Assembly (NCBI RefSeq): GCF_002866925.1
Contig: NZ_PKUQ01000012.1
Location: 1-64,000, forward strand
Origin: Cohaesibacter celericrescens
GTDB taxonomy: Bacteria > Pseudomonadota > Alphaproteobacteria > Rhizobiales > Cohaesibacteraceae
DNA length: 64,000 bases
Direction of reading: 5' to 3'
How positions within the stretch are numbered: the stretch's first letter is position 1; each line of letters begins with the position of its first letter. The notes beneath the pieces were generated by a model. That model worked only from the letters and a program-made list of their open reading frames with translations, was not told where the DNA came from and did not search any database. The translations under genes were made by a program, and so were the position numbers. This document shows, piece by piece, positions 1-64,000 of the stretch.

Positions 1-782
1 ATAGCATTCAGTGCAGGTGTAGACCCCTGTTTCAAGCGGTCAAACATAGTGATGGTCAAGGGCGAGTCTGACCCTGTCAGCATCAACGTGGTGTTGAAAT
101 TCTCAAACGACATCAAGAAACAGATAATGCCCGCCCCAATCAAAGCCGGTTTAAGGAAGGGCAATGTTATGGTTCTGACCGCTCCCAGTTTTGTTGCACC
201 CAGATTGAGCGCCGCTTCTTCCAGACTGGTATCGAATTTGCGCAACCGAGCGGAGATCACCAATGTTGTAATCGTTGTGACAAAAGCGAATTGCCCCAAA
301 ATCACCAAAACCAGCCCTGGGCGCAATGCTTCGATCTCATAGCCCCATGCATCCTCAACCCCATTGACGATGGAGTTGGCAAAAATCAAAATCGATATAC
401 CGAGAATGACGCCTGGGATGACCAACGGTGTGAGCGCCATAACGTAGAGAAGGTTTTTTCCCGGGAAATTGGTTCGCTCAAACAAAAAGGCGTTACATGT
501 CCCGACAAATAAGGACAGAAGCGTCACCCAAAAAGCAACAAATGCGGAAAATCCCAAACTTTCCAGCAATGGGCCGTCGTTAAAAATACCAAGCCGGGGC
601 GCACTGTCACCAATGAACCAGTCAAGAGTGAACCCCTCCCAAGGCATAGAGGGGAACAGACTGTCATTGAAAGCAAACACGCCTACCACGATCAGTGGAG
701 CAGCCAAATAGAGAAAGAATAGCGCGACATAGGCCTGATAGAGGCGAACCCCTGCTTTGGGCTGCGGAATGGATGGTATCAT
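1..782 (-). CDS. ABC transporter inner-membrane permease, PotC-like (partial, 3' end off window)
   Basis: The visible 260 codons encode an integral membrane permease of a polyamine-type ABC importer. Translating the minus strand gives hydrophobic segments near residues 16-37, 80-100, 112-135, 155-178 and 212-230. The conserved cytoplasmic coupling loop (EEAALNLGA...LP, about residues 188-208) docks on the ATPase. The start is the ATG at 782, preceded by the ribosome binding site GGAGG. It lies 9 bases after the stop of the PotB-like permease and is the last visible gene of an operon running binding protein, ATPase, permease, permease. The C-terminus lies beyond position 1. The PotC-like role follows from order and the EAA loop. 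The substrate could be putrescine, spermidine or another cationic compound. Confidence 0.85.
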   Translation of the reverse strand, partial: MIPSIPQPKAGVRLYQAYVALFFLYLAAPLIVVGVFAFNDSLFPSMPWEGFTLDWFIGDSAPRLGIFNDGPLLESLGFSAFVAFWVTLLSLFVGTCNAFLFERTNFPGKNLLYVMALTPLVIPGVILGISILIFANSIVNGVEDAWGYEIEALRPGLVLVILGQFAFVTTITTLVISARLRKFDTSLEEAALNLGATKLGAVRTITLPFLKPALIGAGIICFLMSFENFNTTLMLTGSDSPLTITMFDRLKQGSTPALNA

Positions 783-791
783 ATCAGCCTC

Positions 792-1661
792 CTATTTCAC
801 GGTATCTGCGAGGGTCTGGCGGGTCAACTTGAGACCGATCCAAACAATGAGCGATGACAGGAAAAGCAGCAGGAAGCCAAAGGCAGAGCCAGATTCCCAA
901 TTGAAGCGCGTGATGAATTGGTTGTAGATCTGCTCGGTGAACCATAGGCTGTCTTTGCCACCCAACAGCGTTGGGGTGAGATAGTTACCCAATGTTAGCA
1001 TGAAGACCACTATACAGCCCGAAGCAATGCCCGGCATGGCATGCGGGATGACGATATCACGAAAGATGGTAAAGCCGTTACCACCCAGATCATAACCCGC
1101 CTCTATGAGACTGTCATCGAGCGTGTCCAGAACGGAGACCAATGGCACCACCATGAACAACATGGAGGTATAAACCAGTCCCGTCATTAAGGATGCGTCG
1201 TTATAGAGCATTTCCACCGGCCCGGAAACAATCCCTGTCCATTGCAAGAATGAGCTGATCACTCCGCTCTCGCGTAACAGGATCATCCAGCCAAAGGTGC
1301 GCACCAGCTCGGAGACCCAAAAGGGAATAAGGCAGGCAAGAAACAACGCCGCTCTAATCTTACCCTTGGCCACCTTGGCGATATAATAGGAAATCGGAAA
1401 CCCGATCAACAGGGTGATAACGGTCGCCAGAATTGACATGACCGCAGTTCGCAAGAACGTGTTCCAATAGAGGGGCTCGACGAAAAACTCGATGTAATTC
1501 TGAAAACTAAAGACATAGTCTCTATATCCCAGCTTTTCGCGCAGAGAGACAATCATCAAGTCGACATGTGGCAGCAGGATCAGAAAGGTCAACCACAGCA
1601 ACAGCGGCATCATCAACAGCAAGGTACTTAGCTTAAAAGCAGATTTGGAAGCAGGCGTCAT
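792..1661 (-). CDS. ABC transporter permease, PotB-like
   Basis: This 289-residue protein is the first membrane subunit of the polyamine-type importer. It has about six hydrophobic segments, beginning with one at residues 12-35. A coupling-loop motif of the EAA type (SLIEAGYDLGGNG...IVIPHAMPG) sits near residues 185-212. Its ATG overlaps the stop of the ATPase gene by four bases (ATGA), so the two are translationally coupled. The PotC-like permease follows 9 bases later. The length is normal for PotB proteins. Family assignment is firm; substrate is inferred from the family only, and PotB-like permeases also serve putrescine, spermidine and aminoethylphosphonate systems. Confidence 0.88.
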   Translation of the reverse strand: MTPASKSAFKLSTLLLMMPLLLWLTFLILLPHVDLMIVSLREKLGYRDYVFSFQNYIEFFVEPLYWNTFLRTAVMSILATVITLLIGFPISYYIAKVAKGKIRAALFLACLIPFWVSELVRTFGWMILLRESGVISSFLQWTGIVSGPVEMLYNDASLMTGLVYTSMLFMVVPLVSVLDTLDDSLIEAGYDLGGNGFTIFRDIVIPHAMPGIASGCIVVFMLTLGNYLTPTLLGGKDSLWFTEQIYNQFITRFNWESGSAFGFLLLFLSSLIVWIGLKLTRQTLADTVK

Positions 1662-2812
1662 AGCGCCTCTCCTTGCGTACCGGCACCAATGTCAGGGCGC
1701 CGTGGATATGCTCGGGTCTTGTCGATGTTCCAGACCAGACGGACCTGCTCACCTCGGGCAAGATCAGAAAAGGCTCCGGTTTGTGGCAGCGTCACTAGAA
1801 TTTTATGCTCGGACTGGCGATCAACCACTTCAACCCGACTATTGGCCCCATCAAACAAAAGATTGGCTACATTGCCAATAAAGGTATTTTGTCCCTCTTC
1901 AAAACGAGCATGATTGGCCTCGGTTTTGGACCGTTCAATGGTGATGGCCTCGGGGCGCACAAATAGCTCAACACGCGCACCAACATCAAAACGGCCTTTG
2001 TTTGCGGCATGGGCGGCGATCTCGCCGCCTTCATCAAGGCTGATCATGGCCTCGTCACCCGAGATGCTTTGCACAACGCCCGTCCAGCGGTTGGCCTCTC
2101 CGACAAAACCGGCCACGAACGCAGTTTGCGGATGATAATATAGATCCTGTGGCGTGCCGATTTGTTCAAATTTTCCTTTGTCCATCACCGCCACATGATC
2201 CGACATGACAAGGGCTTCGGATTGATCGTGCGTGATATAAACAAAGGTGGTTCCAACCTGTGCCTGCAGCTGTTTGAGCTCTATCTTCATATGCTCGCGC
2301 AGTTTCAAATCCAGCGCACCGAGCGGTTCGTCCAGCAACAGCAATGTCGGCTCAAGCACCAGCGAACGCGCGATGGCTATGCGTTGTTTTTGACCGCCCG
2401 ACAACTGGTCAATGGTTTTCGAGCCAGACCCTGGCAGCGAAACACGCTCCAGCACATCTTTTACGCGACGGTCAATTTCACTCGATGAGACTTTGCGACG
2501 TTTGAGGCCATAGGCAATATTTTCGGCCACATTCATCATGGGAAACAAGGCTAGATGTTGAAAGACCATATTCACTGGCCGTTTGTTGGGTGGCACCCCC
2601 AACATAGACTCGCCCTTGATGTTCAAAGTCCCCGATGTGGGCTCCTGAAACCCCGCGAGCATGCGCAGCAAAGTGGTTTTACCGCATCCGCTGGGGCCAA
2701 GAATGGAGAAAAAGGATCCTTGTGGGACTTGGAGGGAGACTTCATCGACGGCCGCAAAATCATCGAACATTTTAACAAGGTCTTTGCATTCAAGGTCTAG
2801 CGGCTGGCTCAT
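1658..2812 (-). CDS. ABC transporter ATP-binding protein, PotA-like
   Basis: This is the ATPase that drives the polyamine-type importer. With the start at 2812 (protein beginning MSQPLDLE) it is 384 residues long. It shows Walker A GPSGCGKTT (39-47), the ABC signature LSGGQKQRIAIARS, Walker B LLLLDEPLGALD and a C-terminal TOBE-like extension after about residue 235, as is usual for PotA. A start at 2902 would add 30 residues that match nothing in the family, so the shorter form is preferred although its ribosome binding site is weak. A perfect hairpin at 2954-2976 separates it from the upstream binding-protein gene. It overlaps the following permease by four bases. Confidence 0.88.
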   Translation of the reverse strand: MSQPLDLECKDLVKMFDDFAAVDEVSLQVPQGSFFSILGPSGCGKTTLLRMLAGFQEPTSGTLNIKGESMLGVPPNKRPVNMVFQHLALFPMMNVAENIAYGLKRRKVSSSEIDRRVKDVLERVSLPGSGSKTIDQLSGGQKQRIAIARSLVLEPTLLLLDEPLGALDLKLREHMKIELKQLQAQVGTTFVYITHDQSEALVMSDHVAVMDKGKFEQIGTPQDLYYHPQTAFVAGFVGEANRWTGVVQSISGDEAMISLDEGGEIAAHAANKGRFDVGARVELFVRPEAITIERSKTEANHARFEEGQNTFIGNVANLLFDGANSRVEVVDRQSEHKILVTLPQTGAFSDLARGEQVRLVWNIDKTRAYPRRPDIGAGTQGEAL

Positions 2813-2953
2813 AGTATTTTGTTCCCATCTCAGGTCCATCTTGCGGCTCGCATATTGGAAAAAATCCAGCACGCAGTCTAGGGTTAATCTCCAGACAACC
2901 AAGCATCATATTTATTCGATGGAGAGAGATTATAAAATTGCAGATTATTAGAT

Positions 2954-2976
2954 CCCTCTCGGCCAAGCCGAGAGGG
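2954..2976 (-). terminator. Intercistronic hairpin after the binding-protein gene (pot-type operon)
   Basis: A perfect inverted repeat with 10-base arms (CCCTCTCGGC at 2954-2963 and GCCGAGAGGG at 2967-2976) and a 3-base loop lies just after the stop of the PotD-like gene and before the ATPase gene. No strong U-tract follows on the minus strand. It may be a leaky terminator, or a 3' stabiliser that lets the binding-protein message outlive the rest. Confidence 0.7.
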
Positions 2977-2995
2977 ACAGTATTTAGCGATCAGG

Positions 2996-4084
2996 TCAGT
3001 TGCTTTTGGCAGCTTTCACACGATCCAAAACCTTACCTTCAATGGTTTCAAGACCAGCAGGTACTGGTGGGTACCATTTGATATTGTCCAAATCAGCAGC
3101 AGGGAAAGACGTCTGGAACTGCGCTTTCAGTTTCTCTTCTGCAAAGGCATCAGCCCCTTTGGAAGCAGTGAAGTTGCCTGCAGATGCCGTGATCATGGCA
3201 GCGATTTCGGGCTGCATGACAAAATTGATCCACTTGTAGGCAGCGTCGTCATTCTTACCTTTTTTAGGCAGCACAAACGCGTCGATCCAACCAAGAGCAC
3301 CAGATTTAGGCGCCACAAATGTTATGTCCGGGTTGTCGCCATTCAGCTTCCAGCCACCTGTATCCCAAGCCATAGCAGCCGTGACTTCGCCCGAACGCAT
3401 CAGATTGAGCAGGGAATCGCCACCTTCCCAATAGGTTTTGACATTGCCTTTGCAGGAAATCAGTTTTTCCTCAACTTTGCCCATAACCTCAGCATAAGCT
3501 GCTTCGTCTGCGTAGGCGGCGAATGGATCAAGCCCCATAGAGAAGGCAAAACCAATGAGAGTTGGACGCTTCAGGCGATAGGATACTTTGCCTTTCACAT
3601 CATCGGAGCAGAGATCCGTGTAGTCTTTGACCATGCTAGCTTTTTTGGTGTCGACAACCAAACCGGATGTACCCCAAACATGTGGAACACCATAAGCTTT
3701 ACCATCATATGTGGTGCTCTTTTTAGTGGCCTCAAGCATGGAAGTGATGAACTGGCTAGCATCAATCTTGGACAAATCCATAGGCTTGTAAATGCGGTTC
3801 TCAGCCTGCGCGCCAGCCACACGGTCTTGGCTTGGCTGTGCCAAATCGAAACCACCGCCACCAGTCGCGCGCAACTTGGCAATCATTTCTTCGTTGTTGG
3901 ATTTGGTTACCTTAACATCGATACCGGTCTCTTCTTTGAAAAGCTTGACCACTTCATCCGGAGCATAACCACCCCATGTCAAAAGACGCAGTTCTTCCGC
4001 CTGTGCAGAGCCTGCGACAAACGCCAATCCCGCAAGCGCCGTTACGCCCATCATTGCGGATTTCATGGTTTTGTTGATGATCAT
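2996..4084 (-). CDS. Periplasmic solute-binding protein, PotD/PotF-like
   Basis: This 362-residue secreted protein captures the substrate of the adjacent ABC importer in the periplasm. The start at 4084 has an AGGGAGAC ribosome binding site and gives a classic signal peptide: lysines, then a hydrophobic stretch, cleaved after GSAQA near residue 30. An ATG further upstream would put 26 charged residues before the signal and is rejected. The mature part begins LRLLTWGGYAPDEVV, typical of spermidine/putrescine-binding proteins, and contains the late motif NFVMQPEIAA seen in that family. It is the first gene of the operon and is followed by a hairpin. Ligand identity is not decidable here. Confidence 0.88.
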   Translation of the reverse strand: MIINKTMKSAMMGVTALAGLAFVAGSAQAEELRLLTWGGYAPDEVVKLFKEETGIDVKVTKSNNEEMIAKLRATGGGGFDLAQPSQDRVAGAQAENRIYKPMDLSKIDASQFITSMLEATKKSTTYDGKAYGVPHVWGTSGLVVDTKKASMVKDYTDLCSDDVKGKVSYRLKRPTLIGFAFSMGLDPFAAYADEAAYAEVMGKVEEKLISCKGNVKTYWEGGDSLLNLMRSGEVTAAMAWDTGGWKLNGDNPDITFVAPKSGALGWIDAFVLPKKGKNDDAAYKWINFVMQPEIAAMITASAGNFTASKGADAFAEEKLKAQFQTSFPAADLDNIKWYPPVPAGLETIEGKVLDRVKAAKSN

Positions 4085-4539
4085 TAGCTTTGTCTCCCTG
4101 TTGATTGCAATTTTCGTCATTTGGTCACTTGAAGAACGATGCCTTGGATAAACCATGCACACAACCGCCCGATATCTGTAACAGTCTCACGGGGAGAATT
4201 TTACATTGGGTGCCTGGAACACAAATACCGAATTCAACCGACCAGCCTTACCGAATTATTTTTTCGAAAGTTAGCCATATATATTGGGCGAATACAACGC
4301 TCTAATGACATTTCTTGTAAATAAATTTTCAAAGGCCATCAGTATATATATATTCCTTCACTTTGCTTGGAGGCTCCGGGTGTGGCTGCAAAGGGTGCCT
4401 GCTGCGGCGCTCGCCATTTGAGACACGCACCACCAAACGGGAACAAAAATCAACTTTTGCCGGTGATCTTCAGGCTCTTCAGACAAGCGGCACCCTTTCC
4501 GAAGGACTTCAAAACCGGCGACGTCTCATCTTTGTTGAA
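4085..4539. other. Intergenic region upstream of the pot-type operon
   Basis: About 455 bases separate the pot-type operon start from the end of the MFS gene. The part near 4255-4360 is AT-rich (a run of TATATATATA at about 4341-4351) and probably holds the promoter of the minus-strand pot-type operon. The stretch 4363-4539 has an open plus-strand frame running into the MFS gene, but it resembles no family I know and has no clear ribosome binding site, so I do not call it. Confidence 0.5.
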
Positions 4540-5748
4540 TTAGACTTCGCGTTTCATACGGCGCGTGATAGCGAAGCTTAACACTGAAAAGACAAGACAC
4601 CAGATGCTCATAGCGAAACTTTGAGCAGGTAAATTGATGCCACCGTCAATCAGCATGCCCGTTATGCCCGGCCCGATGGCTGTTGAAACGACTATGACGG
4701 TTGTCACCAAGGATCGAATGGCCCCGAGATAGCGCGTGCCATAGGCAACAGGAAGGAAAACACCCCAAAAAGCACCTGACGCACCTTGTGTGAGGCCACA
4801 TAAAGCAAGAACGCCATACCAACTCCAGACCTCGGTGCCTATCCCGATCAATAAGACACCCAGCGCCATGGGCACCAGTATAATCGGTAAAAGGCGTTCC
4901 GGTCCAAACTGATCGGATGCCCATCCGGCAAAAAAAGCAGCACTAACGGATGCTGTTGCGTAAAAGGAATATCCTGGTGCCATTTCCAACAATGACCATC
5001 CTTTAATATCCGCGATGTGTGTCTGATGGAAAAAAATCACTGTCCCAATAAAGCCCGGCGTCAAAAGCATGGGAATAAGCGCCGGCAGAAGCCAGTGCCG
5101 AACAGCCTGAAAACGGGTCCAGTGCTGCCCGCCTAGACCACGGGATGATACCGTGCTTTTCTTACCATGCGGAGATCGATCGCCACGCAATAGAACCCAC
5201 AGCAGTGGCGTCACGACCACAATGAGGAGCACAGATACAACGATCCAAGTGGCATTCCATCCGATGACCGACACCGCAAAAACTGCAATCAATGGCATCA
5301 CAACCTCGCCTGCCGGGTGGCCAAGACTGGCAATGGACACAGCCCGTCCTCTTGTCGCCTCGAACCAGCGCCCCATAGCAGTCATGGCAATATGGCCAAA
5401 CATGCCCTGCCCGCAGAACCGCAACAGAAAGATCGCAAAACCCAATATCAGGACGGACGTTGTGGAACTAAGAATGAGCGCTGCTAAAGCGAATAGAAGC
5501 GTGATTGCCGTCGCAAAGCGCATCAGAGAGATCTTGTCGACGAGTGAACCGAACCAAAACATCAAAGCTGCGGAACTGAGCGTGGCCACGGTGTATAATG
5601 TGCCCCAAGAGCCATCTGTCAGACCAAACTCCTGTTTGATCTGTGATGCAAAGAGGGAAATGAACCAAGTCTGGCCAAAACCAGCGGCAAAAGTCAGCAG
5701 GAAACCTGCGCCGAGCCAACGGGCATTTTCTCTAACAAAAGTCAGCAT
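4540..5748 (-). CDS. Major facilitator superfamily transporter
   Basis: This 402-residue protein has twelve likely membrane segments in two halves of six and belongs to the major facilitator superfamily of secondary carriers. The first helix is at residues 10-30. The loop between helices 2 and 3 reads FGSLVDKISLMRFA, a weak version of the MFS motif A. The second half contains GWASDQFGPERLLP, the corresponding motif. It stands alone between the pot-type operon and the ribose-type module, transcribed on the minus strand, so the context gives no substrate. The protein is of ordinary length with no sign of damage. I cannot name a subfamily. Confidence 0.8.
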   Translation of the reverse strand: MLTFVRENARWLGAGFLLTFAAGFGQTWFISLFASQIKQEFGLTDGSWGTLYTVATLSSAALMFWFGSLVDKISLMRFATAITLLFALAALILSSTTSVLILGFAIFLLRFCGQGMFGHIAMTAMGRWFEATRGRAVSIASLGHPAGEVVMPLIAVFAVSVIGWNATWIVVSVLLIVVVTPLLWVLLRGDRSPHGKKSTVSSRGLGGQHWTRFQAVRHWLLPALIPMLLTPGFIGTVIFFHQTHIADIKGWSLLEMAPGYSFYATASVSAAFFAGWASDQFGPERLLPIILVPMALGVLLIGIGTEVWSWYGVLALCGLTQGASGAFWGVFLPVAYGTRYLGAIRSLVTTVIVVSTAIGPGITGMLIDGGINLPAQSFAMSIWCLVFSVLSFAITRRMKREV

Positions 5749-6221
5749 GCTTACCTGATATCCAATTGCTTGGTGTTATTCATCCTGCTTGGCTGCAAAA
5801 ACCAGTAGCCAGCGAGATGGATCACTTGGAGGGTTTGACCACAAGGTGCGGCCACTTTTCAGTCGGACGCCATAGAAGAATCAATATCAGCAAGCAACCG
5901 AAATAAATTATAGGGCGTTTTAAAGCGCAATTATCCGCGAGTTTGGAAATTTTCTCAAGGCCCATTTTCCTGATATGCCTTTGCAGAATGACGTTGGTTC
6001 CATCTGTGGCGTGGATCATGCCTGTATGAATGTTGAGACAGCTTGTGCCAATGCCTGCCGCGCTGCACGGCCATGGTCAACGTGATTATACTCCATTGCC
6101 CATGCTCCATTGCCCATGCGCTCAAATGAAACGTTTCATTGCCGATGGTTTTGCCTTATTATCCTTTGCGAATTCGAGATCAAACAATCAAACACGTTTT
6201 GAATTAGGGAAGGAAATCAAG
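5749..6221. other. Intergenic region upstream of the RbsD/FucU gene
   Basis: About 470 bases between the MFS start and the mutarotase gene. It holds the LacI-type operator at 6125-6140. A minus-strand frame at 5822-6019 could encode 65 residues with one hydrophobic segment (FGCLLILILLW), but it has a poor ribosome binding site and no family resemblance, so it is not annotated as a gene. Confidence 0.5.
6125..6140. promoter_or_regulatory. LacI-family operator upstream of the RbsD/FucU gene
   Basis: AATGAAACGTTTCATT is a perfect 16-base palindrome centred on CG, the usual form of LacI-family operators. Its 14-base core recurs exactly at 12358-12371 in front of the rbsB-type gene. The regulator encoded at 6693-7703 is the obvious candidate to bind both. 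Confidence 0.8.
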
Positions 6222-6686
6222 ATGCTTAAAGGGATTGATCACAGACTGAACAGTGACATGCTGGGCACATTACGCGCCATGGGGCATGGCGATACCATCG
6301 TGCTGGTTGACCGCAATTTTCCCTGTCAATCGGTCGCTGCCCAGACCACTCTTGGCAAGCCGCTTTTGATGGAAAACCTTTCCGCGAGTGAAGTAACAAA
6401 AATCATTCTGTCTGTGATGCCAATTGATGATTTTGTGGATGACTATGCCGTTGCAATGGAAGTTGTTGGGGCCGCGGATGAGACCCCAAAGGTGCAGCAA
6501 GAAGTCGAAGCAGAACTCAAAGCATCCCAAGGACAGGATAAAGCGCTACAGAAAATAGAACGCTTTGCCTTTTATGAGGCTGCAAAAAACGCCTATGCTG
6601 TTGTCCAAACCGGCGAAACCCGCTTTTATGGCTGCTTCATTTTCAAAAAGGGCGTTATTGCACCAGACGATGTATTTGAAGTCTGA
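6222..6686 (+). CDS. RbsD/FucU family sugar mutarotase
   Basis: This 154-residue cytoplasmic protein belongs to the RbsD/FucU family, which interconverts the anomers of ribose or fucose before phosphorylation. Family features are the N-terminal MLKGIDHRL with His7, the MGHGDTIVLVD segment (His22, Asp30), and the C-terminal ERFAFYEAAKNAYAVVQTGE followed by FKKGVI, closer to FucU than to RbsD. The start at 6222 has a good AGGGAAGGA ribosome binding site; the upstream extension of the frame is not family-like. It is convergent with the LacI gene, ending 6 bases from it, yet carries its own copy of the module's operator. In a ribokinase context a ribopyranose/ribofuranose role is likely. Confidence 0.85.
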   Translation: MLKGIDHRLNSDMLGTLRAMGHGDTIVLVDRNFPCQSVAAQTTLGKPLLMENLSASEVTKIILSVMPIDDFVDDYAVAMEVVGAADETPKVQQEVEAELKASQGQDKALQKIERFAFYEAAKNAYAVVQTGETRFYGCFIFKKGVIAPDDVFEV

Positions 6687-6692
6687 TCAGGA

Positions 6693-7703
6693 TCATTGAG
6701 GTGCTTTTGTTGTGGATGTCCGCACGATCAAATTGCACGTCAAATCCAAGTCTGCCTCGTTACTATTTGGATCAATGATCCTTTTGACGGCCGTTTTGGC
6801 AAGCGCCTCGATAGGTTGCCGAATGGTCGTCAAGCGAGGTACGACAATATTGGCCAAAGCGATGTCATCGAAGCCTACAATAGACAGCTCTGTGGGTACA
6901 ATCACCCCGATGTCACGGGCTTCTCGCAAGGCACCGATAGCTTGCTGATCACTGGCGGCAACAATGGCGGTAGGTCGGGAGCCGCTGTTGTTTTCCAACA
7001 CCAGCCGAGCGACCTTCTCACCGGCTTCATAGTCGAACAGGCCATGATGAACCGAGAGCTTGAACGCAGGATCACCTTTGCACAACTCTTTGATACGGGC
7101 GCTAAAACCTTGCTTGCGCTGCTCTGAAACAATGGTGTCCTTGGGACCTGCAATATAGACAATATTGCGATGCCCCAATTCAAATACATGGTCAGCAGCT
7201 AGAGCGGCACCCAATTCCTGATCAGCGAAAACGCCCTCATGGACATTGCTAACGGGGCGGTCAATCGTGATGATAGGAATTGTCTCGGGAAGCTCGAATG
7301 ACAATGAATCCGTTGAGGGAATGACAATAATACCCGTCGGGGACCTGTCTAGAATGGCCCTCACCTGCCGAGCTTCTTTTTCATGATCATCAAAAGAGCT
7401 CGCGAGAATCACAGCCAGCCCATGCCGAGCGGCTTCGAGTTCTATTTCTTTGGCGACCTGAGCAAAAAACGGGTTGGTAATATCGGGCAGGACCAGCCCG
7501 AGCACATCGTCTTTGTTGGCTCTGAGGGCCCGCGCCGCGAGATTGGGTTTATAGCCCAACAATTCAATTGATTTATTGACGCGAATAAGAAGCGGCTGTT
7601 TAACCGTAGCATTCTTGGCAAGCACACGAGAAACCGTACCAACAGAGACATTGGCATGTTTGGCGACATCCTTGATCGTGACGGTTTTTATTCGGTCTAC
7701 CAT
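6693..7703 (-). CDS. LacI-family transcriptional regulator of the ribose-type module
   Basis: A 336-residue repressor with an N-terminal LacI helix-turn-helix (VTIKDVAKHANVSVGTVSRV, about residues 8-27), the hinge helix region near 50-60, and a periplasmic-binding-like sugar sensor domain (LVLPDITNPFFAQVAKEIE onward). It is the last gene of the minus-strand operon, 47 bases after the ribokinase. The palindromes at 6126-6139 and 12358-12371 fit a LacI dimer site, so it probably represses both the transporter-kinase operon and the mutarotase, and its own gene through the operon. Family assignment is certain; the inducer is inferred to be ribose or a close sugar. Confidence 0.92.
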   Translation of the reverse strand: MVDRIKTVTIKDVAKHANVSVGTVSRVLAKNATVKQPLLIRVNKSIELLGYKPNLAARALRANKDDVLGLVLPDITNPFFAQVAKEIELEAARHGLAVILASSFDDHEKEARQVRAILDRSPTGIIVIPSTDSLSFELPETIPIITIDRPVSNVHEGVFADQELGAALAADHVFELGHRNIVYIAGPKDTIVSEQRKQGFSARIKELCKGDPAFKLSVHHGLFDYEAGEKVARLVLENNSGSRPTAIVAASDQQAIGALREARDIGVIVPTELSIVGFDDIALANIVVPRLTTIRQPIEALAKTAVKRIIDPNSNEADLDLTCNLIVRTSTTKAPQ

Positions 7704-7750
7704 TCGGTGTTCAACTAACCCGCTTCATTTTGTAAAAGCTTTGTCACATA

Positions 7751-8689
7751 TTAGGTTGAAAAATCAACCTCTTGTGCAATAAATTCCCGAACTTCGCTCA
7801 AAGTTGGCAAAGAACCAACAGCTCCGCGCCTCGTTGTCGACAAAGACGCAGCATGAGACGCAAAATGAATTGCTTGGGCGTAAGGCATGCCGTCAGAAAC
7901 TGCAAAGGCAAAAGCACCGTTAAAGCAGTCACCTGCAGCAACTGTATCTATGGCGTTTACTTTCGGGCAATCCATTTGACCCGCGATCCCATCCAAGTAC
8001 CAGGCAACACCAAGATGCCCCATTGTCACAATGCTTCCGACACGACACAAGCTTGCCAGATCTTTGGCGGCGAGCGCTGCGTCACTGAGGCTTTCCAGCT
8101 GCCTGCCAAGAATGGCTCCTGCTTCTCCACCGTTGGGCGTAATAATATCAAACGCGTTCAGCGTGTCCTTATCCCAAGGCGGGTTTGCTGCAGGGGCTGG
8201 ATCCATAATGGAAAGAGCACCGGTCTGACGCGCCAATCGAGCGGCTTCAACCGACGTTTCAACGGCCACTTCATTCTGAAATAGAAGGACAGCGGCCTGT
8301 TGAATTTGGTTTGCTTGCGCTTTAATATCATCAACATTGAGGGCCCCGTTGGCCCCGGCGGTAATGCGGATGATATTGTCTCCTTCCGGACCGACATCAA
8401 TGAAGGCCATTCCGGTGGAATGATCTTCTTTGACGATGATGGCGGTGTGTGCGCCATTTTGCTTCAAGGTCTGCTCACAATCGCGACCAAACCCATCATC
8501 ACCGATGGCACCAATCATAGTGACGGCACCACCGAGCTTGGCAACGGCACAACACTGATTTGCGCCCTTGCCACCCGTTCCTATTTTGGTTTCGCGGGTC
8601 TTGATCGTTTCACCCCGTTGCGGCCAACGATCAAGATAGGTTGTCAGGTCGACATTTATACTGCCAACTATTGCAATGTTTTTGTTCAT
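7751..8689 (-). CDS. rbsK: Ribokinase (PfkB family)
   Basis: This 312-residue cytoplasmic kinase phosphorylates ribose at O5 using ATP. It starts with the ribokinase N-terminus IAIVGSINVDL and has PfkB signature 1 in GGKGANQCCAVAKLGG (about residues 39-54). Signature 2 with the catalytic Asp reads DTVAAGDCFNGAFAFA near residue 240. It lies 38 bases after the RbsC-type permease in the same operon. The context of RbsABC-type transport and RbsD/FucU supports ribose over the other substrates handled by PfkB kinases. Length and motifs are intact. Confidence 0.9.
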   Translation of the reverse strand: MNKNIAIVGSINVDLTTYLDRWPQRGETIKTRETKIGTGGKGANQCCAVAKLGGAVTMIGAIGDDGFGRDCEQTLKQNGAHTAIIVKEDHSTGMAFIDVGPEGDNIIRITAGANGALNVDDIKAQANQIQQAAVLLFQNEVAVETSVEAARLARQTGALSIMDPAPAANPPWDKDTLNAFDIITPNGGEAGAILGRQLESLSDAALAAKDLASLCRVGSIVTMGHLGVAWYLDGIAGQMDCPKVNAIDTVAAGDCFNGAFAFAVSDGMPYAQAIHFASHAASLSTTRRGAVGSLPTLSEVREFIAQEVDFST

Positions 8690-8727
8690 GACGCACCTCG
8701 GCTTTAAAAGTTGGCAATGGTGTGGGT

Positions 8728-9702
8728 TCAGCCCGCAAATTTGGCCCGGTAATAGTCAAGCACGACAGCCACGATGATGACCACACCGGTAATCATTTGG
8801 CGCATGAAGTCGTTCAGGCCATAGAGGATCAATCCATTGGCAAGCACACCGATAATGAATGCCCCTAGCAATGTCCCGATCACAGACCCACGCCCACCAA
8901 ACAGGCTAGTACCGCCGATGATAACCGCAGCAATGGCATTCAGCTCAAAGCCGATACCGGCGATTGGACTGGAGATGTTCAAACGCGCCATATAAATGAT
9001 CGCCGCGATGCCAGCACACAGGCCACAGATCACAAAAGCTGCGACCTTGTACCAAAAAACCGAATGACCAGCCAGCCGCACCGCCTCTTCATTGTTGCCG
9101 ATGCCGTAGATTAGGCGACCGAAGACGGTTTTGTTTAACACAAACCAGGCGACCAGCACCAACACCATCGCCAATATGAACACCATAGGGACGCCATAAA
9201 ACTGGGCAGATCCAAACTCTTCAAAGGCAAACGGGAATGAGAAGATTGTTCTTGCGTCCGAGATATGAAGCGCGGCACCCCGTGCAATATTCAACATACC
9301 AAGCGATATGATAAAGGACGGTAGCCCCCAATAAGAACTGATAACACCATTGAGAATGCCACAGACCACGCCAGCCAGCACAGCTGCCAGACATGCAAAG
9401 GCAATTGCCTCACCCGGGCTGATGCCCGCAGTTGTGATTGCTTTACCAGCGACGACCGCCGCAAAAGCCATAACCGAACCAACGGACAAATCAATACCGC
9501 CAATCAAGATGACGAATGTCATACCGACTGCCAGAACCAGATTGATCGTAATCTGGGTTAGAATGTTGGTGATGTTGTTTGGTGCGAGAAAATGCTCGGT
9601 GGTTACCGCAAAGAACACCACCAACCCCAACAATGCCAAGCCGATGCCGGCTTGATTGATAAAATCTTTGAATGACCAGTTTTGTTTTGCCGCTTCACTC
9701 AT
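8728..9702 (-). CDS. Ribose-type ABC transporter permease (RbsC-like)
   Basis: A 324-residue inner-membrane subunit of a monosaccharide importer of the BPD_transp_2 type, with eight to ten hydrophobic segments starting at about residue 20. It has the characteristic VGMTFVILIGGIDLSVGSVMA segment split here as GMTFVILIGGIDLSVGS, and ends in a helix-rich GVVIIVAVVLDYYR tail, both typical of RbsC. The start at 9702 (MSEAAKQNW) sits within the last codons of the ATPase gene, an 8-base overlap indicating coupled translation; a start further upstream would add 28 unrelated residues. The sugar is presumed to be ribose from the neighbouring kinase and mutarotase. Confidence 0.9.
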   Translation of the reverse strand: MSEAAKQNWSFKDFINQAGIGLALLGLVVFFAVTTEHFLAPNNITNILTQITINLVLAVGMTFVILIGGIDLSVGSVMAFAAVVAGKAITTAGISPGEAIAFACLAAVLAGVVCGILNGVISSYWGLPSFIISLGMLNIARGAALHISDARTIFSFPFAFEEFGSAQFYGVPMVFILAMVLVLVAWFVLNKTVFGRLIYGIGNNEEAVRLAGHSVFWYKVAAFVICGLCAGIAAIIYMARLNISSPIAGIGFELNAIAAVIIGGTSLFGGRGSVIGTLLGAFIIGVLANGLILYGLNDFMRQMITGVVIIVAVVLDYYRAKFAG

Positions 9703-11257
9703 TTTCGTTCTCTTCCCGTGGTGCTGATTCCTGCTGGTATGCAAGCTGAAGAATTCTCTCTTCGCTAAAGTCCGCCCTTTGCACACAGCCCTGAATTTGA
9801 TGATTTGACAAAACCAGAATGCGATCGCAAAGCCGCATCAATTCCGGCATCTCCGAAGAGACAACCAAAATGGCGACACCACTTTCTGCCAAACCGCGCA
9901 ATATCGTATAAATTTCGGCTTTTGCCCCGACATCCACGCCGCGCGTTGGTTCATCCAACAGAAGCACGGTTGGCTGCGTTGCCAGCCATTTGGCGAGCAC
10001 GACCTTTTGCTGATTGCCCCCAGACAGACTGGAAGCCGCGTCTGTGATCTTGCCATATTTCAGCTGAAGACGTTCTCCTCCTTCGACAGCAAGATCGTTT
10101 TCCTTTGACCCGTTCAGAATGCCGCCATGCGAGATTTTCTCCATATTGGGAAAAGCAACATTGGCAGAAATGGACATAGAGAGGATCAGACCTTCATCTT
10201 TCCTGTCTTCTGTCACAAACCCGATTCCGGCTTTGATCGCGTCTGCAGGCCCTTTGATCGTTATGTCTTGTCCATCGCGCTGAATGCTTCCGGACAAAAC
10301 TTCGTTGATGCCAAAAACACCACGCAAAATCTCGGTGCGACCAGAGCCAACCAGCCCGGCAATGCCAACAATCTCGCCATATCGCAAGTCAAGCGAGACG
10401 CCTTCCTCATGGGGACATTCGGCAACGCGAAACGCGTTCAAACTAAGAGCCGTCTCGCCCTTTTCCGGACGCGCATCATGCAAGTCAATGGTGTCGGACA
10501 AACTGCGCCCAACCATATGGCGCACAACATTCTCCGGTGTTGTTTCTGCGATATTTTCAGATACAACCGTTTCTCCATTACGGAAAATGGTCACCCGATC
10601 ACAAATTTCAAACACCTCATTGAGATGGTGGGTGACGAATACGACGGTGACGCCATCCCGTTTGATATCTGCAATGATTTTAAACAGTCTTTCGGTTTCG
10701 CGTTCTGTAAGCGTCGCAGTAGGTTCGTCCAAAATCAGGATTTCACTGTCAGACTGAAGCGCGCGAGCAATCTCGACAAGCTGCCGGTGCGCAACCCCCA
10801 GACTGTCGACCGTCGTTCTAACGCTGACATCACTCAATCCGATTGCATCAAGGGCAAGACGGGCTCGCCGCTCCATTTCGCTGCGATCAAGCAGACCAAA
10901 TCGTGTTCTTGGAAAAGATTCGATAGCGATATTTTCGGCCACGCTCAAATGACTGAGCAGATTGAATTCTTGGTGTACAACTTGAACACCATGTTTTTTG
11001 GCATCAATGGGCGCTGTGGGCTTGTAGTCATTGCCATTAAGCTGGATATCGCCAACATCAAAGCCATAAACGCCGGTCAAAACCTTGATGAGCGTGGATT
11101 TACCAGCGCCATTTTCACCAACAAGCGCATGCACCTCGCCGCGCTCTAGCGAAAAATCGACGCCGTCGAGGGCCTTCACGCCGCCAAAATATTTTTTCAA
11201 TCCCGCTACGCTCAGAATCTGATGCGCCGGATCTGGTGTCTGAGTGGAAACAACCAT
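9695..11257 (-). CDS. Ribose-type ABC transporter ATP-binding protein (RbsA-like)
   Basis: This 520-residue protein contains two fused ABC ATPase domains, as is usual for sugar importers of the RbsA/MglA type. The N-terminal domain has Walker A GENGAGKSTLIK near residue 52, a signature region around VAHRQLVEIARAL, and Walker B ILILDEPTATL. The C-terminal domain carries GLVGSGRTE in the Walker A position, the signature SLSGGNQQKVVLAKWL and LLLDEPTRGVDVGAK; a degenerate second P-loop is normal in this family. It lies after the binding-protein gene, beyond a hairpin at 11285-11314, and overlaps the permease gene by eight bases. Confidence 0.92.
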   Translation of the reverse strand: MVVSTQTPDPAHQILSVAGLKKYFGGVKALDGVDFSLERGEVHALVGENGAGKSTLIKVLTGVYGFDVGDIQLNGNDYKPTAPIDAKKHGVQVVHQEFNLLSHLSVAENIAIESFPRTRFGLLDRSEMERRARLALDAIGLSDVSVRTTVDSLGVAHRQLVEIARALQSDSEILILDEPTATLTERETERLFKIIADIKRDGVTVVFVTHHLNEVFEICDRVTIFRNGETVVSENIAETTPENVVRHMVGRSLSDTIDLHDARPEKGETALSLNAFRVAECPHEEGVSLDLRYGEIVGIAGLVGSGRTEILRGVFGINEVLSGSIQRDGQDITIKGPADAIKAGIGFVTEDRKDEGLILSMSISANVAFPNMEKISHGGILNGSKENDLAVEGGERLQLKYGKITDAASSLSGGNQQKVVLAKWLATQPTVLLLDEPTRGVDVGAKAEIYTILRGLAESGVAILVVSSEMPELMRLCDRILVLSNHQIQGCVQRADFSEERILQLAYQQESAPREENENE

Positions 11258-11284
11258 TTGAAATTGCTTTCATAAATAGAGATC

Positions 11285-11314
11285 GTCCGGCCTCCCTAGA
11301 CAGAAAGGCCGGAC
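11285..11314 (-). terminator. Intercistronic hairpin after the ribose-type binding-protein gene
   Basis: Nine-base perfect arms (GTCCGGCCT at 11285-11293 and AGGCCGGAC at 11306-11314) enclose a 12-base loop, between the rbsB-type stop and the rbsA-type start. No U-tract follows on the minus strand. It most likely protects the binding-protein transcript or partly stops transcription. Confidence 0.65.
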
Positions 11315-11326
11315 AGCACTCGCCAC

Positions 11327-12247
11327 TTATTTTTTCGTTACAAGTTCAATTGGTGTTTTAACCCAGCCTTCAAGCTGCTTGCCGGTTTTGACAACTTCAA
11401 GAGCCATATCGATGGAGTTGGCAGCCATATCGGTGCCAAATTGATCAACCGTCGCATAAAGACGACCATCTTCGATCATTGGAGCAACGGCAGGAATGTT
11501 ATCAAATCCAACCACGACGATATCATCACGGCCAGCTGATTGCAGGGCACGGACAACTCCGATGGCCATAGAATCATTGGCGGCCATAACACCCTTGATG
11601 TCCGGATGTGCGGTCAGCATGTTTGAGAATACGGAGTTGGCTTCTTCAGTTTCCCAATGCGCTGTACGGCTATCAACCAAATCAAGGCCGTATTCTTCTA
11701 CAGATGCTTCAAAGCCAAGACGACGTTCGGTCGCATTGTCTGCTCCGGGGTTGCCTTCAACGATAACAACTTTAGCCCCTTTGCCAATTTTTTTGGCCAG
11801 AGCATCACCGGCCAGCTTTGCGCCGCCACGGTTGTCTGGGCCCACAAACGCCAACTCCAGTTTCTGCTGTTTTTTGGCTTCAGCATCAAGCGCCACATCA
11901 AAGTTGATGACAACAACACCGGCGGCAATTGCCTTTTTAACAGAACGCACCATTGCTTTGGAATCAGCAGGCGCAAGCACGATGGCATCAACACCCTGTG
12001 TGATGAAGTTTTCGACTGCATTGATTTGAGATTCAAAGTCGGTCTCGTTTTTCATACCGACAGCTTTGAGCACATAGTCACCGCGCGCTTTTTCATGCGC
12101 TTTGGCGCCTTCCATCATGTTCTGGAAGAACTCATTGGCCAGCGATTTCATAACAAGTCCAACGACAGGTTTGTCTGCAGCAAGAGCAGTGCTCGTCATC
12201 ATCATGCCACCAAGCGCAACGGCTGCAATCGTTTTCAGAAATGTCAT
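11327..12247 (-). CDS. Periplasmic ribose-type binding protein (RbsB-like)
   Basis: A 306-residue secreted sugar-binding protein of the Peripla_BP_4 type. The start at 12247 gives a signal peptide (MTFLKTIAAVALGG..., cleaved after ALA near residue 23); the frame extends upstream but that extension would bury the signal. The mature protein begins KPVVGLVMKSLANEFFQ, the first strand of RbsB-like proteins, and has DAIVLAPADSKAM and GVMAANDSMAIG, which line the sugar pocket in the family. It is the first gene of the operon and lies 93 bases downstream of two LacI-type operators. Ribose is the best guess; related sugars cannot be excluded. Confidence 0.9.
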   Translation of the reverse strand: MTFLKTIAAVALGGMMMTSTALAADKPVVGLVMKSLANEFFQNMMEGAKAHEKARGDYVLKAVGMKNETDFESQINAVENFITQGVDAIVLAPADSKAMVRSVKKAIAAGVVVINFDVALDAEAKKQQKLELAFVGPDNRGGAKLAGDALAKKIGKGAKVVIVEGNPGADNATERRLGFEASVEEYGLDLVDSRTAHWETEEANSVFSNMLTAHPDIKGVMAANDSMAIGVVRALQSAGRDDIVVVGFDNIPAVAPMIEDGRLYATVDQFGTDMAANSIDMALEVVKTGKQLEGWVKTPIELVTKK

Positions 12248-12339
12248 AACTTTCCTCCCTATTGTAAATAAATGCCCGTTTCCAAAGTCCTCCGGCACGG
12301 GCTGTATTGACGATAGGCACAGGCAATCTCCGAGTCAAT

Positions 12340-12371
12340 ATGAAACGATACATAAATATGAAACGTTTCAT
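12340..12371. promoter_or_regulatory. Tandem LacI-type operators upstream of the ribose-type operon
   Basis: The perfect palindrome ATGAAACGTTTCAT at 12358-12371 matches the site in front of the mutarotase gene. An imperfect copy, ATGAAACGATACAT (two mismatches), lies at 12340-12353, with centres 18 bases apart. The position just upstream of the rbsB-type gene fits repression of the minus-strand operon by its own LacI protein. Confidence 0.8.
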
Positions 12372-12700
12372 TTTAGGGCGAAGTTCACAAGATTTTGGTC
12401 CCCGTCAAAGATCAATTTTGCCGCTGGATGGAGATTATTTTTCTCCTCTCATGATATGAATTTATCGGTAGGGAAATTTGGATTCTACAACAGTCGCAGT
12501 GCTTTGATCTTGTTATCTAACGGCCGGAAGCATTATTCGACCGGTCGCATCACGACAGCTTAGTCAGTCTATGAAAGTCAAATCAAAAACCAGTGGATCA
12601 ATTGCAGGACACGGCTTTGGCTGGGGTAAAAAGACTAAAGCTCCAAGGTTATTCCCCCTTTCGTTCGCTGCACGCATTGGCAATACACTAACGTTCCTTG
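12372..12700. other. Intergenic stretch between the rbs-type promoter and the mtnA-like remnant
   Basis: No gene is supported here. Plus- and minus-strand frames around 12564-12770 are open for 60-100 codons, but only the part after about 12700 on the plus strand resembles a known protein, as the start of the decayed mtnA-like sequence. Confidence 0.45.
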
Positions 12701-12960
12701 CTGTGGCATGGGCCCTAAAAGCGCTGAAGATCATCGACTTGCGTTTGTGGCCCAATGAGTTGGTCATTCAGCCGGTTTGCGCAGTGCGGGATTATGTCGA
12801 TGCAGGATGGGGAAATAGACATTGTGATTGTCGGCACCGATCGCACCACACACACGGGGAGGTGTTTGCAACAAGGTCGACATGTATCTGAAGGCCTTCA
12901 CCAGATGGACTGGCAAGCCTCTTACCGGATATGGAGCAGTGGTCAAAGGAAGGAAATTTG
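12700..12960 (+). pseudogene. Remnant of an mtnA-like gene (methylthioribose-1-phosphate isomerase family), internally deleted and frameshifted
   Basis: Translated pieces in different plus-strand frames match, in order, separate parts of MtnA, the eIF-2B-like isomerase that converts S-methyl-5-thioribose-1-phosphate to the ribulose form. First comes LKIIDLRLWPNELVI (about 12727-12771), like the N-terminal IDQ-LPHE motif. Then MQDGEIDIVIVGTDRTTHTG (about 12798-12858), which matches the active-site region IVGTDRTT. Then, after a frameshift, NKVDMYLKAFTRWTGKPL (about 12869-12922), like NKIGTYLKAL. The 170 or so residues normally between the first two pieces are missing and no single frame joins them, so no functional enzyme can be made. 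The call rests on motif recall rather than a search. Confidence 0.6.
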
Positions 12961-12969
12961 CTAAATACG

Positions 12970-12994
12970 GTGGGGGCCAAAATTCCGCCCCCAC
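12970..12994 (-). terminator. Hairpin terminator downstream of the chemoreceptor gene
   Basis: Perfect eight-base arms, GTGGGGGC (12970-12977) and GCCCCCAC (12987-12994), with a nine-base loop, lie 37 bases beyond the stop of the minus-strand chemoreceptor gene. The sequence after it on the minus strand is AT-rich (CGTATTTAGC) but has no long U-tract. Confidence 0.6.
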
Positions 12995-13030
12995 TGTTAG
13001 TTGACATATAGTCGAGCAATTGCCGGAAGA

Positions 13031-14761
13031 TTAAGCAGCAGCAACGTCTCTGATGAAGCGACTGACCGCCTCCCGAAGTTCATTTGTGCGAGTAACCACA
13101 TCCGTTGATGCTTGCTTCACTTGTGTGGCTGACTTAGTGGTTTCCGAGACCGACGTCGTCACACCGGCAACATTATCAGCGACCTCTTGTGTGCCTGTTG
13201 CTGCGGCCACAACATTACGAGAAATCTCGTCGGTTGCCTCGCCTTGCTGTTCGATCGCGATTGCAATGGAGCTTGTGTACCCATTGACCTTTTCCATGGT
13301 TTTGGCAATCGCATCAATCGAGAGCACCGCTTCGCCCGTCTGGGCTTGAATTGCACCCACCTGTGAAGCAATTTCTTCTGTGGCTTTGGCGGTTTGCGTC
13401 GCCAAGGCTTTTACTTCCGCCGCAACGACAGCAAACCCTTTGCCGGCCTCGCCTGCCCGCGCGGCTTCAATGGTTGCATTAAGTGCCAGAAGATTGGTCT
13501 GATCGGTGATCTCTTTAATCAAGGTCACCACTTGGCCAATTTTGTTGACGGCCAAGGCCAAGCTTTCCACTTTCTCATTGCTGCTTCTAGCGTTTTGGTT
13601 GGCTTCCGCTACCACACCCGTGGTCTCGGATACATGTCTGGCAATCTCGTTAATGGATGACGACAATTCTTCCGACGCTGCTGCGACGGTTCCCACGTTG
13701 GTTGATGCGTTATCCGAAGCACTCATCGCCCCGTTGGCGCGTCTTGCTGTGTCGTCGGCGATATCAGACAAAACTCTTGAAGAATCCTGCATTTGATCCG
13801 CATTGCTAACCAAAGCATCCAGAACTGCTGTCATCTCATTTTGGAAGTCTTCAATGACTCTCTCGGTCCGTTCGTGGCTGGCGGCTCGATCTGCTTGACG
13901 CTTTTCGCGATCTGCTTCCATTTGATTGCGCTCAATGGCATTGCTACGGAAGACTTCAACCGCTTTGCCCATCGCGCCAATTTCGTCATGGTGACCGGCT
14001 AAAGGATTGGCCACGTCGTTATTACCACCGGCCAATTCAGTTAACACGTCGGTGATTTGATTCAATGGCCGAATGATTCTGACCAGCAGGATAAATGTGG
14101 TTGCGACAAACAGCACCAGAAGGAAAATAGCAGAGGCCCAGACGATCATCGCCCGCATTTTAGAAAGATCTTTTTCGGCAACAATATCATGCTTCAGGTC
14201 TGCGATTTGATTTGCCGTAGCCGCCGTTTGGGCTTGCAGAATAATATCCACATCGGCGCCAATTTTCTCTGCAACCGCATCAAACGACGCCATCATTTTA
14301 TTACCGGCCTCTGGGCCACCATCTACATATGCCTGTGCCATTTTCTGGCCGACTTGATAGAAACTTTCAAAGTGCGTGCGCGCATCATCCAGTTTTGGAA
14401 CCAGATCGTTAAGACCAAGCTCTTGTGCAAGAGTGGTTGCCCTATCGATATCTTGGTAAAACGCCTTGGCGTTGTTGGCTGCCTCATCAAATCCATCGTT
14501 GAGACCATCAAGGCCGCGCGTCGCAGAAATATCTGTCAACCATTGCTGGACTTGAACGACATCAGTCTGGATCTGTTTTGTAACTGCGGTCAGCGCCAAT
14601 GATGGCCCAGCGATTCTTATTGATTTTTCCAAAGCCAACTCTGCCGACTCTTCTACGCGGCTTGACATCCACTCTGAAACGGCAACGAAGCCCAAAGTCA
14701 TGACAGCAACGAGCGAAAACGACCCTATCAGGAGGTTTCGTATGGATAGGTTCTTCAACAT
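13031..14761 (-). CDS. Methyl-accepting chemotaxis protein
   Basis: A 576-residue transmembrane chemoreceptor. Order of parts: a short cytoplasmic start, first membrane helix at about residues 7-28, a helical periplasmic sensing domain to about 195 (a four-helix-bundle-like stretch rich in Ala and Gln), second membrane helix at about 202-226, a HAMP linker beginning [13 protein letters not shown], and a long signalling coiled coil. The hairpin tip that contacts CheA and CheW reads [20 protein letters not shown]. The start at 14761 has the ribosome binding site GAGAGGAAAA; an upstream in-frame codon would add 15 residues before the membrane helix. It stands alone with a terminator hairpin behind it. 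The ligand is unknown. Confidence 0.93.
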
Positions 14762-15264
14762 GTATTTTTCCTCTCGGCGGCTCGCCCCCACGGCACAATT
14801 TAACACAAACCATTGTACCTATTGTTGTTTCTCCGCCAGTCACAACCAAATTCTTATTTGCGATATTCCTGTAGTATTGCACCACAACTGTTAAAAATTT
14901 ATCTCCACCATTCAAAATATTGATAAAATCACGCATTTGTACGACAATAGCCACGTTGGCCTTCGGTACGCATTCTCTCGGTATGTTAAAACCACTGCCA
15001 GCCCTCCTCTATCTCCCAGCACAAGCTGAGCACGGATCATTGTCATGGCAAATTCCGGTCCTGCCAACAGCTGCAGACTCACGCTAGGATCACAAAGAAA
15101 CAAATTTGATCGTCTAAATCAGCTTTAATCGGTTGGTTCCAACCTGTATAAACAGCGCAGTTATCTCGATGAGACCTGAGCAAGCCGAAAGCCCTAGCGG
15201 GATTTGATTTTATGCCGGTTAAGGCTGTTTCGGTTCCATATCCATGAATGATAGTGAGGTTCAA
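14762..15264. other. Divergent intergenic region between chemoreceptor and aldolase genes
   Basis: About 500 bases that should hold the promoters of the minus-strand chemoreceptor and the plus-strand aldolase. Open frames on the minus strand (for example 14912-15103) show no family resemblance and no good ribosome binding site. I see no strong repeat or RNA gene. Confidence 0.45.
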
Positions 15265-16026
15265 ATGCCAGCCCCCAAGAATATTTTCAAAGCACGGCTG
15301 AAATCCGGCGAAACCCAAATCGGACTGTGGATGGATATTGGCAGCGCAACGGCTGCAGAAATCTGTTCTGTTGCTGGCTTTGACTGGTTGGTCATAGATG
15401 GCGAACACAGCCCCATCGGGCTGCGGGACATTCAAGACCAATTGCGTGCAATTGGTGATAAAGGCCAAGCCGTCGTTCGTGTCCGTGATGACAATCGCGC
15501 CGAAATCAAACAAATGCTGGACATTGGTGCACAGACCATTCTCATCCCCATGATTGACAGCGTCGAACAAGCACGAGAAGCGGTAAAGTCCATCCTATAT
15601 CCGCCCAAAGGTGTTCGCGGCGTAGGTGCCGCTCTCGCCCGTGCCTCTTTGTATAATTCCATTCCCGATTATCTCATCACGGCCAATGACGAAGTCTGTC
15701 TGATTCTGCAGATAGAAAGTATGGCAGGAATCGCAGCGCTCGAGGACATCCTAGCGCTAGACGGCATCGATGGTATATTTATCGGGCCGGCGGATTTGTC
15801 CGCAGATATGGGGTATCTGGGCAACCCAGAGGCGAAAGAGGTTCAGACCGTCATTAACAAAGCCATCAGCACAATTCAGAGCGCTGGAAAGGCCGCAGGC
15901 ATTCTGACGTTTGATCCTGCTATGGCCGAAACATACAAAGCGATGGGTGTGGATTTTCTTGCTGTTGGATCAGATGTGAGCATATTGGCCAAAGGTCTTG
16001 CGAACTTGGCTCGAAGCCTCAAATAG
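15265..16026 (+). CDS. HpcH/HpaI family aldolase
   Basis: A 253-residue metal-dependent class II aldolase of the HpaI type, which cleaves 2-keto-3-deoxy or 4-hydroxy-2-oxo acids to pyruvate plus an aldehyde. Motifs: GLWMDIGSATAAEI at the start of the barrel, DWLVIDGEHSPIG with the catalytic His, QIESMAGIAALEDI with the metal-binding Glu, and DGIFIGPADLSADMG with the metal-binding Asp. The ATG at 15265 has a GAGG ribosome binding site 5 bases away; the ATG at 15244 has none, so the shorter form is preferred. A convergent hairpin follows. The aldehyde substrate is not apparent; no degradation genes lie next to it. Confidence 0.88.
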   Translation: MPAPKNIFKARLKSGETQIGLWMDIGSATAAEICSVAGFDWLVIDGEHSPIGLRDIQDQLRAIGDKGQAVVRVRDDNRAEIKQMLDIGAQTILIPMIDSVEQAREAVKSILYPPKGVRGVGAALARASLYNSIPDYLITANDEVCLILQIESMAGIAALEDILALDGIDGIFIGPADLSADMGYLGNPEAKEVQTVINKAISTIQSAGKAAGILTFDPAMAETYKAMGVDFLAVGSDVSILAKGLANLARSLK

Positions 16027-16057
16027 TCCAAGCGAGCTGCACGCGCGTTTTTTTGCG

Positions 16058-16097
16058 CCATCCCCCCCGAAAAGCTATTGTTTTTCGGGGGAGATGG
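16058..16097. terminator. Hairpin between convergent aldolase and GST genes
   Basis: The arms starting CCATC-CCCCCCGAAAA and ending TTTTCGGGGG-AGATGG pair over about 15 bases around the loop GCTATTG. It lies between two convergent genes and probably ends transcription from one or both sides. A run of seven T precedes it at 16048-16054. Confidence 0.65.
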
Positions 16098-16111
16098 CAG
16101 TGTCAGATCCT

Positions 16112-16708
16112 TTAAGAAGGCTTGGTCTCAATCATTGAATTCCGCATCGAAAAGGTCTTGAACCAAGTATCAAGCGCGGGGCGGGCATCTCGCCATCCCA
16201 AATCGGAAAATCTGAAATCCAGATAACCTAGAGCACAGCCGATCGCGATCAAGCCAGCATCGATATCTACAAAACTCTCAACCTCGGTTTCCAACTGATC
16301 CAGCGATGCGTCTATCTTTAGCATCTGCCCTTCTAACCATGCTGGCCAGAGTTTGTCTTGAGGCCGCATCACGGTTTCATAACGAGCGAGCAATGCCGCA
16401 TCAAGCAAGCCGTCGGCGAGGGCTTCTCGCCGCAGGACTGTCCAAAGCCGGGGCGCATCGGGATACATCGGCGTCCCATCATGCTGCTCATCCATCCAGC
16501 GGGTGATGACGCGGCTATCATATAGCGTTTCACCACTATCCAGAATAACAGTCGGCACTTTACCCGTGGGGTTGTGTTCGACAATGGCGAGGTCTCTATT
16601 TACCGGACTTCCCGACTGAGAAAGCTTTTCAACCTTTTGTCCGGTTTCGAGAGCCATCATCATAACCTTACGAACGTAGGGTGATGCGGGCGAGTAGAAG
16701 AGTTTCAT
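16112..16708 (-). CDS. Glutathione S-transferase family protein
   Basis: A 198-residue cytoplasmic protein with the two-domain glutathione transferase layout. The N-terminal thioredoxin-like half starts KLFYSPASPYVRKVM, where the Ser/Tyr of the SP-YVRK motif is the usual glutathione-activating position. It contains the cis-proline segment GKVPTVIL near residue 50 and the glutathione-contacting ETLYDSRVI. The C-terminal half is all-helical. The start is the ATG at 16708; a TTG four codons earlier is possible but unnecessary. It is monocistronic between the aldolase and a small DUF1127-like gene. The physiological substrate is not apparent. Confidence 0.85.
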   Translation of the reverse strand: MKLFYSPASPYVRKVMMMALETGQKVEKLSQSGSPVNRDLAIVEHNPTGKVPTVILDSGETLYDSRVITRWMDEQHDGTPMYPDAPRLWTVLRREALADGLLDAALLARYETVMRPQDKLWPAWLEGQMLKIDASLDQLETEVESFVDIDAGLIAIGCALGYLDFRFSDLGWRDARPALDTWFKTFSMRNSMIETKPS

Positions 16709-17199
16709 ATCGAATCCCAATTTATGAATACTGAAATATGTGTGCTGTGTTTCTCAAACTACTTGGCTTGGTTGAGTAGCCAGAAACGATAGAGCAAAAA
16801 ACAGTCGGGTCAATTGCAACCGATCATAAACCGGAAAGGCACTCGATTGCATCATCGGCACCGTTCAGAACATTTCATGGAAAAAGATCAGAAATCAGCT
16901 GAAAATTACCTGACTGTCTGCTCACTCATCATGACAACACACGAAGTGAGGCTAAAAGCCATCTGAACGCACCACACTGCACACATCATTGGGGAAATGA
17001 TCGCTGGTTGGGGCTACATCAGCAGGGGGTCGACAACTGGGTTGAGAGATGGGTTCGCAGATGCAACATGCCAACAGTGGCCGTAAGCATGATGGTGAAA
17101 GCAGCTTTTATATGGAGCCGATTCCACGCTGAGACTGAGCCCTCCCCTTGCGTCTATGGTCTTAATAGGGGATTGGGCTCATTCATCAGTCGGATACAC
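16709..17199. other. Intergenic region downstream of the small DUF1127-like gene
   Basis: About 490 bases without a supported gene. A plus-strand frame at 17008-17358 is open for 116 codons but has no family resemblance and overlaps the small minus-strand gene and its hairpin, so it is rejected. Confidence 0.4.
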
Positions 17200-17219
17200 G
17201 CGCCATTTTTCCATGGCGC
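17200..17219 (-). terminator. Hairpin after the small DUF1127-like gene
   Basis: Perfect seven-base arms, GCGCCAT (17200-17206) and ATGGCGC (17213-17219), around a 6-base loop, lie 7 bases past the stop of the small minus-strand gene. The position supports that gene as a real transcription unit. Confidence 0.55.
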
Positions 17220-17226
17220 ATGGCGT

Positions 17227-17385
17227 TTATTTAAGATTGATATCGGTTGGAAGGCCCAAAGTGCGCAAATCATCCTCATTAGGGTGACGGCCGATTTCTA
17301 CATCATTGGCAATGCGCGCAGCAGCAGGCAGGCTCATGACAATATTGCCAACAGATGATGCAATTTCTTTAATATGATGAAACAT
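17227..17385 (-). CDS. Small DUF1127-like protein
   Basis: A 52-residue basic-to-acidic small protein beginning MFHHIKEIASSVGNIV and ending with PNEDDLRTLGLPTDINLK. The C-terminal pattern, a helix then a short DLRTLGL-type motif, resembles the DUF1127 proteins common in alphaproteobacteria, some of which bind RNA or affect phosphate and RNA metabolism. The ATG at 17385 is preceded by a strong GGAG ribosome binding site, and a hairpin follows the stop. A longer frame starting at 17421 adds 12 residues and is less likely. The similarity is by eye and weak, but the gene architecture is convincing. Confidence 0.6.
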   Translation of the reverse strand: MFHHIKEIASSVGNIVMSLPAAARIANDVEIGRHPNEDDLRTLGLPTDINLK

Positions 17386-17569
17386 GATGGATCTCCAAAA
17401 ACACATTGAATTTGCACACACAATACAACCAATGGAGATCAGTAAAAGCGCTGATATGATTTAGGAGACATGCATAAAATGCATAACTCTGAATTTAATG
17501 GTGCATAATTTATAGACCTCGCATCCTTTCAAAAAACACAGCTATCCCCTGCCCGCTCAGGTGCAGACA

Positions 17570-18328
17570 TCATGTTTCGATATCGTGGATGAAATAGTTT
17601 GGCCACTTTTGGCGCAATATCTGTAAGTCTATGCTCAATTTTCCTAGGTGAAATTCCAGTGCAGCGGCAACCATACTCGGGTCGCCCCTCTCCATCGCCG
17701 CTAAAATGGCTTTATGTTCATCAATGGTTTTTTCGATACGGCCAGCTTGCGGCAAGGTTAGCTGACGATACCGATCGAGCTGAACTTTGACTTGTTGGAT
17801 GTGGTCCCAGATGCCCTCGTAGCCAGCAGCGACAGATATGGTTTGATGAAACTCCTCATCTCTTTGATGGAAAATCTTAATCTCGCCATCCCGGAAAGCA
17901 TGCTTCTGCTGTTGAATACAGCGTCGCAACTTGGCGATATCTGCGGCAGTAAGGCAGGCTGTTGCGCAGCGCGCCATCTCCAGTTCCAACGTGCGCCGGA
18001 TCAACGATGCCTCGATCAATGACGAGATAGGAATGCGGCCCACAAATGTGCCGGATTTGGCGACCGTTTCGACCAGTTTTTCTTTAGCAAGACGCTTGAT
18101 TGCCTCTCGGACCGGTGTTCGGCTGACACCATTCTCTGCAGCCAAATGCGACTCGGATATCGGGGTTCCCGGAAGCAGCTCCATGCTGACAATGGCCTCA
18201 TGCAGCTGGCAGTAAAGAGCCTCACTGCTTGTCGTGCCACTTTCGCTAAAAAAGCGCGCTGGCCCAGTCGGAGGACGAGCGGGAGCACGTCGACGCGGAT
18301 TGGGCTTGGTCAAGACATCTTCTGCCAT
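17570..18328 (-). CDS. GntR-family transcriptional regulator (FadR/FCD subfamily)
   Basis: A 252-residue regulator. Residues 1-30 are a proline- and arginine-rich tail. The winged helix-turn-helix follows (about 35-105), with PGTPISESHLAAENGVSRTP and VREAIKRLAKEKLVE, the GntR signature. The C-terminal FCD domain (about 115-240) holds the metal- and ligand-binding pattern RDEEFHQTI, EHKAILAAM and EFHLGKL. FCD regulators usually sense organic acids. It lies 178 bases downstream of the TRAP dctM gene, on the same strand but beyond a terminator, so it is probably its own transcription unit, perhaps controlling the adjacent TRAP operon. Confidence 0.9.
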   Translation of the reverse strand: MAEDVLTKPNPRRRAPARPPTGPARFFSESGTTSSEALYCQLHEAIVSMELLPGTPISESHLAAENGVSRTPVREAIKRLAKEKLVETVAKSGTFVGRIPISSLIEASLIRRTLELEMARCATACLTAADIAKLRRCIQQQKHAFRDGEIKIFHQRDEEFHQTISVAAGYEGIWDHIQQVKVQLDRYRQLTLPQAGRIEKTIDEHKAILAAMERGDPSMVAAALEFHLGKLSIDLQILRQKWPNYFIHDIET

Positions 18329-18447
18329 ATTTCCCCCTGAACGACCTTCATTGCGCGGAGAGGCACGCTAATCCCTATCAGCGGTGCCATGCATATCACC
18401 AATTGCAACAGACGTGAATATGTAAGTGTTCGGTAGCCACAAATAGC

Positions 18448-18480
18448 AAAAGGCCCACTGCATACAGCGGGCCTTTTATT
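18448..18480 (-). terminator. Terminator of the dctPQM operon
   Basis: AAAAGGCCCACTG pairs with CAGCGGGCCTTTT around a 4-5 base loop (one G-U or mismatch in the stem). On the minus strand the stem ends in TTTT just after the dctM stop at 18506. It could also act in the other direction, where TTTTATT follows. Confidence 0.75.
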
Positions 18481-18505
18481 CATATCAAACACGGCAGCAG
18501 CAAAG

Positions 18506-19906
18506 CTAAGCCTGACTTGGTAGCCAAAGCACAATTGCAGGGAAGGCCACCAACAACGCAATGGTCGCGGCATCGGCCAGAAAGAAAGGTGTGACACCCC
18601 TGAATACATCCTGCACCGTCAGATCGTCCCGCACGCCAGCCACCACAAAACAATTGAGCCCTATCGGTGGGGTGATCAAACAGAACTCTGCCATTTTAAC
18701 CACCAGAATGCCGAACCAAATAGCGCACATAGGTCCACTCATGCCAAAAGTACTGTCGGCAGCAGAGACAAGCTCACCACCATTGAGCGCCATCACTGCG
18801 GGATAAACCACAGGCAAGGTGAGCAACAGCATGCCAATGGCATCCATAAACATGCCGAGCACAGCATAAGCCAACAGAATACAAACCAGAATGAGCATCG
18901 GGGACACCGTCAGTGATGTAATCCAGTTTGAGAAAGCATCAGGCAATTGGGCGAAGCCAAGAAAACGCACATAAATCAGAACGCCCCAGATGATTGTAAA
19001 AATCATCACGGTTAGCTTGGCCGTTTCCATCAACGAGTCTTTCAGTTCAGACCAACGCATGCCGTGCCAAACCGCCATGACGAACACCACAAAGGCCCCG
19101 ATAGCGCCACCTTCTGTTGGCGTGCCAAAGGCATCACCACCAAAGGGGTTGTAGACAAAGAAGATGATGGTGAAAACCACGATGACAATAGGCAACGCAG
19201 GCGGAAGTGAAGCAAAGCGTTCACGCCATGTAAACCCGCTGACCGGAGGACCAAAGCCCTTGATTGTCATCGCCATGCCAATGATCAGCATTGCATAGAT
19301 GATGGCAGAAAACACACCTGGGATGAAGCCAGCCAGCAACAGTTTGCCGACATCCTGCTCCACAATGATGGCATAGATCACCAGAATTGCCGATGGCGGA
19401 ATGAGCGACGCCAACGTTCCTCCAGCCGCCACGACACCGGCAGCAAAACGCTTGTCGTAGCCGATCGCCAGCATTTCGGGAATGGCAATGCGCGCAAAAA
19501 CCGCAGACGTCGCCACGGAAGCGCCCGAAACGGCAGCAAAGCCAGCAGTAGCAAACACCGTAGAGACAGCCAAACCACCGGGTACCCAAGCAAGCCAGCG
19601 TTTGGCCGCCTCAAACAGCGCCTTAGTCAGGCCAGCATAATAGGCAAGATAACCAATGAGAATGAATGTCGGAATCAGGCTGAGGGCTTGTGACGACACT
19701 TTCGAATGTGGCACCTGCCCAGCCGTTTTAACAGCAACAGTCAGCGCCCAAACGAATTGCTCTGAATCGTACCCGCGTTTGGCCCAGAAAATCCAGACAA
19801 GACCAACCAGACCGGCAAGACCGGCAGCAAAGGCCACGCGCATTCCCAAAATCACCAGAACGAGCATGCCAGCGGAGACTATCAGGCCAATTTCAATCGG
19901 TTCCAT
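18506..19906 (-). CDS. dctM: TRAP transporter large permease (DctM)
   Basis: A 466-residue integral membrane protein, the translocating subunit of a tripartite ATP-independent periplasmic transporter. About twelve hydrophobic segments are visible, starting at residues 5-40. Family motifs include ATAGFAAVSGASVATSAVFARI and GGTLASLIPPSAILVIYAI, which are typical DctM segments here described in parts of 20 or fewer residues. The start at 19906 has a GGGAGAGAC ribosome binding site. It is preceded by dctQ with an 11-base gap and is the last gene of the operon. With the adjacent dctBD pair, dicarboxylates or similar organic acids are the likely substrates. Confidence 0.92.
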   Translation of the reverse strand: MEPIEIGLIVSAGMLVLVILGMRVAFAAGLAGLVGLVWIFWAKRGYDSEQFVWALTVAVKTAGQVPHSKVSSQALSLIPTFILIGYLAYYAGLTKALFEAAKRWLAWVPGGLAVSTVFATAGFAAVSGASVATSAVFARIAIPEMLAIGYDKRFAAGVVAAGGTLASLIPPSAILVIYAIIVEQDVGKLLLAGFIPGVFSAIIYAMLIIGMAMTIKGFGPPVSGFTWRERFASLPPALPIVIVVFTIIFFVYNPFGGDAFGTPTEGGAIGAFVVFVMAVWHGMRWSELKDSLMETAKLTVMIFTIIWGVLIYVRFLGFAQLPDAFSNWITSLTVSPMLILVCILLAYAVLGMFMDAIGMLLLTLPVVYPAVMALNGGELVSAADSTFGMSGPMCAIWFGILVVKMAEFCLITPPIGLNCFVVAGVRDDLTVQDVFRGVTPFFLADAATIALLVAFPAIVLWLPSQA

Positions 19907-19917
19907 AATGTCTCTCC

Positions 19918-20550
19918 CTATGTGTCATGGCCGGAAACATGTCCGGCTTCTTCGGCAGCCTGAGCGGCTGCATCGGCGATCAGAGGTACGGCGATTGGCG
20001 TTTCGTCATTGCGGATAAAGGCCCGACCATAGGCCCAGATTTGCAGCACCAAGCGTAGGCAGAGCGTGAAAAATGCGACTGGCGCCAATAGTTTGGCAGG
20101 CCAAATCGGTAACGCAATATCCATCGAACTGTCTCGGCTCCACATGATGGCAGAAAAATCAAAGCTGCGCAGAAAGTGCGCCCATGTGCCCCAGACCAGC
20201 AAGATCATCAAAATCAGGATGGCCAGCGTGGTGATAATTTCAACCAAATAAAGGGGGCGACCACGCAGGGCGCCAACCACCATATCCATACGGATATGGC
20301 CACCGTTGCGCTGAACATAGGCAATGCCCATGAAAGCGATCAAAGGCATGGCTTGTTCAATCCAATCAACATATCCGGGCAAAGGTTGATTGAAAAAATT
20401 GCGACCACTGACAGAAAAGACGGCCAGCAACATAAGCACAAAGACGGCCAAACCACTAAGTAGGGCCAGAAATGCCTCAACTTTATTGAGCGATTGGTCG
20501 ATCTTACTAAGGGTGCTGTCGTCCGATAACAGCAACGCGGAGCCTGCCAT
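19918..20550 (-). CDS. dctQ: TRAP transporter small permease (DctQ)
   Basis: A 210-residue membrane protein with four hydrophobic segments: about residues 28-50, 62-80, 100-122 and 148-170. It is the small subunit that packs against DctM. The RNFFNQPLPGYVDWIEQAMP segment between helices 1 and 2 is characteristic of DctQ proteins. The ATG at 20550 has the ribosome binding site GGAGG. It lies between the binding-protein gene, beyond a strong hairpin with a U-tract, and dctM. The acidic 25-residue tail is not conserved in the family. Confidence 0.9.
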   Translation of the reverse strand: MAGSALLLSDDSTLSKIDQSLNKVEAFLALLSGLAVFVLMLLAVFSVSGRNFFNQPLPGYVDWIEQAMPLIAFMGIAYVQRNGGHIRMDMVVGALRGRPLYLVEIITTLAILILMILLVWGTWAHFLRSFDFSAIMWSRDSSMDIALPIWPAKLLAPVAFFTLCLRLVLQIWAYGRAFIRNDETPIAVPLIADAAAQAAEEAGHVSGHDT

Positions 20551-20588
20551 AGCGGGCCTCCATTCAACGGTAATGATACAGAAAAAAG

Positions 20589-20617
20589 TCCTGCGCCTTG
20601 TTGCTTAAGGCGCAGGA
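20589..20617 (-). terminator. Attenuator-like terminator between dctP and dctQ
   Basis: Perfect 11-base arms (TCCTGCGCCTT at 20589-20599, AAGGCGCAGGA at 20607-20617) with a 7-base loop are followed on the minus strand by CTTTTTTC (20581-20588). This is a textbook intrinsic terminator inside an operon, so only some transcripts should continue into dctQM. Confidence 0.85.
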
Positions 20618-20627
20618 TGAAGCAGCG

Positions 20628-21638
20628 TTATTTTTTAGCAGCGATCATGCCGGTCACAAGGTCATACAACTCTTGCGCTGGCAAGCCGTTTGCTGTGTTG
20701 TCTTCGATCCATGCCTTTGCGGCAGGGGCAGCAGCGGCTTCTTTGAAGCTGGCGATTTGATCATCGGTAAAGGTGATTTTCTCGATGCCACGCTCTTCAA
20801 GTGCAGGGCCCCAAGCCTTCATGGTTTTGTTGTTGTAATAATCAACATAGTGGGCAAGAGACTCGTCTACAGACCCAAGCAAGGCTTCGCGGTTTTTATC
20901 AGACAGAGAATCCAGCGCGTCGGTGTTGACCACAACAGGGCAGTTCACAGTGCCCGGATTGAGGTTGGTCGTCCACCATTTGGCGTTTTCGATGGTACCA
21001 AAAGACATGTGAGCATGCGGAGCAAAACTGACCGCCTTCACAACGCCGCTATCCATAGCCTGACGCACTTCCGTCGCTGACATGGAGGTGGGAACCGCAC
21101 CGATGGTTTTCATCGCGGCACCGATGCCACCGGTCGCACGCACGGTCAGGCCTTTGAACTCTTCAAGGCTTTTGGGTGCATCGCCGATTCCGACAATGTT
21201 ATACTGTGGCAGCGGAGAAGGCATTAGCAGCGTGGCGTTCCAACGAGAAAGATCGTCTTTCACGGCAGGATGATTGTAGACCGCCATGGAAAGCTCGATT
21301 TCCTGTTCCAGCGAAGAAACGCCAAGGAATGGAAGCTCAAGAACGGTGATGGATGGGTTTTTATCGCGGTGATACCCTGCGCAGAACTGAGCCATTTCAA
21401 ACGCGCCGATGGAAATACCATCGAGGTTTTCACGGTTCTTTGATAGACCGCCGTAGCTGATGTTAAGGGTAAAGTCGCCACCGGATTTTTCTTTGACCAG
21501 CTCTGCCAGCTTTTCAACATGTTCAGTGAAAGCACGGCGTTTGCCCCAAACGGAAACATTCCATTCAACAGCAAAGGCTTCAGACGCGAAAGAGACAGAA
21601 AGGGCGATAATGGCCGCTTGGCCGAGAAACTTGCGCAT
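20628..21638 (-). CDS. dctP: TRAP transporter solute-binding protein (DctP)
   Basis: A 336-residue periplasmic binding protein of the DctP family. The signal peptide (MRKFLGQAAIIALSVSFASEAFA) is cleaved near residue 23. The mature protein has SGGDFTLNISYGG, ENLDGISIGAFEMA and a late TVNCPVVVNTDALDSL segment; in DctP proteins a conserved Arg near the middle (here in LTVRATGG) forms the salt bridge to the substrate carboxylate. The start at 21638 has GGGAGGA. It is first in the operon and followed by an intrinsic terminator. The substrate is a carboxylate, but which one is not visible. Confidence 0.9.
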   Translation of the reverse strand: MRKFLGQAAIIALSVSFASEAFAVEWNVSVWGKRRAFTEHVEKLAELVKEKSGGDFTLNISYGGLSKNRENLDGISIGAFEMAQFCAGYHRDKNPSITVLELPFLGVSSLEQEIELSMAVYNHPAVKDDLSRWNATLLMPSPLPQYNIVGIGDAPKSLEEFKGLTVRATGGIGAAMKTIGAVPTSMSATEVRQAMDSGVVKAVSFAPHAHMSFGTIENAKWWTTNLNPGTVNCPVVVNTDALDSLSDKNREALLGSVDESLAHYVDYYNNKTMKAWGPALEERGIEKITFTDDQIASFKEAAAAPAAKAWIEDNTANGLPAQELYDLVTGMIAAKK

Positions 21639-21730
21639 GGATATTCCTCCCGAGATGCATGCAATAGTTTATAGCTGTTCCAACCATTGATGATCCTGTG
21701 CGCTTTGACTATGAGGAAAATTGCGCAAGC

Positions 21731-21772
21731 AGCAGACCCTGCCCTGCGGAAATCCGCAGGGCAGGGTCTGCT
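21731..21772. repeat. Perfect 20-base inverted repeat upstream of dctP
   Basis: The arm at 21731-21750 (AGCAGACCCTGCCCTGCGGA) is exactly complementary to 21753-21772 with only two bases between. It lies between the MarR-GNAT stop (21866) and the dctP start (21638), both on the minus strand. It may end the MarR-GNAT transcript or be a regulatory palindrome of dctP. No U-tract follows on the minus strand. Confidence 0.8.
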
Positions 21773-21865
21773 GAAAATCGGGTGCAAAACCGCCGGTTAG
21801 CGACAGGCAGGCTAAACTATTGTAGGCTTTTTATGGTCCCGATGAGCGGTATCGGATAAGTACCA

Positions 21866-22837
21866 CTAACTATTGGCATGTTTCCGTACGAAAATCTGTT
21901 CGTTAACCTCGGGTCCCCATTGCTTGCCCAACCACTCTTTTTCCAACACAAACCCGAATTTTTCATATAGATGCCGCGCTGGTTCGAGCCCCTTGAAGGT
22001 CCACAATCGGGATTCTGAGAACTTGTGCTTTTTGATGTGTGCCATCGCTTCTTTCATAAGCACTGTGCCGATGCCTTTGCCACGGGCCGCGTCGTCGAGA
22101 ATAAACCACCGCAAGTGGGCAATGTGCGGTCCAAGATCCTCGCCATCAACGGAAATAGCGCCCACAATGCGCTCGTCAATTTTTGCGTAGAGCGTAATAT
22201 TCACCGGATTTGAAAGCCGTTCCATAAAAGCGGCCATTCCTGATGCTACCTTGCATTCAAAGACCGAGCCGAAGCCAAAATTTGTAGAATAATACTGGAT
22301 GTGCATCTCGGTCACACGTGCAAGCAAACCCGGGCTATACCCACTTTGGATATGAAATGCGGGAATTTGCAGTGATGGCGCCTGCTGGGGGCTAGAAATG
22401 CGGTTCTTCAAGGCATCAGCGTATGTCGCAAGCCCTTGGGAGATCAGATGCTGCTCGTCTTCTGGCAAATTGGCCAAAGCCGTTTTTACTTGTCCACGCC
22501 CAAAGGCTTCAATGTCATCAAACAGCTCCATACCCTTCGGTGTCAAAGCCAGATCCTTGTTCCTTGGATCGGAGTTGGCCCTTGTTGCGATCAACAGCCC
22601 CTTCTCCTCAAGCTTCATTAGCAGCCGACTGATTGTTGACTTTTCTAAGCCTAACAACACCCGGAGATCAGAAGCACGCAGAGTAGACTGATTGCCGATT
22701 TCTATAATCGCATGAACTGCGGAGGGCGACAAACCTGTTCCAGCAAGGCCCTTTTTCAAGAAGCCAAGCTCTCGGACAATGATGCGAGAACTTTTGCGGA
22801 TTTGATCAAGTTGATCAATCGATACGATATTGCTCAT
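21866..22837 (-). CDS. MarR-family regulator fused to a GNAT acetyltransferase
   Basis: A 323-residue two-domain protein. Residues 1-150 form a MarR winged helix with ASDLRVLLGLEKSTISRLLM as recognition region and the acidic wing ATRANSDPRNKDLALTPKG. Residues 165-320 are a GNAT acetyltransferase with the acetyl-CoA motif ARGKGIGTVLMKEAMAHIKK. MarR-GNAT fusions form a known family, but their targets are mostly unknown. It lies between dctPQM and dctBD on the same strand, with its own intergenic regions. It may sense or modify something linked to the transporter, but that is only a guess from position. Confidence 0.88.
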   Translation of the reverse strand: MSNIVSIDQLDQIRKSSRIIVRELGFLKKGLAGTGLSPSAVHAIIEIGNQSTLRASDLRVLLGLEKSTISRLLMKLEEKGLLIATRANSDPRNKDLALTPKGMELFDDIEAFGRGQVKTALANLPEDEQHLISQGLATYADALKNRISSPQQAPSLQIPAFHIQSGYSPGLLARVTEMHIQYYSTNFGFGSVFECKVASGMAAFMERLSNPVNITLYAKIDERIVGAISVDGEDLGPHIAHLRWFILDDAARGKGIGTVLMKEAMAHIKKHKFSESRLWTFKGLEPARHLYEKFGFVLEKEWLGKQWGPEVNEQIFVRKHANS

Positions 22838-22960
22838 AGTTGCATGCTACAACTAATTATTCTACCCGTCAAATGAATCGCGCACTATGCTCACATCGGC
22901 CTAGATGCAATGTGTGTTGGAACTGCTATTTTCGACACTCGACCAGTAACGACTTGGGGG

Positions 22961-24301
22961 CTAGAGCAAGGCATCCTTGTCGAGCCCCAATTTAACGATT
23001 TTCTCATTGAGGGTGCGCCGCCCTATTCCCAGCGCTTCAGCAGTGGCGTCCATGCGGCCTTCCTGATCACGGATGGCTTTGCCGATGAGTTCGCGTTCAA
23101 ACGCAGCAACAGCTTCTCGCAAAGTGCTCGGAATGCCCTCAAGCATCAGATCACTCTGGATCATCTGCATCATGGTGGCACTGCCTCTGCGAGCGGCCAG
23201 CACACGCCGCTCTGCCACCGAGCGCAATTCACGCACATTGCCAGGCCAATCATGGGTCATCATAGCGGCCAGATCATCAGGCGACAGCTCTGGTACCGCC
23301 GTCTCATAGATACGGGCATAGTCGGACAGGAAATGGGTCATTAACAAAGCAAGATCATCCCGCCGTTGCCGCAGCGTAGGCAAAGTGAGGACCAACGTAT
23401 TGATGCGGAACAACAAATCTTGCCGCAGACGACTTTCGGCGACGGCTTTCTGCATATCTTCATTGCTGGCGGATATCACCCGAAAGCGCACGGGGATCGG
23501 CACATTGGCACCAACGGGCAAAATGCGTTTATTCTCGATCACCCGTAGCAGCTGAGCCTGCACCGGCAACGGGCAGGAACAAATTTCATCAAGGAACAAG
23601 GTTCCTCCCGAGGCGGCCAGCAAGCGGCCATCCTTGCCCCCTTTGATGCCGAACATTTCGGCTTCAAAGGTTTCTGGCGAGAGAACAGCACAGTTGAGCG
23701 CCAAAAAGGGGCCATCCGCATCAGGGCCTAGATCATGCAAGGCACGCGCAACAAGCTCTTTGCCTGTGCCTGTTTCGCCCTGCACCAAAACCGATGCCGT
23801 GCTGTCGGCCAAATCGATCACATCACGCCGTAACAGGTTGATTTCATCTGTCTGGCCTAACAATCTGCGATCGAGGCCGGACAGGTGCATCAGTCTTTGT
23901 TTAAGCCGCGCGTTGGTTTGGCGCATACGATATTGCTCGGCGGCATTGCGCATGATGGTCAGCAGACGCCGTGGCTCGCAGGGTTTCTCTACAAAGCTGT
24001 AAGCGCCGTCTTGAATGGCCTGCACGGCCATGGGAATGTCGCCATGGGCAGAAATCAAAACCAAGGGTGGCGAAATGCTCTTGTCGAGGCTGGCCAAGAG
24101 ATCCAATCCAGACATGCCCGGCATACGAACATCGGACAAGATGGCATCTGGTTGAAACTCGGCCAATCGGTCCAACACATGGTTGGCGCGGGACACAGCC
24201 TCAACACGCCAGCCCGCCGCCTCCATCAAATCAATAAGGGATTGCCGCATGGCTTTGTCATCATCGACAATGAGAATGCTGTGTTGTTGCTCTTCGCTCA
24301 T
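22961..24301 (-). CDS. dctD: DctD-type response regulator lacking the sigma-54 GAFTGA loop
   Basis: A 446-residue response regulator in three parts. The receiver domain (1-120) has the phosphate-accepting Asp57 in ILSDVRMPG. The AAA+ domain (about 145-375) has Walker A GETGTGKE (175-182) and Walker B GGTLFLDEI (232-240). A Fis-type helix-turn-helix ends the protein (ATAEALGIGRRTLNEKI). Between MFG (216-218) and ASGGT (230-234), where NtrC/DctD proteins carry GAFTGA, there are only about 11 residues (IKGGKDGRLLA) and the loop is absent. The nucleotide sequence is in frame there, so this is not a sequencing error that breaks the gene. It overlaps dctB by four bases. It probably does not activate sigma-54 promoters in the classic way. 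Confidence 0.9.
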   Translation of the reverse strand: MSEEQQHSILIVDDDKAMRQSLIDLMEAAGWRVEAVSRANHVLDRLAEFQPDAILSDVRMPGMSGLDLLASLDKSISPPLVLISAHGDIPMAVQAIQDGAYSFVEKPCEPRRLLTIMRNAAEQYRMRQTNARLKQRLMHLSGLDRRLLGQTDEINLLRRDVIDLADSTASVLVQGETGTGKELVARALHDLGPDADGPFLALNCAVLSPETFEAEMFGIKGGKDGRLLAASGGTLFLDEICSCPLPVQAQLLRVIENKRILPVGANVPIPVRFRVISASNEDMQKAVAESRLRQDLLFRINTLVLTLPTLRQRRDDLALLMTHFLSDYARIYETAVPELSPDDLAAMMTHDWPGNVRELRSVAERRVLAARRGSATMMQMIQSDLMLEGIPSTLREAVAAFERELIGKAIRDQEGRMDATAEALGIGRRTLNEKIVKLGLDKDALL

Positions 24302-26112
24302 GTCGGCTCACTTGCTTGGTTGTTTGTCTCAGTTTCAATCGCAGTAACAATCTCTGGGAATTCGACCCGAAAGACCGCCCCGCCAGTATCTCGATTCCAT
24401 GCGGACATCTGGCCGTCGTGATCCTTGACGATCCCGGCCGATATCGCAAGCCCCAGCCCCATACCGCGACCACTCTCACGCGTGGTCACAAAGGGCTCTT
24501 GCAGATCATCCAGTGTGGCATCACCCAAGCCCTGCCCATTGTCCCAAATCTCGAACCAGACGGTGTTTTTTGTTTTACCCATTTTGACATCAATTTCCGG
24601 CTCATTCACCTCCTCGCAGGCGTCCACCGCGTTGCGCAACAGATTGGTCACGATCTGCTCCAACCGAAAGCGATTGCCGCGCACCCACTGCTGTTCCGGT
24701 GGCAACTCCAGCGTGATGGCAACTTTCGCTTCTTCGAGGTTGGGTTCTACCAGCCCTAGCGAGACCTGCATAACCTCACGCAAATCAATATTGTCGAAGT
24801 CTTCCGCATCTGTGCGGGCGAAAAATTTCAGTTGTCTGGTAATGCCTTCCATGCGATCCACCAGCCCGCCAATCAGGTCAGTGAAGGTGGGTTTTGCCTG
24901 CGCGGCCATTTCTGCGACCGCGATATGATTGCGCATGGCGGCAATCGGCTGGCCAAGTTCGTGGGTAACCATTGCCGCTAGGCGACCCAATGCGGCCAAC
25001 CGGCTGGCGCGCTCCAACTCATCCTGCGTTTTTTGTAATTGTTGCTCAGCAGTGCGTCGTTCGGCGATTTCAATCGCCAGCCTTTCGTTGGCCTCGCGCA
25101 ACAAGGCTTCTTCTTCTTCTGATCGCTTGAGAGCTGCGCCGATACGACGGGTTCTTTGCAGCTGAAAATAAAGAAAAACCAGACCAGCTATCAATATTGC
25201 AAAGCCGGTAACCAGCCAGCTGCGCGCCACTGCGCGGTCATCGGAGGCAAAATAGTGCAAGGCCCAGTCATGAGGCAAGTCGTCACTTGTGAGATGCAGT
25301 CGCTGATTGCGCCCTATTCTGGCTCTTTGGGGGGGAATTGCTTTCCAATCGAGGGGCTCAAGCGCCTGACCCGGGAACTGTCTAGCCTGTTGGATTTTGT
25401 TGCGCTGCTCCGGCGTCAGATCACTGAGAACATGATAGAGCCACGCGGGATTGGAGGCCAAAAGCACGACCCCGTCACCATTGACCATCAAGACCTGTTC
25501 ACCGGCTTGGCGCCAGCGCTGTTCCAGCTTTGAAAGATCAATCTTGATGGCAAGAACACCCAAGATTGTCCCCTGACGATTGCGCACAACATCGGCGAGA
25601 AAATAGCCCGGCAAGCCGGTGGTCGCACCGATTCCATAAAAATGCCCGTGCTCCCCCTTCATCGCAGTGAGAAAATAGGGGCGGAAGGAATAGTTCTGCC
25701 CCACAAAGCTGGTCGTGCTGTGTGCATTGGACGCTGAAATTGTAACACCGTCTTTTCCCATCAAATAGATGGCATCGATACCGGACACTTCTGCAAATTC
25801 TTTCAGCCGCTTGTCGAGCACTGCTGTGTCTGCGCCATTGCTTGTTTCGATCACAAATGGATCGCGAGCGAGAATATGGGTCAGATGCGAGAAACGCTGC
25901 AATTCGGCAATCAACGTGCTGCGGTAGAGCGAGAGTTGCCCCTGTGATTTGGAGGCTTCTTCTGACTGAAAATAGCCAAAGGAAAGCCAGAAAATCCCAG
26001 TGACGACTGCCGCAGCGGCGAGCATCGCAGATAGGGTGGACAGCCAGCGCATCTGATATATAGGACCAATCGGAGATTGAGACAAAGGTTGGGCCACTAT
26101 ATCGATAGCCAT
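24298..26112 (-). CDS. dctB: DctB-type sensor histidine kinase
   Basis: A 604-residue membrane sensor. The first membrane helix (about 24-48) is followed by a periplasmic double-Cache domain (50-295), of the type that binds C4-dicarboxylates in DctB, then a second membrane helix (299-318) and a coiled coil (325-370). The kinase core follows with His384 in the H-box MVTHELGQPIAAMRNH, an N-box NLLRNAVDACEE and the ATP-lid motif GRGMGLGLAISAG. It is transcribed on the minus strand ahead of dctD and divergently from the formate dehydrogenase operon. With dctPQM nearby, sensing the same carboxylate is likely. Confidence 0.9.
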   Translation of the reverse strand: MAIDIVAQPLSQSPIGPIYQMRWLSTLSAMLAAAAVVTGIFWLSFGYFQSEEASKSQGQLSLYRSTLIAELQRFSHLTHILARDPFVIETSNGADTAVLDKRLKEFAEVSGIDAIYLMGKDGVTISASNAHSTTSFVGQNYSFRPYFLTAMKGEHGHFYGIGATTGLPGYFLADVVRNRQGTILGVLAIKIDLSKLEQRWRQAGEQVLMVNGDGVVLLASNPAWLYHVLSDLTPEQRNKIQQARQFPGQALEPLDWKAIPPQRARIGRNQRLHLTSDDLPHDWALHYFASDDRAVARSWLVTGFAILIAGLVFLYFQLQRTRRIGAALKRSEEEEALLREANERLAIEIAERRTAEQQLQKTQDELERASRLAALGRLAAMVTHELGQPIAAMRNHIAVAEMAAQAKPTFTDLIGGLVDRMEGITRQLKFFARTDAEDFDNIDLREVMQVSLGLVEPNLEEAKVAITLELPPEQQWVRGNRFRLEQIVTNLLRNAVDACEEVNEPEIDVKMGKTKNTVWFEIWDNGQGLGDATLDDLQEPFVTTRESGRGMGLGLAISAGIVKDHDGQMSAWNRDTGGAVFRVEFPEIVTAIETETNNQASEPT

Positions 26113-26340
26113 TTAACCAGACAAGGACGCTGGCAAAAGCCATCAGCATAAGGGCTTCAGTTTGGTGCAGACATTTTAAATCCCCACAAGTGACACCGAA
26201 TAGTGCGCAACTGTAAATCAGACTTATTGCCCCCATTGCCGTTTTGATTATCATTGATAACAACAAAGTAAGTGATACTATGGAGGGGCAAAATTGGGGT
26301 ATTGGTTCGATCCCCCACTCTGCTGGGGGGGAGACAGCCG
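26113..26340. promoter_or_regulatory. Divergent promoter region dctB / fdsG with a ribosome-binding-site hairpin
   Basis: This 228-base region serves the minus-strand dctBD and the plus-strand formate dehydrogenase operon. It contains the palindrome TTATCATTGATAA (26248-26260). A hairpin with arms CCCCCA (26312-26317) and TGGGGG (26324-26329) overlaps the fdsG ribosome binding site, which ends in GGGAG near 26333. The pairing could limit fdsG translation. Confidence 0.5.
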
Positions 26341-26814
26341 ATGACCATTGCCACCAAGCAAAAAACTGACGAAATTAGCTCGATCATATCGCATCATCTG
26401 CATTTGGAAGGGCCACTGCTGCCGATTTTACACGCCCTGCAAGATGCCTTTGGTTACATTCCGGCCTCAGCAGAATCCCCCATCACAGATGCACTCAACA
26501 TTACCAAAGCCGAATTGCACGGCGTCCTTAGTTTTTATCATGATTTCACGCGGCGCCCTGTCGGTGCACATGTGATCAAAATCTGTCAAGCCGAGGCTTG
26601 TCAGGCTGTTGGAGCCAAGGCATTGGCGCAATCAGCGCTTGAACGACTGGGCAAAGGCTGGAACGAGACCACCGACAATGGAGCGGTGACCATCGCGCCT
26701 GTTTATTGCCTCGGCATGTGTGCATGTGGGCCTGCCGTGATTGTCGATGACACCGTGATTGGACGCATGAATGAGACGCGCCTGCACAAACTGCTTGAGG
26801 AGGCGGGCGCATGA
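26341..26814 (+). CDS. fdsG: NAD-dependent formate dehydrogenase gamma subunit (NuoE-like)
   Basis: A 157-residue subunit of the soluble molybdenum formate dehydrogenase, related to NuoE of complex I. Four cysteines bind a [2Fe-2S] cluster: ICQAEACQ (two) and YCLGMCACGP (two). The start at 26341 has a strong GGGGGGAG ribosome binding site, partly buried in a hairpin. It overlaps fdsB by four bases (ATGA). It is the first gene of the fdsGBA-fdhD-fdsD operon and helps pass electrons from formate to NAD. Confidence 0.92.
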   Translation: MTIATKQKTDEISSIISHHLHLEGPLLPILHALQDAFGYIPASAESPITDALNITKAELHGVLSFYHDFTRRPVGAHVIKICQAEACQAVGAKALAQSALERLGKGWNETTDNGAVTIAPVYCLGMCACGPAVIVDDTVIGRMNETRLHKLLEEAGA

Positions 26815-28328
26815 AAATTTACGTTCCACTCGACAGTATGGCCAAAGCTTTGGGCGCAGAGGAAGTGACCCACGCCATTGTCAAAGAAGCGTGTCGGCAG
26901 GGCCACAAAATTGAAATCATCCGCACGGGAACGCGAGGCATGGCATGGCTTGAGCCGCTGGTTGAGATTGACCGCGGCGACGGGCGGGTGGGCTATGGCG
27001 CTGTTACACCAGATCAGGTTTCGGCGATGCTTGACGGATCCCTTGAAAGCCTCGGAAGAGTTGAAGATATTCCTTTTCTGGCACGCCAAACAAGGCTCAC
27101 ATTTGCCCGTTGCGGTGTCATTGACCCATTGAATCTGGCTGACTATGAGGCCCATGGCGGTCTGGTCGGGCTGAAGCGTGCCATTGCCATGAGTGCCGCT
27201 GACATCGTCGAGCAAGTCAAACAATCCGGCCTACGCGGACGCGGCGGAGCGGGCTTTCCCACGGGCGTCAAATGGGACACCGTGCGCCAAGCTCAGGCAG
27301 AGCGCAAATATATCGTTTGTAACGCCGATGAAGGCGACAGCGGAACCTTCGCCGATCGGATGATCATAGAAGGTGACCCCTTTAGCGTCATTGAGGGCAT
27401 GGCCATTGCCGGACTGGCAACCGGCGCCACCCATGGTTTTGTCTATATCCGGTCCGAATATCCCGATGCGATCAAGATCATGAGTGCGGCGGTCGATCTC
27501 GCGCGGATCAACCGTATTTTGGGCACCAACGTGCTTGGCTCGGGCAAGGCATTTGATATGGAAGTGCGCGTTGGGGCTGGCGCTTATATTTGTGGCGAAG
27601 AAACCTCAATGCTGAATAGCCTTGAAGGCAACCCCGGTGTGGTGCGTGCCAAACCACCCCTGCCCGCTCTGCAAGGCTTCATGGGAAAGCCGACCGTGGT
27701 CAACAATGTGATCAGCCTTGCCACCGTACCGGTGATTTTTGAAAAAGGCGCCGCGCATCACGCCAGTTTTGGTGTTGGCCGGTCGCGCGGCACGGTCACA
27801 TTGCAGCTCGCTGGTAACGTTAAATACGGCGGACTGTTCGAGACCGCTTTTGGCATCACGTTGGGCGAAACGGTCATGGACATCGGCGGCGGCACACGCA
27901 ATGGACGCCCTATCAAGGCAGTGCAGGTTGGTGGCCCGCTTGGCTCCTACTTGCCCGTTGAAAAATTCGACACGCCCATCGGCTATGAGGAGCTGGGTGC
28001 AGAGGGTGGCCTCATGGGCCATGCCGGATTGGTGGTCTTTGATGATACCACCAATATGTTGGAAATGGCCCGCTTCGCCATGCAATTTTGCGCCATAGAA
28101 AGCTGCGGAAAATGTACACCTTGCCGCGTCGGCTCGGTACGCGGAGTGGAAACCATCGATCGCATCGCAGCGGGGGACCACGAAGCGCCTGCGCTGTTGA
28201 GTGACCTATGCGAGCTGATGCATGACAGCTCGCTCTGCGCATTGGGTGGCTTTATCTATCATCCGGTTATGTCGGCATTTGAGCATTTCCCCGATGACTT
28301 CTCGACCACCAAGGAGGCTGCAGAATGA
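26811..28328 (+). CDS. fdsB: NAD-dependent formate dehydrogenase beta subunit (NuoF-like)
   Basis: A 505-residue diaphorase subunit that binds FMN and NAD and reduces NAD with electrons from the formate site. An N-terminal thioredoxin-like part (1-110) is followed by the NuoF-like domain with the FMN/NAD motif RGRGGAGFPTGVKW (142-155), the second nucleotide motif GAGAYICGEETSML and the [4Fe-4S] cysteines ESCGKCTPCRVG (C432, C435, C438) plus one further down. It is coupled by ATGA overlaps to fdsG before it and fdsA after it. Length and motifs are normal for FdsB. Confidence 0.94.
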   Translation: MKIYVPLDSMAKALGAEEVTHAIVKEACRQGHKIEIIRTGTRGMAWLEPLVEIDRGDGRVGYGAVTPDQVSAMLDGSLESLGRVEDIPFLARQTRLTFARCGVIDPLNLADYEAHGGLVGLKRAIAMSAADIVEQVKQSGLRGRGGAGFPTGVKWDTVRQAQAERKYIVCNADEGDSGTFADRMIIEGDPFSVIEGMAIAGLATGATHGFVYIRSEYPDAIKIMSAAVDLARINRILGTNVLGSGKAFDMEVRVGAGAYICGEETSMLNSLEGNPGVVRAKPPLPALQGFMGKPTVVNNVISLATVPVIFEKGAAHHASFGVGRSRGTVTLQLAGNVKYGGLFETAFGITLGETVMDIGGGTRNGRPIKAVQVGGPLGSYLPVEKFDTPIGYEELGAEGGLMGHAGLVVFDDTTNMLEMARFAMQFCAIESCGKCTPCRVGSVRGVETIDRIAAGDHEAPALLSDLCELMHDSSLCALGGFIYHPVMSAFEHFPDDFSTTKEAAE

Positions 28329-31222
28329 CATCCCTCAGCACCATCCATGATGATCGCGATTTTGGCACACCTGAACGGCAAGGCGCTCCAATCACGGTGA
28401 CGATTGATGGCTTTGACGTGACCGTTCCCGATGGCACCAGCGTCATGCGGGCGGCGAGCCATCTCGATATTGACATCCCCAAGTTATGCGCCACCGACAG
28501 TTTGGAAGCCTTTGGGTCATGCCGCCTTTGTGTTGTCGAGATTGAAGGTCGCAAAGGCACCCCCTCGTCTTGCACCACACCCGTTGCCCAAGGCATGGTG
28601 ATCAAAACCCAAAGTGAGCATGTGCGAAAAATCCGCAAAGGTGTGATGGAGCTGTATATCTCGGACCATCCGCTCGATTGCCTGACATGCAGCGCCAATG
28701 GCGATTGTGAATTGCAAGATATGGCGGGCGCTGTGGGCCTGCGCGATGTGCGCTACAAGGCGCCTGATCAGAGTACAATCGCCAACCATTTCACCGCACG
28801 GAACAATACAGGCGAGGCCAACAGGCTTTGGACGGCCAAAGACGACAGCAATCCCTATTTTAGTTACGACCCCAGCAAATGCATTGTATGCAGCCGTTGC
28901 GTGCGGGCTTGCGAGGAGGTGCAAGGCACCTTTGCGCTAACCATCGAGGGGCGCGGATTTGATAGTCGGGTCAGCGCAGGAACGGCTCTGGACAGTTTTC
29001 TCAGCTCTGACTGCGTGAGCTGTGGCGCGTGTGTTCAGGCCTGCCCTACCGCAACGTTGCAAGAAAAATCAGTGATAGAGCTGGGTACGCCGCAACGCTC
29101 TGTCGTCACCACTTGCGCCTATTGCGGGGTTGGCTGTTCCTTCAAGGCCGAGTTGAATGGCGATCAAATGGTCCGCATGGTGCCGTATAAAAACGGCAAA
29201 GCCAATCGTGGCCATTCCTGTGTTAAAGGCCGGTTTGCCTATGGCTATGCCCAACACAAGGATCGCATCCTCAAGCCGATGATCCGCGATCACATTGATG
29301 AACCCTGGCGTGAGGTCAGCTGGGACGAGGCGCTCGGGTTTGCGGCGCGAAAGATGCGCGGACTGCAAAAAACTTACGGCCCAAAGTCCATTGGCGTGAT
29401 CACGTCCAGCCGCTGCACCAATGAAGAGACCTTCCTTGTGCAGAAGCTGGCGCGCGCGGTTTTTGGCAACAACAACACCGATACTTGCGCCCGCGTTTGC
29501 CACTCGCCCACCGGTTATGGCTTGGGCCAGACCTTTGGCACCTCTGCAGGCACACAAGATTTTGACAGCGTAGAACAGACCGACGTGGCCATCGTCATCG
29601 GAGCCAACCCGACCGACGGGCATCCGGTGTTTGCCAGCCGCCTCAAAAAGCGGTTGCGTGCGGGTGCAAAGCTGATCGTCATTGATCCGCGCCGGATTGA
29701 CCTTGTCAAATCCGCCCATATCAAAGCATCACACCATCTCGCTCTGCGTCCCGGAACCAACGTGGCACTGGTCTCTGCCATGACCCATGTGATTATTACC
29801 GAGGGCATGGTCAATGAGGCGTTCATTCGCGCCAAATGTGATTGGGACGAATATTGCCAGTATGCCGACTTCATCAGCGATGCCCGTCACAGCCCCGAAC
29901 AGACAGAGGCATTAACGGGTGTGCCAGCAAAAGAGGTCCGTTTGGCAGCACGGCTCTATGCCACAGGCGGCAAAGGCTCGATCTATTACGGTTTGGGCGT
30001 GACCGAGCATAGCCAAGGCTCTACCACCGTTATGGGTATAGCCAATCTTGCCATGCTGACCGGAAATATCGGGAGCGATGGCGTGGGTGTGAACCCATTG
30101 CGCGGGCAAAACAATGTTCAGGGCGCTTGCGATATGGGCAGTTTTCCGCATGAATTGCCCGGCTATCGCCATGTCAAAGGCAAAGAGGCGCGACAGATTT
30201 TTGAAGATGCCTGGGGTGTCGATATTGATCCGGAACCGGGTCTTAGGATCCCCAATATGCTGGACGCGGCTGTTGATGGCAGCTTCAAGGGGCTCTATTG
30301 TCAGGGAGAAGACATTCTGCAGTCGGACCCTGACACCAAGCATGTAGCGGCGGGTCTGGCCGCGATGGAGTGCGTGATTGTGCATGACCTGTTTCTCAAT
30401 GAAACCGCCAACTACGCCCATGTTTTCTTGCCCGGATCGAGTTTTTTGGAAAAAGATGGCACCTTCACCAATGCAGAGCGACGGATCAATCGCGTTCGTG
30501 AAGTGATGAAGCCGCTGAATGGCTATGCCGACTGGCAGGTGACCCAATTGTTGGCCAATGCTATGGGCGCACAATGGTCCTACAAGCATCCCTCTGAAAT
30601 CATGGCCGAGATTGCGGCAACTACGCCATCCTTTGCAAATGTCACCTATGATCTTTTGGAGGAAATGGGGTCAATCCAGTGGCCTTGCAACGACGCCTAT
30701 CCGGAAGGTTCGCCGATTATGCATGTGGATGGATTTGTGCGTGGCAAAGGCCGGTTTATTGTCACAGAATATGTGGCAACGGATGAGAAAACCGGCCCTC
30801 GTTTTCCACTTTTGCTAACCACAGGGCGGATTTTAAGCCAGTATAATGTCGGAGCCCAGACCAGACGCACACAGAATGTTGTGTGGCACGAAGAGGATCG
30901 GCTGGAGATACACCCCCACGACGCAGAGGTGCGCGGGGTTAAGGATGGGGATTGGGTCAGGCTGGCCAGTCGATCTGGCGGCACGTCCTTGCGTGCGACC
31001 ATAACGGATCGTGTCAGCCCCGGCGTTGTTTACACCACCTTTCATCACCCCGACACACAGGCCAATGTGGTGACCACTGATTTCTCCGATTGGGCGACCA
31101 ACTGTCCTGAATATAAGGTGACAGCGGTGCAGGTTAGCCCATCCAACGGTCCGACTGAATGGCAAGACGATTATGCGGCCCAAGCCACACGTGCGCGCCG
31201 CATTGCGCCAGCTGCGGAGTGA
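28325..31222 (+). CDS. fdsA: NAD-dependent formate dehydrogenase catalytic alpha subunit
   Basis: A 965-residue catalytic subunit oxidising formate to CO2 at a bis-molybdopterin molybdenum centre. In order: a [2Fe-2S] domain (C55, C66, C69, C83), a NuoG-like [4Fe-4S] motif HPLDCLTCSANGDCE (C119, C122, C128), two ferredoxin-type [4Fe-4S] motifs (C186-C196 and C230-C240), the [4Fe-4S] motif CAYCGVGC (264-271), and the molybdopterin domains. The molybdenum ligand is Cys392 in ARVCHSPT, so it is a cysteine and not a selenocysteine enzyme. It overlaps fdsB by four bases. All cofactor residues are present, so the enzyme should be functional. Confidence 0.95.
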   Translation: MTSLSTIHDDRDFGTPERQGAPITVTIDGFDVTVPDGTSVMRAASHLDIDIPKLCATDSLEAFGSCRLCVVEIEGRKGTPSSCTTPVAQGMVIKTQSEHVRKIRKGVMELYISDHPLDCLTCSANGDCELQDMAGAVGLRDVRYKAPDQSTIANHFTARNNTGEANRLWTAKDDSNPYFSYDPSKCIVCSRCVRACEEVQGTFALTIEGRGFDSRVSAGTALDSFLSSDCVSCGACVQACPTATLQEKSVIELGTPQRSVVTTCAYCGVGCSFKAELNGDQMVRMVPYKNGKANRGHSCVKGRFAYGYAQHKDRILKPMIRDHIDEPWREVSWDEALGFAARKMRGLQKTYGPKSIGVITSSRCTNEETFLVQKLARAVFGNNNTDTCARVCHSPTGYGLGQTFGTSAGTQDFDSVEQTDVAIVIGANPTDGHPVFASRLKKRLRAGAKLIVIDPRRIDLVKSAHIKASHHLALRPGTNVALVSAMTHVIITEGMVNEAFIRAKCDWDEYCQYADFISDARHSPEQTEALTGVPAKEVRLAARLYATGGKGSIYYGLGVTEHSQGSTTVMGIANLAMLTGNIGSDGVGVNPLRGQNNVQGACDMGSFPHELPGYRHVKGKEARQIFEDAWGVDIDPEPGLRIPNMLDAAVDGSFKGLYCQGEDILQSDPDTKHVAAGLAAMECVIVHDLFLNETANYAHVFLPGSSFLEKDGTFTNAERRINRVREVMKPLNGYADWQVTQLLANAMGAQWSYKHPSEIMAEIAATTPSFANVTYDLLEEMGSIQWPCNDAYPEGSPIMHVDGFVRGKGRFIVTEYVATDEKTGPRFPLLLTTGRILSQYNVGAQTRRTQNVVWHEEDRLEIHPHDAEVRGVKDGDWVRLASRSGGTSLRATITDRVSPGVVYTTFHHPDTQANVVTTDFSDWATNCPEYKVTAVQVSPSNGPTEWQDDYAAQATRARRIAPAAE

Positions 31223-31230
31223 TATCAGCT

Positions 31231-32052
31231 ATGGCGCATGAGCATGTTGAGAGTTTAAACGGCGTTTCCTTTCAAGCCGAGGGGATATTTCCCGTTCGTC
31301 GCACGCTGCCACAAGAGGTGCCTGTGGCAATGGTTTATGATGGCACAACGCTTGCTGTCATGATGGCAAGCCCGCAAGATGTGCTCGATTTCGCCTATGG
31401 CTTTGCCCTCAGCGAGGGTATTGTTTCGTCGCTTGAGCAGATCGAACGGCATGAAATCGCTTCCCATACATTGGGCATCGAAGCGCGGTTCTGGCTGCGC
31501 GAGGATCGCCGAGACGCTCTAAAGCGGCGCCGACGAACAATGGCCGGGCCTGTTGGCTGTGGGCTTTGTGGCATCGAGAGCCTTGAGCAAGCCGTTCGCA
31601 AACTGCCGGTCATTCAGTCTACGGAGCCGACATTCAGCCATTTGGATATTGCGACTGCTACAGATTCGTTGTCTCGACAGCAGCCACTCTATCGCCTGAC
31701 AGGAGCCACTCACGGGGCCGGTTTTATGCGACCGGGTGAAGGCGTTATTCTGGTGCGAGAGGATGTTGGGCGGCATAACGCGCTCGACAAAGTGATTGGG
31801 GCGCTGGCGTCTGAGAAAATTCAAGCCTCCACCGGTGCGTTGGTACTGACCAGTCGTTTGTCGGTTGAGCTGGTCCAGAAATGCGCCATGGCCGGATGTT
31901 CGACCCTGATTGCCGTCTCGGCACCCACCGCCCACGCACAGCAGATTGCGCAAACTGTGGGGATCACATTGGTCGCCTTTGCACGGGGTGGCGGGTTTGA
32001 TGTTTATTCCCATCCAGACCGGATCAAAGTGGAGTTGCGTGATGTCCCCTGA
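31231..32052 (+). CDS. fdhD: Formate dehydrogenase accessory sulfurtransferase FdhD (FdsC)
   Basis: A 273-residue cytoplasmic chaperone that hands sulfur to the molybdenum cofactor so that formate dehydrogenase becomes active. The sulfur-carrying motif GCGLCGIES contains Cys110 and Cys113. The C-terminal part holds VREDVGRHNALDKVIG, the GMP/cofactor-binding stretch of the family. The ATG at 31231 lies 8 bases after the fdsA stop; a frame reaching further upstream overlaps fdsA and is not family-like. It overlaps fdsD by 11 bases. In fds operons this gene is also called fdsC. Confidence 0.93.
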   Translation: MAHEHVESLNGVSFQAEGIFPVRRTLPQEVPVAMVYDGTTLAVMMASPQDVLDFAYGFALSEGIVSSLEQIERHEIASHTLGIEARFWLREDRRDALKRRRRTMAGPVGCGLCGIESLEQAVRKLPVIQSTEPTFSHLDIATATDSLSRQQPLYRLTGATHGAGFMRPGEGVILVREDVGRHNALDKVIGALASEKIQASTGALVLTSRLSVELVQKCAMAGCSTLIAVSAPTAHAQQIAQTVGITLVAFARGGGFDVYSHPDRIKVELRDVP

Positions 32053-32254
32053 GAAAATGGTGCATATGGCCAATCAGATTGCTATCTTTTTCAAAAGCCA
32101 GCCCGAAGAGAATCGAGCCGATCAGGTTGCAGGACATTTAACTGACTTATGGGAACCACGTATGCGCGCGCAGCTTTTGAGCTATATTGAAAGCGGAGGC
32201 CAAGGTCTTGATGATCTGGTTCTCAAAGCTGCGCATATAATACAGCAGAATTAG
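32042..32254 (+). CDS. fdsD: Formate dehydrogenase delta subunit
   Basis: A 70-residue small protein of the FdsD family, needed for assembly or stability of the FdsABG complex. The typical sequence MVHMANQIAIFFKS, AGHLTDLWEPRMR and LVLKAAH is present. The ATG at 32042 lies inside the last codons of fdhD, in another frame, so translation is coupled. It closes the operon; the next gene, selO, starts 27 bases later on the same strand and may be co-transcribed. Confidence 0.92.
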   Translation: MSPEKMVHMANQIAIFFKSQPEENRADQVAGHLTDLWEPRMRAQLLSYIESGGQGLDDLVLKAAHIIQQN

Positions 32255-32281
32255 CTGCCCTATTCCAACCATTGGAAAATC

Positions 32282-33772
32282 ATGACATCCAGCATCGACA
32301 GCAAAGCGTCCTTCCCGTTTGACAACAGTTATGCGCGCGAATTGACCGGTTTTTATGCACCTTGGGAAGGCACAAAAGCGCCCTCTCCGCACATCCTGTT
32401 GTTCAATGAACCGCTTGCGGAGCAATTGCGACTGGAGCAAGCCACATCCGATCCCGATCTTGCCAGCTATTTGTCCGGCGGCCTTGTTCCCGATGGAGCA
32501 ACCCCTTTGGCGCAGGTCTATGCGGGGCATCAGTTTGGCGGCTTTTCTCCGCAATTGGGCGATGGTCGTGCCTTGTTACTGGGCGAGCTGTTGGACAAGG
32601 ATGGCAATCGCTTTGACATTCACCTCAAAGGTTCTGGCCCAACGCCTTTCTCACGTGGCGGCGATGGCAAAGCGGTGCTTGGACCGGTTCTGCGCGAGTA
32701 TTTGATGGGGGAAGCTATGCACGCGCTCGGCGTTCCCACCACACGGGCGCTGGCGGCGGTAGCAACAGGTGAGCAGGTAATGCGCGAGGGTGCCAAACCC
32801 GGTGCGGTGCTTGCCCGGGTGGCATCGAGCCATTTGCGGGTTGGTACATTCCAGTTTTTTGCCTCCCGTCAGGACTGGAACCATGTCAAACAATTGGCAG
32901 ATTATGCCATTGCGCGGCATGACCCCGATCTGATCGACAGAGGCGACAAATATTTGGCGTTCCTGACCGCTGTGGCCAAGCGTCAGAGCAAACTGATCGC
33001 ACAGTGGATGCAGATCGGCTTTATCCATGGCGTGATGAACACCGACAATGTAGCCATTTCAGGCGAGACCATTGATTATGGCCCTTGCGCTTTTATGGAT
33101 CATTACGATCACAGCACGGTTTTCAGCTCGATTGATCACACAGGGCGTTATGCCTATGGCAATCAACCGGTTATCGCCCGCTGGAATTTAGCGCGGTTGG
33201 CCGAGACGCTGGTGCCACTGATTGACCCCGATGATCAAGACAATGCCATCAATCTGGCGACGGATGTGCTGGCCGATTTTGTCACCATGCAAAAACAGGC
33301 TTGGCTGGATGGTATGCGCAGCAAAATCGGGCTTGCCACATCTCAAGAGAGCGATGAGGCGTTGATCAAGTCACTGCTCGATAGCATGAAGGGCCAAGAG
33401 GTGGACTTTACCCTGTGCTTCCGCAGGCTATCGGATGCTGCATTGGGGCAGGAAGACGACCTAAAAGCTCTATTTGACGATGATGAAAAACTGGCGACAT
33501 GGCTTGAGGGCTGGCGACAGAGATTGGCGCAGGAAAAACGCGACCCTCAGACCATTGCGGCTGCGATGAATGCCGTTAATCCGATTTACATCCCGCGCAA
33601 TCATCTGGTGGAGGAGGCCCTGAGCGCGGCAGAGGATGCAGGCAACCTCATCCCGTTCAAGCAATTGCTTGCACGGGTTACACAGCCATTTACTCGGCAC
33701 GCTGGCTTTGAGGCCTATGAACGTCCAGCACCGAGCGGCTATGGCCCTTATCGGACATTTTGTGGAACGTGA
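32282..33772 (+). CDS. selO: Protein adenylyltransferase SelO (YdiU/UPF0061 family)
   Basis: A 496-residue pseudokinase-fold enzyme that transfers AMP from ATP to Ser, Thr or Tyr of target proteins, linked to redox stress. Characteristic motifs are VYAGHQFGGFSPQLGDGRA (about 80-98), LKGSGPTPFSRGGDGKAVLG and FIHGVMNTDNVAISGETIDYG, the last with the metal-binding Asn and Asp. The protein ends RTFCGT: Cys494 sits where eukaryotic SelO has selenocysteine. It follows fdsD by 27 bases, has no functional link to formate metabolism that I know of, and converges on the acyl-CoA dehydrogenase gene. Confidence 0.93.
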   Translation: MTSSIDSKASFPFDNSYARELTGFYAPWEGTKAPSPHILLFNEPLAEQLRLEQATSDPDLASYLSGGLVPDGATPLAQVYAGHQFGGFSPQLGDGRALLLGELLDKDGNRFDIHLKGSGPTPFSRGGDGKAVLGPVLREYLMGEAMHALGVPTTRALAAVATGEQVMREGAKPGAVLARVASSHLRVGTFQFFASRQDWNHVKQLADYAIARHDPDLIDRGDKYLAFLTAVAKRQSKLIAQWMQIGFIHGVMNTDNVAISGETIDYGPCAFMDHYDHSTVFSSIDHTGRYAYGNQPVIARWNLARLAETLVPLIDPDDQDNAINLATDVLADFVTMQKQAWLDGMRSKIGLATSQESDEALIKSLLDSMKGQEVDFTLCFRRLSDAALGQEDDLKALFDDDEKLATWLEGWRQRLAQEKRDPQTIAAAMNAVNPIYIPRNHLVEEALSAAEDAGNLIPFKQLLARVTQPFTRHAGFEAYERPAPSGYGPYRTFCGT

Positions 33773-33803
33773 GCCGGTTCACGACGGCTTGCGCCCACCA
33801 TTG

Positions 33804-35384
33804 TCAGCCCTTGAGCAATTGAACGCGCATGTCGGCGTCTGCATGCAACCGCATTTGTGCGAAGCGGGCCAATCGTTCGATACGCTGGGGATCAGGGTGA
33901 TGTTTGGCAGCCGTTTTGATGGTGCCCCACAGGCAATAGAGCAGCGTGCCGCTGGTTAGCGCCATGAAATCATGAGCGTATAGGGTCGGATCTGGCTTAG
34001 CGAGCAGATCCAGTCGCGCTTGTTTCCATTTTGCGTGAAGGTCTTGGGCCACAGGTGTTTGAGCATTGACGGCAAGATAGGCATCAAATGCATCAGCGGC
34101 GCGGCCCTTCAGCAGGCGCGTGGCAATCATGCGTTCATGGATGCCGTTGGCTCCTTCATAAATGGCGGCGATGCGAGCATCCCGATAGGTCTGTTCCAGA
34201 CGATATTCCTGCAGATAGCCATAACCGCCCAACACTTGCATGCCCAATTCTGCCGAACGGATGCCCGCATCGGTGCAAAATACCTTGGCCAGTGGTGTCA
34301 GGAATGCCACCAAATCAGGATTATCGCCGCGCTCCATGGTGACAGATGAGAGATGGGCAATGGCCCTACCACCGATGGCCATCGTGTCTATTTCATTAAG
34401 CATCCGGTGTACATCTGCATGTTGGTCCAACGTTACCGGTACACCATCGACGCCTTTGCCTTGCACCCGTTCCGCAGCATAGCTGCTGGCGACATCATAG
34501 GCGCGCGCAGAATGAGCAACGCCCTGCAAAGCCACATCGGCGCGGGCGTGGTTCATCATGGTGAACATGGCCAATAGCCCCTGACCTTCGGTCCCGATCA
34601 ACTCGGCATCGGCCTTATCAAAGGCCAACTGGCAAGTGGGTGAGGCATGCAGGCCCATTTTCTCTTCGATGCGCGTCACCGAGATGGCGTTTCTTCTACC
34701 GTCACTGCGCGTACAGGGGCATAAAAACAACGACAGACCTTTGACACCGTCATCAGAGGTGCGGGCAAGAACCAAATGAAGAATGCGGTCGCTGATGTTT
34801 TGATCGCCGCCCGAGATGAAGATCTTTTCACCGTCGATCTGCCAGCCATCATCCGTTTTGATGGCCTTACAGCGAATTTGCGAAAGATCGGACCCTGCGT
34901 TGGATTCAGTCAAGCACATGGTGGCGAGCATATCGCCAGAAACCAGCGCCGGAATATAGCGGGTTTGTTGCTCATCGCTGCCAAAATTCAACAGAGTGCG
35001 AATGGCTCCGGGCACCAAGCCGGTGATCATTTGCAGGCTGTGATTGGCCCCGACAAAAATCTCAGCAGTGATGGCCAACATGGTATCGCCCAGAGCCTGC
35101 CCGCCAAATTTGTCCGGTGCGGTCAGACCTTGCCAGCCCTGCTCGGCATAGGCCCTATAAAGTTGCGCGAAGCCGTCCGGCATATACACACGACCATCTT
35201 GGAGCCGACAGCCCTGTCGATCCCCCAACTCGTCCAAAGGGGCTATTTCCCTTTCAGCGAACGCCGCAAAATGCTGGGCGATCTCGGTAGCAAATGCCAG
35301 ATCCCAATCGGGAAGATCCGCTGCACCGGCCACGTGTGTCAGCGAAAACAGGATGTCCTCGACCGGCGCGACGAAGGGCTTCAT
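33804..35384 (-). CDS. Acyl-CoA dehydrogenase of the hydroxycinnamate operon
   Basis: A 526-residue FAD enzyme that introduces a 2,3 double bond into an acyl-CoA. It has the flavin-binding stretch CLTESNAGSDLSQ near residue 160, FISGGDQNI, and the active-site region AIYEGANGIHERM near 410, where the Glu of YEGAN is the usual base region. It is about 130 residues longer than short-chain types, because of a C-terminal helical extension as in FadE5/AidB-like long forms. It is last in the minus-strand operon, overlapping the amidohydrolase gene by four bases. In this setting it could oxidise dihydro-hydroxycinnamoyl-CoA to hydroxycinnamoyl-CoA. That role is inferred. Confidence 0.85.
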   Translation of the reverse strand: MKPFVAPVEDILFSLTHVAGAADLPDWDLAFATEIAQHFAAFAEREIAPLDELGDRQGCRLQDGRVYMPDGFAQLYRAYAEQGWQGLTAPDKFGGQALGDTMLAITAEIFVGANHSLQMITGLVPGAIRTLLNFGSDEQQTRYIPALVSGDMLATMCLTESNAGSDLSQIRCKAIKTDDGWQIDGEKIFISGGDQNISDRILHLVLARTSDDGVKGLSLFLCPCTRSDGRRNAISVTRIEEKMGLHASPTCQLAFDKADAELIGTEGQGLLAMFTMMNHARADVALQGVAHSARAYDVASSYAAERVQGKGVDGVPVTLDQHADVHRMLNEIDTMAIGGRAIAHLSSVTMERGDNPDLVAFLTPLAKVFCTDAGIRSAELGMQVLGGYGYLQEYRLEQTYRDARIAAIYEGANGIHERMIATRLLKGRAADAFDAYLAVNAQTPVAQDLHAKWKQARLDLLAKPDPTLYAHDFMALTSGTLLYCLWGTIKTAAKHHPDPQRIERLARFAQMRLHADADMRVQLLKG

Positions 35385-36256
35385 GTGTCAAACCCAAGCA
35401 GCCGTGCCGCATTGCCCTTGATGATGTCCTCGCGCAGTTCGTCGCGGATGGCAATTTTCTCAAAATCAGCCAACCAGCGTTCTGGCGTGATCATCGGCCA
35501 ATCCGAGCCGAACAGCACTTTTTTCTTGAGAATTGAGTTGCAGTAACGCACCAAAATGTCGGGGAAATATTTGGGAGACCAGCCGGACAGATCGATATAG
35601 ACATTGGGCTTGTGCTGGGCCACGGCCAAGGCTTCTTCCTGCCAAGGGAAAGACGGATGTGCGAGGATGATTTTGAGGTCGGGAAAGTCCACCGCGACAT
35701 CATCCATAAACATCGGATTGGAATATTTCAGGCGCATACCGTTGCCTCCGGGCATGCCGCTGCCAACGCCGGTTTGTCCGGTATGGAACAGCGCAATGCC
35801 GCCTTCTTCCTCAATCGCGTTATACAGATCATAGGCCATGCGATCATTGGGGTAAAAACCCTGCATGGTGGGGTGAAACTTAAAGCCCTTGATGCCGAAA
35901 TCACGCATCAGGCGCTTGGCCTCGCGCACGCCCATTTTGCCCTTCCACGGATCGATGGAGGCGAAGGGGATGAGCACATCGTCATTTTCGGACGCCAGCT
36001 CGGCGACTTCTTCATTGTTGTAGCGGCGATAACCGGTTTCTCGCTCGGCATCGACAGGAAAAATCACGGCGGCGATATTCTGCTCACGATAATGTTGCGC
36101 GGTTTGCGGCACCGTTGGTGGATGCTCCCACGGCGCACGGAAGTATTTCGCCATGGTGGACTGCAAATCATCATACCCATCATCGGTATGGCAACCGCAA
36201 GGTTCTTCGGCGTGGGTGTGGATGTCGATCGCCCGCACCTTTGTGATATCAACCAT
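35381..36256 (-). CDS. Amidohydrolase-fold hydrolase, candidate 4-hydroxyphenyl-beta-ketoacyl-CoA hydrolase
   Basis: A 291-residue amidohydrolase-2 family protein with a TIM-barrel metal site. His13 and His15 in DIHTHAEEP bind metal; later strands give ILAHPSFPWQ and the Asp of GSDWPMITPERW. It lies between the acyl-CoA synthetase (14 bases after its partner gene's start region) and the acyl-CoA dehydrogenase, with a four-base overlap to the latter. In Agrobacterium fabrum a CoA-dependent beta-oxidative deacetylation pathway for hydroxycinnamates is described in which, as I recall, such a protein hydrolyses the beta-ketoacyl-CoA. The same neighbourhood here supports that role, giving 4-hydroxybenzoate and acetyl-CoA. 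The family is certain, the substrate inferred. Confidence 0.75.
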   Translation of the reverse strand: MVDITKVRAIDIHTHAEEPCGCHTDDGYDDLQSTMAKYFRAPWEHPPTVPQTAQHYREQNIAAVIFPVDAERETGYRRYNNEEVAELASENDDVLIPFASIDPWKGKMGVREAKRLMRDFGIKGFKFHPTMQGFYPNDRMAYDLYNAIEEEGGIALFHTGQTGVGSGMPGGNGMRLKYSNPMFMDDVAVDFPDLKIILAHPSFPWQEEALAVAQHKPNVYIDLSGWSPKYFPDILVRYCNSILKKKVLFGSDWPMITPERWLADFEKIAIRDELREDIIKGNAARLLGFDT

Positions 36257-36270
36257 AGATCAGGCTCCTT

Positions 36271-38088
36271 TTAAAGTATCGTGACGGCAGGGTCTGCATC
36301 GTCATATAGGCGCTGAAAGAGCTCCGCCCGACGGGTCAGCACTTTGCGATAATTCAGGTTGCCCTTGGCGGTCATTTCCCCTTCTGGTAGCGAAGCGGGC
36401 TCAGACAACACTATGGCGCGGGAAATCAGAGATGAACTGCCCGCAATTTCGCGGGAGCGCTCCACCAGACGGCGGTGGATCTCACCCTGCAACAAAGCGC
36501 AGCGATAGGCTCCCTTGTCATCTTCCAGCGAGAAGCCTTCGCGCTCCAGCTCTGCCTTGTTGGCGAAGATCATCACGCCAATCTGCTCTCGGTCAGCTCC
36601 TGTTATGACCAAGTCAGAAGCCAATGGCGCAAGACAGGCCAGCATATCCAGCCGCAATTGGCCAGCGCGTACCCAGGTCCCCGTGAGTAATTTGAAGTCT
36701 TCAGAAATGCGGCCATCGAACTTCATGCCTTTGTCGATGTCATCTTTGTCAACAAACACCATGGCATCGCCGGTAATCAGATAGCCATCCTCATCAAAGG
36801 CAGAAGCAGTTTTGTCCGGGTCATTGAAGTAATTTTCAAATATACTGGGGCCAGAGACCCGCACTTCACACCGCAAATCGGCATCAGGCAGCAATTTAAC
36901 TGTCACACCATTGAGCGGCACCCCGACCACACCAGCGCGATCAATCGGCTCATGTTGCATGAGGCAAGCGGGTGCCGTCTCGGTCATGCCCCATGACGAG
37001 GTCATCAGCGGAATTTCCCCCTTGACCTCCATCGCCATTTTCTCAAACCCCTGCCAGATATCTTGAGGCAGAGAGGCACCGGCATAAAAGATCATATCCA
37101 GATCATCAAAGAAGCGCTGGCGCAAGCTTTCATCTTTTTGCAAGGCGTCCAGCAACATCGAAAACCCGACCGGCACATTAAAGCACAGCGAGCCTGTCAC
37201 CAGCGAGAGATTTTCAATGGTACGCTCGAACAGGCCTTTCACGGGCTTGCCATCGTCAATATAGAAGCTACCGCCATTGGCCAGCATCATATTGAAATTG
37301 TGAGAACCACCAAAAACGTGGTTCCAAGGCAGCCAGTCAACCACCCGCGGCGGTTTTTGGCGCAAGAAGGGCAACGCATCGGCGATCTGGGTCTGGTTCA
37401 CACACATCATCCGCTGGGTGGTTTCGACCCCCTTGGGGTTGGAGGTTGAACCGCTGGTCATCAGGATTTTGGCAACCGTATCCGGTGTTACCTTGGCAAA
37501 AGCCGTATCGATATCGACACTGGCATCCCCGCGTAGCAAGCTGGCAAAAGACGACACACGCGTATTATGCCCCGGACGCGAGGCGATAACATCAACGCCC
37601 TGCAAGGCATCAAGCGCCAGTGCTTCGGCATAATGGTCCGCATCAATCACATAAGCCATTTTGGGACGAACAAGCTCGATGGCATGGCGCAAGCGACCAT
37701 GAGCGCCGTGAATGAGCGAATATTGCTCGGCCACTGGCACCGTTGGCACACCGACATACTGCGCAGCCAGTGACAGCAGCCCATGGTCAAGGCCGTTGCC
37801 TGACATAATCAGTATGGGCGTGTCCTGACCCATGCCGCGCCCCAGAAGAGAAGCCGCAATCGCTCTGACTTTTTGCAACGTAGAAGCATAGCTCTCTTGG
37901 CGCCAACCTGCGCCACTGCGTTCAGCCAAAAAAACTCTGTCAGGCGCATCATTACTCCAGCGATGAAGCCAGTCGCCCGTTCTATCGACAACGTCGCCCA
38001 ATTTGTGGTTGGAGCGCAATAAGATAGTGCCGTCTGGCTGCTTTTCTTTCAGAACAGAATGCGGTTGAAAACCGGTTGTTACAGTCAC
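36271..38088 (-). CDS. fcs: Feruloyl-CoA synthetase-type acyl-CoA ligase
   Basis: A 605-residue AMP-forming ligase that activates an aromatic acid with ATP and coenzyme A. It has the P-loop MTSGSTSNPKGVETTQRMM near residue 220, the adenylate motif SSWGMTETAPACL near 360, the hinge region after TGDAMVF, and the C-terminal catalytic lysine in TAKGNLNYRKVL. Length and the DWLHRWSNDAPDRVFLAE start fit feruloyl-CoA synthases rather than short fatty acid ligases. It is in the middle of an operon with an enoyl-CoA hydratase and a dehydrogenase and sits near pobA-pca genes, so ferulate, p-coumarate or caffeate are the likely substrates. Confidence 0.82.
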   Translation of the reverse strand: MTVTTGFQPHSVLKEKQPDGTILLRSNHKLGDVVDRTGDWLHRWSNDAPDRVFLAERSGAGWRQESYASTLQKVRAIAASLLGRGMGQDTPILIMSGNGLDHGLLSLAAQYVGVPTVPVAEQYSLIHGAHGRLRHAIELVRPKMAYVIDADHYAEALALDALQGVDVIASRPGHNTRVSSFASLLRGDASVDIDTAFAKVTPDTVAKILMTSGSTSNPKGVETTQRMMCVNQTQIADALPFLRQKPPRVVDWLPWNHVFGGSHNFNMMLANGGSFYIDDGKPVKGLFERTIENLSLVTGSLCFNVPVGFSMLLDALQKDESLRQRFFDDLDMIFYAGASLPQDIWQGFEKMAMEVKGEIPLMTSSWGMTETAPACLMQHEPIDRAGVVGVPLNGVTVKLLPDADLRCEVRVSGPSIFENYFNDPDKTASAFDEDGYLITGDAMVFVDKDDIDKGMKFDGRISEDFKLLTGTWVRAGQLRLDMLACLAPLASDLVITGADREQIGVMIFANKAELEREGFSLEDDKGAYRCALLQGEIHRRLVERSREIAGSSSLISRAIVLSEPASLPEGEMTAKGNLNYRKVLTRRAELFQRLYDDADPAVTIL

Positions 38089-38134
38089 GAGTCAGACCCT
38101 CCCACGCCTTGTCATCACCAATTGCACTGCGCAT

Positions 38135-38902
38135 TTACCTGAATGTGGGTGCGCGTTTTTCAAGAAAAGCAGCAAGGCCTTCTTGTGCGTCTGGGCTGGT
38201 TTGTGTCAGGGCTGCACAAAGGCTTTCGGTGAACAATCCATCAGCTTTTGCCATATCTTCAATACGGCTGAGAGCCTGAATCATGATGTAGTTGGACAGC
38301 GGTGCATTCGAGGCAATCTTGCGGGCCAGATCCATCGCCATAGCTATCGCCTCTCCCTCGCCCACGCTGTAATGCGCCAAGCCAAGTGCAACACCTTCAT
38401 TGGCACCATATTTGCGACCGGTGAGCATCATTTCAATCATTCGGTCCGCACCCAGAATCCGACCGATACGAACGCTGGCGCCACCACCAACAAAAATGCC
38501 ACGACGGCCTTCAGGCAATTGAAAAATGGTGGATGATTCCGCAATACGCACATGCGAGCAGGCAGCCAATTCCAAACCACCGCCAATCACCGCGCCAAAC
38601 ATGGCAGAAATAACGGGCAATCCGCTATATTGGATGCGATCCATGACCTGATGCCAACCGCGTGAGTGACGCATGGTGCCTTCGGCATCACGCGCAACAT
38701 GTTCACTCAAATCCAGACCCGAGCAATAGTGGCCTGCGGTGCCGGTCAGCACGACAACTTTTGCATCTTCATGCGGTTTTGAAAAAAAGGCATCAATTGC
38801 GCCTAACAGCTCGTCGCTCATGGCGTTGCGTTTGGTCGGGCGGTTCATTGTCAAAACGGCAATGCCGTCCTGCACATCAACTTTTAAAAGAGGCTCACTC
38901 AT
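38135..38902 (-). CDS. Enoyl-CoA hydratase/isomerase (crotonase family), hydroxycinnamoyl-CoA hydratase candidate
   Basis: A 255-residue crotonase. The oxyanion hole is formed by HYCSGLDLSEH (about 63-73) and FGAVIGGGLELAA (about 104-116), and the catalytic Glu region reads LPEGRRGIFVGGG. The sequence is an ordinary hydratase; I do not see the distinctive segments of the hydratase-lyase that cleaves feruloyl-CoA to vanillin. Together with the SDR and amidohydrolase this favours a stepwise beta-oxidation-like route. It lies 46 bases upstream of the ligase and 12 bases after the SDR gene in the same operon. Confidence 0.82.
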   Translation of the reverse strand: MSEPLLKVDVQDGIAVLTMNRPTKRNAMSDELLGAIDAFFSKPHEDAKVVVLTGTAGHYCSGLDLSEHVARDAEGTMRHSRGWHQVMDRIQYSGLPVISAMFGAVIGGGLELAACSHVRIAESSTIFQLPEGRRGIFVGGGASVRIGRILGADRMIEMMLTGRKYGANEGVALGLAHYSVGEGEAIAMAMDLARKIASNAPLSNYIMIQALSRIEDMAKADGLFTESLCAALTQTSPDAQEGLAAFLEKRAPTFR

Positions 38903-38914
38903 GCGGCTTTTCCT

Positions 38915-39679
38915 TTAACGCGGAGGCAATCGGACTGCACCGTCAATGCGGATTGTCGTGCCGTTCAAATATGGATTGGAAATTATCTGTTCGGCCAGCA
39001 GCGCATATTCATCCGGCAGGCCCAAACGATCAGGAAAGGGAATATTTTGGGTGATTTCAGCGGTCACCGCTTGAGGCAGGCCTTCCATCATAGGGGTGTT
39101 GAACAACCCCGGTGCGATGGCCATCACACGCACCCCGAAGCGCGCAAACTCGCGCGCTGCTGGCAGGCACATAGAGGCAATAGCCCCTTTGGAGGCGGCG
39201 TAGGCAGATTGGCCCAATTGGCCGTCTTGATAGGCAACGGATGAGGTGTTGATGATCACACCGCGTTCGCCACCATCCTGCGGCTCCATCTCGATCATGC
39301 GGCGGGCCGCATGGGTCATGACATTGTAGGAGCCGTAAAGATTGACCTTGAGGGTTTTGTCAAACAGATCAAAGGAGGTCTTCCCTTCACGGCCAACAAT
39401 GCGCGCGGCAAAACCAACACCAGCACATGAGATTGCAATGCGCGGAGCGGCGCCGAAATGGGCCTCCACTTGCTCAAACGCCTTGTTGACAGCAGCCTCA
39501 TCGCTAACGTCGGCCTGCACCGCGATGCCGTCGATTTGTTCTGCTACGCTGGTGGCGCCTAGCAAGTTATAATCAAGGATCGCCACCTTTGCGCCTTGGG
39601 CGGCCAATCGTCGGGCGGTCGCGGCACCTAAGCCGCTGCCTCCGCCAGTCACGAGAGCAATCTGGTTGGCAATTTGCAT
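38915..39679 (-). CDS. Short-chain dehydrogenase, 3-hydroxyacyl-CoA dehydrogenase type
   Basis: A 254-residue NAD(P)-dependent SDR with the nucleotide motif VTGGGSGLGAA (10-20), the catalytic serine and tyrosine in NTSSVAYQDGQLGQSAYAAS with Lys in the following SKGA, and PGLFNTPMMEGLP. The sequence resembles type II 3-hydroxyacyl-CoA dehydrogenases, which use this fold. In the operon it follows dctM by 48 bases and precedes the hydratase by 12, fitting oxidation of the 3-hydroxy-3-arylpropionyl-CoA formed by hydration. Substrate is inferred from context. Confidence 0.82.
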   Translation of the reverse strand: MQIANQIALVTGGGSGLGAATARRLAAQGAKVAILDYNLLGATSVAEQIDGIAVQADVSDEAAVNKAFEQVEAHFGAAPRIAISCAGVGFAARIVGREGKTSFDLFDKTLKVNLYGSYNVMTHAARRMIEMEPQDGGERGVIINTSSVAYQDGQLGQSAYAASKGAIASMCLPAAREFARFGVRVMAIAPGLFNTPMMEGLPQAVTAEITQNIPFPDRLGLPDEYALLAEQIISNPYLNGTTIRIDGAVRLPPR

Positions 39680-39727
39680 TTTTCCATTCCTCTATTGAAA
39701 GGGTCTTGGCGGCGACAGATCGCCCGG

Positions 39728-41044
39728 TCAGTCTGGCAAAAGGAAGAGCGTGATGACGGGAAACAGCACCAGAAGGACGACCCGAACCAGATCGGAAGCG
39801 ACAAACCAGATCACGGCCTTGTAGGTTTCGCTCATTTTGGTTTTAGTTGCCATGGCATTGATAATAAAGAGGTTCATCCCCACGGGGGGCGTTATCAACC
39901 CCACCTCCACAACGATCAAAACCAAAATCCCGAACCAGATAGCGACATGTTCTTGGCTCATGCCAAAATCAAGCACACTGATGACCGGAAAGAAAATCGG
40001 AATGGTCAGCAAGATCATGCTGAGGCTATCCATCAGACACCCAAAGACCAAATAGAAGATCAGCACCAGTGTGAGTACAGTCCATGGACTAAACCCCTGA
40101 CTGACGACCCAACCGGACAATTCTTGAGGCACTTGGCTGAGAGCAAGGAAGCTGTTGTAGAAGCCCGCTCCGAGCACGATGAAGAATATCATCGCAGTGC
40201 TTGTCGCGGTTGCGATGATGCTGGCCTTGAGCACGCCCCAGTTCAGATTGCCGCGCACAAGCGCGATGAGGCCGGTCCCTGCCGCGCCGACGGATGCCCC
40301 TTCGGTCGGGGTAAACCACCCCAGATAAATCCCGCCGACGACCAGTCCGAAGACCAGCAACACCGGCCAAACATCCAGCAGAGCTTTCATCCGTTCGGAA
40401 TAGGGCACCGGCGCTTTTGTGCCAGCCGCCTTGGGGTATACGCGCACATAGATCGAGATGGTGATGATATAGCCAATGGCTGCGAGGATACCGGGAATGA
40501 ACGCTGCTAAAAACAGCTTGGCAATATTTTGCTCGGTCAGAATGGCATAAATCACCAGAATGACCGAAGGCGGAATGAGAATACCCAACGTGCCGCCAGC
40601 CGCCAATGTTGCGGTGGCAAAACCACCGGCGTAGCCATATTGGCGCAATTCAGGCAGAGCAACGCGGCTCATGGTGGCCGCTGTGGCAAGGGAGGAGCCA
40701 CAAATCGCACCAAAGCCAGCACAGGCCCCAACAGCGGCCATCGCCACCCCACCCTTGCGGTGACCGAGCCAACTTTCGGCGGCCTTGAACAATGAGGTAG
40801 ACATGCCAGACAGAGAGGCGAACTGCCCCATCAAAAGGAACATTGGAATGATGGTGAGAGAATAGCTTGAAAAGGTCGTATAGGTTTCGCTTTTCAATTT
40901 GGCCAGTACCATGGACGATCCACCCATGGCGAGATACAGCCCCCCTGCTCCACAGATCATCATCGCCAGTCCAATGGGTGCCCGCAAAAAAATCAGGACC
41001 AGCAAAACCGGAAAAGACAGATAGCCCAGTTCCAACATACTCAA
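39728..41044 (-). CDS. TRAP transporter large permease of the hydroxycinnamate operon
   Basis: A 438-residue DctM-type membrane protein with about twelve hydrophobic segments. It has ICGSSLATAATMSRVALPEL and GGTLGILIPPSVILVIYAIL, typical of the family. The start at 41044 overlaps the small permease stop by four bases. The gene directly after it, 48 bases on, is the SDR of the aromatic pathway, so transporter and catabolic genes form one operon. The TarPQM TRAP system of Rhodopseudomonas palustris carries p-coumarate and related acids, which is a fitting precedent. Confidence 0.9.
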   Translation of the reverse strand: MSMLELGYLSFPVLLVLIFLRAPIGLAMMICGAGGLYLAMGGSSMVLAKLKSETYTTFSSYSLTIIPMFLLMGQFASLSGMSTSLFKAAESWLGHRKGGVAMAAVGACAGFGAICGSSLATAATMSRVALPELRQYGYAGGFATATLAAGGTLGILIPPSVILVIYAILTEQNIAKLFLAAFIPGILAAIGYIITISIYVRVYPKAAGTKAPVPYSERMKALLDVWPVLLVFGLVVGGIYLGWFTPTEGASVGAAGTGLIALVRGNLNWGVLKASIIATATSTAMIFFIVLGAGFYNSFLALSQVPQELSGWVVSQGFSPWTVLTLVLIFYLVFGCLMDSLSMILLTIPIFFPVISVLDFGMSQEHVAIWFGILVLIVVEVGLITPPVGMNLFIINAMATKTKMSETYKAVIWFVASDLVRVVLLVLFPVITLFLLPD

Positions 41045-41625
41045 TGAACCGCTCCTTCAGTGTAGGGCAGATAGTGACGGCCGGTGATGATTTCAGCGAC
41101 GCGTGCATAGGCGCAATAGAGGCCGACAAAGGACGCAACAACAGCAGAGACAAAGCTGGCGGCATAGGCCCACCAAACGGGGAATTGCAACAGAAAGGTG
41201 GTTTCGCCGTAAGACATTTTACTTTCCATTCCGGCATAAAGGCGCCAGGTGATCAACAAAATGATGGCTGTGAGCACCACTTCCCAAAAGGCTTTGATGA
41301 GCCGGTTTTTAGCGGGCGATAATGTGGAGGTGAAAATATCGACTGTGGCATGCGCAGCATAAAGCTGACAAATCGGCAAGAAGGAAAAGATGGCAAAGGC
41401 AACACCGGCCTCGACGATTTCAAAATCACCGTTGATCGGGCTCACACCGGTTGCCAATAGCAGATCAGCCAAACCCTGAGACAGGCCTTCCAAAAGGGAA
41501 GAGTGCCCAAAGGTGTTCAGCCCGCGACCCAAGACGCTCATACAGGTCAGAAGGATCAGCGCGATAAGCACAATACCTCCAATGACCGCCATCGCTCGTG
41601 CGACACGCTCTACCCAATTTAGCAT
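41041..41625 (-). CDS. TRAP transporter small permease of the hydroxycinnamate operon
   Basis: A 194-residue DctQ-type subunit with four hydrophobic segments (about residues 10-32, 65-85, 105-127 and 145-168). It lies after the binding-protein gene, separated by a hairpin at 41651-41678, and overlaps the large permease gene by four bases. It is of normal length, a little longer than the minimal DctQ. There are no binding-site residues to read; its role follows from its partner genes. Confidence 0.88.
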   Translation of the reverse strand: MLNWVERVARAMAVIGGIVLIALILLTCMSVLGRGLNTFGHSSLLEGLSQGLADLLLATGVSPINGDFEIVEAGVAFAIFSFLPICQLYAAHATVDIFTSTLSPAKNRLIKAFWEVVLTAIILLITWRLYAGMESKMSYGETTFLLQFPVWWAYAASFVSAVVASFVGLYCAYARVAEIITGRHYLPYTEGAVH

Positions 41626-41650
41626 GACATTTTCTCCAGAAGACTATTTT

Positions 41651-41678
41651 GCTCTCGAGGAGTATTTCCCTCGAGAGC
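41651..41678 (-). terminator. Intercistronic hairpin after the TRAP binding-protein gene (hydroxycinnamate operon)
   Basis: Perfect ten-base arms, GCTCTCGAGG (41651-41660) and CCTCGAGAGC (41669-41678), with an 8-base loop, lie between the binding protein and the small permease. No U-tract follows on the minus strand, so protection of the upstream message is more likely than full termination. Confidence 0.7.
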
Positions 41679-41693
41679 CGTCTTGTCACCGCA

Positions 41694-42773
41694 TCATTTC
41701 GTATGCTTGGCGATCAAATCCGTCGCTTTGGACAGCAATCCGGTGCCATCAAGACCCTTGGCGTCCATTTCGGCCACCCAGTCTGTGGTGGTCTTTGCAG
41801 CAGCCGCTTTCCATTCTGCCACTTGATCCGGTGTCAGGTCGATAATGGTGTTGCCGCGATCCATCGCCGCTTTGCGCGGAGCAGCATCATCAGCCTGCAT
41901 TTGCTTGCCTGCAAAAGCAGAGAAATTCAAGCCGGAGTTGGCATCGATGACGGCTTTTAGGTCGTCAGGCAGTGCATTGTAGCGGTCTTTATTCATCGCA
42001 AGAACGAAGGTCGCTGTGTAAAGCGTGTCGTCACCGAATGTGGTGTGATTGGTGACCAGCTCCGAAACTTTGAGCGCGCCGGTGACCTCCCAAGGGATAA
42101 CCGTTGCGTCGATCACACCCTTGGACAAAGCTGCTGGCACGGCAGGAATCGGCATACCAATCGGCGTAGCACCAAGATTTTTGAACATTGCGTTGGTCAC
42201 ACGGGTCGGCGCACGAAGCTTGACCCCGTTGAGATCCTTAACGCTACGGATCGGCTCTTTTGAATGAATAAGACCCGGGCCATGCACCCACAAACCAAGC
42301 ACCTTGATCTCTTTGAAATCCTGATCAAGCATCAGCTCTTCACCCAGTTCCCAATAGGCTTTTGACACGGCCTCGGCATTGGTCATGGTGAAGGGCAATT
42401 CAAACACTTCAGTGCGCGAAAATCGACCCGGCGTATATCCTGGAAGCGTCCAGACGATATCAGCGATACCGTCAATGACCTGATCCATCAATTGTGGTGG
42501 TTTGCCACCCAACTGCATGGCAGGGAAATGCTGGATTTCGATCCGGCCACCGGATTCTTCCTGAATTTTTTTAATCCAGGGAATCAGAATATTTTGCGGC
42601 ACATTTGCCTGCTCGGGCAGGAACTGATGCATGCGCAATGTAACATCTGCAGCATTGGCATCAGTCGCAACCGCACCCATGGCCATAATAGAGATAGTGG
42701 CAGCACCAGCAAGACTGGTCATGCCCTTGAGTAAATTCGTCAGAATATTGCGTCTGTTTAGTGTTTTTTTCAT
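41694..42773 (-). CDS. TRAP transporter solute-binding protein, hydroxycinnamate/aromatic-acid type candidate
   Basis: A 359-residue periplasmic DctP-family protein. The N-terminus is long (MKKTLNRRNILTNLLKG then a hydrophobic stretch), cleaved after ANA near residue 42; the RR pair recalls a Tat signal but the motif is incomplete. The mature protein has LRMHQFLPEQANVPQNILIP, and the carboxylate-binding Arg is probably in VKLRAPTR. It is the first gene of the eight-gene operon, and its promoter region carries a copy of the element also found before pobA. Substrate: an aromatic acid, inferred from the operon. Confidence 0.88.
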   Translation of the reverse strand: MKKTLNRRNILTNLLKGMTSLAGAATISIMAMGAVATDANAADVTLRMHQFLPEQANVPQNILIPWIKKIQEESGGRIEIQHFPAMQLGGKPPQLMDQVIDGIADIVWTLPGYTPGRFSRTEVFELPFTMTNAEAVSKAYWELGEELMLDQDFKEIKVLGLWVHGPGLIHSKEPIRSVKDLNGVKLRAPTRVTNAMFKNLGATPIGMPIPAVPAALSKGVIDATVIPWEVTGALKVSELVTNHTTFGDDTLYTATFVLAMNKDRYNALPDDLKAVIDANSGLNFSAFAGKQMQADDAAPRKAAMDRGNTIIDLTPDQVAEWKAAAAKTTTDWVAEMDAKGLDGTGLLSKATDLIAKHTK

Positions 42774-42921
42774 CGAGTGTCTCCTCCCAGATCACTTGTG
42801 AATTTCCAGCATTTCCTCAAATAGCTGGCCGTAACTCAAATTATGCGTCTTTTTTTCAAGCCATTCTCACCATGAATTATCAATCCGGCGTTGTAAAATA
42901 ATAAAAATGACCATTTAGTTT

Positions 42922-42976
42922 CCCAAAATAGAAAGTAACAAGTCAGATCGTTGCTTTCGTTAGGCCATTTTCAAAT
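42922..42976. promoter_or_regulatory. Second copy of the pcaQ/pobA element, upstream of the TRAP-hydroxycinnamate operon
   Basis: CCCAAAATAGAAAGTAA at 42922-42938 and CCATTTTCAAAT at 42965-42976 match, with one mismatch and spacing of 43 rather than 42, the element at 43887-43940. GTCA in the spacer is shared as well. The right half overlaps the last codons of pcaQ. It sits about 150 bases upstream of the binding-protein start, a plausible LysR-type activator site. Confidence 0.6.
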
Positions 42977-43877
42977 CCTTGATCGCTTGGGTAATTGCCA
43001 AACGAAACATCCGTTCTGCGGGACTGGGTTCATTGTCCTGCCGCACCATCAGGCCCACCGGCCCTTTGGTTCCATCCATCTCAAATGGCAGCTGCACAAG
43101 GCGACCATCTTCTATTTCATTGGCAACAACTCCGGCCGATATGATCCAAATAGCATCGGTCTTGGCGACGTAAGCCCGACCAAATGCCCCTGAAACCGTC
43201 TCAATCCGATTAGGGATGTCGCCAACGCCATTTGCAATCAAAAATCTCTCCACCAATGGGCGTATAGCAGAGGCTGCCGATGGAAAAAGAACCGGCCAAT
43301 TGGTGAGCTGTGTTAAATCGGGATCGACCGTCATTGGGTGCTGCGGGCGCGCAACAAACACCACATGCTCATTATATAACTGGGTGAAGGAAATGCCCTG
43401 CATGGTATCGGGGGCACCAAGGCGGCCAATGACGAGATCCAATTCCCCTTGTCTTAACTGATTGATCAGGTAGCCATGCGGCCCGTCGGAAATGGTCAGC
43501 CTCACATCTTGCGTAATGGCATCGAGCTTTTCAACGGTGGCGGGCATCAGACTGGCAGCAACACTGGGCAAAGCCCCGACAGCTAACCTCGTTTTACCGC
43601 CGGACGACACTTGTTCTACGCCATACAAACCTTGCTGCAACGAGGCGACGCTCATTTCGGCAAAATGCAAAAAGACCTCCCCCTCCGTCGTCGGGGTTAC
43701 CCCTGCGCGGCTTCGGATCAACAATTGGGTATTGAGGATTTCCTCAAGCTCCTTGAGGGTTTTGGAAATAGCGGGCTGGGTCAAAAATTGCTTTTCCGCC
43801 GCTTTTTTCAGGCTCTTTTGGCGGCAAATTTCAACAAAACACTGGATGTGACGGAACTTGATACGGCGGTCTATCAT
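42960..43877 (-). CDS. pcaQ: LysR-family regulator PcaQ
   Basis: A 305-residue LysR-type activator closely resembling PcaQ, which induces protocatechuate (pca) genes in response to beta-carboxy-cis,cis-muconate. It opens MIDRRIKFRHIQCFVEICRQ, typical of PcaQ, with the helix-turn-helix in LKKAAEKQFLTQPAISKTLK (about 23-42). The effector domain runs from about residue 90, including ALPSVAASLMPATVEKL. It is divergent from pobA-pcaDCHG with about 110 bases between. Its flanks carry two copies of a probable LysR-type element. The name rests on sequence and on place; PobR-like function is less likely since PobR of this group is of other families. Confidence 0.85.
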   Translation of the reverse strand: MIDRRIKFRHIQCFVEICRQKSLKKAAEKQFLTQPAISKTLKELEEILNTQLLIRSRAGVTPTTEGEVFLHFAEMSVASLQQGLYGVEQVSSGGKTRLAVGALPSVAASLMPATVEKLDAITQDVRLTISDGPHGYLINQLRQGELDLVIGRLGAPDTMQGISFTQLYNEHVVFVARPQHPMTVDPDLTQLTNWPVLFPSAASAIRPLVERFLIANGVGDIPNRIETVSGAFGRAYVAKTDAIWIISAGVVANEIEDGRLVQLPFEMDGTKGPVGLMVRQDNEPSPAERMFRLAITQAIKDLKMA

Positions 43878-43886
43878 TTTTAATTG

Positions 43887-43940
43887 CCCAAAATGGAAAG
43901 TAAATCGTCAATTTAATCATTTTACATTCCATTTTCAAAT
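43887..43940. promoter_or_regulatory. Probable PcaQ operator between pcaQ and pobA
   Basis: An inverted repeat with 15-base arms, AAAATGGAAAGTAAA (43890-43904) and TTTACATTCCATTTT (43921-43935), matches at 14 of 15 positions around a 16-base spacer. It lies in the divergent promoter of pcaQ and the pobA operon. The whole 54-base element recurs at 42922-42976. Confidence 0.7.
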
Positions 43941-43955
43941 AATCACTATTGGTAA

Positions 43956-45157
<1,202 letters not shown>

Positions 45158-45158
<1 letters not shown>

Positions 45159-45946
45159 TGAATATTGCAAACTTATCAAAGGCTCGCCTCCATTGGCGCG
45201 AAGATGGCAATCCAAGCGGCAAGCCCGTGGTGTTTGCCAACTCACTGGGGACAGATTTGCGCCTGTGGGACAAAATTATACCGCTGTTGCCCCAATCCCT
45301 GCGCCTTATCCGCTTTGACAAGCGAGGCCATGGCTTGTCCTCTTGCCCGCCCGCGCCCTACAGCATGGACGATCTGATCTGTGACGCTGAAGACCTGATG
45401 GACCATCTGGGGCTAACTGGTGTGGTGTTTATCGGCCTGTCGATAGGCGGCTTGATCGGCCAAGGACTGGCGACCAAGCGGCCTGACCTGATCAAGGCAT
45501 TGGTTCTGTCCAACACAGCCGCAAAAATGGGCGATGCTGCCATGTGGCAACAACGTATTGGAATGGTTCAGGATGGCGCATTGTCGGAGATGGCCGGCCC
45601 CATATTGGAGCGCTGGTTCTCACCGCCTTTCCACCGAACCGATGAGCTGGAAGCATGGCGCAACATGCTGACCCGCGTGCCGCAAGAGGGCTATTGGGGC
45701 TGTTGCGCGGCCATTGCTGACACTGATCTGACGAGCAACCTGCCAGATATTACCCAGCCGACACTCGGGATTGCAGGCGCGCTTGACGGAGCCAGCAGCC
45801 CAGAATTGGTGCGTGCCACTATTGACCGACTACCCAACGCCCACTTTGAAACAATTGCTGGCGTCGGACATTTACCCTGTGTGGAAGCCCCCCAGACCTA
45901 CGCAGACTTGTTGATCCCATTTTTCGAGGAAATAAATCATGTCTAG
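45158..45946 (+). CDS. pcaD: 3-Oxoadipate enol-lactonase
   Basis: A 262-residue alpha/beta-hydrolase that opens beta-ketoadipate enol-lactone to beta-ketoadipate. The catalytic Ser is in FIGLSIGGLIGQ, the acid in the GALDGASSPE region, and the His in GVGHLPCVEAP near the C-terminus. It starts within the pobA stop and overlaps pcaC by eight bases. The gene is not fused to pcaC, as it is in some organisms (pcaL). Length and motifs are normal. Confidence 0.92.
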
Positions 45947-46328
45947 TCGCTTTGAAAAAGGAATGGCAACCCGCCGCACTGTCTTGGGCGACAACCATGT
46001 TGATCGTGTAGAGGCCAACAAAGAGGCATTTGACGAGCCGTTCCAAACACTCATCACCGAGGGGGCATGGGGCACCGTATGGGCGTCAGATCGGGTGTCG
46101 ATGCGGGATCGTTCAATGCTGACCTTGGCGATACTGGCAGCGATGGGCAATTTTGAGGAAATCCCGATGCATATTCGTGCCACCGCAAACACCGGCGCCA
46201 CAAAAGACGATGTTCTAGAGGCCTTCTTGCATGTGGCGATTTATGCGGGAGTACCGCGCGCCAATCATGCCATCAAATTGGCCAAGCAGACTTTTGTCGA
46301 GATGGAAACTGAAACGGCGAACAAGTAA
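45939..46328 (+). CDS. pcaC: 4-Carboxymuconolactone decarboxylase
   Basis: A 129-residue CMD-family enzyme that decarboxylates gamma-carboxymuconolactone to beta-ketoadipate enol-lactone. Family motifs are EGAWGTVWASDRVSMRDRSM and IPMHIRATANTGATKDD with the catalytic Glu and His, then AGVPRANHAIKLA. It overlaps pcaD by eight bases and lies 21 bases before pcaH. Between pcaB product and pcaD it is the missing step, so the set pcaB, C, D is complete in this window. Confidence 0.94.
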   Translation: MSSRFEKGMATRRTVLGDNHVDRVEANKEAFDEPFQTLITEGAWGTVWASDRVSMRDRSMLTLAILAAMGNFEEIPMHIRATANTGATKDDVLEAFLHVAIYAGVPRANHAIKLAKQTFVEMETETANK

Positions 46329-46349
46329 GACAGTTTGGGAGGAAAAGTT

Positions 46350-47075
46350 ATGAAACCTGGCGAATTTTATCAGCGGGATCGTTCAATGCACCCGCCTGCT
46401 TACACCAAGGACTATAAAACCAGCGTCGCACGCTCACCTAATTATGCGCTGATAAGTCTTCAGAACTCGGCCTCCGAGATCACAGGTCCGACCTTTGGGC
46501 ATAATGACATCGACCCGATGGACAAAGACCTGATCCACAATTATGCCTCCAATGGCGCGTGTGCGATCGGTGAGCGGATCATTGTTCACGGTCGCGTGCT
46601 GGATGAAAATGGCAATCCTGTTCCCAAGACACTGGTTGAAATCTGGCAAGCCAATGCCGGTGGCCGCTATCGCCACAAGAAAGATACCTATCTGGCCCCG
46701 ATTGATCCCAATTTTGGTGGCTGTGGTCGCACATTGACCGATGAGAATGGCTATTATTACTTCCGCACGGTCAAACCCGGAGCCTATCCGTGGCGCAACT
46801 GGGTGAACAATTGGCGTCCGGCGCATATTCATCTTTCTGTGTTTGGGACAGCCTTTGCACAACGCCTGATTACCCAGATGTATTTTGAAGGCGACCCACT
46901 GATCAAAACATGTCCGATCCTCAACAGCATTCCGGACGCTGATGCCGTTGAACAGCTCATCGCGCTGGTAGATATGAATGCCACCATTCCACTGGATTCC
47001 ATCGCCTACAAATTCGACATCATCTTACGTGGACGACGCTCTACTTTGTTTGAGAACCGGTTGGAAGGGAACTAG
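46350..47075 (+). CDS. pcaH: Protocatechuate 3,4-dioxygenase beta subunit
   Basis: A 241-residue subunit holding the non-haem iron site that cleaves protocatechuate between the two hydroxyl carbons. The iron ligands are expected at the tyrosines in [10 protein letters not shown] and PGAYPWRNW and the two histidines in [11 protein letters not shown]. The start at 46350 has the ribosome binding site GGGAGG. It precedes pcaG by three bases. The beta-subunit-specific N-terminal extension is present. All ligands seem intact. Confidence 0.95.
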
Positions 47076-47078
47076 ATC

Positions 47079-47699
47079 ATGGCTCAGGAATTGCCCTATT
47101 TGAGAGAAACTGCATCCCAGACGGCAGGCCCTTACGTTCATATTGGTCTTGCTCCAGGGGCTGCTGGATTTGATATCTATGAAAAGGAACTGGGTTGGGA
47201 CATTGCCGGACCAAACGCCAAGGGCGAGCGCATTCGCGTTGAGGGGTTGGTGATTGACGGCATCGGATCGCCTGTGAAAGACGTCATGCTGGAAGCATGG
47301 CAGGCCAACAGCGCCGGCGTTTATGCGCACCCCGAGCATGCAGGCGAAGTGGAAGAAGGGTTTCGTGGCTGGGGCCGCGTGATCACCGATTTTGACACTG
47401 GTGAATGGGGTTTTGACACCATCAAACCAGGCGCTGTGATGGGACGCGATGGCAGAATGATGGCACCGCATATCAATCTCTGGATTGTTGCACGCGGCAT
47501 CAATATTGGTCTCAACACGCGGCTGTATTTCTCGGATGAAGAGACAGCCAATGCGTCCGATCCAGTGATCAACATCGTCGAATGGGAAAAACGGCGTCAA
47601 ACCTTGATAGCCAAGCGCCAAGTGCGCGATGGGCAAATCGTCTATCGCTTTGATATCTGCTTACAGGGCGATAACGAGACCGTGTTTTTCGACATCTGA
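47079..47699 (+). CDS. pcaG: Protocatechuate 3,4-dioxygenase alpha subunit
   Basis: A 206-residue partner of PcaH, of the same fold but without iron ligands. The intradiol dioxygenase pattern is present: TASQTAGPYVHIGLAPGAAG at the N-terminus, IRVEGLVIDGIGSPVKDVML for the sandwich, and APHINLWIVARGI, where the beta-subunit histidine pair is replaced. It is the last gene of the operon, three bases after pcaH, and is followed by a long palindromic terminator shared with the convergent pcaB. Confidence 0.95.
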   Translation: MAQELPYLRETASQTAGPYVHIGLAPGAAGFDIYEKELGWDIAGPNAKGERIRVEGLVIDGIGSPVKDVMLEAWQANSAGVYAHPEHAGEVEEGFRGWGRVITDFDTGEWGFDTIKPGAVMGRDGRMMAPHINLWIVARGINIGLNTRLYFSDEETANASDPVINIVEWEKRRQTLIAKRQVRDGQIVYRFDICLQGDNETVFFDI

Positions 47700-47723
47700 T
47701 ACAGACCATTCTTCCCGTCTGAA

Positions 47724-47770
47724 TAAAGCCTGATGATGAAGCCAAAAGATGGTTTGATCGTCAGGCTTTA
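47724..47770. terminator. Terminator between convergent pcaG and pcaB
   Basis: Perfect ten-base arms, TAAAGCCTGA (47724-47733) and TCAGGCTTTA (47761-47770), enclose 27 bases with partly paired content. On the plus strand the arm ends GCTTTA after pcaG, and on the minus strand it serves pcaB. Confidence 0.65.
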
Positions 47771-47775
47771 CACAC

Positions 47776-48843
47776 TCAGCCATTGCCTATGCCGATGGTT
47801 TCAATCTGGTCGATCAGGGCATCGGCATGCAGCAGGGCTTTGCCGGTTGTTTCCACCATCAACGACAGGATCATCCATTCCAACGTCCACGCCATACCCG
47901 AACGCTCCTGTTCATGCACCATCGCATGATGGAGGCCAGACACCTGCACAGCATTAAAACGGGCAAAGGACACCAGCGTTTCGGCCAGAACCGGATTTTG
48001 TTTATGAGGCATGGCCGAACTGGAGCCACTGCCACTGAGCTGGATCTCTTCAACACCTTGCTGAGCCATCAGGCAAATATCCATGCCCATTTTGCCCAGA
48101 CTACCGGTGATTTGTGAGAGAAAGTCACCATAGGCCACCACAGGGCTGCGCATTGTGTGCCACGCTTTGATCGGGTTTTCGAGGCCAAATCTGTCTGCTA
48201 TTTGCTCTGCGACATCATTGGCTTTGTCACCCAAGGCATGACGGGTTCCGACGGCGCCACCGAACTGCAATTGCTCGACTTTTGTGCGCAGCGGCCCCAA
48301 ATCTTCGATATGATTGACCAGTGGCGTAAGCCAGGTGTAAATCCGGTCAGCCACCATAATGGGCAAGGCAGCCTGCATGCGCGTTCGGCCCATCATCGGT
48401 TTGCTGCCAAACTCTTCATAGCGCATCAATATTTTTTCGGCCAAAATGCCCATGCGTTCGACCAAAATCGCGCTGACATCGCGCAAGGTGAGCACCAAGG
48501 CAGTATCGAGTAAATCCTGACTGGTGGCGCCCATATGCACAGCCGGCATAAGCTCGGCACCGACATGCTTCTTTAGCAAACGCACAAATTCGGGAACCGG
48601 CACACCATCGGCCAAGCTTCCCTGCCCCAAGGCTTCAGCAGCAGGACTGAAATCTGCCATTTTATCGAGGGCCTGCTCGGCAACGTCCTTTGTCACCAGA
48701 CCATGATCTCCCAAAGCCTCGGTCAGAGCCATTTCAAAGGCCAGACAATGCTCAATGGTTTTCTCCGCACTAAAAAGCCGAGAGATTTGGGTGTCTTCAA
48801 ACAGCGGAGCAAAGCAGGCGTTGTCAGCAATAAACGAGGACAT
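47776..48843 (-). CDS. pcaB: 3-Carboxy-cis,cis-muconate cycloisomerase
   Basis: A 355-residue member of the fumarase/aspartase superfamily that lactonises beta-carboxymuconate. The family signature GSSSAMPHKQNPV is near residue 265 and the helical core starts LFSAEKTIEHCLAFEMALTE. At 355 residues it is the short form common in Rhizobiales, lacking the extra C-terminal domain of about 450-residue homologues. It is transcribed opposite to pobA-pcaG, so the pca set is split between two units. Its role between PcaHG and PcaC makes the assignment firm. Confidence 0.9.
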   Translation of the reverse strand: MSSFIADNACFAPLFEDTQISRLFSAEKTIEHCLAFEMALTEALGDHGLVTKDVAEQALDKMADFSPAAEALGQGSLADGVPVPEFVRLLKKHVGAELMPAVHMGATSQDLLDTALVLTLRDVSAILVERMGILAEKILMRYEEFGSKPMMGRTRMQAALPIMVADRIYTWLTPLVNHIEDLGPLRTKVEQLQFGGAVGTRHALGDKANDVAEQIADRFGLENPIKAWHTMRSPVVAYGDFLSQITGSLGKMGMDICLMAQQGVEEIQLSGSGSSSAMPHKQNPVLAETLVSFARFNAVQVSGLHHAMVHEQERSGMAWTLEWMILSLMVETTGKALLHADALIDQIETIGIGNG

Positions 48844-48944
48844 TGTATTTCAGATTCCTTATCGTCTGGGTTCCAGCCGACAATAGTGAGGATTGCAGTG
48901 GCAGGCGACCCCCTTCCTGCATTTATGACCAAAGTTGATGAATC

Positions 48945-48975
48945 ATGAGTCACCACTCATATGGCGCATGAGTGG
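48945..48975. repeat. Alternating ATGAGT/ACTCAT repeats in the pcaB-pirin divergent region
   Basis: ATGAGT (48945-48950), CCACTCAT (48953-48960) and ATGAGTGG (48968-48975) form two overlapping inverted repeats within 31 bases, between pcaB (minus) and the pirin gene (plus). They look like regulator binding sites. Confidence 0.5.
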
Positions 48976-49134
48976 GGTATCTCTTCCTATCCGGCCACGT
49001 TGAATTACTTATGTTACCATGAAGAAACGAGCCGCTGTCCGCCAGACCAACTTGGCTGGAAGCGATTGCTCCAACAGTCACAACGCACAGCGTTGCCCGC
49101 AGCCTAGACCACTGCGACAAAATGGAGAGATCAC

Positions 49135-50046
49135 ATGTCTATCAGACCCGTCGTTTCCACCAGTCAGGCCGTACCCACGATGGAAGGCGCTGGCGTTAAG
49201 CTGCACCGCGCGTTTGGATTTCACGATCCGGCCATGGCAGATCCCTATTTGTTGTTTGATGACTTTCGCAATGAAAATCCACAAGACTTCTTACAGGGGT
49301 TTCCTTGGCATCCCCATCGCGGCATCGAGACCATCACCTATGTGCTGAATGGCACCGTGGAACATGGGGACAGTTTGGGAAACCATGGCACGCTGGGCGC
49401 GGGGGATGTGCAATGGATGACAGCGGGATCCGGCATCATGCATCAGGAAATGCCCAAAGGAAACAAACAGGGCCAGATGCACGGTTTTCAGCTGTGGGCC
49501 AATCTGCCCGCCAGCCTGAAAATGACCGCTCCGCGCTATCAGGATGTACAGGGCAAGGAAATTCCACAGATCATCGATGACGATGGTACTAGCGTAAAAG
49601 TCGTCATTGGTGAGTTTTGGGGCAAAAAGGGCCCCGTGGATGGCATCGCGGCTGACCCATTGTATCTGGATATTTTTGTGCCCGCCGGTGTGCGCAAACG
49701 CTTCCAGATCGACACCTATCGCAATGCTTTTGCCTATGTCTTTGAAGGGGCTGGTAGCTTCGACAATTCCTCAAAACCATGGGGTGTGTTGCTGGAAAAA
49801 GAAGTCGGCGGCGAAGAAGTGAATATTCGCGACATGTCCGGCAATCGTACGCTGGTCAATTTTGGCACCGGAGATGAAGTCGAAGTGGTGGCTGGACCCG
49901 AAGGGGTGCGTTTCTTGCTGGTTTCCGGCGCTCCCTTGCAAGAGCCTGTGGCTTGGCATGGTCCGATCGTGATGAACACCAAGGCCGAAATTCAGCAGGC
50001 CATTAAAGAGCTGCGCAACGGCACCTTTATCAAACCAGCGCACTGA
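49135..50046 (+). CDS. Pirin family protein
   Basis: A 303-residue bicupin. The N-terminal cupin has the metal-binding set HPHRGIETITYVLNG and the later H in GSGIMHQEMP, as in pirins that bind Fe and may show quercetin dioxygenase activity. The C-terminal half ends in a cupin-like fold with KAEIQQAIKELRNGTF, typical of pirins. It opens a two-gene run with the glutathionyl-hydroquinone reductase, 83 bases on, and is divergent from pcaB. The true substrate is unknown. A redox or aromatic link is suggested by position only. Confidence 0.88.
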   Translation: MSIRPVVSTSQAVPTMEGAGVKLHRAFGFHDPAMADPYLLFDDFRNENPQDFLQGFPWHPHRGIETITYVLNGTVEHGDSLGNHGTLGAGDVQWMTAGSGIMHQEMPKGNKQGQMHGFQLWANLPASLKMTAPRYQDVQGKEIPQIIDDDGTSVKVVIGEFWGKKGPVDGIAADPLYLDIFVPAGVRKRFQIDTYRNAFAYVFEGAGSFDNSSKPWGVLLEKEVGGEEVNIRDMSGNRTLVNFGTGDEVEVVAGPEGVRFLLVSGAPLQEPVAWHGPIVMNTKAEIQQAIKELRNGTFIKPAH

Positions 50047-50073
50047 AGCGTTTTTTCTCGATTTCAATCTCTT

Positions 50074-50097
50074 GGAAGGGGCATGGTGCCCCCTTCC
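50074..50097 (+). terminator. Hairpin between the pirin and hydroquinone reductase genes
   Basis: GGAAGGGGC pairs with GCCCCCTTCC (one bulged C) around a short loop, 28 bases after the pirin stop, and CTCTTT follows. It may be a partial terminator. Confidence 0.5.
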
Positions 50098-50129
50098 CTC
50101 TTTGATCGAGCTGTTGGAAGGATATTCAA

Positions 50130-51110
50130 ATGGGACTACTCGTTGACGGCCAATGGCAAGACCAATGGTATGACACCAAATCATCAGGCGGACGCTTTGT
50201 TCGCAAAGATGCCGCCTTTCGCAGCTGGATAACGGCTGATGGTTCTGCGGGCCCCAGCGGATCAGGCGGTTTCAAGGCCGAGCCGGGCCGCTATCATCTC
50301 TACGTGTCCTATGCTTGCCCTTGGGCCCATCGCACGTTGATTTTTCGCGCGCTGAAAGGGCTGGAGAAATTTATCACTGTGTCGGTGGTCAACTCCTATA
50401 TGGCGCAGGATGGCTGGACCTTCACCCCAGAAGAAGGCGTTATCCCCGACCCACTGTTTGGCGCAGACTTTATGCATCAGATCTACACCAAGGCCGATGC
50501 AGACTACACAGGGCGGGTCACCGTTCCGGTATTGTGGGACAAAAAGACCGGTACCATCGTGTCCAACGAATCCTCTGAGATCATTCGCATGTTCAACACA
50601 GCGTTCAATGGCTTGGGGGCCAAGGCTGGTGACTATTACCCTGCCGAGCACAGAGAAGAAATCAACGCCATCAATGAACGCGTGTATCACACGGTCAACA
50701 ACGGGGTTTACAAGGGCGGATTTGCAACCACACAAGCAGCTTATGAAGAGGCCGTGGTGCCATTGTTCGAGACACTGGATTGGTTAGAAGAAAAGCTGTC
50801 ATCCTCTCGCTACCTGCTCGACTATGGCGCGACCGAAGCGGACTGGCGATTGTTCACCACGCTCATTCGGTTTGATCCGGTCTATGTGGGGCATTTCAAG
50901 TGCAATATTCGCACCATTGGATCCTACTCTAACCTGTCTCACTATGTGCGTGATCTGTATCAGCAGCCCGGTGTTGCGAAAACCGTCAATATGGCGCACA
51001 TCAAGAACCATTATTACGCCAGCCACGACACCATCAACCCGACACGCATTGTACCGTTGGGGCCGGATATTGATTTTTCTGCGCCGCACAACAGAGGCCA
51101 AATGGACTGA
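50130..51110 (+). CDS. Glutathionyl-hydroquinone reductase (Xi-class GST)
   Basis: A 326-residue cytoplasmic enzyme that removes glutathione from glutathionyl-hydroquinones. The catalytic Cys63 is in YACPWAHRTL, the hallmark CPWAH motif of Xi-class enzymes such as YqjG and PcpF. The rest includes VTVPVLWDKKTGTIVSNESS with the cis-Pro loop and a helical C-terminal half with the ending RIVPLGPDIDF typical of the class. It follows the pirin on the same strand and may detoxify quinones arising from aromatic catabolism. The role in this strain is inferred. Confidence 0.9.
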   Translation: MGLLVDGQWQDQWYDTKSSGGRFVRKDAAFRSWITADGSAGPSGSGGFKAEPGRYHLYVSYACPWAHRTLIFRALKGLEKFITVSVVNSYMAQDGWTFTPEEGVIPDPLFGADFMHQIYTKADADYTGRVTVPVLWDKKTGTIVSNESSEIIRMFNTAFNGLGAKAGDYYPAEHREEINAINERVYHTVNNGVYKGGFATTQAAYEEAVVPLFETLDWLEEKLSSSRYLLDYGATEADWRLFTTLIRFDPVYVGHFKCNIRTIGSYSNLSHYVRDLYQQPGVAKTVNMAHIKNHYYASHDTINPTRIVPLGPDIDFSAPHNRGQMD

Positions 51111-51125
51111 GGTCCATCACCGACA

Positions 51126-51152
51126 AAGCCCGATCCATCTCTGGTCGGGCTT
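51126..51152 (+). terminator. Terminator after the hydroquinone reductase gene
   Basis: Perfect eight-base arms, AAGCCCGA (51126-51133) and TCGGGCTT (51145-51152), with an 11-base loop, lie 15 bases past the stop and are followed by ATTG. The next gene is convergent. Confidence 0.6.
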
Positions 51153-51164
51153 ATTGCTGTGCTT

Positions 51165-52025
51165 CTACTGGCTTGCTTGCAAATGACTATAGATGGCGCA
51201 GACATCTTGTTCGATAAATCCGCTTTGCATCGCGGCGGTGAGCAATGCCAATAGGTCTGACGACTGGGGCAATGTGAGGCCCTTTGCATTGGCCTCATCA
51301 ATCGCAAGGCCAACATCTTTGCCCAATTGATGCATGGGTGAGACGGGAGTAAAATCCTGATCGGCGATGGCGCCGCCTTTGGCTGCCACCATCGGGCAGG
51401 CTATGGCGCCATTGTTGGCGACCGCCATAAAATCATACAAATCAAGCCCTGCCGCATTGGCAAAGACCATGGCCTCAGACAATCCCCCCAGCACATTACC
51501 GAGCAACATCTGTATGGCCAGCTTCATGCGGGTGCCAGATCCAACTGGACCGCAATGCACGGTCTTTTTGCCCATTGCATCAAACAGATCTGTAGCTTCC
51601 TCCATCGAGCCTTTGTCGCCACCGACCATGAACACCAGCTCACCTGCGGTTGCTGGCCCCACGGAACCAGAAACCGGGGCATCCAGAAAGACCCCGCCCG
51701 CTGTCTCGATATAGGCATTTGCGGCTAAGGTGGCTTGTGGGGAGACCGTGCTGGTGTTGATGATGGTCTTGCCAGTTAAATCAGATTTGGCCAGTTTTTC
51801 CGCTATCGCCAACAGAGCCTCGGGGCCATAAACCATAATGACGATGTGGCTCACCCCTGACGCCAAGGACACCAGATCGGGGCAAAGTGTTGCGCCCTCA
51901 TCGACCAGTGTTTGTGCTTTGTCTGGAGAACGGTTCCAGACAGACAGGGCCATGCCAGCCTTTGCAAGGTTGCGTGCCATAGGCACACCCATGATGCCCA
52001 AACCGATCATTGCTACATTTTTCAT
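51165..52025 (-). CDS. Beta-hydroxyacid dehydrogenase (3-hydroxyisobutyrate dehydrogenase family)
   Basis: A 286-residue NAD(P)-dependent oxidoreductase. The dinucleotide motif is IGLGIMGVPMA (6-16), the substrate-contacting Ser region is DAPVSGSVGPATAG near residue 115, and the catalytic Lys is in GSGTRMKLAIQMLLG near 165. The start at 52025 has a GGGGAAG ribosome binding site. The family includes 3-hydroxyisobutyrate dehydrogenase, tartronate semialdehyde reductase and related enzymes; I cannot choose between them. It lies next to a DeoR regulator of a sugar module but is not overlapping and is 119 bases downstream of it, so it may or may not belong to it. Confidence 0.85.
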   Translation of the reverse strand: MKNVAMIGLGIMGVPMARNLAKAGMALSVWNRSPDKAQTLVDEGATLCPDLVSLASGVSHIVIMVYGPEALLAIAEKLAKSDLTGKTIINTSTVSPQATLAANAYIETAGGVFLDAPVSGSVGPATAGELVFMVGGDKGSMEEATDLFDAMGKKTVHCGPVGSGTRMKLAIQMLLGNVLGGLSEAMVFANAAGLDLYDFMAVANNGAIACPMVAAKGGAIADQDFTPVSPMHQLGKDVGLAIDEANAKGLTLPQSSDLLALLTAAMQSGFIEQDVCAIYSHLQASQ

Positions 52026-52144
52026 CGCACTTCCCCGCCCAGACACATGTGGATGCCAAATCTGCTGTCCGCATAGTCAGGCGGCAGCTGCCCTTGTGCT
52101 TGCACAAAGGTGGCATTTTGATACCAGATTAAAGCAATTGCGGA

Positions 52145-52930
52145 TCAGTCTGCAATGATGACTTCGATGCCACGGTCTTCGAAACGCTTTTTATCGGCGT
52201 CTGACAGACCGGAATCGATGATCAGGCTATGGACAAGCTCAATCCCGCCCAAGGACGCGAAGGACACTTCGCCGAGTTTGCTGGAGTCAGCGACCAGATA
52301 GATATGGGCTGCAGAATTGATCATCGCAGATTTGACATGCAAATCATTAAAGCCCGGATAGGTTAGGCCAGCCTCAAAGGAAAGCCCTCCCACGGCCAAG
52401 AACAGTTTCTGGGCAAACATATTCTCAAAGAAAGCCCCCGCCTTTTCGCCAGAGAGCGATAGGGTTGGTGCTTTGAATTCACCGCCGGTGACATGAATTG
52501 AATGGGATGGCTCCTGTCCCATGATAAACACAATATTCAACGCATTGGTCATCACTTTTAGCCGGCGCTTTTCGCCCAAGTGATTGGCTATCATGGTTGT
52601 TGTTGAGCCGGCATCGAGGATGATGGTATCACCATCCTCGATCAGTTCAGCAGCTTTGCGCCCAATGGCTTCTTTCTTGTCCAAGTGGTCAAGATGATGC
52701 AAGGCCAGCTGTTGAACCTGTTTCGGCATGGATTTGGAGAAAGCACCGCCATGCTCGCGAACGATATGGCCTTCTGCTTCTAGTTTCTCCAAATCCTGTC
52801 GTATGGTTGGTTCAGAAACATGAAACATCTCGCTCAATTTGGCGACACGCGCACTGCCTTCTTCCATCAAAAGATCGAGGATTTTTTTGCGCCGAGTTTC
52901 GCCGAGCAGAGGCTTCTTATCTTGTTTCAT
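52145..52930 (-). CDS. DeoR-family transcriptional repressor of the second sugar module
   Basis: A 261-residue repressor. The N-terminal DeoR helix-turn-helix is in VAKLSEMFHVSEPTIRQDLE (about 24-43). The C-terminal sugar-phosphate sensing domain has GDTIILDAGSTTTMIANHL and LFLAVGGLSFEAGLTYPG. DeoR proteins respond to phosphorylated sugars, which fits the ketose-phosphate expected from the module's kinase. It is the last gene of the minus-strand operon, 5 bases after the isomerase. Its likely binding sites are the TTCG repeats at 58810-58957 in the divergent promoter. Confidence 0.9.
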   Translation of the reverse strand: MKQDKKPLLGETRRKKILDLLMEEGSARVAKLSEMFHVSEPTIRQDLEKLEAEGHIVREHGGAFSKSMPKQVQQLALHHLDHLDKKEAIGRKAAELIEDGDTIILDAGSTTTMIANHLGEKRRLKVMTNALNIVFIMGQEPSHSIHVTGGEFKAPTLSLSGEKAGAFFENMFAQKLFLAVGGLSFEAGLTYPGFNDLHVKSAMINSAAHIYLVADSSKLGEVSFASLGGIELVHSLIIDSGLSDADKKRFEDRGIEVIIAD

Positions 52931-52935
52931 GCTTC

Positions 52936-54369
52936 CTATTCATCCAAGCCATGATGATACAAATCCCATTTCAAGTATTTTGAAATGGCTTCATCGACGA
53001 CATTTGCAACATCACCGCGCACCATAGCAACATGATGCTCGAATCCATTTGCGCAAATGTGTTTCAGCAGCTTACGTAGCTTAGTTACATGGCAAACTGC
53101 AATACCCCCGTCCATACCAAATGGGTCATCGGTGAATTCTCCTTTGCCGACATAGGTACGAATTGTGCCTTTGGCATCATCGGTAGACAGGCGGAAGTAG
53201 GTCATTGGGCCCGGAGCAACTTTTCCTTTGATGGCACCAAAGCATGAATCTTCTTCAAGAACAGTGCCCAAAACATCCAAATTGCCGATTTCGACTTCGC
53301 TTCCCATAAAGCTCTTTGGATAATTGGAGCAATGAGTGCAGACGCATTTGTCCGGATCACTGGCGTAATTGTTATTCCAATCCAGCAGCCCCGATGGTGT
53401 ACCGGCGGCGAGCGTCAATGCATACATGGAAATGGCACCAGCAACATCCACTTCACATGCACTCGGCATCAGGTCTTCGCCCATCATCGACATAGTTGCG
53501 CATGTGGCGCAACCATAATTATCCTGAATGGATGTCCAGCACTGAATAGCGCTTGCGTCGCATTCATTTTCTTCCATCCAACGGTTCACGACCGTGGTAA
53601 ACTTGGCTTGTCGAAGGACCTTTTCTTTGGCAATGCACGGGGCAATTTTGCCGTAGTCCTGCAATTCTTCGAGCCTTTGCTGAACCGCCGCATCGTCGTC
53701 TTTAAGACGTTGTGCTCCGAAAATCATTTCCGACAAGTCACAAGTGACCACAGTGATGCCGCTGGCTTGCAGCAGCTTCTCACTGTATCGAACGGTCTGG
53801 AATGCGCCGGTACGAGCCCCTATCGAACCAATGCGAGCATTGGACAGGCCGCGAACAGTGCGGCAGGTGGCAGCAAAATTCTGCAGGTCATGTTTAAATT
53901 CCTGCCCATCGATATCGCTGGTGTGCGACGTGGTGTCAGTGAACGGAATGCCATATTGGTAGAAATTGTTGGTGACTGAAATCTTGCCACAAAACGCATC
54001 GCGGCGGCTGCGAACATCAACTTTTTCGACATCGTCATTGCAGGCCTGCACGAGGACAGGCACGTTGAGACCGGCACCATGGATGGTTTCGACAATGCCG
54101 ATTTCATCGCCAAAGTTTGGCAAAATAACAACTATACCGTCAATTTCTTCACGCTGTTCCTTGAACAGTTTGGCATATTTGAAGGCATCAGCGCGGGTTT
54201 CAACCGCGCCAAAAGGAGTGGCATCGAGCGGGAGTATAACTGAGCCAAAGCCCAGTTCATCCATCAATTTCATGAGCTGCTTGCGGGCATCAATGGCCAT
54301 TTCGCCATTGAAGATATTGCGTGTGCCAACAACCAGTCCTAGTGTTGTCCGTTTTTCTGTGGTCCTCAT
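52936..54369 (-). CDS. L-fucose/arabinose-isomerase-fold sugar isomerase
   Basis: A 477-residue enzyme of the FucI/AraA-like superfamily, which interconverts aldoses and ketoses with a bound divalent metal. The expected metal ligands are present: Glu306 in SACEVDVAGA, Asp330 in LLDWNNNY, and a His pair at 445-446 in GFEHHVAMVRGD. A Cys cluster, CVCTHC (342-347), follows the active-site Asp and is also seen in uncharacterised members. The start at 54369 has an AAGGGG ribosome binding site; 26 upstream residues are rejected. It lies between the ABC permease, 10 bases away, and the DeoR gene. Fucose itself is unlikely, as no fuculose pathway is near. Confidence 0.82.
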   Translation of the reverse strand: MRTTEKRTTLGLVVGTRNIFNGEMAIDARKQLMKLMDELGFGSVILPLDATPFGAVETRADAFKYAKLFKEQREEIDGIVVILPNFGDEIGIVETIHGAGLNVPVLVQACNDDVEKVDVRSRRDAFCGKISVTNNFYQYGIPFTDTTSHTSDIDGQEFKHDLQNFAATCRTVRGLSNARIGSIGARTGAFQTVRYSEKLLQASGITVVTCDLSEMIFGAQRLKDDDAAVQQRLEELQDYGKIAPCIAKEKVLRQAKFTTVVNRWMEENECDASAIQCWTSIQDNYGCATCATMSMMGEDLMPSACEVDVAGAISMYALTLAAGTPSGLLDWNNNYASDPDKCVCTHCSNYPKSFMGSEVEIGNLDVLGTVLEEDSCFGAIKGKVAPGPMTYFRLSTDDAKGTIRTYVGKGEFTDDPFGMDGGIAVCHVTKLRKLLKHICANGFEHHVAMVRGDVANVVDEAISKYLKWDLYHHGLDE

Positions 54370-54379
54370 AGCGGGCCCC

Positions 54380-55444
54380 TTACTGTTCCTGATTTTGCTG
54401 CAAGGCAGCTTTACGCTGCAAGTCGCGTTGAATTTGGTCGATAACAACAGCGCCGACGATCACCACGCCTTTAATGACCATTTGCCAGAAGGAGCTCACA
54501 CCCATCATGACAAGTCCATCAGACAGGATACCGATCACAAAAGCACCGATGATGGTGCCGCCAATCCGGCCACGGCCACCTGCCATGGATGTGCCACCCA
54601 AGACGGCAGCGGCAATGGCGTTCAGCTCGAACATGTTACCTGTCGCGGGATGAGATGCGACCAATTGCGAGGCTACGATCAAACCGGCAATCGCTGCACA
54701 AAAGCCGGAGAACATATAGACAAACATTTTGGTGCGATTGACTTTAATTCCCGACAGGCGCGCAGCAACTTCGTTGCCACCAACCGCGTAAATATGCCGC
54801 CCAAGTGGGGTATGGCGCGACAGATATGCAGCACCAAGAGCAAGGAAGGTGAGCACAACAATCGACACCGGAATGCCCGCAATGCTGCCAGCACCCAACC
54901 ATGGAAAGCCGGTATTCCCCAATTCGGGAGTGCCCTCCAGATTGGGGAAGGTTTTACCGCCTGAAGACAACAAAGCCATACCACGAGCTACATACAGCAT
55001 ACCCAAAGTCGCGATGAAGGGGGCGACATTCAGCCTGGTTATCAAAAAACCGTTCACAGACCCGATAACAACGCCCAAAAAGAGGGTGATGATGACGATT
55101 TCTGGAATGTTAAAATAAAGCGTGTATCCGAGAAAGTCGAGCGGCAAACCATGCAGGATCAAGGCACCGGCAACCATGCCAGCAAGTCCAACGATGGAGC
55201 CGACGGATAGATCAATACCGCCTGTAATGATAACGAAAGTCATGCCCACGGCCAGAAAGGCGTTGATGGCCACGTGCTTGGACATGATCATCAGGTTGGC
55301 GACCGATAGGAAATTGGGCACAAGGACCGCAAAGAAGGCAATTACGACAATCAGTGCGATGAAAGTTCTCAATTTGAGCAAAAGCATGCCGATTGGGAGA
55401 GAGGATTGCTTTTTGACTTCTGGGGTAGATGCGACGGAAACCAT
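54380..55444 (-). CDS. Ribose-type ABC transporter permease, second sugar module
   Basis: A 354-residue membrane subunit of a monosaccharide importer of the RbsC type, with eight to ten hydrophobic segments. It has AVGMTFVIITGGIDLSVGS near residue 72 and the typical GVVIVGAVVIDQIQRDLQRK end. The ATG at 55444 has a GGGGG ribosome binding site; 60 residues upstream in the frame are outside the family length. It follows the ATPase gene by 13 bases. Its N-terminal stretch of about 20 polar residues before the first helix is longer than in RbsC. Confidence 0.9.
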   Translation of the reverse strand: MVSVASTPEVKKQSSLPIGMLLLKLRTFIALIVVIAFFAVLVPNFLSVANLMIMSKHVAINAFLAVGMTFVIITGGIDLSVGSIVGLAGMVAGALILHGLPLDFLGYTLYFNIPEIVIITLFLGVVIGSVNGFLITRLNVAPFIATLGMLYVARGMALLSSGGKTFPNLEGTPELGNTGFPWLGAGSIAGIPVSIVVLTFLALGAAYLSRHTPLGRHIYAVGGNEVAARLSGIKVNRTKMFVYMFSGFCAAIAGLIVASQLVASHPATGNMFELNAIAAAVLGGTSMAGGRGRIGGTIIGAFVIGILSDGLVMMGVSSFWQMVIKGVVIVGAVVIDQIQRDLQRKAALQQNQEQ

Positions 55445-55457
55445 TGGAATCCCCCTT

Positions 55458-57002
55458 TTAAACTCTGTTGCTTTGTTCAGAGGCACGATGGCCAATAGCG
55501 GAGGCAGCGACGAGTGCTTCTTCAGCAGCATCATTGCGTTCGAACCGTCCTGTGACCTGTCCGTTGGACATGACAATAATACGGTCAGACATGGATTTAA
55601 TTTCATCCAGATCCGAGCTGACAAAGATGATTGCGAGGCCTTTGGCGGCGAGATCGGTCATGATCTGGAAGACTTCAGCCTTGGCACCGACATCGATGCC
55701 CCGCGTTGGTTCATCCATAAGCAGGACCTTGGGCGATGTCAGAAGAGCCTTACCGATGACAACCTTTTGCTGGTTGCCTCCGCTCAATGAACTGACTTCA
55801 TTGTCCGGAGAAGCCACCTTGATCGACATTTCACCGATTTTGGTTTGAATGGCTTCTTTTTCTGCACCTTCATTGATGACAAATTTGGCCTTGAGGAACT
55901 TCCACAGGCTCGACATGGTCATATTTTCCGCCACAGAAAGGATCTGCACCAAGCCTTCACGCTGTCTATCCTCGGGTATCAACGCCAGCCCATGCCGAAT
56001 GCGATCGCCCACATCACCAGAGATTGCTTCGCCATCCAACCACACATTCCCCGTGCTTTCTGGATAGAGCCCCATCAGACAGTCGAACATTTCCGAGCGC
56101 CCTGCCCCCATCAAGCCATAAACACCAACGATTTCGCCGGCACGTACAGAAAGATCAACATGGTCCACGGTGTATCCACCGCCTTGTCTGGGTAAAGTCA
56201 GACCCTCAATTTTTATGACTTCATCGCCATAATCCACCAGATCATTCAGCTCGACGGTCTTTTTGACACCACCAACCATTTTGTCGATGATCCAAGGCAC
56301 ATCAATGTCTTTGACCGCCGCTTCGGCGGCCATTTTTCCATCGCGCAGGATGGAAATATAGTCACCAATGCGCACAAGTTCTTCGAGGCGATGGGAAATG
56401 TAAATTATAGACACATCTCGCGCTTTGAGCTCTTCGATGATGCGGAACAGAATTTCTACCTCTGCAGACGACAATGCCGAAGTCGGCTCGTCCATGATCA
56501 AGACATTGACATCCTTGGTCAGGGCTTTGGCGATTTCGACAATCTGTTGCAGGCCGATGCGTAAATCGGCAACTTCGGCTTTAGGATCGATGGTCTGTTC
56601 CAAACGCGTCATCATTTTTGCTGCGCGCGCTATTTGCTCCGCATGATCGATCTTCATGCCGGGCTTGGTGATTTCCTGCGCCATAAACATGTTTTCAGCA
56701 ACTGAGAGGTTGGGAAACAGGTTCAACTCTTGGAAAATGATACCAATGCCCTTGTCTTCAGCATCACGGGTGGAGTTAAAACTCACTTCTTCACCCGATG
56801 CCAAAAAGATCTTGCCTTGGGATTGTTTTTGAACCCCTGCAAGCACTTTCATCAAGGTGGATTTGCCGGCACCATTTTCGCCGACCAATACATTCACCTT
56901 GCCACGATAGACCTTGTAATCCACATCATCGAGCGCCTTGGTGCCCGGAAACACCATACTGATGCCTTCTGTGCGGAGAATGACGTCATCTTCCTTGGTC
57001 AT
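55458..57002 (-). CDS. Ribose-type ABC transporter ATP-binding protein, second sugar module
   Basis: A 514-residue protein with two fused ABC ATPase domains. The first has Walker A GENGAGKSTL (41-50), Walker B VLIMDEPTSALS and a signature region around IGLQQIVEIAKAL. The second has GLMGAGRSEMF, SSLSGGNQQKVVIGKALL and VLLMDEPTRGIDVG. The start at 57002 lies one base after the stop of the DUF2291 gene and has GGAGG inside that gene's last codons, so translation is coupled. Normal for the RbsA family. Confidence 0.92.
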   Translation of the reverse strand: MTKEDDVILRTEGISMVFPGTKALDDVDYKVYRGKVNVLVGENGAGKSTLMKVLAGVQKQSQGKIFLASGEEVSFNSTRDAEDKGIGIIFQELNLFPNLSVAENMFMAQEITKPGMKIDHAEQIARAAKMMTRLEQTIDPKAEVADLRIGLQQIVEIAKALTKDVNVLIMDEPTSALSSAEVEILFRIIEELKARDVSIIYISHRLEELVRIGDYISILRDGKMAAEAAVKDIDVPWIIDKMVGGVKKTVELNDLVDYGDEVIKIEGLTLPRQGGGYTVDHVDLSVRAGEIVGVYGLMGAGRSEMFDCLMGLYPESTGNVWLDGEAISGDVGDRIRHGLALIPEDRQREGLVQILSVAENMTMSSLWKFLKAKFVINEGAEKEAIQTKIGEMSIKVASPDNEVSSLSGGNQQKVVIGKALLTSPKVLLMDEPTRGIDVGAKAEVFQIMTDLAAKGLAIIFVSSDLDEIKSMSDRIIVMSNGQVTGRFERNDAAEEALVAASAIGHRASEQSNRV

Positions 57003-57003
57003 A

Positions 57004-57690
57004 TCAGCCTCCATCGCCCACTGTCAGGCGAACGGGTGTGACAAGCACGGGCTTGCTGGCACCGTCATCGGTGAACATGCCGGTGAAGCTCACTTCTTTG
57101 CCGTCCAGCGCTTCGCGATCCAAACCGGAAAGCACATCGGCATTCACCCGCTTGTTTATGGCGTTGGAAATGCGGGCATATTCAAGCTGATTGGTAAAGT
57201 CATCAAATTTCAGGAAATCGAGGCTGTCGCGAATTGATGAGCCCTTAAGAACCGGACCAATTTGAAGTAACATGTCTTTGGTGCCATCGTAGGGAGGCAG
57301 ATCGAGGCCCAAAGTCGATGCGCGCGACTTGGTGTTAACTTCGACGATCTTTGCAGTGCCTTTGACTATAAAGTTCCAGGGGCTGCCTTCTTCTTTTTCG
57401 CGATGGCCGTATTTCTTGCCAGCTTCAGCAGCGTTACTTTTGTAGGCGCCAACAACTTCACCCAGGTCATTGGCTGCACTATCCGCGAACGGCAGGAGCT
57501 TGTCGCTCCACATGTCTGCAACAATTTTGTCTGGATTGAATTTGTCGTCAGAGAAAAAGATCTCCAACTCGCCCTCTGCTTTTTTGCGTGGTGGTTCGTT
57601 TTTGACAATCTTACATGCGCTCAGTGAGAGCGCGATTCCGATAGCTGCAGTCAGAGTAGCTGCATGACGGAGAGCTGTCTGGTTGTTCAT
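57004..57690 (-). CDS. DUF2291 family lipoprotein
   Basis: A 228-residue exported protein. The N-terminus (MNNQTALRHAATLTAAIG...) ends in the lipobox LSAC with Cys26 as the lipidation site, so it is anchored on the periplasmic side. The mature part matches DUF2291 by its pattern SDKLLPFADSAANDLGEVV and VTPVRLTVGDGG. DUF2291 genes are often found next to ribose-type ABC transporters, and their function is unknown. The start at 57690 has GGAAGG. It follows the binding-protein gene beyond a terminator hairpin and precedes the ATPase by one base. A part in ligand delivery or transporter stability is a guess. Confidence 0.8.
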   Translation of the reverse strand: MNNQTALRHAATLTAAIGIALSLSACKIVKNEPPRKKAEGELEIFFSDDKFNPDKIVADMWSDKLLPFADSAANDLGEVVGAYKSNAAEAGKKYGHREKEEGSPWNFIVKGTAKIVEVNTKSRASTLGLDLPPYDGTKDMLLQIGPVLKGSSIRDSLDFLKFDDFTNQLEYARISNAINKRVNADVLSGLDREALDGKEVSFTGMFTDDGASKPVLVTPVRLTVGDGG

Positions 57691-57717
57691 CCCGGTGCCT
57701 TCCAAACTCAACCTTAT

Positions 57718-57745
57718 AAAAAGACGGGGCAATGGGGGCCCCGCC
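57718..57745 (-). terminator. Attenuator-like terminator after the second ribose-type binding-protein gene
   Basis: On the minus strand GGCGGGGC pairs with GCCCCGTC (seven Watson-Crick pairs plus a G-U) around a 7-base loop, followed by TTTTT (57718-57722). It lies in the gap between the binding protein and the DUF2291 gene, so only some transcripts should pass. Confidence 0.8.
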
Positions 57746-57789
57746 CTCTAGAAGTGTTATCTAGATTCTGGTCTAGACTTTGGCTCTCA

Positions 57790-58752
<963 letters not shown>

Positions 58753-58809
58753 CTACCTATGAAAACTAGATTTACTTTCATTTTGCTTCTAGAGCCACGT
58801 TAGACACAC

Positions 58810-58957
58810 TTTTCGAAAACGGTCAAGAATTATCAAAAATATTCGAAACTTTTTTTGCCAAAAACCCATAAAATATACACAATAGCTCCAACAATTCGAA
58901 AATAATACGGTATCAATTTTCGTTTTCTTGTGTTTCTTATTGATTACTTTCGTTTTC
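58810..58957. promoter_or_regulatory. Divergent promoter with TTCG repeat array, probable DeoR operators
   Basis: Five elements share TTCG: TTTTCGAAAA (58810-58819), ATTCGAA (58841-58847), AATTCGAAAA (58893-58902), TTTCGTTTTC (58918-58927) and TTTCGTTTTC (58948-58957). The CG centres are 30, 53, 24 and 30 bases apart. Repeated TTTCG-type sites are typical of DeoR-family repressors of the alphaproteobacteria. The region separates the binding-protein operon from the transketolase operon, so one repressor could close both. Confidence 0.65.
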
Positions 58958-59002
58958 ATTGATAGCCTGCCAACAGGTCGTTTCACAAAGACGGATTCTC
59001 TT

Positions 59003-59815
59003 ATGGACATCTCCGAGTTAGAACAAAAAGCACGCGAAGTTCGAAAACGGATTATTCGCATGAACAGCGCAGCAGGTCAGGGCCATACAGGTGGAGACCT
59101 ATCCGAAACAGACATTTTGGTTGCGCTCTACTTTCGCATTCTCAGGCAAATAGACCCCACCAGAACCAATCCTGATCGGGACCGCTTCATCCTTTCAAAA
59201 GGGCATGGGGTTGGCGGATATTATTGCACGTTGGCCGAGGCTGGCTATCTGGAGGATGAAGACCTCACCACATATCTGGGCTTTGAAACCCGATGCCCCG
59301 GCCACCCGGTACGCCAGAAAACACCTTGCATTGAGCTGAACACTGGCGCTCTGGGGCACGGAGTACCCGTGTCTGTTGGCATGGCTCTTAGCGCGAAAAG
59401 ACAGCAAAAAGACTTCCGGGTCTATGTTTTGACTGGAGACGGCGAACTGCAAGAAGGCTCCAACTGGGAAGCTGCTCTTAGCGCTCAACAATATTGTCTG
59501 GACAATTTGGTTGTCATCGTTGACCGCAACCGTTTGCAGCTTGCCGACCGGACCGAAAACATCATCGGGCTTGAGCCACTGGCCGATAAATGGCGCGCTT
59601 TCGGGTTTGACGTTCAAGAAACCCAAGGCAACGACATGGGAAGCGTCGTTTCGACACTGGAAGGCTTGGACTTCACCTGTGGTTGCCCTCATGTGGTTAT
59701 CGCCAACACCACCAAAGGTGCCGGCATTTCCTTTATTGAAGACCGCCCCGCTTGGCATCACCGCGTGCCCAAAGGCGATGAAGTGGCGCTTGCGATCGCG
59801 GAGCTGGAGGCATGA
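59003..59815 (+). CDS. Transketolase N-terminal (thiamine-diphosphate binding) subunit
   Basis: A 270-residue protein corresponding to the first third of a transketolase. It has the catalytic His region GQGHTGGDLSETDILVALYF, and the thiamine-diphosphate motif GDGELQEGSNWEA followed at the usual spacing by VVIVDRNRL. Splitting of the gene into two subunits is common in sugar catabolic operons, for instance AptA/AptB of the D-apiose pathway. The start at 59003 follows the family N-terminus. It overlaps the second subunit gene by four bases, so the two are made together. It acts on a ketose phosphate in the cytoplasm. Confidence 0.88.
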   Translation: MDISELEQKAREVRKRIIRMNSAAGQGHTGGDLSETDILVALYFRILRQIDPTRTNPDRDRFILSKGHGVGGYYCTLAEAGYLEDEDLTTYLGFETRCPGHPVRQKTPCIELNTGALGHGVPVSVGMALSAKRQQKDFRVYVLTGDGELQEGSNWEAALSAQQYCLDNLVVIVDRNRLQLADRTENIIGLEPLADKWRAFGFDVQETQGNDMGSVVSTLEGLDFTCGCPHVVIANTTKGAGISFIEDRPAWHHRVPKGDEVALAIAELEA

Positions 59816-60759
59816 ATTCCATGACTGTTGTAAAACAAGATTTGCGCGAGGTGATGATTGAATCCTTTCATCGCGCAGTTGCTCACGGCGTCAATCTGGT
59901 GACAGTGGTTAGTGATTCAACCAGCACCGCCAAAATCGCTCCGTTCCAAAGCGCCAACCCCGAACGTGTGGTCAATGTCGGTATTGCCGAGCAAAGTCTG
60001 GTTGGTATTGCTGCTGGTTTGTCACTGGGTGGACATGTTGCTGTCACCGCCAATGCAGCGCCGTTTTTAATCGCCCGCTCCAACGAGCAGATCAAAAATG
60101 ACATTTGTTACTCCAATACCAATGTCAAGCTGGTCGGGCTGAATGCAGGTGTCGCGTATGGTGCGCTTGGCGCCACCCATCATGCGATTGATGATATTTC
60201 GGTGCTGCGCGGCTTTGGCAATATCCAGATTTTTGCCCCTACCGATGCCATTGAGGCCGCCCAGATCTTTGATTATGCCTATGCCCATGAAGGGCCGGTC
60301 TATATCCGCCTCGATTCGGCTGCCTTTCCCCATTTGCACAGCCCAGACTATGTGTTTGAAGTAGGTAAGCCCGACTTGCTGATTGAGGGCAGCGATATTC
60401 TTATTGTGGCATTAGGATCTGTCGCCCATGAAGCGGTGGATGCCGCAAAAGCTGCTGCCGAAACAGGTCTGTCGGTTGGTGTGGTCAGCCTTTCGAGCAT
60501 TCGTCCGCTTGATAAAGAAGCCTATGTCGATATTCTCAAACGCTACAAGCAAGTATTAAGCGTTGAAGAGCATTCGGTGCATGGCGCATTGGGCAGCCTC
60601 ACCGCGGAAGTGATCGCCGAAGAACAGCTTGGGCTGAAGCTTACACGGCTCGGTTTCCCAGAAGGGCAGTTTTCCAAAACCGGTCCACGCGATGCGATCC
60701 GTGCCTATTATAAGATCGATGCCAAAGGCATCACAGAAACACTTAAGACACTAGGATAA
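59812..60759 (+). CDS. Transketolase C-terminal (pyrimidine-binding) subunit
   Basis: A 315-residue protein with the pyrimidine-binding and C-terminal transketolase domains. NVGIAEQSLVGIAAGLSLGG contains the catalytic Glu that activates thiamine diphosphate. The C-terminal domain has SIRPLDKEAYVDILKRY and VEEHSVHGALGSL. The ATG at 59812 overlaps the previous stop and has GGAGG; a second ATG three codons on is possible. It ends four bases before the kinase gene. With the N-terminal subunit it makes a complete enzyme, probably an apulose-4-phosphate or xylulose-5-phosphate-type transketolase. Confidence 0.88.
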   Translation: MNSMTVVKQDLREVMIESFHRAVAHGVNLVTVVSDSTSTAKIAPFQSANPERVVNVGIAEQSLVGIAAGLSLGGHVAVTANAAPFLIARSNEQIKNDICYSNTNVKLVGLNAGVAYGALGATHHAIDDISVLRGFGNIQIFAPTDAIEAAQIFDYAYAHEGPVYIRLDSAAFPHLHSPDYVFEVGKPDLLIEGSDILIVALGSVAHEAVDAAKAAAETGLSVGVVSLSSIRPLDKEAYVDILKRYKQVLSVEEHSVHGALGSLTAEVIAEEQLGLKLTRLGFPEGQFSKTGPRDAIRAYYKIDAKGITETLKTLG

Positions 60760-60763
60760 TGGC

Positions 60764-62242
60764 ATGACCGGTCTCATCCTCTCCATTGACCAAGGAACCA
60801 GCGGCACCAAAGCAATCCTGTTTGATCGCGATGGGCAGCCGCAGGCAAAGGGCAGCGTTGCACTGGCATCGATTTTCCCGCAGGCCGGATTTGTAGAGCA
60901 AGACCCCGATGACATCTACAACAACGTCATCGATGCGGTTCGGGATTGTTTTGAGGTGTTTGGCTCAACGCCCCAGATCTCGGCCTGTGGTATTTCCAAC
61001 CAGCGCGAAACCTTTGTGCTCTGGGACAGTGAGGGAAAACCGCTGAACAATGCTGTGGTTTGGCAATGCAAACGCTCATCCCAGGTGTGCGAGCGTCTAA
61101 AGGGAACCAATTTGGAAGCCGATATTCGGCGCAAAACGGGCCTGATTGTCGACCCCTATTTTTCCGGCAGCAAGGTTATCTGGCTGAAGGAAAACAATGC
61201 GGACATCGCTGCCAGGATAGAGGCTGGCGAGGCCTATTTTGGAACCATCGACACGTGGCTGGTCTATCGCCTCACTGGTGGTAAAAGCTACGCCACCGAT
61301 GTGACCAATGCATGCCGCACTTTATTCTTCAATCTCAAGGATTTGTGTTGGGATAAAGACTTGCTGGAACAAATGGGCCTATCAAAGCTCAACTTGCCCA
61401 GCCTTAATCCATCCTCTTGCAATGTTGGTGAAACCGATATCGGCGGACTATTGGATCAACCCATCCCGATCACCGGTTTGATCGGAGATTCCCATGCGGC
61501 CGCATTCGGTGAAGGTTGTCATCAAAGTGGACAAGCAAAAGCAACGCTGGGCACGGGTTCTTCGATCCTTATGAATACAGGCGACACCCCTGCGAAGCCG
61601 CAAAATGGTATGGTTTCAACCATATGCTGGGCGATCGAGGGTCGCGTAGATTATGCACTTGAAGGCATTATTGTTTCTTGCGGAGCCACCATCCAATGGC
61701 TACGCGACCAAGCTGCCTTGGTTTCTGATGCGGCCCAAACTGAGGCAATGGCGCGAGCTGTGCCTAACAATGGCGGCGTTTATTTCATTCCAGCCTTTTC
61801 CGGACTTGGTGCGCCCTATTGGAAGATGGATGCAAAAGCGATGATTGCGGGCCTGACTTTTGGCTCTACAAAGAATCATATCGCGCGTGCCGCACTTGAA
61901 TCCGTGGCGTTCCAAATCAAAGACGTCATCAATGCCATGAAAGAAGCGAGTGGCGTAGAACTCGGCATGTTGAACGCGGACGGCGGCATGACCAAGAATC
62001 AATTTGTTATGCAATCGTTGGCAGACTTGCTTGGCTGTTCGGTACAAACGATCGATTTTGAGGATATTTCTGCTTTGGGCGCGGCCTACATGGCAGGGCT
62101 GGGAGCCGGAGTTTATGCCGATATCTCAGAGCTCCCTAGCCATAATGAAGGGCGCTCATTGCGCGTGCCAGATCTCGATGCAAAGGACATTGTTGCTTGT
62201 CATCAAACCTGGCAAGACATCATCCACAAAGTTTATTGCTAA
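60764..62242 (+). CDS. FGGY-family carbohydrate kinase, GlpK-like
   Basis: A 492-residue kinase with the FGGY fold. The phosphate-binding DQGTSGTKAILFDRDG (7-22) and ISNQRETFVLWDSEGKPLNN resemble glycerol kinase, as do AVVWQCKRS and the C-terminal LNADGGMTKNQFVMQSLADL. The family phosphorylates glycerol and several ketoses. In this operon, after an isomerase and with a split transketolase, a ketose kinase role is more likely than glycerol. Without glpD or glpF next to it a glycerol role has no support. The gene follows the transketolase by four bases and ends in a strong terminator. Confidence 0.85.
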   Translation: MTGLILSIDQGTSGTKAILFDRDGQPQAKGSVALASIFPQAGFVEQDPDDIYNNVIDAVRDCFEVFGSTPQISACGISNQRETFVLWDSEGKPLNNAVVWQCKRSSQVCERLKGTNLEADIRRKTGLIVDPYFSGSKVIWLKENNADIAARIEAGEAYFGTIDTWLVYRLTGGKSYATDVTNACRTLFFNLKDLCWDKDLLEQMGLSKLNLPSLNPSSCNVGETDIGGLLDQPIPITGLIGDSHAAAFGEGCHQSGQAKATLGTGSSILMNTGDTPAKPQNGMVSTICWAIEGRVDYALEGIIVSCGATIQWLRDQAALVSDAAQTEAMARAVPNNGGVYFIPAFSGLGAPYWKMDAKAMIAGLTFGSTKNHIARAALESVAFQIKDVINAMKEASGVELGMLNADGGMTKNQFVMQSLADLLGCSVQTIDFEDISALGAAYMAGLGAGVYADISELPSHNEGRSLRVPDLDAKDIVACHQTWQDIIHKVYC

Positions 62243-62336
62243 GACTTCGCTTCGCTCAAACCGAATAACCTAAGCAACCTACCCGTAGATTCCACCTAAG
62301 ACAGCTAGAAGGGTCCCCTCCTACCCCTTCAGATAG

Positions 62337-62370
62337 GCCGACGCAATCAACAAGTGCGTCGGCTTTTTTT
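62337..62370 (+). terminator. Intrinsic terminator of the transketolase-kinase operon
   Basis: GCCGACGCA (62337-62345) pairs perfectly with TGCGTCGGC (62355-62363) around a 9-base loop and is followed by seven T (62364-62370). It lies 95 bases past the kinase stop, before the convergent LacI gene. Confidence 0.92.
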
Positions 62371-62389
62371 ATTTCTCGCGAGACTTCAC

Positions 62390-63400
62390 TTAACCGAGGG
62401 GGGCACAAGAATCGCGTTCTATGAGCAAGCAAGGCTCTGGATTGAATAACTCCGGAGTGGATGCGTGGCTCATTACGGCTATAATCGCTCGTTTGCCCAT
62501 TTCAAAATAGGGCAACCCGACCGTCGTTAATCGTGGTCGGACCACCTCGGAAATTGCCTGAAAGTCATCAAAACCGATAACAGACAAGTCTTCAGGCACA
62601 CGCAGTCCCATATGGGCAGCAGCACTCATTACCATCAAAGCAATGCGGTCATTGCCGCAAATAATGGCGGTGGGGCGATCTGGCCTGTCCAAAAGGGTTT
62701 TGGCGCTTTCATAGGCCACATAGGTCTCCCCCTCAGGCAGATATCCTTCAACTCCAGCACAACACAGATCCGGATCCAAGGCCATACCGTGGGCCGAAAG
62801 TGCACGATTGGCACCTGTCAGACGCAGGTTGGTTGCCGGTGCGCGCTCGGGCAACGAGATTACACCAATCCGAGTATGCCCCAGCTTGACCAAATAGGCG
62901 GCCTGCTCATACCCACCGGCCTCATCGTCCGGCAGAATTGCCCTGTCTGTGCAGCCTTGGGCAAAACAGTTCGCATATACAACATTCTTAACATCAGAGG
63001 AAATCCGATCGACCTCTTGATGAAAAAGGCTGGCATAAACAACGCCTGCTGTGTGACTATCACGAAACATTTGCCAAATATCGCTGCGGTTTTTCTCGGC
63101 ATCATCCAACGAACCGATCAACAAGAGACAGCCCAATTCCGAGGCCGCGGCTTGAGCGCCACGCAACAGGTCAAAGGAATGGGGAAACATGGTTTCCCTG
63201 TCCGCAAAAAAACCAATAAGCGGAGTGCCCTTGCCCAGGCTCATCTGTGCCGACCGACGAGGCACATACCCGGTTCGCTCAGCCACTTTTAGAATTTGCA
63301 GGGTCGTCTCTTCGCTAGCACACTTTTTCCCGCGCAAAGTCAGAGACACTGTTTTACTCGACACTCCGACTTCGTTTGCGATATCCAATAAAGTGGGCAT
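62390..63400 (-). CDS. LacI-family transcriptional regulator
   Basis: A 336-residue repressor. The N-terminal helix-turn-helix is LLDIANEVGVSSKTVSLTLR (3-22) and the sensor domain begins near residue 60 (IGFFADRETMFPHSFDLLRG). It is convergent with the kinase operon and divergent from frmA. No palindrome like that of the first LacI module is visible around it. It may add a second control to the sugar module or regulate a gene elsewhere; the regulated gene cannot be told. The recognition helix differs from that of the first LacI protein, so they bind different sites. Confidence 0.9.
   Translation of the reverse strand: MPTLLDIANEVGVSSKTVSLTLRGKKCASEETTLQILKVAERTGYVPRRSAQMSLGKGTPLIGFFADRETMFPHSFDLLRGAQAAASELGCLLLIGSLDDAEKNRSDIWQMFRDSHTAGVVYASLFHQEVDRISSDVKNVVYANCFAQGCTDRAILPDDEAGGYEQAAYLVKLGHTRIGVISLPERAPATNLRLTGANRALSAHGMALDPDLCCAGVEGYLPEGETYVAYESAKTLLDRPDRPTAIICGNDRIALMVMSAAAHMGLRVPEDLSVIGFDDFQAISEVVRPRLTTVGLPYFEMGKRAIIAVMSHASTPELFNPEPCLLIERDSCAPLG

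Positions 63401-64000
<600 letters not shown>

Follow-up and report, generated by a model that had tools for sequence, protein, structure and literature searches.

A probable D-apiose import and transketolase-route gene cluster with a distinct kinase in Cohaesibacter celericrescens

Which sugar is served by a locus that joins a ribose-type importer to a fucose-isomerase-like enzyme, a glycerol-kinase-like protein and a transketolase split over two genes? This question was raised by genes at positions 52145–62242 of the window (the whole 64,000-nucleotide stretch analysed here), where a sequence-only reading had named such a gene set, with a DUF2291 lipoprotein among its members. By open reading frames and profile search the genes are all open and each was placed by family models, so that the named set is indeed present; four gene starts were refined by hand. 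The features are as follows.

52145–52930, minus strand: DeoR-family regulator (Pfam HTH_DeoR and DeoRC), last gene of the importer/isomerase operon and predicted repressor of the cluster.
52936–54369, minus strand: L-fucose-isomerase-type aldose/ketose isomerase (PF02952, Fucose_iso_C, 102.8 bits), predicted to convert D-apiose to D-apulose (ApsI-type).
54380–55444, minus strand: CUT2 (RbsC-type) ABC permease (PF02653).
55458–57014, minus strand: CUT2 (RbsA-type) ABC ATPase with two ABC domains (PF00005, two stretches).
57004–57690, minus strand: DUF2291 periplasmic lipoprotein (PF10054), OB-fold, probable importer accessory.
57790–58737, minus strand: periplasmic sugar-binding protein, predicted D-apiose binder (match to RHE_PF00037; 5ibq, 4ry0).
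58738–59002, no strand: divergent promoter region between the importer/isomerase operon (minus) and the transketolase/kinase operon (plus).
58918–58927, plus strand: predicted DeoR box TTTCGTTTTC, copy 1.
58948–58957, plus strand: predicted DeoR box TTTCGTTTTC, copy 2.
59003–59815, plus strand: transketolase N-terminal (ThDP) subunit, AptA-type (PF00456, 125 bits).
59812–60759, plus strand: transketolase C-terminal subunit, AptB-type (PF02779 and PF02780).
60764–62242, plus strand: FGGY kinase, predicted apulose kinase of a separate lineage (GlpK models, pocket residues, trees).

We consider it highly likely that this cluster encodes the import of D-apiose and its catabolism by the transketolase route, D-apiose being very probably the substrate, and the gene set looks complete for uptake and for breakdown to ordinary sugar phosphates. 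The binding protein, the RbsA/RbsC-type ABC importer and the DUF2291 lipoprotein would take up D-apiose, the fucose-isomerase-type enzyme would convert it to D-apulose and the FGGY kinase would phosphorylate this to apulose 4-phosphate, from which the split transketolase would pass a two-carbon unit to glyceraldehyde 3-phosphate, yielding xylulose 5-phosphate and dihydroxyacetone phosphate. For each reaction, for the position of the phosphate and for regulation by a pathway sugar we assume that the published route applies. The sequence basis of the reading is the gene content, the likeness of importer and transketolase to those of apiose clusters, the conserved context, the altered pockets of the kinase and the transketolase, and the enrichment of a regulator box.

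The importer bears on the substrate. The binding protein matches Rhizobium etli RHE_PF00037 with 505 bits and is 83–84% identical to rhizobial and Martelella orthologues (79–82% by blastp against R. etli CIAT 652 and Martelella), and we take structure 5IBQ to be RHE_PF00037 in complex with D-apiose. The permease is 69% identical to the Rhizobium and Martelella permeases, and the ATPase 56–57% identical to its counterparts there. The R. etli CIAT 652 and Martelella clusters look to be of the oxidative apiose kind and carry an importer nearly the same as that of the present cluster: in Martelella it adjoins the oxidative apiose gene oiaX (OiaX, 782 bits against a cut-off of 700), and its neighbours in R. 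etli CIAT 652 bear the annotations RuBisCO large subunit and oxidoreductase, while no isomerase or transketolase of this kind was found in the stretches examined from either. At 14 pocket positions, which we assigned on the assumption that the ribose-binding protein is a valid guide, 11 hold the same letter in all 43 orthologues of at least 65% identity. In the E. coli apiose cluster the binding protein departs from this pocket at eight of the 14, so these positions alone do not define apiose binding; and since the pocket is close to that of the ribose-binding protein, ribose may also be bound besides apiose. Modelled alone, the protein gave a poor structure (pLDDT 47.9), for which a fold search returned 4ry0.

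The isomerase had been read as having the L-fucose isomerase fold with Glu306, Asp330 and His445/446, and this was borne out: the Fucose_iso_C match covers the C-terminal part of the protein and, with the ATG start at 54369, Glu306, Asp330, His445 and His446 are unchanged in three enteric homologues. By comparison with L-fucose isomerase they are presumed to lie in the active site. A phmmer search against PDB chains gave no match, the fold assignment resting on the Pfam match. The protein is 46% identical to the isomerases in transketolase clusters of Rahnella, Sodalis and Klebsiella.

Among the enzymes, the transketolase ties the cluster to the apiose route. In a quick tree of the joined subunits, made without bootstrap, the window pair falls with E. 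coli AptAB and with the pairs of Rahnella and Sodalis (SH-aLRT 92; the nine-row set that encloses this group has 100), in keeping with the sequence-only reading, which had recognized the logic of aldose to ketose to ketose phosphate to two-carbon transfer and made the comparison with AptA/AptB. Residues for the substrate are changed: 71 of the 73 split rows carry Leu for Asp469, and the window transketolase carries Asn for His461 while retaining histidines 26, 66, 100 and 473. A canonical transketolase was thus rejected, the present enzyme having two genes instead of one chain and both the Asp469-to-Leu and the His461-to-Asn changes. Elsewhere the genome encodes three full-length transketolases and its own GlpK, indicating that the cluster genes are not housekeeping copies.

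The description of the kinase as GlpK-like held. The protein passes the GlpK subfamily model (550 against 498 bits) but falls below the cut-off of the GlpK equivalog (549 against 590 bits), and its pocket is altered: like the AplK clade it has Ser where GlpK has Gln246 and Phe270, the Gln and Phe being kept in 29 of 29 GlpK sequences. Given the equivalog score, the serines at both glycerol-pocket positions and the genome's own GlpK, which reaches 700 bits on the GlpK model, we rejected glycerol kinase itself. Nor does GlpK-likeness point to another substrate, because the best model match of E. coli AplK is likewise GlpK. The suggestion that the isomerase type and the GlpK-like kinase might betoken a different branched or unusual sugar accordingly lost its ground: enteric clusters, too, combine isomerases of this family and kinases that score on GlpK models with the transketolase pair and a related importer. 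The window kinase is only 37–39% identical to enteric kinases (E. coli SE15, 37%; Rahnella and Sodalis, 39%) and forms its own group in trees, with members from this genus, two Desulfobacterota, a spirochaete and planctomycetes; the trees do not show a single clade of apiose-cluster kinases apart from GlpK, and the AU test does not reject one (p 0.133).

Conservation and distribution bear on whether these genes belong together. The whole cluster is kept in the same order in a same-genus genome (G001) at 65–90% identity, which argues that the gene set is not a chance assembly. Within the genus, a binding protein of at least 79% identity is encoded by 5 of 18 genomes, and these are also the five with an isomerase of at least 62%. 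Among 80 loci chosen by isomerase similarity, 58 have the transketolase pair, 55 the pair and the kinase, and 37 an apiose-type binding protein. Both transketolase and apiose-type binding protein are missing from 17 of the 80 (four of these 17 being among the 47 loci of at least 21 kb), so that the isomerase also occurs in other contexts; sampled loci without transketolase have mixed neighbours (FGGY kinase, RpiA, DRL oxidoreductase, alcohol dehydrogenase).

The DUF2291 protein clearly passes the gathering score of PF10054 (206.8 against 22.5 bits) and is encoded in 36 of the 37 loci with an apiose-type binding protein. The DUF2291 model matches the OB-fold protein TM0957 (2f4i), by fold only; phmmer against PDB chains gave chance-level matches only, and a literature search for DUF2291 returned nothing. 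The lipoprotein is probably an importer accessory.

Relatives of the DeoR protein (at least 45% identity) occur in 46 of the 80 isomerase loci. The divergent promoter region is partly conserved in G001, and in the window TTTCGTTTTC has two copies only in 64 kb, against 0.16 expected. Its core, TTTCGTTT, was matched 29 times upstream of the operons at 25 of the 52 loci that carry DeoR, and it is by way of such TTTCGTTT boxes, placed in the promoter region between them, that the DeoR protein would control the two operons. A LacI gene at 62390–63400 was considered as a further member and rejected, there being no relative beside the kinase in the same-genus cluster L143 (covered to ∼2.3 kb beyond the kinase). 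LacI relatives at loci elsewhere stand at 27–35%.

Other substrates have to be weighed against D-apiose. A second ribose system, in which a D-ribose importer has other enzymes loosely attached as pentose-phosphate functions, would agree with the database names of the binding protein's relatives, labelled ribose-binding in plasmid records and 'probable ribose' in the PDB, and with RbsB as its best NCBIfam model, albeit far below the cut-off (170 against 337 bits). Ribose use is not known to call for an isomerase, an FGGY kinase or a transketolase of its own. A separate module at 6693–12298 of the window already holds a ribokinase-like kinase (7751–8689; 297 against 299.65 bits) and an RbsR-like LacI protein, which weakens the case for ribose only, and Pfam detected no PfkB ribokinase among the ten proteins at 52145–63400. 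We regard this alternative as very improbable, even though the one paper found to mention 5IBQ, PMC8112048, also calls it probable ribose in an excerpt.

We attach a similarly slight probability to a route for D-arabinose or another pentose, with the isomerase forming D-ribulose, the kinase phosphorylating it and the transketolase acting normally. L-fucose isomerases can act on D-arabinose. Against it stand the changed substrate residues and AptAB grouping of the transketolase, the three full-length transketolases already in the genome, and an importer held in common with Rhizobium and Martelella clusters whose examined stretches have no such isomerase. Genes of the Thermotoga maritima ribose operon have been predicted to form a D-arabinose route of this kind, according to the portion of PMC3750489 consulted. 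Equally improbable is a different branched sugar (hamamelose, or a branched pentose other than apiose), or else a route of the sulfoquinovose type that uses a split transketolase. The sole NCBIfam match of the isomerase is the sulfoquinovose isomerase SftI (NF048012), at 103 bits against a cut-off of 700, and we rejected that identity on this score; the Rahnella homologue scores similarly (116.5 bits), and a different class of ligand is unlikely for a binding protein so near the RHE_PF00037 group.

The cluster had been proposed as the likeliest place in the window for an undescribed pathway, a proposal that we do not uphold, the binding protein being close to those of rhizobial clusters resembling the oxidative apiose route, and isomerases and kinases of these types being present in enteric transketolase clusters. 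It looks instead like a new example, with a distinct kinase, of a route already described. The D-apiose transketolase route reportedly set out by Carter and colleagues (Nat Chem Biol 14:696, 2018) has the same clustered importer, isomerase, FGGY kinase and two-subunit transketolase, from which the present cluster differs in the separate lineage of its kinase and in an importer nearer the rhizobial kind. Clusters in Rahnella, Sodalis and Klebsiella plasmid records share the importer, DUF2291, transketolase pair, isomerase and FGGY kinase, but differ in gene order and regulator, the enteric records having a 'sugar-binding transcriptional regulator' in place of DeoR. The E. coli SE15 apiose cluster (ECSF_RS02670–02715) also includes DUF2291, with identities of 62% for AptA, 56% for AptB, 47% for the binding protein and the value given above for the kinase, but has two SDR oxidoreductases in place of the isomerase (PMC13001218, in part). 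The same partial source records that three strains of E. coli and one of E. fergusonii with an aplK/aptA/aptB cluster grow on D-apiose and that K-12 does not. The T. maritima 'ribose' operon with TM0957, described as ribose/D-arabinose, is likened here by description only; a literature search for TM0951–TM0956 found nothing relevant.

The novelty is modest and lies in the separate lineage of the kinase, in a predicted operator for DeoR and in the match of a DUF2291 model to the OB-fold protein TM0957. A wider proposal, which we hold to be possible though rather doubtful, is that of a widespread apiose cassette in which a GlpK-like kinase of separate lineage acquired activity on apulose, along with the same two pocket changes, separately from the AplK group of enteric bacteria and alphaproteobacteria, DUF2291/TM0957 being a dedicated fourth component of the CUT2 importer. 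If that were true, the 'D-arabinose enzymes and transketolase' of the T. maritima ribose operon would by extension be an apiose route.

The analysis gives a substrate call to a module otherwise annotated piecemeal as 'ribose transporter', 'fucose isomerase', 'glycerol kinase' and 'transketolase'. The serines at GlpK positions 246 and 270 can help annotation to tell cluster kinases from GlpK, as the transketolase motif can for housekeeping transketolase, and through its fold match and co-occurrence the role of DUF2291, a 'domain of unknown function', becomes testable. Plant rhamnogalacturonan II and aquatic monocots contain apiose (as stated in parts of PMC6302742 and PMC11747546), and the cluster marks bacteria that may use apiose-containing plant material.

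The gene set at 52145-62242 is complete: every member named by the sequence-only reading was found intact, in two divergent operons, one running leftward (binding protein, DUF2291 lipoprotein, ABC ATPase, permease, isomerase and DeoR regulator) and one rightward (transketolase N subunit, transketolase C subunit and FGGY kinase), which share a promoter region:

58738-59002, divergent promoter of both operons

That reading had called this the likeliest place in the window for an undescribed pathway; judged by sequence comparison, the cluster is instead very probably a D-apiose transketolase cluster, a further example of an already known route. Akin to the window, plasmid records of Rahnella, Sodalis and Klebsiella hold importer, DUF2291, transketolase pair, isomerase and FGGY kinase in one place, with identities to the window (Rahnella and Sodalis) of 46% for the isomerase, 67-69% for the binding protein, 39% for the kinase, and 59-62% and 55-57% for the transketolase subunits. 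The corresponding values for the E. coli SE15 cluster are 62% (AptA), 56% (AptB), 47% (binding protein) and 37% (kinase). According to the part of PMC13001218 available to us, the Escherichia cluster contains aplK, aptA and aptB, with two oxidoreductases where Pectobacterium has the isomerase ApsI, and D-apiose supported growth of every carrier tested (three E. coli and one E. fergusonii) but not of K-12.

With an ATG start at 54369, the isomerase carries Glu306, Asp330 and His445/446 exactly where the sequence-only reading had placed them, and all are invariant in comparison with three enteric homologues. Scanning named genomes with the isomerase alignment gave at least 554 relatives, and the top 80, at 59-66% identity in the scan table, were retained. 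Neighbours were counted from 40% and 35% identity upward for the two transketolase subunits, from 35% for the kinase, from 45% for DeoR and from 30% for DUF2291. Among these best 80, the transketolase pair was present in 58 loci, pair and kinase in 55, a DeoR relative in 46 and an apiose-type binding protein (at least 65% identity) in 37, 36 of which also had a DUF2291 gene. Seventeen loci lacked both transketolase and apiose-type binding protein, several being short contigs, and the neighbours in those sampled were mixed; among the 47 loci of at least 21 kb, 40 held pair and kinase and 4 lacked both transketolase and binding protein. At four loci (L029, L038, L076 and L091) isomerases 61-63% identical to that of the window lie near distant FGGY kinases, accompanied by RpiA (L029) or by a DRL-type oxidoreductase and an alcohol dehydrogenase (L038 and L076); AptAB was not found at these loci, where the fate of apulose could possibly differ.

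In E. coli numbering, with the positions placed as we assume them, the window transketolase retains histidines 26, 66, 100 and 473, while Asp469 is replaced by Leu in 71 of 73 split transketolase rows and His461 by Asn in the window transketolase and E. coli AptB. We infer that the changed pocket would suit a donor in which the carbon at the cleavage site ends up as a ketone (DHAP). A quick 75-row tree grouped the window pair with those of G001 (a same-genus genome), E. coli, Rahnella and Sodalis (SH-aLRT 92) inside a nine-row set at 100, the program warning of long branches, one within that set. The shared motif LNAG...THHAIDD is absent from the two other split pairs on contig C9 of the same genome. 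One adjoins a RuBisCO-like protein scoring far under the MtnW cut-offs, in a locus (10000-29000) with a methylthioribose kinase (442 of 275 bits) and a CUT2 importer that may represent an unusual methylthioribose route; the second lies about 8 kb beyond, amid sugar-nucleotide genes.

The GlpK-like kinase had been taken as a hint of another sugar. Its score with the GlpK equivalog model is 549 bits (cut-off 590), against 700 for the GlpK encoded elsewhere in the genome; since E. coli AplK (495 bits) also matches GlpK best, such likeness is normal for apiose-cluster kinases and the hint loses its force. A quick tree of 92 of the 108 rows collected (omitting 15 of the 29 GlpK rows and one row that duplicated the window) placed the kinase in a 14-row set (SH-aLRT 100) with its G001 counterpart, two Desulfobacterota, one spirochaete and nine planctomycete sequences. 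In a 50-row tree the window group, AplK and GlpK each fell on one side of a branch, with weak support (68) for the window group, and a single clade of the apiose-cluster kinases was neither rejected (AU p 0.133) nor shown. At the positions we take as GlpK Gln246 and Phe270, these residues occur in 29/29 GlpK, and Ser at both in the window group (14/14), the pair L026/L067 (2/2) and all 35 AplK rows examined (of 52 in the clade); Tyr135 is retained in the window group, and the AplK rows have Leu or Met there. Ser is found at neither of the two positions in eight distant FGGY kinases, whose alignment is unsure.

Among PDB entries the best match of the binding protein is R. etli RHE_PF00037 (5ibq, 4ry0; 505 bits), followed by the T. 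maritima ribose-binding protein (206 bits). We take 5IBQ to be the alpha-D-apiose and 4RY0 the ribose complex. Because both the depositors' name and the available part of PMC8112048, the one paper found to mention 5IBQ, say 'probable ribose', the apiose in 5IBQ serves as a lead rather than a test. Independently of this, 648 plasmid records have a match to the binding protein, in 224 of them at 80-90% identity, and the neighbourhood was read for two of the 224. The Martelella importer locus has OiaX (782 bits, cut-off 700); that of R. etli CIAT 652 is annotated with RuBisCO large subunit, triosephosphate and ribose-phosphate isomerases, an oxidoreductase and dihydroxyacetone kinase, presumably fitting the oxidative apiose route. 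Thus one importer type seems to be shared by two distinct apiose routes. At 11 of 14 pocket positions all 43 orthologues with at least 65% identity carry the same residue; the E. coli apiose-cluster protein (47% identical to the window's) differs at 8 of the 14, which therefore form no general apiose-binding signature. A separate module at 6693-12298 (RbsR-like LacI regulator, ribokinase-like PfkB kinase at 297 of 299.65 bits, CUT2 permease, ATPase, and a binding protein sharing 29% identity with the apiose-type one) is probably a ribose system. Also in the window, a NuoF-like gene adjoins a molybdopterin oxidoreductase gene (26811-31222), probably an NAD-dependent formate dehydrogenase.

Within the genus, the binding protein (at 79% identity or more) and the isomerase (at 62% or more) occur in the same 5 of 18 genomes, and G001 matches the window gene for gene; a sixth genome has a 47% isomerase, with transketolase and binding protein not seen in the 19 kb read. 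Three further loci of the genus (L151, L152 and L153) combine an AplK-type kinase, a transketolase pair and a CUT2 importer of another kind (binding protein about 30%); each of the two E. coli SDRs also has a homologue there (66-69% and 54-57%). An isomerase of this family was not seen within the 19 kb read, and the loci fit the idea, in the available part of PMC13001218, of an SDR pair replacing the isomerase. In G012, within the stretch read, the importer/isomerase/DeoR operon adjoins a transketolase pair with an AplK-type kinase and another importer, as if the transketolase/kinase half had been exchanged.

The 64-kb window has two copies of a predicted operator, TTTCGTTTTC (0.16 expected), and both lie in the divergent promoter. 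Its core, TTTCGTTT, gave 29 matches upstream of these operons, in 25 of 52 DeoR-bearing loci, against 8 for the next best of 56 letter permutations (median 2) and 6 in 39 loci where a DeoR relative was not seen; these counts are not a probability, since the window and G001 served to choose the motif, G001 is itself one of the 52, and the loci are related to one another.

On contig C51 of the same genome, an apiosidase-family (PF13204) protein (8430-10160 of the stretch read) lies within an ABC importer operon (SBP_bac_1/BPD_transp_1 kind) that also has a ROK regulator, and is a possible source of free apiose. An apiosidase-family domain was also reported in T. maritima by a control scan. The T. 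maritima ribose operon might likewise be an apiose route, a prediction only; the available part of PMC3750489 reports its induction by ribose and xylose. Taken together, what is modestly new here is a separate kinase lineage, a predicted operator, a DUF2291 fold match and the possible apiose reading of the T. maritima operon.
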